From contig NZ_BIXY01000074.1 in NCBI RefSeq assembly GCF_008326305.1, forward strand, positions 1-35,924: a stretch of DNA of 35,924 bases, in the 5' to 3' direction. The translations under genes and the position numbers were made by a program. The stretch's first letter is position 1, and each line of letters starts with the position of its first letter. Positions 1-35,924 of the stretch are shown piece after piece. A model generated the notes under the pieces. It was given only the letters and a program-made list of their open reading frames with translations. It made no database searches and was not told the origin of the DNA. This DNA is from Dictyobacter arantiisoli. GTDB taxonomy: Bacteria > Chloroflexota > Ktedonobacteria > Ktedonobacterales > Ktedonobacteraceae.

Positions 1-449
1 CGCCCGGTTCTCTTCTGCTCCTCGCGGCCTCTTCATTGGCGTCTGTCTCTCTCTGCCTTTCTCTCATCCTTTGTTTCCCGTCCTGAAGGATGGATCTCGG
101 CTTTTTTTATTGCTTCCTTGCTTTCATCTCGTTGCGCATCCCGTGGGAGTTACAGCGGCTCTTGGGAATAGCAGTTGATTAAAAAAGTTATTGCATTATC
201 ACCTCCTTACTAGCTATAATTGATGGGTAATTATCTAAACATTTGTATAGATCTTTTTATAGGGTCTGGTGTAATTCTTTGAATGGTTATCGCTGTCTCC
301 GCGTAATGTGTAGAAACAGGATCGATATCTGAATAGATTGAGCTAACAGGAGTTTGTTCTATTCAGTTCTTTCATTCCTTTCACTTTAAGATTACCTGAT
401 TTGCATGTTTACATTTGTTTGCATTTATTTACATTCATTGGCAAATACT
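1..449. other. Non-coding left edge
   Basis: I see no supportable gene here. The first 130 bases are pyrimidine-rich on the + strand. The minus strand has short charged open stretches without a usable start codon. A perfect ribosome-binding-like AAGGAGGTGAT on the minus strand near 199-209 is followed by ATG and then a stop after two codons, so it does not lead a gene. A promoter-like pair on the + strand at 191-220 could serve the gene that starts at 450. Confidence 0.5.
191..220 (+). promoter_or_regulatory. Candidate sigma70-type promoter for the NB-ARC/TPR gene
   Basis: TTGCAT (191-196) is followed after 18 bases by a perfect TATAAT (215-220). It would leave a leader of about 220 bases before the ATG at 450. 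The match is by eye to the general bacterial consensus; the long leader and AT-rich setting keep confidence low. Confidence 0.35.
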
Positions 450-2957
450 ATGGATCAAAAAAAATTTGGAGCGCGCGTACAAGAACTCCTTCGCCGGAGG
501 GGCTTAAGTCAAAAAGGGCTTGCCGAATATTTGAATATAGATGTCAGTACTCTGAGTCAGATACTTACGGCAAAGAGACATCTAATGCCTAATCGTGCTA
601 AAGGCTGCATTCTATATTTGGTGGAAGGGGAGGCCCTGACTGAGATGGAGCAGGTGAATGAGTTACTTCGCTGGGGCGGGTGTGAAGATTTTAATGAAAC
701 AGACTGGGATGGGCCGTTATGGAATTTGAGATCAAGCAAACCTAAGACTTCCCAACAAGTAGTACCGGCGTATAACAATCTTCCCCATGGTCGCAACTCT
801 CTCTTTACTGGTCGCCAGGACGCGCTCAAACGGCTGCTTGATATCTTTCTGGATAGGAAAGATAATGGTGCATCTGTAGCGATCTGTGGATTGGCTGGTA
901 TGGGAAAGACACAACTGGTGGTTGAGTATGTCTCTCGTTATCAGTCTATGTACCATGCCATTCTATGGGTAAATGCTGATAGCTATAATGCCATGGTGGC
1001 TGATTTTGTTGTTCTTGCCGGTATTCTTGATCTACCAGAAAAGCATGAACAGAACCATCTTTTGGTAATCCATGCTGTCAGGAACTGGTTAAGCAACCAC
1101 CTCGGATGGCTTCTGATATTTGACAATGTAACAGATTTTAATATCCTCTCGGAGTTTCTCCCCCCTGAACACCAGGGACACCTTGTACTGACGACGCAGG
1201 CTCAAATTCTCTATGCGGATATGCATAAGGTGGACTTAGAGAAAATGAGCGTGGAAGAAGGTGCCTTGTTGCTACTTCGTCGTGCTGACATGGTTGACCT
1301 TACCTGGCCACTTGATCAGGTATCCTCTGAAGATCGATTGAAAGCATTAGCAATTGTTGATGAATTGGATGGGCTTCCTTTGGCTTTGGATCAAGCCGGA
1401 GCATACATACAAGGTGGACGGTGTGATATGGAGGAGTACTTAGAACTGTATAAAATACGACGGATGCAGCTTTTAAGTACCCGAAGCGCTATTCATCATG
1501 GACATCCGGCTTCCGTAGTGACTACCTTTACACTCCTGTTTGAACGCGTTCAAGAAAGCAATCGTGTGGCTATTGACCTCCTACGTTTCACTGCATTTCT
1601 TCACCCCGATGCCATTCCCAAAGAGATAGCCATGAATGGTTTATACAGTCTCGATGCCGATTCCTCCAAAGTGATAGTAGATCCTGTACAATGGCATGAT
1701 GCTCTAGATGATCTCCTCAAGTATTCGTTACTTCGTCTTTTGAATGATGATGCACTTACCATGCATCGTTTAGTGCAAGCTGTTCTTCAAGATACAATGG
1801 AAATATCTGTACAACAACATTTGGTTGCGAGCATTATTCATGCCATTTATCACGCGATGATCAGTACGGATCAGGAGACAATGTCTGGCTATGGACGCTA
1901 TCTTCCACACGCGCAGCATATAACTCCATTTATTGAGCGCTGGGAAGAAGTGCGCTTTGCTGAAACTGCATATCTTCTGCTAGAAGTTGGCCGATACTTA
2001 CGGGTGATGGGCCTCTACGAGCAAGCGGAAAAATATTGTTATTCTTCTGTCGAAATCATAGAAACTCATCGAGGACTAAAGCATATAGATCGGGCGATTG
2101 CATACTCAAATCTTGCAAATCTTTATCTAGCTCAAGGGAAATATGGGGATGCCAGGAAATACTTTTGGCAGTCTGTGGTTATTATCGAGAGGCAATCACC
2201 AAACGTAGATGAAGCGCTTCTAGGTCTAAGCTATTGCAATATTGCGAACTGCGATAGACATTTGAACAAACTTGCAGAGGCCGAAACAGAAGCCCTTCGA
2301 GCAAGGAACATTATTGAGCGCGTAAGGGGATCTGTGCATTCAGAGGTGGCCTATTGTCTGAATATTCTTGCCACAATTTATCGAGATCAAGAACGATACA
2401 CGGAGGCTGCAGCGCAATACGAAAGAGCATTGATAATACGGGAGCAAGTCCATGCACCAGATCATCCGGCAGTTGCTGCTGCGCTTAACGATCTTGCAAC
2501 GGTGTATGTAGCGCTTGAAGAGTATGAGAAGTCAGAGCCATTAAACCAACGGGCGTTGGCTATTTATAAGAAAGCTTATGGACTCAATCATCCTGAAGTA
2601 GCTCGTTGTTTAATATGCCTAAGTGATTTCTATAGTTACCAGGGGGATTTTGCTCAAGCGGAACAATGCAATCGAGAAGCATTGGCGATCTATGAAAAGA
2701 CAATCGGTATCGATCATCCCCGTGCTATTGAACCGCTTGGAAACATTGCGGTATTTTCTGTAAAACAGAAAAACTATCGGCAAGCACAAAAAAATTTCAG
2801 ACAAGCATTGAAATTAGGAGAGAAGTATCCTTATGAGGATATTGGGTGGATTGTGCGAGGTTATGCTAGGCTATTGGAAAGTGCTGGGCAGATGGATGCA
2901 GCAATAGGCTTGAAACAAACGTTTAAGAATAGATTATCTGGTGGTGAGAACCTGTGA
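450..2957 (+). CDS. XRE HTH - NB-ARC - TPR STAND protein
   Basis: Signal-transducing STAND ATPase of 835 residues. An XRE-type helix-turn-helix occupies about residues 1-60 (LSQKGLAEYLNIDVSTLSQI). An NB-ARC domain follows, with P-loop GLAGMGKTQL near residue 147, a Walker B-like LLIFDN near 220 and GLPLAL near 308. From about residue 520 to the end there are kinesin-light-chain-type tetratricopeptide repeats, several with the A-x-x-x-Y-E-x-A-L pattern. Proteins of this architecture bind ATP, sense a ligand or partner through the repeats and oligomerise; many act in regulation or antiphage defence. Here the HTH takes the place of an effector domain, so transcriptional control is the simplest inference. 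I chose the ATG at 450 because the XRE domain begins there; an in-frame ATG at 405 would add 15 hydrophobic residues without a ribosome-binding site. The gene stands alone, convergent with the minus-strand genes to its right. Confidence 0.9.
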   Translation: MDQKKFGARVQELLRRRGLSQKGLAEYLNIDVSTLSQILTAKRHLMPNRAKGCILYLVEGEALTEMEQVNELLRWGGCEDFNETDWDGPLWNLRSSKPKTSQQVVPAYNNLPHGRNSLFTGRQDALKRLLDIFLDRKDNGASVAICGLAGMGKTQLVVEYVSRYQSMYHAILWVNADSYNAMVADFVVLAGILDLPEKHEQNHLLVIHAVRNWLSNHLGWLLIFDNVTDFNILSEFLPPEHQGHLVLTTQAQILYADMHKVDLEKMSVEEGALLLLRRADMVDLTWPLDQVSSEDRLKALAIVDELDGLPLALDQAGAYIQGGRCDMEEYLELYKIRRMQLLSTRSAIHHGHPASVVTTFTLLFERVQESNRVAIDLLRFTAFLHPDAIPKEIAMNGLYSLDADSSKVIVDPVQWHDALDDLLKYSLLRLLNDDALTMHRLVQAVLQDTMEISVQQHLVASIIHAIYHAMISTDQETMSGYGRYLPHAQHITPFIERWEEVRFAETAYLLLEVGRYLRVMGLYEQAEKYCYSSVEIIETHRGLKHIDRAIAYSNLANLYLAQGKYGDARKYFWQSVVIIERQSPNVDEALLGLSYCNIANCDRHLNKLAEAETEALRARNIIERVRGSVHSEVAYCLNILATIYRDQERYTEAAAQYERALIIREQVHAPDHPAVAAALNDLATVYVALEEYEKSEPLNQRALAIYKKAYGLNHPEVARCLICLSDFYSYQGDFAQAEQCNREALAIYEKTIGIDHPRAIEPLGNIAVFSVKQKNYRQAQKNFRQALKLGEKYPYEDIGWIVRGYARLLESAGQMDAAIGLKQTFKNRLSGGENL

Positions 2958-2961
2958 ACGG

Positions 2962-3150
2962 TTAGACTATACTCAGAGCATTACTCCGGCAGCCCTCTTC
3001 ACTAAGAAGATCGCGAGTGGACCGGCGTTCGAACTCATGAAGATAATCTTTGTATGAACGTCGCTGTTGATTGCCCTTAAAGATGGCGATAATCCATACT
3101 GTGAGTGTCTGGCCGTTGTCTCCTATGATGTGGTACAACGGCCATAGCAT
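2962..3150 (-). CDS. Possible small protein, unrecognised
   Basis: A 62-codon open frame lies 32 bases downstream of the tandem-HTH gene on the same strand. It is basic in its second half (KGNQQRRSYKDYL). No Shine-Dalgarno sequence precedes its ATG, and a stop codon lies directly upstream. An HTH gene followed by a small basic protein is a common toxin-antitoxin layout, but I cannot place this sequence in any toxin family. It may be a chance frame; it does not overlap the neighbouring genes. Confidence 0.2.
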   Translation of the reverse strand: MLWPLYHIIGDNGQTLTVWIIAIFKGNQQRRSYKDYLHEFERRSTRDLLSEEGCRSNALSIV

Positions 3151-3182
3151 TTATGAAAAAGAATACTGAAGAGCGATCATGC

Positions 3183-3728
3183 TTATAACATCTGATCAGA
3201 TAGATGGATAATCTGGCATGAGATCTTGTCGCTGGTTGTATATTGCAGGTACACATCATCCAGGCGCACCGTGTAGCGTGGATAGATTGGATAGCCAAGG
3301 TCTTCCGGTGGACATTGGAAGAATTGGCAGAGGAGGCGAAGATGGGGGAGGGACGGTAAATTTTTCCCACTTTCCCAGACGCCGATCATCGTTGCAGAGA
3401 CTCCTACTTGTTGTGCTACTTCCCATTGCGTATAACCAGCCTGTTGCCTTGCATTCATCAGCGCAGCATTAGGGATAGGTTGGGCTACCGATTGGCACTG
3501 ACCCCATGACGTATCATCAGTTAGCTCTAACTGGGCGAGAAAGTTATATCCAATCTCTTCTGGTTGACAGTGGAACATCTGGCAGAGTTGTTGTATATGT
3601 TGGATAACAGGAATACGATGACCGTATTCCCATTGGACAATGGATGATTGGCTGATGCCCAGTTTTTCACTGATCTGCTTCTGTGTGAGACCATGCATAC
3701 GTCGCATGTCCTTTAATTTAACATTCAA
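3183..3728 (-). CDS. Tandem XRE-type HTH regulator (TTG start)
   Basis: Probable DNA-binding regulator of 181 residues with two complete XRE/Cro-type helix-turn-helix domains. The first spans about residues 3-60 (HGLTQKQISEKLGISQSSIV), the second about residues 92-150 (AGYTQWEVAQQVGVSATMIG). Both end in a similar QLCQMFHCQPEEIGY / LLCQFFQCPPEDLGY stretch, which suggests an internal duplication. I start the gene at TTG 3728 because a perfect AAGGAGG lies 6 bases upstream (3735-3741). An upstream in-frame ATG at 3854 would add 42 low-complexity residues and has no such site. It is the last well-supported gene of a minus-strand group with 3887-4360, 4439-5314 and 5419-5694. No ligand-binding domain is visible, so the signal it responds to is unknown. 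Confidence 0.88.
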   Translation of the reverse strand: MNVKLKDMRRMHGLTQKQISEKLGISQSSIVQWEYGHRIPVIQHIQQLCQMFHCQPEEIGYNFLAQLELTDDTSWGQCQSVAQPIPNAALMNARQQAGYTQWEVAQQVGVSATMIGVWESGKNLPSLPHLRLLCQFFQCPPEDLGYPIYPRYTVRLDDVYLQYTTSDKISCQIIHLSDQML

Positions 3729-3886
3729 GACGAGCCTCCTTGATACTGTCTGATGGGTTTGTGCTCTATCACCTGAGAGGGTGTGCTGGCTTGATGGATA
3801 CTGCACCAATGTTTCTCTCTCCTTATGATCTTCAGGATCGTGAATCTGTAACAAAGCTATTCACTGGCTAATGTCCCCGTTTTCTT

Positions 3887-4360
3887 TCATGAGAGCCTTT
3901 CTTTTTCTTGTTTACAGGGAGGAATTCCAGGAATTGCCATGTCATCAAGGTGTAACCCTTCGGGGCAGGGTGTGAACTGGATATGCGTTGCCTGGGCGTG
4001 TTGGATGAGCCAGAAATGGGCTGTGATGGCTGCATGCTCCTGATTCCGTGCGTACACGAGTTGATAGGTGTCTCTCACGTGTCCCTCTTCATCAGTGATA
4101 CTGGCTCGAATGATCCATAAACAGAGGTAATCTTCCCAGGTTACCAGATCGATAAGATCCAAAGAAAGAGGAAGCCCGGTATGGTGTGAAAGGGCGACGA
4201 CCAACTTTTCTGCATCTCCGAGAGTGATTGGTTTGTGCAAGAGCGCATGATAGAGGATGCGTGTTCCTATTCCTGCCCGCAATGCCAGTGCTGTGAGATC
4301 AAATGGATAGCGATTTCGGATTTGCTCCAGTGTTTGCTTCGGTTTGTGCTCTTGCATCAT
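3887..4360 (-). CDS. Hypothetical protein with HTH-like N-terminus
   Basis: A 157-residue protein that I do not recognise. The N-terminal half (about residues 10-60: LTALALRAGIGTRILYHALL, then an ITLGDAEKLVVAL helix) reads like a divergent Cro/XRE fold in which a helix-turn-helix is followed by a counting helix. The C-terminal half (WEDYLCLWIIRASI, then TYQLVYARNQEHAAITAHFW) looks like an alpha/beta domain of unknown role. The start is the first of two adjacent ATGs, with GAAGAAGGG just upstream. The gene lies 78 bases downstream of the methyltransferase and 158 bases upstream of the tandem-HTH regulator on the same strand, so it may belong to the same transcription unit. It has no transmembrane segment or signal peptide. 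Confidence 0.75.
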   Translation of the reverse strand: MMQEHKPKQTLEQIRNRYPFDLTALALRAGIGTRILYHALLHKPITLGDAEKLVVALSHHTGLPLSLDLIDLVTWEDYLCLWIIRASITDEEGHVRDTYQLVYARNQEHAAITAHFWLIQHAQATHIQFTPCPEGLHLDDMAIPGIPPCKQEKERLS

Positions 4361-4438
4361 CTCTGCCCTTCTTCCTGATACTGCTATTTCATCTCTTCTC
4401 GATACTCTTTGTACAATGACTGATCATTCCTGGGCGTA

Positions 4439-5314
4439 CTATTTTTGCCCATAGGCAACATAGAATTCATGTGTGGTGTGGTGAGCTTCCCATTCTTGTG
4501 GTAATGCAGAAAGGGTGGTATCAAAGTTGTTTGGATCGACGCCGCCAACCAGACAAAAAAAGTTTTTGAGACCCTGGAAGGCTGCATACATATCCGTAGC
4601 ATATAATGCGCCTTCTTTGCCACCCCAGGAACCAACAGGGAGCCGAAAGGTTCGAGTTTTAATATGTCTCAATTTAGCTCTGCTCAGCAGTTCATCCAGA
4701 TGTTTTATTGGTGCCAGATCGATGCCTTTTTTGGCGCTGGCTGCCTGGCCCCACTGAAGAAAAGTGTGGGTATGTACGCCGACATGTTGATAGCCGTTCC
4801 CGGCTTCTGCCAGTTCGATATAGCCTCCTGGTCGCGTGACACGGACCAGTTCTTGCAAAACAGCGGGCCATTGTGCAGTGGGGATGGCACTGACCAACAG
4901 TCGTTGATGGACGAAATCAAAATGGTTGTCGGGAAATGGCAGTGGTTCCAGGATATTTCCCGGCACGAAGTAATAATTCTCAGGCGGGAGAAAGCCAGTG
5001 CCTCGTGGCTGTTCAAGATCAAGACCACACACCTGAGCGTGCGGGAATTGGCGTGCGATATCATATGCCCATTGTGCAGTGCCTGTGCCTGTATCAAGAA
5101 TCCTGCGAACTGTATGATTGATCGGGGCCTGGTAGTGGCTTCCGAGCAATTTGTGGAGCGCGTAATGCTGAAAGTTGATACGTTCTTCCTCACGCTCATC
5201 CTTCGGTAACGCATAGGGAACATCAACGCGGTGGCGGCGCCCTCCAACAAATGAGATCTGGCGTTTTAATGGCGATTTCTGCTTCTTTTTGGTCAAGAAC
5301 GAAAAGATGTTCAT
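4439..5314 (-). CDS. Class I SAM-dependent methyltransferase
   Basis: A 291-residue cytoplasmic methyltransferase of the class I (Rossmann) type. Motif I is RRILDTGTGTAQWAYDIA at about residue 70, followed by the acidic end of strand 2 (VCGLDLEQ), a motif IV-like FDFVHQRLL and a post-motif RVTRPGGYIELAE. These are the standard SAM-binding positions of methyltransferase domain 25/11 proteins. The substrate cannot be read from sequence; such proteins methylate small molecules, lipids or proteins. The N-terminal 30 residues are basic (LTKKKQKSPLKRQ). I chose the ATG at 5314 because an AAGG lies 9 bases before it; the upstream ATG at 5323 would have that AAGG abutting the start. It sits between the small coiled-coil gene (5419-5694) and the HTH-like gene (3887-4360), all on the minus strand. 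Confidence 0.88.
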   Translation of the reverse strand: MNIFSFLTKKKQKSPLKRQISFVGGRRHRVDVPYALPKDEREEERINFQHYALHKLLGSHYQAPINHTVRRILDTGTGTAQWAYDIARQFPHAQVCGLDLEQPRGTGFLPPENYYFVPGNILEPLPFPDNHFDFVHQRLLVSAIPTAQWPAVLQELVRVTRPGGYIELAEAGNGYQHVGVHTHTFLQWGQAASAKKGIDLAPIKHLDELLSRAKLRHIKTRTFRLPVGSWGGKEGALYATDMYAAFQGLKNFFCLVGGVDPNNFDTTLSALPQEWEAHHTTHEFYVAYGQK

Positions 5315-5418
5315 GATTCTCATCCTTACTTACTAGTCAAAATGGCTCATAAAAAACTTTCTAGAAAGACATATATCTTTGTGTTGATGAAGTGAAGCCT
5401 TTTATAAAAAGGTATTGG

Positions 5419-5694
5419 TCATCGTTGCTCATTCGTTTGAGCATCGTGATTGCCAAAACCACCAGAGGCTTCGTTTTGGGTCGAATCGAGTGTTTGAGCT
5501 ATGAGTGCCATTGCTTGTTCACCAACATGAGTGCGCAACTCTTGATGAAGCAATTCCATACGTTCCATTTTTGCGGTAATAAACTGATGCTGTGAGACAC
5601 CCATGGCTGTCCCTGAGAGCCCACGCCTGGCGGCATCATATTCAGTGCTGATAAGCTCAAGCAAACGAACGACGTCACTGGGATGTTGTTGCAT
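5419..5694 (-). CDS. Small hypothetical helical protein
   Basis: A 91-residue protein without a recognised domain. It is mostly helical, with heptad-like spacing (VVRLLELISTEYDAARRGL and MERMELLHQELRTHVGEQAM), and ends in a polar tail with FGNHDAQTNEQR. No membrane segment or signal peptide is visible. An AGGAGG sits 7 bases upstream of the ATG, which strongly supports translation. It is the first gene of the minus-strand group that continues with the methyltransferase 104 bases downstream. Its role is unknown; a small adaptor or dimerisation protein is possible but speculative. Confidence 0.75.
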   Translation of the reverse strand: MQQHPSDVVRLLELISTEYDAARRGLSGTAMGVSQHQFITAKMERMELLHQELRTHVGEQAMALIAQTLDSTQNEASGGFGNHDAQTNEQR

Positions 5695-6271
5695 ACTGTT
5701 TCCTCCTGGGTTGATATGGTTTTACGTGTGTGTATTTTCATTACAAGACAAAAAGACACAATGATGTCCTATCCACATGTTGTTCTGATGAGACATGTAG
5801 CTCTGTTCAATAATGATCTATATGACTTCCTCATTAAGGAAGTTTCATTGATGTATAGAACGGCCTGAGATTTTAAGTTTTCATTATAACGTTTCTTTCT
5901 CAACTGTTAATAGTTTGTGGCTGGCTATGTTGTAACTCTTCCTTGTATTTCAATGAGCAAAGAGAAATTAGTGTGCAAGCTGAACATCTTCAGCTTTTCC
6001 AACTACTCATGCTCGATATATTCAGAACAAACAAGTGTTAGTTCATCGCGTTTGAGTCTGCTATTTTTCCTTCACTAATGAGCCATTCTTTGTGTTTCCT
6101 GTGGCCGCTACTTCAAGGCCATTGATGGTTATAAAAGTAGTGTTATATCGCGATCTTGTACGAATAGCTGGATCTTTTCGAAAGAGCCATACATTTGACC
6201 TGCTTTTTTGTAGTTGTTTCTTTAATGTGTTCTATTTCTCGAACAACAATTGGCGATGAGGTAAGTATACC
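5695..6271. other. Gene-free stretch between divergent genes
   Basis: No supportable coding sequence. This region separates the minus-strand group that starts at 5694 from the + strand HTH gene at 6347, so promoters for both should lie in or next to it. A 7-bp hairpin with a 5-base loop (ACTTCCT at 5825-5831, AGGAAGT at 5837-5843) is not followed by a T-run and I assign it no function. Confidence 0.45.
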
Positions 6272-6333
6272 TTCTTTTATCACATTTGTAAATATGATAA
6301 AAGAATTTCATTTTAAAAAATATGATAAAAGAA
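6272..6333 (+). promoter_or_regulatory. Three-copy TGATAAAAGAA element (candidate operator)
   Basis: The 11-mer TGATAAAAGAA occurs at 6295-6305 and again at 6323-6333, exactly 28 bases later. Its exact inverse complement TTCTTTTATCA is at 6272-6282. Copies 1 and 2 thus form an inverted repeat with a 12-base spacer, and copies 2 and 3 a direct repeat. The last copy ends 13 bases before the ATG of the HTH gene at 6347. Three copies of one word upstream of a DNA-binding protein gene suggest autoregulation; this is inference. Confidence 0.6.
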
Positions 6334-6346
6334 TACATTTTAAGAT

Positions 6347-6889
6347 ATGAAAGACATGTTTCCTTTACCACATATTCCAGGTTATGTAGATATAAAAGAA
6401 GCTGCTAAAATACTGGGAGTTGCTGAAAGCAGTATTTATCGTTATGTGCAGTCTGGTCGTCTCTCTGGTTACCAAGCTGGTCATAATATCGTGATAGAAC
6501 TGGAATCTCTCAAACAGTTTAAGCCAAAAAATACTGGCCGTCCTCGTACCAATATCCCTCTTTGGCGTATTCCTCCTGATGAGAATTCTTTGTTGCAAAC
6601 ATCTATTTGTGCTCAGATACTGCAAGGTCAACAGGAAACTTTCAAACTACGGATGGAAGAGTTTAGGCTGAAAAAAGAGCACTTATTTCCAGGAACAGTA
6701 GCGAGATATATCTCAATCAGTAATAAACAACCAAATTTTGTAAAGATTACATTTATCTGGCGCATTTCAGTCATCCCCGAGGAAAATATCAGGAAGCAAT
6801 CACTAGACGCCTTTAAAGAGAGATTAGCAGATATTGTAGACTGGACGACTGCGCAATTTGATGAATATACCGTGTTTATATACGCATAG
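6347..6889 (+). CDS. Excisionase/MerR-type HTH protein with GRPR linker (copy A)
   Basis: A 180-residue putative DNA-binding protein. Residues 10-60 form a winged HTH_17/excisionase-type domain (VDIKEAAKILGVAESSIYRY then SGRLSGYQAGHNIVI). A GRPR sequence at about residue 64, resembling an AT-hook core, joins it to a C-terminal domain of about 110 residues containing FPGTVARYI and DIVDWTTAQF, which I do not recognise from any named family. It is a clear paralogue of the protein at 22127-22669; the two align over their whole length with the same GRPR linker, FPGT-AR motif and D-x-x-DW-TAQ-motif. No good Shine-Dalgarno is seen before the ATG at 6347. Repeated operator-like words lie just upstream. 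It stands on the opposite strand, at the far side of the restriction operon that the other copy heads. Confidence 0.85.
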   Translation: MKDMFPLPHIPGYVDIKEAAKILGVAESSIYRYVQSGRLSGYQAGHNIVIELESLKQFKPKNTGRPRTNIPLWRIPPDENSLLQTSICAQILQGQQETFKLRMEEFRLKKEHLFPGTVARYISISNKQPNFVKITFIWRISVIPEENIRKQSLDAFKERLADIVDWTTAQFDEYTVFIYA

Positions 6890-6900
6890 GGCTATCGTAT

Positions 6901-6929
6901 TTTGCACTGAAGAGCTTGGTGAGTGCAAA
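6901..6929 (+). terminator. Hairpin after the copy A HTH gene
   Basis: TTTGCACT (6901-6908) and AGTGCAAA (6922-6929) form a perfect 8-bp stem with a 13-base loop, 11 bases after the stop codon of the HTH gene. No T-run follows, so an intrinsic terminator is only possible. Confidence 0.3.
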
Positions 6930-7105
6930 GGCAGGCAATCTCTCGCAAGTAATGCTATTTTATCAATGCCGCTAGTTGAAGGAGTTTCTTGAGCTTTATA
7001 AGTGTATTGAGCCTAGCGAGCACTTTTATTGATGTTAGCATAAGCAACCAAAGTACCAGAGAGAGGAGCTGATAAAGGAGGTGTAAGTAAGATTACACTC
7101 CCTCC

Positions 7106-7865
7106 CAACGTTGGCGTGAAGGACATCACTTGGGTGCATGGGAATTGCATGAACAAAGGTGGAAACAGAAAGAGATTGCCTCTGACTTGGAGTTAAGGCA
7201 TGGTGAGCCAGCGATTCAAATAAAGTTAAGGTAGAGAGACCAAAGGCTTACGCCATCCTCCAGCGATTGGTCCACCCATCTAAGACGAATGGCGCAACTG
7301 CCCAGCGAGCTTTCTAAAGGACGGAAGCCTTGGGATTTCGTGGAAAGGTTTGGACCACGTATAGATGATCTTGCAAGTGCTCGAGATTTAGTATCATTCG
7401 GATCATTATAGTTGTTCGTCTCCTTTGTCAGATCAAGTACAGTTAACAAAAGCTCATCCAGAAAGCGAAGTAACATGATGAAGTTGTGATCCAGACGTGG
7501 AAAGATGAGCAGTGGAAGCAGCAAAAAAGTGCAAAAGGCGAAGACTGGTTGCAGGCCCTCTTGCCCGAGATTTCTAGCAAATTGCTGATTATCTGGTATG
7601 GTTTGCCTATTCATTACTGATAGTCGATCAAAGATTTTTGCCAACGGCAGCGCCAAATATATACATCTCGAATGTCTGCTTGCTTCCCCTGTTGAACTCA
7701 ACCCACCAGCAGAGGGCAGCTGCCGAAACATGTCGAACTGAAGAATGTATGTTGCATTGATGTACAACACACATCCAACGGGATGTGAGTCGTACTAAAG
7801 AACGCTTGAGATAAGCGTAAATCTGTCTTCGACGGTGTTTCGCCCACACTGGCTGTTTTCTTCAT
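7106..7865 (+). pseudogene. Decayed IS630-family transposase
   Basis: Remnant of an IS630-type DDE transposase, recognisable only by joining frames. Pieces in order: RAWELH-like N-terminal HTH (WREGHHLGAWELHEQRWKQK from 7109) with an in-frame TAG at 7232; TEALGFRGKVWTTYR (7321-7365) after a frameshift; DEVVIQTWKDEQWK (from 7477); SSKLLIIWYGLPIH (from 7572); AKYIHLECLLASPVELNPPA (from about 7652), which carries the region of the third catalytic acidic residue; HVELKNVCC (from 7729); and a CFAHTGCF tail near 7850. In intact IS630 transposases these stand in the same order. The segment with the first two catalytic aspartates is missing. Stops, frameshifts and a deletion show long inactivity. The long minus-strand frame through this stretch is only its antisense. 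I could not define the inverted repeats. Confidence 0.8.
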
Positions 7866-7987
7866 ATTGATATCAATAAGTGGTGAAGATCTCAAATTGA
7901 GCAACCATCACTAGTTACTGTGGGTATACCTCATTTTCAGCGAAGCAATGTTTTTATCTGTGCCTTGTAGCACAAAATTTGTTTATT

Positions 7988-10900
7988 CTAATTTGGCAAG
8001 AGATTCAGAAAATCGGTTATGCCATGAAGTGCTAGAGTACTAATAAGGGACTTTGCTCGTCGTTGTGTCTCGTCTATTTTTTGTTGTAATGCATAAGTGA
8101 GTATATGGCGTACCGTTTTCTCCCAGGTTGATGTCGTCCACATCATAGTATCACCTTTGATAAGAAACTCCAGGCATATCAGTACCTGAGTGGGATATGG
8201 CTCAACAAGCTTTGCTAATCGCTCGACGACGGCGTAACTCAGCTCAACGTATCCTGCTAGTACAAGAGCCGCTTCAAGCTGATGCAATCCCCACTCATCA
8301 GGACAGATATCTGTTCGGAACCACCACCCAAAGGCTGCAAGCTCATGTGTATATTCTGTTATTGACGGTGCCTTTTGTGCTTCTGAAAGCCGCCAATTCC
8401 ATAATTGTTGAGACCGCTCAATAACCTCAGAAGGGATCGTTTCTCCTGTCTCATAGAAAACCCTACCAATAAAGGCAAGAATCTGTCCTCTCAAAACGTC
8501 CGATGCCTCCATAAAGAAGTGTGTTAGTAAACTCTCAGGAGAGTTGAGCGAAATTAATCCACTCCAATAAAATCGAATCAAATGCACACCAAGTCGATAA
8601 TCTGGGTTTTCTGTGATAGATCTGCTCTGTTTTGTGATACCCAGCCGCTCAATGGCGGTAGTATACTCCTCACGCAAGAGGGCTAGCACATTATTGTAGG
8701 GCTCGCAGAATATTATATAGGTATTCCACGTGACGACACGCAGTGTTTCTTGATCAACTTCTTGTGGAAAGAGATTCATCAGGTGATCAGCAATCCACTG
8801 TACATCAAGAGCAACGAGATTAGCGAGGCGCTGTGCATATACTGAGCGCACTGCTAGAGAAGCATCTATGTGGGTGTCGAGATGACGCTCGAGTACTGCT
8901 TGCACTTCAGGCATTGCTTTGAAGTTATGGAAGTCCTCTTCGCCCTCTTCATGTTTATCTTGGCGTTTCTGCCACAGCGCGTAGTTTACGACAGCGTGTA
9001 ACGCTATCCCCCGAATACTATTGATAGCACGAGTTGCGTATTCCATAGCAGAATCGTGGCCTTCTTCGTCAACTTCGTCTTCTTGGGCCGGGTCGGGATC
9101 ATCTGTGAGAGGCTTCATTATATCCCATATCTTAGCGCTAAGCGAAATAGGGATAATAGGAGACTGAGCTTCAGTAGCACCCAAAAGTAGATTCGCAACC
9201 ATTTGGCTGCTCCACGCCCATTGGGGATCGTAGATTATGGTCACGCCGTCTTCAGCAAGTGTATACCGCTGATTAATAACCCATTCGCACAGGTTTAAGA
9301 CATTCTCCCAATCAAAGGTGCGGCGGTTTCGTATTGCTTCGGTAAAGCCCTGTACAACTGCACTGATGTAAATGGGATTATATCCCTGAAATAGATTGGC
9401 CTGTTCAGCGAAAGGCTCTGGGTCTGTACTAATAATCCCTGTGAGCAGTCGTCCTAACTCCTCACGTGATGGGCTCATAAAATCTCCAGAAGGTTGCCAC
9501 TCTTGTAGGTAGGATAGTATTTGATCTATGCTCATAGAGCGTAACTCTTCTATCAAGGGTTCTCTAGCAGGACTTCCCCAGGTGATGATAGGAAAGTCTT
9601 CTTCAGGTTCGGTGGGACCTAACTCAGTCACCAGTGCATCATAGCGTTCTTTCCAATTGTCTTTCAGCCCATCTTCAATCTCTCTTAGCCAGTCACGTTG
9701 CCAAACACGTACATACTGCTGTACTAAATCATCGTCTGGTTGTTTATGATAGTACTTTTCATATTGTTCCTGATAGGATGGACAATCCGGGCCTGTTTCT
9801 ATCCACTCAAGCCATTGTTTCTGCTCTGTATCAGATAGTAGAGAGTAGCCTGTTTGAGCAAGCAGTCCATACTCATAACGTACATCGCTATCATCAAAGA
9901 GCGCTCGATCCATAAGGTAGAGTTTTACGGCCTCAAGACTGTCTTGGGGAATGCGGCTCAGTAAATAGAGGATAATACGTCGAAAAATGCGTCCAGGATG
10001 TTCCTCAAGAAGTGAGACAACAGTGTCTATTGGGATAATCTGTTCTTGTACCGCTTGCTCTGCTGCCTGCCATAAAGTTACAACTAATAGATTCAGTAAA
10101 TCGTGCATGCCTGGGAGAAATTTATTTCTAGCATTTCCAATTATATACTGCCAGGACTTTGTACTCGCTTCTTGTGCCTCTTTTTGTAGGCGCTCTTCAT
10201 CGCTTTCTTGTACATTTCTAAACCGAATATGGTTCTCATAAACTTCTACTTCTAGACGGTGGCAAAGCATCGCAAGGGTTTTAATTGCTGAATGTTTAAT
10301 AAGTAGAGGTGTATTTGTAGAAAGTATTTTCTCGTAATCCCAGCTCTCAGTGTATGACTCTCTATGCCTGAGGACAGCAAAGCAGCTTTCTGTCAAAGCA
10401 ATTGCTGTCTTGCTCTCCTTCCCTTGTGCGAGATGATTTATGAGATTGCTGATCTGCGTGAACTCAATGCTTTGTATCAGTTCAGCCTGTATCCACTTTT
10501 GGATAGTTGGAACAAGCTTTGCTGCTAGCGAGGCTGGAAATGTTTGGACAATCTGGAGAATAGTTCGTTGGACGAAAGGATTATCTGTATCAGAAACCTC
10601 TTGCATAATCGTGAGAATTGTTTGCTGAGTTGACTCAATTGATACAATACGAAGAAGGTATTGAGCTGGAGGCCAAAGTGAAAAAATAAATCTACCGAGT
10701 TCTTCATTCCATTCCTTTGATGGTGGAGGAGTAAAAAAACCTGTTTGATACAAGGGGTCCAACCAACCAGGGCTCTGGAGACGTTCAAAGAAGTAACGAT
10801 GAGTTGTATCGTTATGAGGTATTGTGTTTTTTAAATGTGATAAGTCTTTTTTGCTAGGGGCTTCCTTCAAAAGTAAGGTGTTGAGTAGGGCAAAAATATG

Positions 10901-11413
10901 TGTAGACTGCTTTTCGAATGCAGCAAGAATAGAAATGAAAACTTCTTCAAAGGTGTTTACAAGTAGTTGGAAGGACGAATCGATCTCTCGAGGATATGAT
11001 AAATCTTCTCTATGAGCCATTGCTGCCAGGCCATTAAAAGTTTTATTTCTTGTCGCTATCTCTTTCCACTTTTTCTGTATGCCTTTATCTAGCTTTAACG
11101 ATTGAGTAATTGCCTCGATCTGCTTTGCGTGAGTTTCTGGGCGGTTTTCACATACTTGGCAAGCATCTGGAGGTACATAATCATAAGGTAACAGTACGCG
11201 GCGAACAGAACTCTCAATTTCTCTTAGGAGGTGAGCTACAAGATGTGTTGTGCTTTCAAACCGCTGTGGCGGCGTTATCAAGCTACAAGCTTCTCTATAG
11301 AAGGTTGCTGGACCAGGTCCAAGTAGCTTGAGTTTTGTGTATAAGCTTTTTTGCTGTTGGGTTTGGAAACGAAATGGTTCTTTAAAGGGTTGATCAGTTG
11401 TGCTATATTCCAT
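7988..11413 (-). CDS. Very large protein of unknown function, last gene of the RM operon
   Basis: A 1141-residue protein that I do not recognise. It is almost entirely helical with no membrane segment, signal peptide, Walker A or nuclease motif that I can find. The first 200 residues include THLVAHLLREIESSVRRVLL and a short Cys pair (ACQVCENRP), then RNKTFNGLAAMAHRE, which has the look of a HEPN-like helical pair but is not a secure match. Residues 230-330 carry WLDPLYQTGFFTPPP. The rest resembles irregular HEAT/ARM-type helical repeats, ending with TYALQQKIDETQRRAKSL. I take the ATG at 11413, with AGAGG 7 bases upstream, over an upstream TTG at 11467 that would overlap the kinase-like gene by 14 bases and has no visible ribosome-binding site. 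It lies 40 bases after the pseudokinase gene. A scaffold or effector role is possible; nothing in the sequence decides it. Confidence 0.85.
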   Translation of the reverse strand: MEYSTTDQPFKEPFRFQTQQQKSLYTKLKLLGPGPATFYREACSLITPPQRFESTTHLVAHLLREIESSVRRVLLPYDYVPPDACQVCENRPETHAKQIEAITQSLKLDKGIQKKWKEIATRNKTFNGLAAMAHREDLSYPREIDSSFQLLVNTFEEVFISILAAFEKQSTHIFALLNTLLLKEAPSKKDLSHLKNTIPHNDTTHRYFFERLQSPGWLDPLYQTGFFTPPPSKEWNEELGRFIFSLWPPAQYLLRIVSIESTQQTILTIMQEVSDTDNPFVQRTILQIVQTFPASLAAKLVPTIQKWIQAELIQSIEFTQISNLINHLAQGKESKTAIALTESCFAVLRHRESYTESWDYEKILSTNTPLLIKHSAIKTLAMLCHRLEVEVYENHIRFRNVQESDEERLQKEAQEASTKSWQYIIGNARNKFLPGMHDLLNLLVVTLWQAAEQAVQEQIIPIDTVVSLLEEHPGRIFRRIILYLLSRIPQDSLEAVKLYLMDRALFDDSDVRYEYGLLAQTGYSLLSDTEQKQWLEWIETGPDCPSYQEQYEKYYHKQPDDDLVQQYVRVWQRDWLREIEDGLKDNWKERYDALVTELGPTEPEEDFPIITWGSPAREPLIEELRSMSIDQILSYLQEWQPSGDFMSPSREELGRLLTGIISTDPEPFAEQANLFQGYNPIYISAVVQGFTEAIRNRRTFDWENVLNLCEWVINQRYTLAEDGVTIIYDPQWAWSSQMVANLLLGATEAQSPIIPISLSAKIWDIMKPLTDDPDPAQEDEVDEEGHDSAMEYATRAINSIRGIALHAVVNYALWQKRQDKHEEGEEDFHNFKAMPEVQAVLERHLDTHIDASLAVRSVYAQRLANLVALDVQWIADHLMNLFPQEVDQETLRVVTWNTYIIFCEPYNNVLALLREEYTTAIERLGITKQSRSITENPDYRLGVHLIRFYWSGLISLNSPESLLTHFFMEASDVLRGQILAFIGRVFYETGETIPSEVIERSQQLWNWRLSEAQKAPSITEYTHELAAFGWWFRTDICPDEWGLHQLEAALVLAGYVELSYAVVERLAKLVEPYPTQVLICLEFLIKGDTMMWTTSTWEKTVRHILTYALQQKIDETQRRAKSLISTLALHGITDFLNLLPN

Positions 11414-11453
11414 ATAGTGACCTCTTCTAACTTCCCAATATGCTATGTTAATA

Positions 11454-12845
11454 TTAATGTTTGACAAGAGCTGTGATAAATGCTTCTACCCCATCATATC
11501 GTTGGTCTGGCTTGATAGATAGAGCTTTAAGCGTTGCATGCCCTATTTGAGCAGGAATTTTAGGATTGATTAATTGAGGTGCCGACAGAGGCTTTTTTTG
11601 ACGGTGAGTAGATGATGAGCTAAGAGGTTCTTTAAGTGGAGGGCGACCAGTGAAAAGTTCATAAGCGATACAAGCGAGAGCATATTGATCGCTCTTTTCA
11701 CTAGCAATACCTCTTGATTGCTCGGGAGCCATATAGTTTTCTGCTCCTATATGATTCGACTGCAAATGATGCTTTACTGCTCCAGCCTTAACTGCCAGAT
11801 CAAAACCTGTTAGCAATGCATTGCTAACATCATCAAACAGAATACTGGCTGGTTGGATACCACGATGAATAATGCTTTGTTGGTGAAGATACGCAAGAGC
11901 TCGCCCAATCTGAGAGATAATAGTAAGCGCTTCCGAAAGAGGTAAGGCATTTGGCCCATGGCGTCGAATACGATCAGAAAGGGCGCCTCCTGTTGCATAT
12001 GCCGTAACAATGTAAGGTAATATTCCATTCAGATGGATATCAATTATGGGTAAGATGGATGGGTGCTTGAGGCTGATTAGATCAGTGTTAAGTGAGAACA
12101 CGTCGTGATATAAACGCACACTCGCCGGTACGCTGATAACTTTAAGGACGACTAAGGTTGCTGTGCCCTCTATTTCAGCTAGATAAAGTGAGCCAAACGT
12201 TCCTGTTACGAGGTATTTCTGTATACGGTAAGATCCAATAAGTTGTCCAGGTAAGAGAGCTGAAACGTCACCTCTAAGGATCTGGACTTGTGCTTGTAGT
12301 GTCTCGTTGGCGAATTTTCTCATTCGCTCTTCGCTTGCTCGTATTTCTGCTATTACTGAGTCAGCCCCATCAAGTACGGTTAGAAGGATAGCTTTTTCCG
12401 CTGCATTAGTATGTTTATAGAGTACTTGTCGATAGCAAATAAGGAAGTTGGGTATGATTTGCTCTGGTTTTCCTCCCCGTCGTTCGAGCAATATTCTGGT
12501 AGTAGGCGTATTCGTGATATGTTTGGTTAAAGTTGACTCAATGATCTGTCTATCTTCAGGCTGGTGATCAAAAATATAATTGCCAATCTGCTGAGCTGTT
12601 GCTGGGTCCTGGAAAAAGCTAATTACTCCACTCAGATCATAGAAGGGATACTTCTCAAAGTAGAGCTGAAGTGTCTCTACTAAGATTTCCTTTAAATGAT
12701 CGTCTCGCGTTTTCTCAATCAATCCGATCTCTTTGAGTCCTTGTCCTACCAATGTTCCCTCAAGTCGTTGCGCATAGTGCTTAATAATATCAGTGGCTAG
12801 GTTTGTTGCTATACCTACTCCTATGCTCAAAGGATCGAGTCCCAT
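11454..12845 (-). CDS. Pseudokinase with N-terminal helical domain
   Basis: A 463-residue protein with a bacterial Ser/Thr-kinase-like fold at residues 200-460 and a helical N-terminal domain (1-190) reminiscent of helical domains in STAND/NACHT conflict proteins. The fold is clear: glycine-rich loop LVTGTFGSLYLAE (212-224), ATP-site lysine in VVLKVI (K235), IIHRGIQPASILFD (325-338), YMAPEQ (371-376) and SDQYALACIAYELFTGRPP (385-403). The catalytic centre is not: HRD reads HRG (G329), the catalytic-loop Lys and Asn are Gln and Ser, and DFG reads GFD (347-349). The alpha-C glutamate is also not seen. Phosphotransfer is therefore unlikely; nucleotide binding could remain. The start is ATG 12845 with AGAGGA 6 bases upstream. 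It lies 26 bases after the metallopeptidase gene and 40 before the giant gene, inside the type I RM operon. Confidence 0.9.
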   Translation of the reverse strand: MGLDPLSIGVGIATNLATDIIKHYAQRLEGTLVGQGLKEIGLIEKTRDDHLKEILVETLQLYFEKYPFYDLSGVISFFQDPATAQQIGNYIFDHQPEDRQIIESTLTKHITNTPTTRILLERRGGKPEQIIPNFLICYRQVLYKHTNAAEKAILLTVLDGADSVIAEIRASEERMRKFANETLQAQVQILRGDVSALLPGQLIGSYRIQKYLVTGTFGSLYLAEIEGTATLVVLKVISVPASVRLYHDVFSLNTDLISLKHPSILPIIDIHLNGILPYIVTAYATGGALSDRIRRHGPNALPLSEALTIISQIGRALAYLHQQSIIHRGIQPASILFDDVSNALLTGFDLAVKAGAVKHHLQSNHIGAENYMAPEQSRGIASEKSDQYALACIAYELFTGRPPLKEPLSSSSTHRQKKPLSAPQLINPKIPAQIGHATLKALSIKPDQRYDGVEAFITALVKH

Positions 12846-12871
12846 CTTTTTCCTCTTTGCTGCAAAAACTA

Positions 12872-13594
12872 TTAGAACATACTACCTTTTTCAGCCAACC
12901 ATTGCTTACGCTCTTCGTAGTCAGGTATTGTTTGCTTCACACGTCGCCAAAATGCATTATTATGACGAGACTCATGCATGTGTGCAAGTTCATGGACTAC
13001 AATATAATCTATCATAAGAGGTGGAAGCTGCGCTATGCGCCAGTGGAAATTGAGTATACTATTGTGACCACATGATCCCCAACGATATCCCAAATCTCGT
13101 ACATGAATGCTTTCCGGCTTGACTCCGACGTGCTGGGCTAAGTCTGCTACTCTGTGTTCAAGCCACTTTAGTGCATGTGTACTGTACCAGGTGATGAAGT
13201 GTTCTTGTGCTTGGTCCCGTTCATTTTCACGCAAGAGGAACCACCCACCTGCAAAGGATAAGGGCGGTGTGTTAGTATCTAATTGGTCAGTTGGAAGTAA
13301 CTGTAAGCGATAATTATACCCCATGTAGAAGAAGCTCTCGCCTGTAAGAAACTCTTTTTTACGTGGTGGCCTGAAAAGCATTTCTTTCTTGGCAAGTCTC
13401 GTATAGATCCACCGGTATTTTTCTTCTGCTACGCGTTTGATATGCTCGTGAGTGCATTCTTGTGGTGCCGAGAGAATCAGTTCTCCTCTTCGGCCAATTG
13501 TAATGCCGATACTTGTACGTTTACTACTGCGGCGTAGTTCAAATGTCAAATCATGGATAATGAGTGTTTCACCCAGATTTTTTTTATCTATCAT
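12872..13594 (-). CDS. YgjP/SprT-like metallopeptidase (M48-type, DUF45)
   Basis: A 240-residue putative zinc metallopeptidase of the YgjP family. The zinc motif is VVHELAHMHESRHNNAFW: His201, Glu202 and His205 of HExxH, plus His211 as likely third ligand. The family hallmark RWGSCGHNSILNFHW lies at about 171-185, and the N-terminal half is the usual beta-rich domain (ITIGRRGELILSAP). Length and domain order match the family. YgjP-like proteins are often encoded next to hsdR in type I RM loci, where their role is not well defined; proteolytic control of the restriction complex is a common suggestion but is inference. The gene begins 16 bases after the hsdR stop, with only a weak ribosome-binding site (GGGTAGAAG), consistent with coupling to hsdR translation. 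Confidence 0.92.
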   Translation of the reverse strand: MIDKKNLGETLIIHDLTFELRRSSKRTSIGITIGRRGELILSAPQECTHEHIKRVAEEKYRWIYTRLAKKEMLFRPPRKKEFLTGESFFYMGYNYRLQLLPTDQLDTNTPPLSFAGGWFLLRENERDQAQEHFITWYSTHALKWLEHRVADLAQHVGVKPESIHVRDLGYRWGSCGHNSILNFHWRIAQLPPLMIDYIVVHELAHMHESRHNNAFWRRVKQTIPDYEERKQWLAEKGSMF

Positions 13595-13610
13595 CTTCTA
13601 CCCGTTTTCT

Positions 13611-16600
13611 CTATCTCATCAATCCCAATTCATCCAGTCGCTCTGCAAGTTCGAGAAGCTGATCTGCCACCTCTTTCTGCCGCCCTTCAGGGGTAATCAG
13701 GTCATTCTCGTCCAGAAAATCAATGATTCTAGCTAGTAGATTACGTCTTTCATTATGTCTACGCCAAAAATCTCTACGACGACTTGCACGTTCGCGAATC
13801 ATCTCGATCACTTTTATTGTAAATTCTGCAAGTTCCTTACGCTGATCTCGAGACAATTGTTCTTTAGCTTCCTCATTTTCACCTATTGCAATAGCAAAGT
13901 GTTCGCTCCCTTTGTTTACCTCTACATCTAAAATATCAAGGAAGGGAAGTTGTGTATTGGGGTCTAATCCTGTGAAATCGGTCTGTCGGCCTTTCCTTAA
14001 CTCCCAAATAAAAGGCAGCAATTGTTGGACTTGTTCGGTCCATTGCCCTTTAAGCTCTTCCAAAATAGCTTCTAGGCGCTTACTTAAGCGATCATAGTAG
14101 ACAGGATTCTCTTCGTAATGTTCCCGGATATAGTAACGTGCTAGATGCTCCATCTGTGAAGCTTTCGTTTCATCGGAAATGTGCTGGTCTATTCTATCCT
14201 CGAAGTCGGTATCAGTAATAGAAATAGGAGCTACTGTTTGTTCGATACCTAATACTGTAATATGCTCATCAATGAGCTTGCGTATCTTCTTTCCTGTCCC
14301 TTTAATATTGATTTGCTCTTCTGGAAAGATGTTTGCTGCACTTTTGTTTATATAACCTAAAACTTCTGCTAATTTGATATATTGTTGTGCCTCTGGCCTT
14401 GGTAAAACTGCATCCATACTCTCCAAAAATTTCTTGAGTTTTTCCTCAAAGTCGGCGCGAAATCTTGCATCTTTGAAGAGATTGAGGCAAATGTCTATCG
14501 TCTCTCGGTCATGTTTTAAGTTGATCGTACTGACATCAATGTTCTGCTCACTAAAAATTGCCTTTATACGTAGGGCTCGTGCTTCAAGTTTAAGAACCTC
14601 GTCCTTTATATTTCTAAGGGCTCCCCGCGTCTGCTCCGCGCTATAAACAATAAGTGCCTCTTTGAGCTGACGAGCAACACCAAGATAATCTACTACAATG
14701 CCATAAGTTTTATCTAGATATGTACGATTAACTCTGGCAACAGCTTGTAGTAAATTATGCCCTATGAGGCGACGATCAAGATAGAGTCCTTGAATCACTG
14801 GTGCATCGAAGCCAGTTAGTAACATCTGTTGTACACACAACAATGCTAAGTAATCCTGGTTTCTGCTTTCTTCCTCATTCTGTACTAATGGTAACTTAAA
14901 GCGCCTAATATAATTATTGCGATTATGAGTTGCGTTCCATTGTTGCCATGCAGGATCATCATCGGGTTCAGAAGAGATAACTGCTGCACAGTCTAGCTGA
15001 CGTAACAGTTCACGTTGCGAATAAGCCTGAAGTAACATTTGCTCACCCAGAGGAAGATTAGCACGTTCTTCTTGGCTCATTTCTAACCTTGAGGGTGGAA
15101 GTTGCTCAAGCGTTTCTAATAACTGTTCACGTGCCTTTACGATTGCCGCCTGGTAACGTACTGTGGCTGCACGTGAACTGGCGACAATCATGGCTTTGAA
15201 GTGGTTAGGTAAAATATTTGCAGCATAATGCAAAAGCATATGCCGCGCTTTTGCCTCGATGAGTTCTTGGGCCTCTAATACTTGTGTCTCATTTGCATAG
15301 TGATTGATGATGCGTAGCCGCACTTCATCAGGCATTGCCTGGGTGAGATAGAGATAAGCTTGATCAAGTTTTTGCCCTTGTACAACCATGCTATATGCTT
15401 GATAGCCTTCATAGAGAATAGGTATGGTTGCTCCATCTTGTTCCGATTCTAAAATGGTGTAAGTGTCAATGAAGTCACCAAAAATACGTGTGGTGAGTCG
15501 TTTGGTCCCTACCATAATAGGCGTGCCTGTAAAACCTATCTTGGCACTATTAGGCAACGCATTCATCGTATTGAGATGTAATTTGCTTGTATGAGAACGA
15601 TGAGCCTCATCGACAATAAGCAGAATGTTCGGTGACTTATCTGGTTGCTCTACCGTTAACGCGTCGTCTTCTTGCTCATCTTCACGCATCTTTTGGATCA
15701 TAACAAAGATGATTTTATCACTGGGTCGCTCTAATAGGCCCCTGGCACGGATAATGTTATCTGCGACCTCAATGCTTTCACCGGTAAGTCCCATAGTTCT
15801 TTCTAACTGATCTTGTAAATCTTGTCGATCAGTAATAATGACAATCTTAAATCTGCTTAGCCCCTGCAATTTGCGCATTTTGCGAATAAGAAAGACCATG
15901 GTCAAGCTCTTACCAGATCCTTGGGTGTGCCAGATGATACCACCTCGCTGATCGTCATGGTCTGCTGTTTTATGATCACCATGCCTCAGGAGATGAATAG
16001 CTTTTTGTACGGCCCTAAATTGCTGATAGCGAGCAATAATCTTTACTCTACGGCCACCATCAGTACGAAAAATGACGAAATTTTGCAACAGATCAAGTAA
16101 GTTCTCTTTACAGAGAGTACCCGAAACGAGGAGTTGCTGGCTGCTCAGATGTTCAGGGTTCTCAACATTTAGGTCTTGGGCAAGTTCTTGACGATTTTGT
16201 GGATATGGATCTTTCCATTGCTGATATTCTTGACTATCAGCTTCAATAGTTCCTAACTTTGCAGTATAGAAACAGGTAACAACTAGGAAGACATTGAAAT
16301 AAAATAAGGCTGGTCTTCCTGTATTGGGGCTAGCATAACGCTTAAGTTGTGTCACTCCAGCTTCAACTGGTTCAGTAACTGCTGGGTTTTTACATTCGAT
16401 CACTACTAACGGTATACCATTGACAAAAAGTACCAGATCAGGCACTATAAACGTGTTTTGACCGGGAAGTGCAACGTGGAACTGTGTCAATACGAGGAAT
16501 TCATTGTCATTGCTGTATGGTTGTTCCAGGTTAATAAAGTTTAAGTGGCGAGGCGTGCCTTCTAGATAATTTACAGTTCCACTTACATAAGTGCCATTTA

Positions 16601-17213
16601 ACAAAAGATTCCTTGCTTGTTCATTGGCTTCTAGCAAGCCTGCTCCTTGTATTCTTTCTAAATCTCTTATTGCTTCGTTGATTTGTTGTTCTGTGGGTAC
16701 TGGTTTGTCCTTGCTGGTGTTTAGTTGTCGAATAGCTTTTTTGAGGCGTTTTTTGAGGAGGACATCACTATACTTCTCGCGACCCTCAAATTCAAGTTGT
16801 GATGTTTCAGTGCCGGTCTTCTCCAGGTATATCCAGCCCAAAAATTTTAACTGCTCAATTAACCTTTGCTCTACATAAATGTGCTCTTTGGGCACATTGA
16901 AGCGCTCTTGGATACCTGCTGCAACACGAGCGTTTTGTTCCGTATCTATTGTTGCATCTTTTGAGCGTAGGAAAGAAAGGGCGATCTCTCCCTGATCGGT
17001 CAATACAAGTTCTGCCCCATCCTCTTGAAGAAAGCCCAGAACTTTGAGCCGATACAATAGATCGTCTAGCTCGTTCTCTGTAAATTCATACTCGCGCAAA
17101 AAGTCCTCTCGGCGTGTACAGAAGAGGGATTTGACTGTCCATAGTACAAACATTGCCTGCTCATCTGCGAGTATGTCAGCTAATTGCCATTCAAAAATAT
17201 CAGGATCTGTCAT
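13611..17213 (-). CDS. hsdR: Type I restriction endonuclease subunit HsdR, with extra N-terminal winged helix
   Basis: Motor and nuclease subunit of the type I RM enzyme (1200 residues). The nuclease domain has the PD-(D/E)xK set: D259 in FIVPDLVLF and E273-x-K275 in VVIECKNP. The superfamily 2 translocase follows with Walker A WHTQGSGKSLTM near residue 430, DEAH box LLIVDEAHRSH near 533 and motif III GFTGTP. The C-terminal 350 residues are helical, as expected for the HsdM/S contact region. Residues 5-85 precede the usual HsdR start and look like a winged helix (TENELDDLLYRLKVLGFLQE, then LVLTDQGEIALSFL), an uncommon addition. I place the start at ATG 17213, which overlaps the TGA of the upstream gene as ATGA, rather than at an in-frame codon 27 codons earlier. 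The enzyme would cut DNA lacking HsdM/S methylation after ATP-driven translocation. Confidence 0.97.
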   Translation of the reverse strand: MTDPDIFEWQLADILADEQAMFVLWTVKSLFCTRREDFLREYEFTENELDDLLYRLKVLGFLQEDGAELVLTDQGEIALSFLRSKDATIDTEQNARVAAGIQERFNVPKEHIYVEQRLIEQLKFLGWIYLEKTGTETSQLEFEGREKYSDVLLKKRLKKAIRQLNTSKDKPVPTEQQINEAIRDLERIQGAGLLEANEQARNLLLNGTYVSGTVNYLEGTPRHLNFINLEQPYSNDNEFLVLTQFHVALPGQNTFIVPDLVLFVNGIPLVVIECKNPAVTEPVEAGVTQLKRYASPNTGRPALFYFNVFLVVTCFYTAKLGTIEADSQEYQQWKDPYPQNRQELAQDLNVENPEHLSSQQLLVSGTLCKENLLDLLQNFVIFRTDGGRRVKIIARYQQFRAVQKAIHLLRHGDHKTADHDDQRGGIIWHTQGSGKSLTMVFLIRKMRKLQGLSRFKIVIITDRQDLQDQLERTMGLTGESIEVADNIIRARGLLERPSDKIIFVMIQKMREDEQEDDALTVEQPDKSPNILLIVDEAHRSHTSKLHLNTMNALPNSAKIGFTGTPIMVGTKRLTTRIFGDFIDTYTILESEQDGATIPILYEGYQAYSMVVQGQKLDQAYLYLTQAMPDEVRLRIINHYANETQVLEAQELIEAKARHMLLHYAANILPNHFKAMIVASSRAATVRYQAAIVKAREQLLETLEQLPPSRLEMSQEERANLPLGEQMLLQAYSQRELLRQLDCAAVISSEPDDDPAWQQWNATHNRNNYIRRFKLPLVQNEEESRNQDYLALLCVQQMLLTGFDAPVIQGLYLDRRLIGHNLLQAVARVNRTYLDKTYGIVVDYLGVARQLKEALIVYSAEQTRGALRNIKDEVLKLEARALRIKAIFSEQNIDVSTINLKHDRETIDICLNLFKDARFRADFEEKLKKFLESMDAVLPRPEAQQYIKLAEVLGYINKSAANIFPEEQINIKGTGKKIRKLIDEHITVLGIEQTVAPISITDTDFEDRIDQHISDETKASQMEHLARYYIREHYEENPVYYDRLSKRLEAILEELKGQWTEQVQQLLPFIWELRKGRQTDFTGLDPNTQLPFLDILDVEVNKGSEHFAIAIGENEEAKEQLSRDQRKELAEFTIKVIEMIRERASRRRDFWRRHNERRNLLARIIDFLDENDLITPEGRQKEVADQLLELAERLDELGLMR

Positions 17214-17827
17214 ACTATAGCACCACTGCGTTGCCAGGCAAATAGTCTCCGTCTTGCTTCGACACGTTTCACGGCTGCTGTTAGCACGTAACATCGCTCC
17301 AGGTCGGTATAGGTATAAAATTGAATTGCCCCATTGCCTCCTTGTATCATTGTAATCGCTGCGGTATAGGTAAAGTCTTTCTGAAAGCTTTCTGGTACCA
17401 TAACAAATGTTTTTGCCGCAATATCTCGACGGGTACAGATGCTAAGTTCAGTGATAACACCCATTGCACGGTCATCCAAAAGCAAGATCAGAAAGTCAGC
17501 ATTCTTGGCTTGGTGTAGTGCTTTTAGAAGAAGTCCTTCTCCAGTCTCTATAAGATCTTGAAGATCCTCTTCATCATCAAGCTCTTCGCTAAACACTGGA
17601 GCATGCCCTTTCTCTGCTAGAGCTTCTTTGATATCCCAACGTTTTTGTGCTGCTGGACTTTCTACATCTACTCCAGGTCCCCATACAACTACAGCTAAGG
17701 CAATTGCTTCAATATCATCACGTAGGCTCTGTTTATATTCAGTTTTAAAGCGCTGAAGTCTTTGTTGAGCAGCAGGAGATAATCCGGTGGATATAGTCTT
17801 AACGTGATGCTTCTTATCTTGCTCCAT
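17210..17827 (-). CDS. Small Rossmann protein, TIR/nucleoside deoxyribosyltransferase-like
   Basis: A 205-residue protein between hsdS and hsdR, translationally coupled to hsdR through an ATGA overlap. The pattern fits a Rossmann-like fold of the nucleoside-2-deoxyribosyltransferase/TIR/SLOG group. Strand one is ALAVVVWGPG (43-52). KRWDIKEALAEKGHAPVFSE follows, giving helix and strand two. NADFLILLLDDRAMGVITEL (109-128) has an acidic residue, E127, where deoxyribosyltransferases and TIR NADases keep their catalytic glutamate. AKTFVMVPESF follows as the next strand. The tail has conserved-looking AITMIQGGNG and ERCYVLTAAVKRVEARRRLF. I infer a nucleotide or NAD-related activity, or a nucleotide sensor; neither is proven. 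About 168 bases separate it from hsdS and include a possible promoter. It is not a standard type I RM subunit. Confidence 0.85.
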   Translation of the reverse strand: MEQDKKHHVKTISTGLSPAAQQRLQRFKTEYKQSLRDDIEAIALAVVVWGPGVDVESPAAQKRWDIKEALAEKGHAPVFSEELDDEEDLQDLIETGEGLLLKALHQAKNADFLILLLDDRAMGVITELSICTRRDIAAKTFVMVPESFQKDFTYTAAITMIQGGNGAIQFYTYTDLERCYVLTAAVKRVEARRRLFAWQRSGAIV

Positions 17828-17895
17828 TGTCCTACCTATATCTGTCTACCTATTATTGCTGAAATTTCCAAATTTGTAATGTGCTTCAATTAAGA

Positions 17896-17924
17896 GTAAA
17901 TAACTATATTTAAAGATATGTCAA
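17896..17924 (-). promoter_or_regulatory. Possible internal promoter before the TIR-like/hsdR genes
   Basis: On the minus strand a perfect TTGACA (17924-17919) is followed after 16-17 bases by TATTTA/ATTTAC, a poor -10. It lies in the 168-base gap between hsdS and the TIR-like gene. A weak hairpin in the same gap (ATGCTTG at 17942-17948, CAAGCAT at 17965-17971) lies just upstream of it. Together they hint that hsdR and its followers can be transcribed apart from hsdM and hsdS. Confidence 0.3.
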
Positions 17925-17995
17925 GTGGATTATAATAAAGGATGCTTGCTTAGGATTAAAATGCCAAGCATGAATTAACGGTTTTCTACATTTTC

Positions 17996-19294
17996 TCAAC
18001 TGTTCTTTGTCTCTTGATTTTCTGCTACTCGTACTTTGCCCGTTAGTAGATCTTGCATTAAGCCGTTTTTGTAAAGCTTGAGTTTGTTGCGATGTACTTC
18101 TTCTGTGCGAATAAGTACATCAACAAGGGAACATTTATCCATGATTAAGACTTGTTCTTCAAGAGTTGGTCTAGCTATAACTAAGCTTGTAAGCAAGCTA
18201 GTATTTAATCCTAGCATTGTTGAACCAACTGCCTTCGCCCTTATTTGCACTTGACTGTAGTAATGCCGATATATGGCTGCGAGCCATCGACCGTCAATAA
18301 AGTCTTTCGGTGGTCTAACTAATAGGCAATCTGTACCACATATAGAACCAACATCTGATATGTCTATAAATGCACACCTATCTAGATCTCCTCGGCGGCC
18401 AAAGACAACGTCATTCAGCACAACAAAATGCCGCGATAGTTTCGAGGCTTTTATTGGTGTTATACGAGCTATCTGAGATGTATTAATACGTTCATTTTTA
18501 ATATTTTGAGGCATTATAACTGGCACCCCCTCAGTTACATACTCATGAGCATGTAGTTGGCTCCCAAAAGGTCCAGTTTGTATTAGTCCACCGTTTTTAA
18601 GTACAATATCGCCTAGCGTAGAGACATCCCATTCTTGAGGGACTTTTCCCACTACTGTATCTTTAAATAGCTCTGGATGAGTTCTAGGGTCACGCATCTT
18701 CCCTTTCTCATCGATTCCACAAGTAAGTAATTTCTGTAATAATCCTGTTCGTTGGAGTTTGAGCTTGTGGATAAGCTTTTCAGCGTGCTGGATTTGTTCA
18801 TCGACAGTGTCGAGAAGTGCACTGATTTGACATTGTACAGATGGCAAGGGCACGTTTATAGATAGCGAGAGTAGGTGTTTAAGGCTTAGACCTTTAACTG
18901 TAGAGCCAATAGAAAGTGCTTCAAGTTTTTGACGATGAATATGTATAAGATAAAAAAGATATTTAGGAAGTAATAAATCGTTTGTGTAGAGCGCTTTAAC
19001 GTCCTGATTTATTGCGATAGGATGGGTCGTAATGGCTACCCTACCGATAGCCATTCGTACACAGATTAGGAGAACTCCTGGGGGTATAAGTTTAGATGCA
19101 CTTTTTTTTAAACCTTCTGATGATATTCGTTCAGTGGTATCACCAATCACCTGAGTATCATCTTGAAAGTCTTTCACTGAGGCCCAAGGTATATTACCCT
19201 CCCAATAGCTTGTAACTTTTCTTGAGGGGGTACCTCCTCCGACTATGTGAGTAAGAAAGTCGCTCAACGGTCTTGTATTCCAGTCACTAATCAT
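17996..19294 (-). CDS. hsdS: Type I RM specificity subunit HsdS
   Basis: DNA-recognition subunit (432 residues) with two target recognition domains. TRD1 covers about residues 1-150, followed by a conserved helical spacer (LLDTVDEQIQHAEKLIHKLK) and the family-typical KMRDPRTHPELFKD / VGKVPQEWDVSTLGDI junction near 200-235. TRD2 covers about 235-390, followed by a second spacer that ends LMQDLLTGKVRV. The length is normal. The two TRDs would each bind one half of a split recognition site that cannot be predicted here. The start ATG overlaps the hsdM stop by 8 bases (ATGATTAG), with AGGAG just upstream, which indicates translational coupling. The window shows no additional hsdS genes or inverted TRD cassettes, so no sign of shuffling. 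Confidence 0.96.
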   Translation of the reverse strand: MISDWNTRPLSDFLTHIVGGGTPSRKVTSYWEGNIPWASVKDFQDDTQVIGDTTERISSEGLKKSASKLIPPGVLLICVRMAIGRVAITTHPIAINQDVKALYTNDLLLPKYLFYLIHIHRQKLEALSIGSTVKGLSLKHLLSLSINVPLPSVQCQISALLDTVDEQIQHAEKLIHKLKLQRTGLLQKLLTCGIDEKGKMRDPRTHPELFKDTVVGKVPQEWDVSTLGDIVLKNGGLIQTGPFGSQLHAHEYVTEGVPVIMPQNIKNERINTSQIARITPIKASKLSRHFVVLNDVVFGRRGDLDRCAFIDISDVGSICGTDCLLVRPPKDFIDGRWLAAIYRHYYSQVQIRAKAVGSTMLGLNTSLLTSLVIARPTLEEQVLIMDKCSLVDVLIRTEEVHRNKLKLYKNGLMQDLLTGKVRVAENQETKNS

Positions 19295-22058
19295 TGAGGT
19301 CTCCTAACTCTTTTAAAAGTTTTGCTAGTTTCTGCTCAGCCTTGTCTCGCTCTTTGCGGATATCTTGTAGCGTCACCTCATATTTATTCCACCAATTCTC
19401 TACAGAAGAGATAACTTGATAACGATGAGCTATCAAGTAACGTTCTAGCTCGCTTGCAAGATCGTCGTGAGCAATATTTAGAACTATGTCTTCGCATTGC
19501 TGAGGGGTTAAATTGGTGTGAGCATCCTCAATAGTTTGTACCAGATAGGTAATTTCTTTGATCTGACGTAGGCGTTTTTGTGCCACTGCGAGTTGAGCCT
19601 TAATCTGACGATAGGGTTCAAGTTTAGCATTTGATTCAGCAACTTCTTGGCTCAGTCTCTCAACTTCGTCTGTAAGTTGTTTGATTGGGTCTGGTTCGTT
19701 GGATGCAAAAAGCGGAAGTGTCTGAGCTTGCGTACTGTTTCCACTTTTTTTTCCTCGCGGTTTGGCATCCAGTAGTTGTTTTTCGGCATTTTTCAAAGCG
19801 GTGCGACTGGCTTTCAGACGTTCCTCTAGCTCTTTTGCATAGTTTTTTGATATGGTTTCGTTCTCTTCAACATTCTCAGACTCGTCAAAATATTCATCGT
19901 CCTCTTCGTCACTGATTTCGTTATCTTCACCACGCTCGAAATCCAATCGTTGCTGCTGTAGATCAGCAACCAATATTTCGGTCTGACTCAATTCGCGTAT
20001 ATAATCAGGTATCAAACGTTGTATAAATTTGTTAGAGAGCGCTTCTTCTCGCTTCTCTGTCTTATCTCGCTCATCTTCTTCGTCCGTTAACATCGAAGTG
20101 GTCGTTGCAACTTTACTCTCTATGAGTCCGGGAAAGCTTCGTGCTGGCTGTGGCGGTGGATCATTGGGGGAAACATCTGCAATCACTGTTTTAAGATCAT
20201 AAAGATTATCATACCACCAGCGAGCAATAATGCCTGCGATTTTGTAGGGGTCTAGGAGTCCGATGGGATCGAGAACGATATCAAAGGAAGTCATAAAGCT
20301 GGAACGTAGATCTTTTAGACTGCGTGCTTGAGGTAAATTCCGTAATTGCTGTTCATGTAACTGCCACCACTGACTAAAAGTGTCTTTCAGGAGTTGCTCT
20401 TTCGCTTGCACTGAAGGATATAATTCGATAAAAGGTTTGATCTCATAGAGCTCATGTAAAGTAGGTATAAAATCATAGTAATCTTTGTTGCGCTCAACAA
20501 AGATAGCTTGAATGGGTAGCCCATGAGCGGTTAACAGCGTTTCTTTCTCCGCCACTTCTGTTTTGGGAATACCTCCAAAAAGATGGGCATGTACGTCTTG
20601 AGGTTCTGGTGGTGGTATATTGTCGGCATAGCGTCGAATATTGAGATCGTAGTCATGCTCTTTTGCTATTACCTCTGTCGAGACTACATTAGCATATATA
20701 GCTCCTGTAGAGTCTGCCACTCTACAAAATTTTTCGTATGTATCAACAATTTTTTCGATATGCTCTGGCCTTAGGAAGTTCTGATTGGACCCAGATGCAT
20801 ATTCAGCATCAGCGTTGATAAAGAGAACCTTACCAGCTCGTTCGGGAGCATAGAGCTTCTTGCCATTCTTTGGCCGCATTACGAGAATACAGGCTGGGAT
20901 ACCTGTGCCAAAAAATAAATTGGGTGGTAAGCTAATTACTGCTTCTAGCACGTCATCTTGAATGAAGCCTTTGCGTATCTTCTTTACCGGACCACTGCGA
21001 AAGAGCACTGCATGAGGCATGACAGTTGCCATAATACCGTCTTGATACAGTACTGCAAGCATGTGCTGGGCAAACATCAAATCAGCTTGATCCTTTTCAT
21101 GGGTGTTACCGTAAATGAATCGTACCTCGGGTAATGCTAGATCTTTGCTGTTGTAATCCTGGCTGAAAGGTGGATTGCTAATTACCCGGTCGAAATGTTC
21201 TAGTTCGCCACCCCTGATGTGCGCTGGTTTTGTGAGGACATCATCATTTGCAATATCAGCGTCGAGAACGTTATGGAAGATCATATTCATTTTGCAGATA
21301 GCCCAGACTTTTCCGTTGCTATCCTGACCGAATAGACTCAGCGTTCGACCATCTCCGCCTTGTTCCTCGACATAGTCTTTAGACTGAATCAGCATTCCAC
21401 CTGAACCAACACAGGGATCGTAAATACGCATGCCCTCTCGTGGCTTAAGGAGGCGTACCAGTAAACGGACAACATCGCGTGGGGTATAAAACTCTCCGCC
21501 TTTCTTACCAGCAGAGTCTGCAAACTGACTGATTAGATACTCATAGGCTGCACCTAGTAAGTCTGGGGATTCGAAATCTTCTGTACGTAGAGAGTATCTC
21601 CCGAAACGACGTACTAGTGTACGTAACACATCATCTGAAAGTGTAGTTTTGCCTACCTGACGTGCGTAGTTGATATGCTTCAAAACACCCTCTAAAGTTG
21701 GATTATGATCTTCAATAGGATAGAGGGCTGTATTGAGTAGTTCTCCGACACCTGGTTTATGCAAGTTTTCCATGATATGGGTCCACTTGGATTCGTCAGG
21801 AACTATGAACACATCACTAAGGCGGCTGGGATCTTTAGCACGTCTTATTGCATCTTCCATAGGAAGAGGACGCTCTCGTAAGACTGTAAGTTTGCGAATT
21901 TGGCGGTGGTACGCTTCATCGAACTCATCTGAAACGCGTTTAAGGAAGAGCAAACCGAAGATATAGATATCATACTCTGAGGCATCCATTTTGCTACGCA
22001 GCACGTCAGCAGCACGATAAAGATGGCGTCCAAGCTGAGATAAAGTTAACTTACGCAT
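19287..22058 (-). CDS. hsdM: Type I RM DNA methyltransferase HsdM with long C-terminal extension
   Basis: Adenine-N6 methyltransferase subunit (923 residues, compared with roughly 500-550 for a typical HsdM). The N-terminal helical domain (1-130) is followed by the catalytic domain: GGEFYTPRDVVRLLVRLL (188-205), SAM motif I DPCVGSGGM (214-222) and catalytic NPPF (295-298). Residues beyond about 500 are extra. They include a helical region, a very acidic run (EDNEISDEEDDEYFDESE near 710) and two coiled-coil segments (ELEERLKASRTALKNAEKQL and ELERYL to the end). Such tails occur in some larger type I families and may bind HsdR or HsdS. No clear ribosome-binding site precedes the ATG at 22058; it follows the HTH gene by 68 bases on the same strand. 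Confidence 0.96.
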   Translation of the reverse strand: MRKLTLSQLGRHLYRAADVLRSKMDASEYDIYIFGLLFLKRVSDEFDEAYHRQIRKLTVLRERPLPMEDAIRRAKDPSRLSDVFIVPDESKWTHIMENLHKPGVGELLNTALYPIEDHNPTLEGVLKHINYARQVGKTTLSDDVLRTLVRRFGRYSLRTEDFESPDLLGAAYEYLISQFADSAGKKGGEFYTPRDVVRLLVRLLKPREGMRIYDPCVGSGGMLIQSKDYVEEQGGDGRTLSLFGQDSNGKVWAICKMNMIFHNVLDADIANDDVLTKPAHIRGGELEHFDRVISNPPFSQDYNSKDLALPEVRFIYGNTHEKDQADLMFAQHMLAVLYQDGIMATVMPHAVLFRSGPVKKIRKGFIQDDVLEAVISLPPNLFFGTGIPACILVMRPKNGKKLYAPERAGKVLFINADAEYASGSNQNFLRPEHIEKIVDTYEKFCRVADSTGAIYANVVSTEVIAKEHDYDLNIRRYADNIPPPEPQDVHAHLFGGIPKTEVAEKETLLTAHGLPIQAIFVERNKDYYDFIPTLHELYEIKPFIELYPSVQAKEQLLKDTFSQWWQLHEQQLRNLPQARSLKDLRSSFMTSFDIVLDPIGLLDPYKIAGIIARWWYDNLYDLKTVIADVSPNDPPPQPARSFPGLIESKVATTTSMLTDEEDERDKTEKREEALSNKFIQRLIPDYIRELSQTEILVADLQQQRLDFERGEDNEISDEEDDEYFDESENVEENETISKNYAKELEERLKASRTALKNAEKQLLDAKPRGKKSGNSTQAQTLPLFASNEPDPIKQLTDEVERLSQEVAESNAKLEPYRQIKAQLAVAQKRLRQIKEITYLVQTIEDAHTNLTPQQCEDIVLNIAHDDLASELERYLIAHRYQVISSVENWWNKYEVTLQDIRKERDKAEQKLAKLLKELGDLND

Positions 22059-22126
22059 CGATAAACAAACTCACAAATCTATAACTGGAATAAAATATTG
22101 AAAACGTAGTAAGACGAAGAATTGCA

Positions 22127-22669
22127 TCAGGTATGCATAAGCACTTTGCTAATGTTATATTGAGCTGTATCCCAGTCAAGAACATCAGCTAAATCTTTCT
22201 GAAAAGCTTCTATCGCTTGTTTTCTTTCTCCTTCATTTGGCATCACTGAACTTTTCCAAATGAGCGAGATATCTATTTGTCCAGGTGTATTCTCACTCTC
22301 TGCAATAAAGCGAGCTATTGTCCCTGGAAAATTATGTTTGCCTCCTTGCCTTAAGTGCTCTAGCCTTTGCAGCAATGTGCTTTGTTGGCCTTCTCGCATT
22401 TGAACAACTATGGAGGTTATAAATTGTGTATTGTCTCTAGCGGATATGCGCCAGGAAGGAATGCTTTTACGCGGTCGTCCAGAGCTTTGCCTTTTAAAAT
22501 TTTTGACTTCTTCTAATGGAATCATGATGACATCGGCTGCCCACATACTAGAAAGGCGGCCCTCGTCAACGTATTCATAAACTCTTTTGTCTGAAATACC
22601 CAGAATCTGAGCTGCTTCCTTGATGGAAACATAGTTAGGTAAGTTTGGGCGACTGGCGTATTCGTTCAT
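22127..22669 (-). CDS. Excisionase/MerR-type HTH protein with GRPR linker (copy B), first gene of the RM operon
   Basis: A 180-residue paralogue of the protein at 6347-6889. The HTH_17-like domain spans about residues 10-60 (VSIKEAAQILGISDKRVYEY, DEGRLSSMWAADVIMIPLEE), the linker GRPRKSIPSWR begins near 70, and the C-terminal domain has FPGTIARFI and DVLDWDTAQY. It lies 68 bases upstream of hsdM and co-directional, so it is the likely promoter-proximal gene of the restriction operon. A role as a controller-type regulator that times methylation before restriction is inference; the fold also fits a DNA-architectural or excision factor. An AGGGGA lies about 16 bases before the ATG, too far for a good start. 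The TGATAAAAGAA words found before copy A are not present here. Confidence 0.85.
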   Translation of the reverse strand: MNEYASRPNLPNYVSIKEAAQILGISDKRVYEYVDEGRLSSMWAADVIMIPLEEVKNFKRQSSGRPRKSIPSWRISARDNTQFITSIVVQMREGQQSTLLQRLEHLRQGGKHNFPGTIARFIAESENTPGQIDISLIWKSSVMPNEGERKQAIEAFQKDLADVLDWDTAQYNISKVLMHT

Positions 22670-22989
22670 TCGTATAGCTTACTTGTCCCCTGTATTTTTT
22701 GAATAATTTCTTTGAATCTGTAATTTTGTAATTGTTGAAAGAGAATGCTATAATTATCTATATCGGTATGCTGAATTTTGTCTGTAGTGGAAGGGAAATT
22801 TAAAGTGGTAAGGCGAGTCGAGGAGTGAAAAACTACGTATAGCCAAAATTGCAATCCGAGCGGCAGCAGAAATAGGAGGTGTTGAAAGTAATGAAAGCAT
22901 ATAAGCTTGATTATTATATAGATTTTACATAAGGCAGACTTAGCCAGAATTACTTGTATCAGATAATTCGGCAAGGAGAATTTACTTTA
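22670..22989. other. Gene-free region upstream of the RM operon
   Basis: An AT-rich stretch upstream of the operon's first gene. On the minus strand it has TATAGATAATTATAGC near 22748-22763, which could contain a -10, and short AATTACAAAATTACA direct repeats close to the start codon. The operon promoter should lie here, but I cannot fix it. A 102-codon minus frame has no ribosome-binding site and looks like chance. Confidence 0.4.
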
Positions 22990-23186
22990 TGAGGCTTTGA
23001 AAAAATGCCGGATCTCATTGCTGAATGTGATCCTGTACGGTCGATCTGGCTCCTTATTCGCAGTACATACACAATGGCTTTAAAAGCTCGCCGATTCTCC
23101 AAAAGTTGGCATCATCCTTCAGCATATGATTGTGCTGGTGTAATGAGCGGTCGAACTAGCTACCAGAATTCATCAGTCGCTTCCCA
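22990..23186 (-). pseudogene. IS5-family transposase fragment
   Basis: On the minus strand from 23186 the translation, with two stops, reads WEATDEFW-stop-LVRPLITPAQ, then QLLENRRAFKAIVYVLRIRS, then GSHSAM and, in a shifted frame, PAFFQSLIK. This matches the N-terminal order of IS5-group transposases with a DUF4096-like start (W-x-x-TDE-x-W-x-x-x-x-PLL, then R-A-x-x-x-I-x-YVLR, then FG-S-x-S, then a GFF motif). Only the N-terminal quarter remains, and it carries stops and a frameshift. It lies between the restriction operon and the tRNA-like fragment. Confidence 0.6.
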
Positions 23187-23477
23187 TGGTTGTGTTTTTA
23201 GTCTTGTTTCCCATTGTCTGTTTTCTTTTCATCCTACTACATCTCCACAGTTTTTCAGTTAAGTTTTCAGAAAGGCATCAATAATCTAAATTTGTTTATT
23301 TGTGAATATTAATGTTGCATCTTAAGAAGGATCAATGCAAGATCATTCTTATAATTTTTGTATCCTAATGCCTGAGGACCAAACATAAAGAAAGTGGCGA
23401 AACCGCTGCCATCACCTCTGTTTTGACAGCAATGTGACAGCAACGGCGTTATACACTCATATATTTCTATGTATATT

Positions 23478-23500
23478 GGTGGACATATCCACCTGTTTTT
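23478..23500 (+). terminator. Hairpin plus T-run
   Basis: GGTGGA (23478-23483), loop CATA, TCCACC (23488-23493), then TGTTTTT. The shape is that of a small intrinsic terminator on the + strand, but no gene ends just upstream. It may be left from a lost gene in this debris zone. Confidence 0.4.
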
Positions 23501-23516
23501 ACGCTCGAAATAGACG

Positions 23517-23590
23517 TTGGTAGACCGGAATATACAGTCGGGCTCGAATTCCTAAACCGTGAGTCGGCGGTTCGAGTCCGCCCAGTCCCA
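23517..23590 (+). pseudogene. tRNA-like 3' fragment (Leu-type features)
   Basis: The end is a textbook tRNA 3' half: T-stem GGCGG (23566-23570), loop TTCGAGT, CCGCC (23578-23582) and acceptor strand CAGTCCCA (to 23590). Upstream, TTGGTAGACC resembles the D-arm of tRNA-Leu, and GGAAT/ATTCC (23527-23531, 23548-23552) could be the anticodon stem, but the loop is 16 bases instead of 7. The matching 5' acceptor TGGGACT is absent. This is not a functional tRNA. tRNA 3' ends are common integration sites, so it may be an old attachment site. Confidence 0.6.
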
Positions 23591-23713
23591 TCCCAACCCG
23601 CTCTCCATCTGGTTTCGCCAAGGAAAGCGACATAGAAGAATAATCGTAGTTTTTTAGCTTATTCTTCCCTCGGACGACAAAAACTTTACTTCTGAGAGCC
23701 ATCAAGCCGAGTG

Positions 23714-24025
23714 CTAGCGAGCCAGCGAGGTTAGCGTAGAGGTGTCTGCATGCCTCTCTACGAACGTGGCTGCGCCTACGTTCTCTACGAGCAAGACGAT
23801 CTCAACGCCGCTGCCACGCTGTCCCGGCTGTTGAAGGCGTGGGCGCTCGGATGCCCAGTAAGGGGCATCATCAACTGCCAGTTGAATAGTGGTTTCCCCA
23901 CGAGACAACTCAGCATATTCATTGGCGTCAAGCGCGACGACACGAAAGTCCAGAGCCTGCTCAAACCGGGTGATGGATTGCGCGAAGTCATTTACACATA
24001 TCTCAACCCAACTTGTTCTGGTCAT
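23714..24025 (-). pseudogene. Truncated glyoxalase/VOC-fold protein gene
   Basis: The first 80 residues read as a vicinal-oxygen-chelate (glyoxalase/bleomycin resistance) domain: SWVEICVNDFAQSITRFEQA, LDFRVV, then YAELSRGETTIQLAVDD and GVEIVLLVENV. The frame then degenerates (TFVERHADTSTLTSLAR) and stops at 103 residues, where the family usually has about 120-140 with a C-terminal RDPDG-type strand. GGGAG about 9 bases upstream of the ATG shows that it was once a real gene. Base composition is more GC-rich than the flanks, suggesting a different origin. I judge it a 3'-truncated remnant. Confidence 0.6.
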
Positions 24026-24181
24026 TGTTCGGTCTCCCTTTTATTCCTGTATCTGTCCGAAATCAAGGAATTATAGACTATACTATAGTGTTACTATTCG
24101 ATTTTATTCTTGATTGTCGTCTGGGAGGTCAGGACTGAATATGACTTTTTATTTGCTTTGTGAAATAATGTATCAAAAAGC

Positions 24182-24210
24182 TTGACAAGCAGTTTAAACT
24201 CAGGTACATT
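24182..24210 (+). promoter_or_regulatory. Candidate sigma70 promoter
   Basis: Perfect -35 TTGACA (24182-24187), 17-base spacer, then TACATT (24205-24210; 4 of 6 match to TATAAT). It points toward the small ORF at 24298 and the MoxR gene at 24620. This is one of the best promoter matches by eye in the intergenic DNA of this window. Confidence 0.5.
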
Positions 24211-24297
24211 TTAATGTATTGATAAATAGCAATATACTGAAGAGCCGTTAGATAGCGAAAACTGCTTGCTCTTGATAAAACGTAACGGGAGGGACAC

Positions 24298-24366
24298 ATG
24301 AAACGATATATTATGATTCCTTGTTGGTCGTTATGTCCTACTCCAACAGATCCACACCTGCAATAG
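24298..24366 (+). CDS. Possible 22-residue small protein or leader peptide
   Basis: ATG at 24298 is preceded by GGGAGGG, a strong ribosome-binding sequence at about 4-5 bases, and opens a 22-codon frame (MKRYIMIPCWSLCPTPTDPH, then LQ). A good promoter lies about 90 bases upstream, and the MoxR gene starts 254 bases downstream after a 14-bp palindrome. It could be a leader peptide, a small protein or the 5' stub of a lost gene. The sequence has two cysteines and no recognised domain. Confidence 0.35.
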   Translation: MKRYIMIPCWSLCPTPTDPHLQ

Positions 24367-24385
24367 CCCGTTGCGATCCTCTAGT

Positions 24386-24399
24386 GCCAGTTAACTGGC
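24386..24399. promoter_or_regulatory. 14-bp perfect palindrome
   Basis: GCCAGTTAACTGGC reads the same on both strands and lies between the small ORF and the MoxR gene. A dimeric repressor site is a reasonable guess; no second copy was seen nearby. Confidence 0.35.
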
Positions 24400-24619
24400 T
24401 GTTATTCCACTGGTAGTAGTATCGTGCTACAGAATACGATCGAGATATGTATTTTTTTGACTCTGTCCAGAAAAGTTAGGAAACGAAGGCATAGCGTCTG
24501 ACGAGCATACAAAAAATTCTCCATAGTTATAGCTTCCATCCTGATGGTGATGGTGTCTTTTGCTGCTGTAAAAAACTGGCATGTGAGAAGCCAATTGTGA
24601 AAAAGAAGAGGTAATAACC

Positions 24620-25720
24620 TTGAATCCTGTTGTGACCGTAACACAGAAGCAGCTTTATGATTTGCTCTTGAATGTAGCCATTGCACGCCCGGTGTTTATA
24701 TGGGGACAACCAGGCATTGGTAAGTCGGCGTTGGTACAGGAGTTTGCGGCGCAGGTTGGTCTGCCCTGCGTCTCGCTGTTGGGAAGTCAGTTGGCGCCAG
24801 AGGACCTGATCGGTGTGCCGCAGATTATCGATGGTACCAGCCGTTTTTGTCCGCCACGCATGATTGCACGTGCCGAGCCATATTGTCTTTTTCTGGACGA
24901 GTTAAATGCCTGTACACACGAGGTGCAGAAGGCTTTTTATAGCCTGATTCACGAGCGCAGAATCGGTGAATATGCGCTACCGGCTGGTTCAATCGTCATC
25001 GGAGCTGGCAATCGTGCCCAGGATAGCGCGATTGTTAAGCCAATGTCGTCGGCGTTGTTGAATCGTATGGTACATGTTCATTTGAAGGTCTCACACCGTG
25101 ATTGGTTGGAGTGGGCGCGGGAGAGCGACATTCATCCGCTGGTAATCGAGTATATTCAGAATCGGCCGGATCATCTGTGGAGCGCGCCGCCTAAACACGA
25201 GGAGCCCTTCTCATCGCCGCGCTCCTGGCATATGTTGAGCGATTTGCTAAAAGAATATGGTAAAGGCATGCCATCCGATGAGACGTTACTGGTGCTGGCC
25301 TATGGGACGCTCTCGTCGCATCATGCCGGACAGTTCAAGGCCTTTATCAAGCAGATCCATAGCAAATATCAGTTGACGGCGCTTCTGAAAGGTGACGAGA
25401 GCTGGCCCTATAAACCGGAGGATCGAGATGTGCTCTACTTCCTCTCACAGTCATTTCGGGCCCATTTGCTCAAGAATTTGCCACAGGATAAAGGGATGGT
25501 TACGGGTAACCATAAAGAACTATCTTATCGAGCCAAGGCGCTGCTGAAAGAGTTGGCAGCCATCAATCTGGAGATGGCGCAGATGGTAGTGGCCAAGCAT
25601 GAGGATGGGGAAAATGGCGAGGGCAGCGAAGGCTTGCCCGGCTGGTTCATGATTGAAGTCATCCGTGATTTACCACGCATCGTAGATAAGCAAGAGCGTG
25701 AGGCCTTGAGAAGCAAATAA
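24620..25720 (+). CDS. MoxR-type AAA+ ATPase
   Basis: A 366-residue MoxR-family AAA+ ATPase, a chaperone-like motor that remodels protein complexes, often with a VWA partner. Walker A GQPGIGKSAL is at about 29-38, LAPEDLIGVPQI gives the family's loop, Walker B CLFLDELNA lies near 90 and sensor 1 is GAGNRAQDSA near 130. The helical lid spans about residues 170-250. The C-terminal 100 residues include KALLKELAAINLEMAQMVVA and an acidic linker (HEDGENGEGSEG). Translation probably begins at TTG 24620, with AGAGG about 8 bases upstream; no ATG fits. The DUF2201/VWA gene follows after 13 bases, a conserved pairing for this family. Codon use is more GC-rich than in the neighbouring AT-rich regions. 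Confidence 0.93.
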   Translation: MNPVVTVTQKQLYDLLLNVAIARPVFIWGQPGIGKSALVQEFAAQVGLPCVSLLGSQLAPEDLIGVPQIIDGTSRFCPPRMIARAEPYCLFLDELNACTHEVQKAFYSLIHERRIGEYALPAGSIVIGAGNRAQDSAIVKPMSSALLNRMVHVHLKVSHRDWLEWARESDIHPLVIEYIQNRPDHLWSAPPKHEEPFSSPRSWHMLSDLLKEYGKGMPSDETLLVLAYGTLSSHHAGQFKAFIKQIHSKYQLTALLKGDESWPYKPEDRDVLYFLSQSFRAHLLKNLPQDKGMVTGNHKELSYRAKALLKELAAINLEMAQMVVAKHEDGENGEGSEGLPGWFMIEVIRDLPRIVDKQEREALRSK

Positions 25721-25733
25721 GAGGTAGTGCATA

Positions 25734-27551
25734 ATGGCGACTCGTAAGAAGGGCCAGGTTCATAATGACCTGGTCCAGGACAATCGTACTCTTGGCGAGC
25801 GGATAATGAAGAGTAGCCGCATTTTTTCTGGTGTGGGTGACTCTATTCATGTGGCGCCGAGCGAGATCTGCCCACGCGACGGCTGGGCGGTTGTTTCTAA
25901 TACTGGCTCCATCTATGTACATCCCACGCGGCCAGGAGATCCGCAGGAGTGGGCCTATGTGTTTGCTCACTGTATATTGCATCTGACTTTCGAGCATTTT
26001 CGTCCAGACTATCGACAAAAGTGGCAGCAGGAATGGAATACCGCCTGCGATTGCTATATCGCCAGTTTTTTGTATGACCTCCAACTAGGGGAGCCGCCGC
26101 TGGAACTGAAGGGGTTGGCTGAGTATCTGCGTGCTCACAATTACGCGGGACGTTCGGAAGAGCGGTTGTTTACTGATTTCTGCGACTTTGGCATTCCAGA
26201 GAGCTTGCAGGCAATTGGTACTGCTGGCACGCGGCCGGATCTACGCCATGAGTCGCTCAATGATCTGCCTGCCTGGAGGAAATCGATCGATTGGAGCAAA
26301 AACTTTGGCGAGGGATTGGTTGAGGCAATCAATGAAGTGATTGAGGATGCGGGGCAGAATGCATATTATGTGACCGGTAAGCGGCTGGATAGCGCCGCCC
26401 AGCGGGCGCGTAACTGGTTTATTGGTCGTTATCCTCTCCTGGGAGCATTGGCAGCCTCCTTTGAGATCATCGAAGATCCTTTGATCTGTCAGCGTATGCA
26501 GATCAGCGTTGCAGCGGTGAATGTGAAGATGAAGGAGATTTATATAAATCCGCATGCTGGCTTGAAGGATGAAGAGCTGCGTTTTGTCATGGCGCATGAG
26601 CTGTTGCATGTCGGGCTACGGCACGATGTACGATGTGAGGGACGCGATCACTACTTATGGAACGTCGCCTGTGATTATGTGATTAACAGCTGGCTGATTG
26701 AAATGGAGGTTGGCGACATGCCAAAGATCGGCGCGCTCTATGATCCAGCACTGAAGTCGGAATCAGCTGAGGCGATCTATGATCGGATCGTAACTGATTT
26801 AAGGCTCTATCGTAAGCTAGCCACGATGCGTGGTATTGGTCAGAGCGATATTCTGGATGAGTTGGAGTGGTGGAAGAGTCTGGAGGGAAGGGATCTCGAT
26901 GATTTCTATCGGAGCTGTCTGGCGCAAGGGCTGACGTTGCACCAGGATCAGAATCGCGGTTATCTCTCGGCAGGGCTGATTGAAGAGATTCAGGCTTTGA
27001 GTCAGCCACCAATTCCCTGGGACGTGCGGTTAGCACAGTGGTTTGATGAGCATTTTCCACCATTGGAGAAGGTGCGTACCTATGCGCGGCTAAGCCGGAG
27101 GCAGTCGGCCACGCCAGATATCCCGCGTCCATTATGGGTGGCACCGCCTGATGATGAGAATCGTACCTTTGGTGTTCTGCTGGATACCTCTGGTTCGATG
27201 GATCGTCATCTGCTGGCGCAGGCATTGGGGGCGATAGCCAGCTATAGCCTGGCGCGCGAGGTCCGGCAGGTGCGAGTAGTCTTCTGTGATGCGGCGATCT
27301 TTGACCAGGGCTATATGGCGCCTGAAGCCATCGCGGGCAGTGTCAAGGTGCGTGGACGTGGTGGCACGGTGCTACAGCCCGGGGTTGATCTGTTGGAGTG
27401 CGCAGCCGATTTTCCGCGTGAAGGACCACTACTTATCATTACCGATGGCTACTGTGACCGTTTGCGTATCAAACGCGAACATGCTTTTCTCATACCGCAA
27501 GGGAACAGGCTCCCGTTTACACCACAAGGTGAAGTTTTTCGTATCGCATAA
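25734..27551 (+). CDS. DUF2201 protein: two metallopeptidase-like segments plus VWA domain
   Basis: A 605-residue partner of the MoxR ATPase. Two similar predicted-metallopeptidase segments are visible. The second has an intact zinc motif, VMAHELLHVGLRH, near residue 288, followed by WNVACDYVINSWL. The first, AHCILHLTFEH near residue 79, is followed by WNTACDCYIASFL and so looks like a duplicate in which the HExxH glutamate is Cys, making it probably inactive. Residues 475-600 form a VWA domain with MIDAS motif DTSGSM near 483 and a later LLIITDGYCD. MoxR-VWA pairs are thought to load metals or assemble complexes. The specific target here is unknown. The start ATG lies 13 bases after the MoxR stop, with GAGGTAG upstream. 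A strong hairpin follows the stop at 27574. Confidence 0.92.
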   Translation: MATRKKGQVHNDLVQDNRTLGERIMKSSRIFSGVGDSIHVAPSEICPRDGWAVVSNTGSIYVHPTRPGDPQEWAYVFAHCILHLTFEHFRPDYRQKWQQEWNTACDCYIASFLYDLQLGEPPLELKGLAEYLRAHNYAGRSEERLFTDFCDFGIPESLQAIGTAGTRPDLRHESLNDLPAWRKSIDWSKNFGEGLVEAINEVIEDAGQNAYYVTGKRLDSAAQRARNWFIGRYPLLGALAASFEIIEDPLICQRMQISVAAVNVKMKEIYINPHAGLKDEELRFVMAHELLHVGLRHDVRCEGRDHYLWNVACDYVINSWLIEMEVGDMPKIGALYDPALKSESAEAIYDRIVTDLRLYRKLATMRGIGQSDILDELEWWKSLEGRDLDDFYRSCLAQGLTLHQDQNRGYLSAGLIEEIQALSQPPIPWDVRLAQWFDEHFPPLEKVRTYARLSRRQSATPDIPRPLWVAPPDDENRTFGVLLDTSGSMDRHLLAQALGAIASYSLAREVRQVRVVFCDAAIFDQGYMAPEAIAGSVKVRGRGGTVLQPGVDLLECAADFPREGPLLIITDGYCDRLRIKREHAFLIPQGNRLPFTPQGEVFRIA

Positions 27552-27573
27552 AATTTTTTAGTTACCCATATGC

Positions 27574-27599
27574 TGAGCATCCCTTACAAGGGATGCTCA
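27574..27599. terminator. Strong bidirectional hairpin between convergent genes
   Basis: TGAGCATCCCT (27574-27584), loop TACA, AGGGATGCTCA (27589-27599): a perfect 11-bp stem between the DUF2201 gene and the oppositely oriented pentapeptide/TIR gene. No T-run follows on either side, so rho-independent release is uncertain; it could also be a dispersed palindromic repeat. Confidence 0.6.
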
Positions 27600-27737
27600 A
27601 AATGACAGTCTTCACGATCGTGTGCATACTAGTCTCAAGCATTCAGACATAGCAACAAAATGGTAGCATTCTATTTTGAATAAAAGGATAAAAAAAGTGA
27701 TGTAAGGCGTTGTTGTCCATCCAAGAGGCAAATTTAC

Positions 27738-29087
27738 TCAACATAAACTTGAATTTCTGAGAGCATCGAGTAAGTGGTTGAAGGCTTTTTGATAGACCTC
27801 CGGGTTCTTCCAACCAGCAAAATCCAGCGGTGATCGTTCTTGCAAGGCAACGCGTATACCGTCCAGGCGTTGTTTGAGTTGGTTTTTGAGCCAATCAGGG
27901 GCATCCATCGCTTCCCAGGGTGACTGATCTAGACAATGCTTCCAATCTGGCATCTGTGCTCCCTGGGACTGATCGAGGCACAGTATCACAAAGTTCTGAA
28001 GATTCAGGCGCTGTGCTACTTGCAGCCTGAGAAGCAATCTTCGGCCCATGTCATCCCATTTCTTTGGAGTGAGCTCTGACAGTACAAGAAGGAGCTTGTC
28101 ATGAGAATTCAGAGCGTCTAGCCATAGATCGTGATTCGTTATGGATTCATGGTACCCCATACCTTCATCCTCCTGATGATCAACACAAGCCAACCAGCAG
28201 CGGACACCTGCATGTTGCAGGTTAGCATGCAATTGTTGGACGAACTTCTGGTCATCGGTCTCATAGATGAGAAAACACGTTGCAGCGGGAAAAGGAGTTC
28301 CTTTGAGCGCTTGTGCATATTCAATCCCTTTTTCAGAAGCGCCCACCCCTCTGAGAAAGATGTCGGGGATAGCGCCCTGAGAGCGCAGTAGGGTCTGAAT
28401 ATCAACATAGGAGCGCCCATCATGCCAGACGCTCTCCAGGCCCTTGACCTGACTCAGGTCTACATTGCCCAGGTTGGTTCCCTGCAAGAGTGCTCGCGAG
28501 AAATTTGCCCCGGTCAGTACCGCCTCATTCAGAATTGCCCCTCTGAGGTGGGCTGCAGTAAGATCGGCCTCTCTGAGTGATGCTCGCTCCAGCACGGTTC
28601 TCAGCAGACTGGCTTTGACTAGCCTGGCCCCATCCAATCTAGCATCCCGCAGATTTGCCTCATCACAGTCAGCTTTTTCCATGTTGGCTTGGGTGAAATC
28701 TGAGCCCCTGAGATTGGCGCCGGCCAGACTGGCTAAGTAAAGATTAGCTTGCGTCAGGTTCGCGTACACGAGCTCCGTATGGCGCAGGTCAACTCCTGAG
28801 AGGTCACTTTGGTGAAAATCTGCCCTATGCATAAGGGACTCGATGAATTCGACTTCATGCAAGGTTGCACCAGAAAAATCAGCTCTCATCAGATCAGCAT
28901 TAACCAGGCTCATGTGCGAAAGATGCGCTCCTTGCAACGAAGCGTCTCTAAGGTTAATCTTGCTGAGATACATGTTCTTGAGTTGGGCATGAGCGAGATC
29001 GGGCCTGATCCCAGGATGTTCACGTCTCCAATCATTCCATGCTTCCACTCCCTGTTGTAGTAGCGCGAGATGTTCCTGATTGGCCAT
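27738..29087 (-). CDS. Pentapeptide-repeat protein with TIR-like domain
   Basis: A 449-residue two-domain protein. Residues of about 30-235 are pentapeptide repeats of the A(D/N)Lxx type (ANLTQANLYLASLAGANLRG is one run), which fold into a right-handed beta helix. The C-terminal domain at about 285-410 reads as TIR-like: FPAATCFLIYETDDQKFVQQ, AGVRCWLACVD and HDKLLLVLSELTPKKWDD. In related proteins the last motif is usually followed by W-x-x-x-E, and that glutamate is catalytic for NAD cleavage; here the position is Gly in KKWDDMGRRL, so NADase activity is doubtful. I chose ATG 29087, which has AAGGAG 8 bases upstream, over an in-frame ATG at 29111 without one. It is convergent with the MoxR/DUF2201 pair. 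A scaffold or sensing role is possible. Confidence 0.88.
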   Translation of the reverse strand: MANQEHLALLQQGVEAWNDWRREHPGIRPDLAHAQLKNMYLSKINLRDASLQGAHLSHMSLVNADLMRADFSGATLHEVEFIESLMHRADFHQSDLSGVDLRHTELVYANLTQANLYLASLAGANLRGSDFTQANMEKADCDEANLRDARLDGARLVKASLLRTVLERASLREADLTAAHLRGAILNEAVLTGANFSRALLQGTNLGNVDLSQVKGLESVWHDGRSYVDIQTLLRSQGAIPDIFLRGVGASEKGIEYAQALKGTPFPAATCFLIYETDDQKFVQQLHANLQHAGVRCWLACVDHQEDEGMGYHESITNHDLWLDALNSHDKLLLVLSELTPKKWDDMGRRLLLRLQVAQRLNLQNFVILCLDQSQGAQMPDWKHCLDQSPWEAMDAPDWLKNQLKQRLDGIRVALQERSPLDFAGWKNPEVYQKAFNHLLDALRNSSLC

Positions 29088-29226
29088 AGCTGCTGCTCCT
29101 TCATTCGTCATCAGGAAGAATGAAGCGCTTCTTATGGCTTCTTCTCTTCCATTGCAACCAATTCTTACTTACTAAGATTGCAAAGCTTGGTTCCTCAATC
29201 TCCATTTTCCTGGCTCAGCATAGATG

Positions 29227-29300
29227 CTGGTAGACGGTTTTAGACCTCAAAAGGAGCGCTTTGGAACCGAGTGCCGGGGGGTCGAATCCCTCTGGGCGCA
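29227..29300 (+). pseudogene. tRNA-like 3' fragment
   Basis: CTGGTAGACGG (29227-29237) resembles a tRNA-Leu D-arm. TTTT/AAAA around 29239-29252 could be an anticodon stem but has no proper T33-anticodon loop. The 3' end GGGGG-TCGAAT-CCCTC-TGGGCGCA (29276-29300) is a credible T-arm and acceptor strand. The required 5' acceptor GCGCCCA is not upstream on this strand; it occurs on the opposite strand 55 bases further right. Non-functional. Confidence 0.55.
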
Positions 29301-29314
29301 TTTTTCGTGCCAAT

Positions 29315-29362
29315 CAGCCTGTAGAGCCAATCTAGCCGAATACTCCACTGAGCTATGGGCGC
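29315..29362 (-). pseudogene. tRNA-like 5' fragment, inverted
   Basis: On the minus strand from 29362: GCGCCCA (acceptor), TA, GCTCAGTGGAG (D-arm start), then GTATTCGGCTA, after which the pattern breaks. It looks like the 5' half of an Arg-like tRNA. Its acceptor strand is exactly complementary to the TGGGCGC that ends the + strand fragment at 29300, so the two may be halves of one ancestral tRNA now in opposite orientation. Confidence 0.5.
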
Positions 29363-29784
29363 TATGAAATGAGTATGTCTGTACCTCGGACGGCCTGAAC
29401 TTTGCCTCTGAGAGCTATAAAACTATATTTCGGAATGTTTGAATGTTCTGCCCTCAGAGCCAACAATATCATAATCTGAATCTATTGTGCAAGGGAGTTG
29501 TTGAAAAACGTGCTTCCATGGGACTAAAGATAGTAGCGATAGATTTAATTGGCCAGGTTAAATAGATGAACCCAATGGTACCCTTAGATGTGGATTGAAT
29601 GGTTACCTGTTAGAGAATGCGGAGTTGCTACAGCGCTCGACTTTTCTGGGAATGGTAGCGGGTAGTTGCCACTCAAAATAATCCCCTATTTGAGAATACG
29701 ATTAACTGTTTCTTATAACTCTGCAATATTAAAATGTGCTAAAATTAGAGTTATCAAGTAAAAATAAAATGGAGGTTAAAGTAC
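29363..29784. other. Gene-free stretch
   Basis: I find no supportable gene. The stretch is AT-rich at its right end, with GCAATATTAAAATGTGCTAA near 29722-29741, where a promoter for the small gene at 29785 may lie. Confidence 0.4.
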
Positions 29785-30031
29785 ATGTATCCTATATACA
29801 GCCATCTCAAGTATGGGAATGGAAGCATGAGCATTCGTCACGGTAACTTTGAAAACGGGCCCGAGGGTAATCTGGCTATATAATCTGGCTATAGATATAG
29901 AGCCTGATCAGGAAACCGGGTATGGATTTATTGTTACCCTCGGGTTAGAGCCTCACAGGAAATCTCGCCGTTTTGAGACAGCAGAGGAAGTAACGGAAGC
30001 TATCAAGAAACTCCTGGATGCATTCAATTAG
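29785..30031 (+). pseudogene. Small gene frameshifted by a 13-bp tandem duplication
   Basis: ATG 29785 has a strong GGAGG 9 bases upstream (29771-29775). Its frame reads MYPIYSHLKYGNGSMSIRHG and then EGNLAI, before a TAA at 29881. The next frame reads NLAIDIEPDQETGYGF and continues to 30031 (FETAEEVTEAIKKLLDAFN). The overlap word NLAI appears in both because TAATCTGGCTATA is duplicated in tandem at 29868-29893. Removing one copy gives a continuous protein of about 77 residues. I do not recognise its family; the tail resembles small type II toxin-antitoxin-like or HicB-like alpha/beta proteins, but that is weak. The gene is disrupted as it stands, unless sequencing error or slippage restores it. 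Confidence 0.75.
29868..29893 (+). repeat. 13-bp perfect tandem duplication
   Basis: TAATCTGGCTATA occurs twice back to back (29868-29880 and 29881-29893). The length is not a multiple of three, and the second copy brings in a stop codon, so it breaks the small gene that contains it. Confidence 0.9.
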
Positions 30032-30172
30032 CAGTGAGGTGCAAAAGTGTGGAGGCTACATCACTCTTAATAAAGTCTGTTGTCTGTCGCTGCACTTTCA
30101 GTTTTTTCTTGTTGTGGAATCAAATTCACGCAATCCTATATCAACTCAACCAGGATAGATGTTAGTTTGATG

Positions 30173-30201
30173 TTTACATTTATCATGGCGTGTTATATTA
30201 T
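30173..30201 (+). promoter_or_regulatory. Candidate sigma70 promoter for the HNH gene
   Basis: TTTACA (30173-30178), 17-base spacer, TATTAT (30196-30201). It leaves a leader of about 130 bases before the HNH gene. The rest of the 309-base gap after 30031 shows no gene. Confidence 0.45.
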
Positions 30202-30340
30202 TTAGCTATACTAATGTGGAGCTATCTATAGATAAAAATGTAACATCTATAATGAAGAATATAGTAGACCTCAATAATATTTACAAGTGCTGTATTCTCA
30301 TATAGGAAGTAAAAATGTACATGCATAAATGGGAAAACCT

Positions 30341-31528
30341 ATGTCACTGAATGTCGCTAATAGTAGTGTTATTAGTACGATTCTGCGTCATGATACAAAA
30401 GTGACGAGTTATAAGATCGCGCTCCTGCGAGCCATTAATGATGTTGTGGTTTCTTTCCCGGATGTATATACATACCATCAAAATGTCTTTGTGCCATTAC
30501 GCGCCCTGGCTGATTACTGGATTGCGTATTACTGGCCCTTTGTCGATCCTCATTGGCCAATCTACCAGGGAAGGCGTTCACTGCGTGCGAGTGGATTAAA
30601 TAGTGATATTGCCTTTCGCCAGGCGTTGACCTCGTTGCGTCTGGAATGGGAGTATTCTATCGGAACCGCGTCAAAGCCTTCTGATGGTTTTTTTCTTATT
30701 AATGAGATGAAGATAGGAAGGAAAAATCAGCTTTATTCTCCAGCATTTCTCCAAAAGTATCAAGCAGCAGTTGTTGCTCTCTGTGATGCTCTAGAAATGC
30801 CGATTTGTTATGCTGGTCCTGGTAAATGGTCAATTTTTGCGAAGCCCGTCAAGTTCAAGTCTCTACAAGGTCAAGGAATACCAGTGCCGGGAACCTTGCT
30901 AGAGGATCGTTGTCTTGTGATCAATGCTGAACTCTGGCAAACCTTCCGTGATATGTCGCTTTGGGTGGAAGCACTCTGTATTCATGAATGGTGTCTTTTT
31001 ACCGAACGGCTACCGCAAGAGAATCAACATCAACCTATCAATCGAGGGGATATCTATCGTCTTCTCACTGATCGACCGGATAATCGACGACCGTTGACCT
31101 GGGAGCGTAATCATATTGATATCCTACTTTTAGAGGGAACAGAATTTATTTGCCCCTGGACGGAAAAGTCCATTACGCAAGGGGTGTCCTATCATCTTGA
31201 TCACCTGATGCCTCTTTCTGTGTATCCTATGAACGAACTCTGGAATCTAGCCCCATCTGATCCACACTTTAATGCTCATCAAAAAAGAGATCGATTGCCA
31301 TCATCTCAGCGACTTGCGAGTGCTCTGCCACATTTAACGCATACATATGCGAACTACCTGACATCTCTACAACTCGCTAGTGTTATCAAGGAGGATGTCA
31401 ATGGACGTTTTGCCACCGTTCCTCAATTGATCAATCAAGCTCATCTTTCATTCCCTCAGGCTGTATCACAGGTTGTAGGGGATTTTCTGAATGACGTTGC
31501 CGTTTCTCGGAATCTTGCCAGGTTTTAA
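30341..31528 (+). CDS. HNH-endonuclease-like protein
   Basis: A 395-residue protein with an HNH-type motif near residues 270-330: FICPWTEKSI, then SYHLDHLMPLSVYPMNELWN, then NAHQKRDRLPS. The DH pair, the asparagines and the later HxxK/R spacing fit HNH nucleases in which a His-Asp-His core holds a metal; the usual zinc-binding CxxC is reduced to a single Cys. The first 260 residues have no named domain that I can recognise; they contain WIAYYWPFVDPHWPIYQGRR and may read DNA. Such two-part proteins include restriction-like endonucleases. I prefer ATG 30341, with GGGA 6 bases upstream, over ATG 30329; the choice changes only four residues. No cognate methyltransferase is adjacent. Confidence 0.85.
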   Translation: MSLNVANSSVISTILRHDTKVTSYKIALLRAINDVVVSFPDVYTYHQNVFVPLRALADYWIAYYWPFVDPHWPIYQGRRSLRASGLNSDIAFRQALTSLRLEWEYSIGTASKPSDGFFLINEMKIGRKNQLYSPAFLQKYQAAVVALCDALEMPICYAGPGKWSIFAKPVKFKSLQGQGIPVPGTLLEDRCLVINAELWQTFRDMSLWVEALCIHEWCLFTERLPQENQHQPINRGDIYRLLTDRPDNRRPLTWERNHIDILLLEGTEFICPWTEKSITQGVSYHLDHLMPLSVYPMNELWNLAPSDPHFNAHQKRDRLPSSQRLASALPHLTHTYANYLTSLQLASVIKEDVNGRFATVPQLINQAHLSFPQAVSQVVGDFLNDVAVSRNLARF

Positions 31529-32032
31529 TAAGAGCATGATGGTGAAAGTTGCCAAGTATCCAATTCTCTAGTTCTTTAGCAGCTTTCGTGCTTAGCAGTA
31601 TCGGGGTGATGACATCAGTACTCACAACCGATTGTTGGTGTTTTATTACTCTTTAAGAGTAAATTTTTGCTTCTCAAACGATACTTTTTGCCCCTTTCTG
31701 TACCCTTGTAATTGATGAGTATAAAAGCTGTTAAGTAGAGGAGAACATTAAAAAAACGGATCTTAACAACCCCGTACAACGAAAAAGCAGAGAGTACATT
31801 GATGCATGCTTCTATATCATGCTTGGTGAGAGCAGATAAAATATAGACAATGCTCGTGTATCTAACAATAATTTAATATGTCGACCGGTATTTAAACTTA
31901 ATTCATGTTGTTTTTATTCACCTAAAGCCGGACTTTTTGCAGATTCATATGAAATTTTCTATATTCACAATATCTAATATTGCATTATTAATTCGAATTG
32001 TTTATAATTTTCCTGAAAGGAAGAGTATATTT
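31529..32032. other. Gene-free stretch with a 17-base palindrome
   Basis: AT-rich DNA with no convincing gene. TTACTCTTTAAGAGTAA at 31646-31662 is a perfect palindrome around one central base and is followed by ATTTTT, so it may be a terminator for the HNH gene or a protein-binding site. A minus-strand frame that enters from the HNH gene (31431-31625) is not supported. Confidence 0.4.
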
Positions 32033-35000
32033 ATGTCTACAAAAGTAACTGATTTCCTTATAAGTATATTTCAGAAGTTTTTCACTCGAAAGCTCTTTGC
32101 TCAACAAAACAAGCCCTTATCAGTAGTTGAACTGGCTACACAGAAATGGAAAGAGCCAGCTGAATCCTTTGTACATCTCTCAAAATATAAAAAACCTACT
32201 ATTCCTATGCAGCAAGCTATCTATATTTTATGGGAAAAGCAATCCGTATCATTGATAAATGTGGAGGAACATGTCCTGAAGGCCCAGAATCTTCTACGTA
32301 ACTTGCCTGTGAATGTACGGGCTGAGACTCTAGGTATAGCATATGCGCAGGATTTGGATCAATGCGCATCCAGATTGATTGATTTGGCACCCTTCAAGAT
32401 TGATGGATTTTCCGCTTTGGCCAGGACAATTCAGCAGGATTGGGAGTTGAATGCGCGGGAGGATGATTTAGCTCTGGCTTTTTATCGGGTTTTGACTGTA
32501 TATGGATTTTCTTTGCTAGAGGCAGCTGTCGCACAGGTTCGCTTGCTCAACAGAAGAGTCTCTAGTTCTAAAGCGAAAATTGATTTTCTGGAATCGCTTA
32601 GGGAAATTATACAGCAGTTGCCTGTGGCAATGCGGTCGAAAATGCTTTCTCAGGCTTATCAAGATGATTATATTCAACTGGCTGAGGTGCTTATTGATCT
32701 CAATACATTTAAAATCGAAGGACTTAAACCTATTGCTGCGGCAATTAAGCAGGCATGGGATGAGCAGGAACGGAGTGATGCCCTCGCTCTTTCATTTTAT
32801 CGGGTGGTGACCGCTTATGGATTAGATCCTATTGCGGCGCTTGAATCGATTGTGCGAATTCTCGTGAAACTGGCTGATTATGCTCAGGCTGAAGCAGTTT
32901 TGTGTGAGGCTTTTACTCAGGGACTGTTATTCTCAGCTGATCTCTATTGGCGTTTTTTGGGGTTGGTGCAACGTTTAGAGCGTCCGCCTATGAGGCAACT
33001 AGAGTTATTGCAGCATTTTGTTAATCACTATCCAAGGCACCAAACGCTCGGTCTGGCTTTTAAAAAGATTGGAGATCTTTTCGGGGATAGTTTAGATGAC
33101 TATGCACAAGCGCTTAAGGCTTATACGCAGGCTGAAGAGCATGGTATGGTAGTCCCTCAATTACAATCTTATCGGGCGGGTGATTGGGATACTATTCCGG
33201 CGTTGAGAAAACATCCAGATTACAAATTTCCGCCAGTGGTGGTGGTTGACCTGGAAGTTGATCCTCAATCGGGCGCTCCTGTGGGTTCCCGTGTCTTTGA
33301 GGTTGCAGCAGTACGTTATCGAGGAGAGCAGTACGTTATCGAGGAGAGACATATCTGGATAAATATGTCTCATACATCAAACGCAATTTTCGTCCGGCTA
33401 AATGGAATGCAAAAGAAGCCCGAATGCGACTTGATAACGCTTCTGATGTTCAGACTGTTGTAGGGAAGTTGTGTCAATTTCTTGGTACCTCTTTGGTGGT
33501 TGGACATAATATCCGTGCTTTTGATGCCGTAGAACTTGAGGGTATGGGGGTGAGGATAGAGCAAGATCACATACTTGATACACTCTTTCTCGCTCGCTTG
33601 TTTCATCCAGATAGCCTGTATCATCACCTTGGCATTGTCTGTCAAAAATATGGTGTAGAAGTAGTTCAAGACGAGTTGCATTCGGCCTTGCCTGATGCTC
33701 AAGCTACTTATAAGCTTTTGCTGGCTATGGGGAAGCGTCTTTTCCAGCGTGAGGACGCGCTTGTGACTGGGATACGGGCGTTGGTTGCTCCTGGTAGTGC
33801 ATTTGATCAGGTGATCTTACAGCCGTGGGGTATTCCGGCAGATCCAATGTTGACTTGGAAACTTGTTCCTACTCCTTCTTTACCAGATGTTATTACTCCA
33901 TTGCGCGGGAATGTATCCAGTCCAGCTATGCAAAAAGCTTTACGAGGTAAGGCCGATATTCTGATTGAGCATGATGATTTTGATGTACGGTACATAGAAA
34001 GTTTGTCGGATAATGAGCACTCACTGGTGACAGTTCATTCTTATCAACGGATTGAACGAGCACTTGCTACCTATTCCCAATTACGAAATGTGTATGTTCT
34101 TCCTAATCCAGCCACAGTTCTATGTCCAGAACATTTATATAACGTTATTCTGGCTGAGCCTGTCCAAGAGAAGAAGTTACAACTTTTCTGCCTCTATCAG
34201 GCCTCACATAATCATGACGCGGCAATCCTCTATCCATTTCGGTTCCCTCAGCAAGCTCAGCAGGAGCCAGTTATCAGAGAATTGCGACAGCAATTGTATG
34301 AGGCATGCTGTAGTTATGAGACGAAGGATCATCCCGTACACTGTGAGGCTTCTGCGGTTATGCAATCTGTGTTAGATAGGTACCCGCTTCTTTTAAGCAC
34401 CCATGAGAACTTGATCCACCATAAACAATCATTGCCTGCCACGACGATTGTTGTTGACGATCTGGCTGACTTACAAATGCACCTTGCTGAGTATTGTGCT
34501 ATCTATTGTACAAGTGACCAGCTGAGATCATTACTAAGTTTGGATGCAGAGAAACGTGTACTGGAGTTATTTGAAGCACAAATTAATGCTTGGGCCTCTG
34601 TCTATGCTCCTGATGCTGGCTATCGAGAACGCCTGCCTTTTGCAAGTTTTATACCGTACTTAAAGAAAACATCAGATGCTCAGCAAGAACCGCTATTGTC
34701 TCAATTACAGAAGACGGGTAAACAAGGCGCAGCGATAGCCAAAATTCTACAGGATTTTTGTGAGCAGGCGCTCAAGAAAGCGCCATCCCCCGCATATTTG
34801 CATGCATTCTGGATTGATGTGTGGTTCGATGAGGAGAGCAAAGCTATCCAACAATGGAAAATCTGTGGGGTGAGTCAGGATTTGCGCACCATCTTTCAAG
34901 AATATTACTGGAAACCATATAAATTCCATGTGCTTGCCGGGACAGCGTTGGTGTTGGGCAAAAGTCAGACACAATTTCTTCAGCAATATTTTTCTTTTCC

Positions 35001-35066
35001 TGAGGGGTTACCTTTTCGGCGCGATCCTCGATCTCCAAAACGCGTTTATTTGCCACATCTGTTTAT
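32033..35066 (+). pseudogene. Disrupted DnaQ-type exonuclease / DinG-like protein gene
   Basis: One ancestral gene now in two frames (32033-33463 and 33424 onward) and cut at its 3' end by an IS21-family element. The start is ATG 32033 with AAAGGAAGAG upstream. Order: a helical N-terminal region with a duplicated unit of about 100 residues (compare APFKIDGFSALARTI with NTFKIEGLKPIAAAI); a DEDDh 3'-5' exonuclease domain with VVVVDLEVD, VVGHNIRAFDAVEL and HSALPDAQATYKLL; and a DinG/XPD-like region (YVLPNPATVLCPEHL, LLLSTHENLIHHKQSLP, then TTIVVDDLAD where DEAH would stand, then FHVLAGTALVLG). No Walker A is seen and the DEAH box is degenerate, so the helicase part was probably inactive before disruption. 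A 20-bp tandem duplication (33307-33346) inside the exonuclease domain causes the frameshift. Confidence 0.8.
33307..33346 (+). repeat. 20-bp perfect tandem duplication
   Basis: AGCAGTACGTTATCGAGGAG occurs at 33307-33326 and again at 33327-33346. The same bases are read as VRYRGE in the first copy and QYVIEER in the second. Deleting one copy restores one frame through the exonuclease domain, with RGETYLDKYVSYIKRN at the join. Confidence 0.92.
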
Positions 35067-35076
35067 GCTAGTCAGC

Positions 35077-35161
35077 AAGCTACCCATTTGTTACACTTGA
35101 AACTACCCACACGAGTGGTCCTCTGCAAAACCTGTTAAGGTTTCAAGCTACCCACTTGTTA
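35077..35161 (+). repeat. IS21-type repeated terminal sequences
   Basis: AAGCTACCCATTTGTTA (35077-35093) and AAGCTACCCACTTGTTA (35145-35161) differ at one base. A partial third copy, AAACTACCCAC, lies between (35100-35110). Repeated sites inside the ends are known for IS21 elements, where the transposase binds them. Confidence 0.75.
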
Positions 35162-35196
35162 AGCATGCTGACCAGCCACAAAAATTGCATTTGATG

Positions 35197-35924
35197 TCAC
35201 ACACTCGTTGAAGTACTTTGTTCTTCTTGATGGAGGCGATGACGATACCGATAGGACTCGCCCATAAATTCGAGAATTCTTCCTTTGTGTGTCAGTCTAT
35301 CGAGAAATGCTGTCGTCAGAGTAGCATCTGCAAAAATCGAATTCCAATCTCCAAATCGCAGATTACTGGTGATAATCATAGAGACCTGTTCATACAATTC
35401 ACTCACCAATTGAAAGAGAAGCTGTCCTCCTGCCTTGTCTACTGCAATGAAACCAAGTTCATCGAGGACTAACAGGTCTAGGCGGGTAAAACGCGCCATA
35501 AAACCGGATAAATTGAGCTTCTTTTGCGCCACCTGCAAGTCATTGATCAACGCAGCCGTTTTGTAAAAGCGAACGCGCTTGCCTTGCCGACACGCTGCTA
35601 AGGCCAGACCAATTGCTAAGTGTGTCTTGCCTAAGCCAGGATTTCCCACCAAAATGAGGTTTTCCGCGCGAGACATATATCCGCCTTGAGCCAGTTCGAG
35701 GAAGGTGGTTTTCGAGATGTTTTCTAGCTCTGAGAAGTCGTAGTCCGTAATTTCCTTCAGAAAGGGAAATTTTGCTCTTCGGATCGCCGTGCCAATGCGC
35801 TTGGCTTCTCGTTCAGCGACTTCGGCTTCACATAGTGCGAGCAAAAAGCGTTCCGGTGAGAGACCATTACGTGCCGCATCTTGTGCGTAGGATTGATACA
35901 ATTGAAGAAATGAGGGAAGATTGA
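35197..35924 (-). CDS. istB: IS21-family helper ATPase IstB (partial at window edge)
   Basis: ATP-dependent helper of the IS21 transposase. Walker A VGNPGLGKTHLAIG, Walker B LLVLDELGF and sensor-like MIITSNLRFGDW are all present, as is the C-terminal LDRLTHKGRILEFMGESYR of the IstB/DnaC-like AAA+ family. Its open frame runs off the right edge: 35902-35924 still reads NLPSFLQ in frame before LYQSYAQDA, which matches the normal IstB start, so the true start codon lies just outside. IstB oligomerises on target DNA and activates IstA, whose gene should lie upstream to the right. The gene looks intact, so the element may still be mobile. Confidence 0.93.
   Translation of the reverse strand, partial: NLPSFLQLYQSYAQDAARNGLSPERFLLALCEAEVAEREAKRIGTAIRRAKFPFLKEITDYDFSELENISKTTFLELAQGGYMSRAENLILVGNPGLGKTHLAIGLALAACRQGKRVRFYKTAALINDLQVAQKKLNLSGFMARFTRLDLLVLDELGFIAVDKAGGQLLFQLVSELYEQVSMIITSNLRFGDWNSIFADATLTTAFLDRLTHKGRILEFMGESYRYRHRLHQEEQSTSTSV

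Follow-up and report, generated by a model that had tools for sequence, protein, structure and literature searches.

A pseudokinase gene in a type I restriction operon of Dictyobacter arantiisoli and its possible roles

Pseudokinases are widespread in bacteria and, to our knowledge, almost none of them has a known function. The class is defined by the loss of at least one of the beta-3 Lys, the HRD Asp and the DFG Asp, and seven bacterial families are set out in a recent review (PMC12599244). In immunity, inactive effector domains have been proposed as decoys in NTP-dependent bacterial conflict systems (PMC7159879), the plant pseudokinase ZED1 is described as working with the NLR ZAR1 (PMC6634424), and phage structural proteins are sensed by Swarozyc (DUF4062; PMC13174449) and by DSR2 (PMC10981675). 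The gene considered here, pk, lies on contig 74 of the 7.2-Mb genome of Dictyobacter arantiisoli, in a window of 35,924 nucleotides (the whole stretch of DNA analysed).

When set beside the described families, pk fits none of those in the review that could be tested, and its sequence is most readily understood as that of a private offshoot of a Ktedonobacterial kinase clade. DLHK pseudokinases (PMC12599244), like pk, have no transmembrane region, and a Pseudomonas aeruginosa example reads HRDLRPAS and GFG, close to the HRGIQPAS and GFD of pk; this assignment was rejected since in DLHK it is the beta-3 Lys that is missing and the HRD Asp that remains, whereas in pk it is the other way round (K235 kept, D329 lost). 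ActPs2 is marked by beta-3 Lys to Arg, HRD Asp to Asn and deletion of DFG, whereas in pk the Lys is kept, the HRD Asp has become Gly and not Asn, and there is no deletion. CP1 pseudokinases carry a linked COG3899 ATPase domain, and this assignment was rejected as well, pk having no other Pfam domain. As regards defence kinases, the model of the MADS kinase MAD6 (NCBIfam NF047741) gives 120 bits against a cut-off of 460, and the PADLOC model of PD-T4-6 (3.3e-44) covers the kinase domain only, in which the catalytic residues are missing; both assignments were rejected. With the NTP-dependent conflict systems (PMC7159879) pk shares an inactive kinase, active paralogues in the same cell and a defence setting, but those systems have vWA-MoxR, GTPase or STAND cores, none of which adjoins pk.

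The gene and its kinase domain

The frame of pk is unbroken, as the first-pass annotation had it, running from an ATG without an internal stop and preceded by the purine-rich ribosome-binding stretch AAGAGGAAA. Its mean codon preference is 0.049, like that of its neighbours, as compared with -0.043 for random synonymous recoding (best of 200, -0.012). In this regard, about five stops would be expected from as little neutral drift as 0.1 per site, in a frame which is in fact open.

Pfam Pkinase (PF00069) matches residues 208-417 with 96.4 bits against a cut-off of 31.7, placing the protein within the protein kinase superfamily, and its neighbours in the PDB are PknB and relatives. The catalytic residues were read from an alignment in register with 58 kinases (Table 1), which bears out the earlier description of HRG for HRD (G329), of GFD for DFG (G347-F348-D349) and of a missing alpha-C Glu (N253). 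Both the HRD Asp and the DFG Asp are gone, such that pk is a pseudokinase under the definition given above. Two further losses go beyond what had been described: Q331 stands where the catalytic loop has its Lys, and S334 replaces the Asn that binds metal. The accompanying claim of an intact fold stands for the VVLK lysine K235 and for APE, but not for the Gly loop, where the first Gly of GxGxxG is V213 and two Gly remain; HR, the APE Glu E375, the alpha-F Asp 386 and the alpha-I Arg 449 are retained. The GFD triplet is best read as a DFG in which Asp to Gly and Gly to Asp have occurred in place, since the alignment needs no gap, and a shifted or displaced motif was rejected for the same reason. 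Judged by these residues, Mg-dependent binding of ATP is unlikely, and a putative Mg-independent binding of nucleotide through K235 is possible.

Table 1. Features of pk and of the neighbouring genes (positions in the window).
Feature	Position	Strand	Basis
pk, 463-aa pseudokinase gene, intact	11454..12845	(-)	ORF; RBS and codon use; Pfam Pkinase 2.5e-27
pk N-terminal domain, residues 1-195, orphan	12261..12845	(-)	Relative searches; low-confidence model
pk residues 4-118, weak collinear similarity to start of Avs2	12492..12836	(-)	PDB, reciprocal and profile searches
pk pseudokinase domain, residues 198-460	11466..12254	(-)	Pfam; PDB neighbours; alignment
K235, beta-3 (VAIK) Lys kept, reads VVLK	12141..12143	(-)	Alignment
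N253, replaces alpha-C Glu	12087..12089	(-)	Alignment
G329, replaces HRD catalytic Asp	11859..11861	(-)	Alignment; codon read
Q331 (catalytic-loop Lys lost) to S334 (metal-binding Asn lost)	11844..11855	(-)	Alignment
G347-F348-D349, replaces DFG	11799..11807	(-)	Alignment; codons read
sn, 1141 aa, DSR1-like HEAT solenoid with separate N-terminal domain	7988..11413	(-)	PADLOC; family alignments; AF2
YgjP-like metallopeptidase, upstream of pk	12872..13594	(-)	Pfam PF01863 1.2e-54
Type I restriction subunit R (HsdR)	13611..17294	(-)	Pfam HSDR_N, SWI2_SNF2
205-aa ORF between hsdS and hsdR, no family match	17210-17827	(-)	Overlaps hsdR start by 85 bases
Type I specificity subunit (HsdS)	17996..19294	(-)	Pfam Methylase_S
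Type I methyltransferase (HsdM)	19287..22058	(-)	Pfam N6_Mtase 4.3e-93

Relatives of the kinase domain and of the N-terminal domain

Across 47 genomes of the class, the kinase domains most similar to that of pk share 37-44% of its residues, and every match begins near residue 200. In a careful tree pk falls inside a clade of 32 catalytically intact Ktedonobacterial kinases (support 96/94), and a quick tree of 97 rows gives the same placement; the end branch of pk in the careful tree is 1.9 long, as against a median of 0.32. The clade consists of PknB-like Ser/Thr kinases (HRDLKPENILF...ALLADFG...YMAPEQF...SDQYALACIA), which have their fold in common with pk. All 32 are intact at the tested positions, whereas pk is not. 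They also have the kinase near the N-terminus followed by a long C-terminal part, whereas pk ends directly after its kinase domain, and the N-terminal domain of pk is found in none of them.

The losses in pk are concentrated at catalytic positions. The comparison was made at columns with at least 90% conservation among the 32 intact relatives, with the catalytic set named beforehand from knowledge of kinases and with the G-loop columns either failing the 90% filter or not being counted as catalytic. Of the 7 catalytic columns pk differs at 6, and of the 69 others at 12 (Fisher p = 5e-4). Indeed, since each of the 32 nearest kinases keeps all the conserved catalytic residues, and none loses any when left out in turn, chance can be excluded as the source of these losses.

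No orthologue of pk was found in the class (47 genomes), in the phylum (400 genomes), in plasmids, in viral contigs or in a species-wide peptide scan; retention is thus something that we infer, as no close orthologue gives a dN/dS ratio. A retained pseudokinase is favoured because the loss is specific to catalysis, the frame has stayed free of stops along a long branch, and codon use and ribosome-binding site are ordinary. From these features it appears more likely that pk is retained as a folded, non-catalytic protein than that it is a decaying kinase. The first-pass annotation had likewise proposed a kept non-catalytic role, with a sensor or an allosteric switch as putative examples, and on the level of retention this agrees with loss at catalytic sites, structural sites kept and normal frame, codons and ribosome-binding site. 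It had also held that homologues with normal HRD and DFG would speak for private, recent mutations in a decaying gene: the homologues do have normal motifs and the changes are private, but the pattern is unlike that of recent decay.

Dead kinases are common elsewhere in the genome. The HRD Asp is absent from about 16 of roughly 70 kinase-like domains, or about one in five, these counts being approximate as they rest on search hits (72; L001-L030, L113-L152) among which distant domains may misalign at single columns. At least five domains have x-G-F in place of DFG, namely pk (TGFD), the second domain of L015 (TGFQ), L025 (AGFG), L027 (TGFA) and L141 (AGFG). The last four have, as in pk, lost the HRD Asp and changed the DFG Asp to Gly; they lie on other branches of the tree than pk, and three of the four are also without the beta-3 Lys that pk keeps. 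Taken together, the dead kinases of the genome are spread over several branches, and strongly supported branches force at least five changes. The open reading frame of L015 encodes a kinase with HQD and DFG followed by the dead second domain (HYA, TGFQ). Because dead kinases are so common in this genome, the finding of one in pk is less special than had been implied.

The N-terminal domain is mostly helical in a low-confidence single-sequence model (pLDDT of pk, 38). No credible relatives of it were found in the class (47 genomes), the phylum (400 genomes) or plasmids, nor in viral contigs, the species-wide peptide scan or phages (searched with the first 133 aa). A weak match, L052, proved on inspection to be noise, and STEEP1 at 0.21, the only Pfam match of the N-terminus at E<=10, was rejected. 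The similarity that does emerge is to the start of Avs2. In a phmmer search of the PDB, residues 3-107 of 9o4e (Avs2) are matched by pk 5-117 with E=0.1; with the Avs2 segment as query, pk is the top match in its own genome, over the full length, with E=0.005; and pk reaches 11.8 bits with an Avs2 profile made from near-identical copies (Neff 1.8), whereas the highest-scoring of 2000 shuffles reaches 6.2. The hhalign probability is 75.5. A relationship of the pk N-terminus to the start of Avs2 is therefore only plausible, because the profile rests on near-identical copies, and the match lies below significance. The STAND-like helical N-terminus of the first-pass annotation accordingly comes down to this weak collinear match to Avs2, and the STAND NTPase of Avs2-type proteins is missing, the Pfam scan of pk containing no P-loop NTPase domain.

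The operon and its DSR1-like solenoid protein

On one strand and in this order lie genes for an HTH protein, HsdM, HsdS, the 205-aa orphan, HsdR, the YgjP-like metallopeptidase, pk and sn. The spacing is tight, with 26 bases between pk and the metallopeptidase gene and 40 bases between pk and sn. Judged by its neighbours, pk sits in a predicted anti-phage defence operon, between a type I restriction set and a DSR1-like HEAT protein. The operon is flanked by HTH_17 paralogues of 180 aa each, 45% identical and in opposite orientation (6347-6889 (+), 22127-22669 (-)); no DNA repeat of at least 25 bases was found. Further along the window are a MoxR-like AAA ATPase followed by a DUF2201 metallopeptidase/vWA-like protein (24620-27551 (+)) and a pentapeptide-repeat protein with a weak TIR match (27738-29111 (-)).

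The start of sn, in an open reading frame of 7988-11467, is likely the ATG at 11413, set from a 57% identical homologue; this leaves the 40-base gap to pk and not a mechanical overlap. With the PADLOC Dsr1 model sn gives a match of 7.7e-46, which spans about 900 residues from profile position 303, and Pfam gives no match. An AF2 model (pLDDT 81.8) is an alpha-solenoid for which Foldseek returns HEAT proteins, consistent with the HEAT-like C-terminal region of DSR1. DSR1, however, has a SIR2 domain, whereas sn has another N-terminal domain, and neither Pfam nor the PADLOC Dsr1 profile places a SIR2 NADase domain in sn; the model match alone would therefore misname the family as DSR1. Relatives of sn occur in Gammaproteobacteria, Acidobacteriota, Acetothermia, Actinobacteria and others, and Pfam-verified type I restriction-modification genes lie upstream of four of them (L067, L069, L078, L079); the family is thus found beside such genes in several phyla. 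The proteins of this family (L066-L081) are of about 1100 aa and have their own N-terminal domain with invariant H61, R64, E65, E67, R71 and A133-H134-R135. The sn family is possibly an undescribed restriction-associated defence gene.

In other Chloroflexota (L056, L059, L060, L061, L064, L065) the two parts of sn are encoded separately, by neighbouring genes of about 235 aa (N-terminal part) and 950 aa (solenoid), which suggests that a two-gene system may have been fused in the sn of the window. DSR1-type solenoids are also found fused to DUF4062 and an NTPase (L058:3347-7789), to TIR (L062:5091-8405) and, in haloarchaea, to a STAND-like NTPase (L036:4129-8580). From these fusions the solenoid is proposed to be a modular sensor common to NADase-type effectors.

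Among the sn loci inspected, in many phyla, none has pk, its N-terminus or any other kinase match beside it, such that pk would be an addition particular to the operon in the window. A conserved pk-sn pair was rejected on these grounds, the nearest relative (57%, in G022, a genome from the same family) included. This closest homologue (G022:C82; L037, L066) is split by a frame break and adjoins transposase genes, with no kinase as neighbour.

Possible roles of pk

The reading preferred here, held with about even confidence, is that pk is a true pseudokinase working without phosphotransfer as a putative binding adaptor or scaffold within the defence operon. It is preferred since the product next door, sn, belongs to a type of solenoid that binds proteins, and since pk retains its kinase fold but not the chemistry. 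Also in its favour are the loss specific to catalytic sites, the placement on a long branch among intact kinases, the open frame with ordinary codons and ribosome-binding site, the tight spacing with the type I restriction genes and sn, and the weak collinear match of the N-terminus to the start of Avs2. In such a scheme pk descends from a Ktedonobacterial Ser/Thr kinase with catalytically intact relatives. Its sequence shows the fold kept and the catalytic base, the two Mg ligands, the Lys of the catalytic loop and the salt bridge between Lys and Glu gone; the kinase domain would have been joined to the mostly helical N-terminal domain, and the gene now sits in the operon. The fold would serve as a docking surface and the N-terminal domain would mediate assembly with itself or with the neighbouring protein, the role presumably being one of binding with no transfer of phosphate. 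Against an adaptor in partnership with sn stands the occurrence of sn relatives in many phyla with neither a kinase nor the pk N-terminus nearby, in other words a partnership that is not conserved. The searches that returned no orthologue in which the dead state could be seen conserved, and an Avs2 match below significance, also weigh against the reading.

That same lack of conservation would fit an ordinary regulatory pseudokinase, for instance one that binds active kinases or their substrates, brought into the operon by chance gene shuffling; the frequency of domains without the HRD Asp, which would make dead kinases part of general signalling, points the same way. We regard this as rather unlikely, as pk is closely spaced and co-oriented with the defence genes and has a layout and an N-terminal domain that differ from those of its nearest intact kinases. 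Improbable, too, is a decoy or bait, in which pk would mimic host kinases attacked by phage proteins and signal when bound or modified, a mode with precedents in bacterial conflict systems and in plant immunity: the genome holds many intact kinases of the kind closest to pk and its N-terminus has a weak link to the phage sensor Avs2, but pk bears no direct sign of sensing, no STAND partner is adjacent and no conservation supports co-evolution with sn. By analogy, a more specific form would make pk the bacterial counterpart of plant decoy pseudokinases, detecting with an Avs2-type N-terminus those phage proteins that act on host kinases, and this is distinctly improbable.

Loss of the canonical residues may also go with other chemistry, since SelO reportedly carries out AMPylation and SidJ is said to carry out glutamylation; in pk, K235 and two loop Gly are kept and D349 lies near the active site. 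An altered activity is nevertheless very unlikely where both Mg ligands, the catalytic base and the alpha-C Glu have gone together. A recently inactivated, decaying gene, for its part, would account for changes private to one gene whose near homologues all keep HRD and DFG, but there is little chance of it given a loss specific to catalytic sites, the freedom from stops and frameshifts, the normal codon use and ribosome-binding site, and the conservation of APE, the alpha-F Asp and the alpha-I Arg.

The weight of the finding is limited in that pk is a singleton and its genome holds many dead kinases, so that one of them by itself is unremarkable. What becomes of interest in pk is the loss of the whole catalytic set, with an immediate comparison group of intact kinases, in an operon with a measurable phenotype, phage resistance. 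The pk operon would in this way let one ask directly whether dead kinases serve bacterial immunity.
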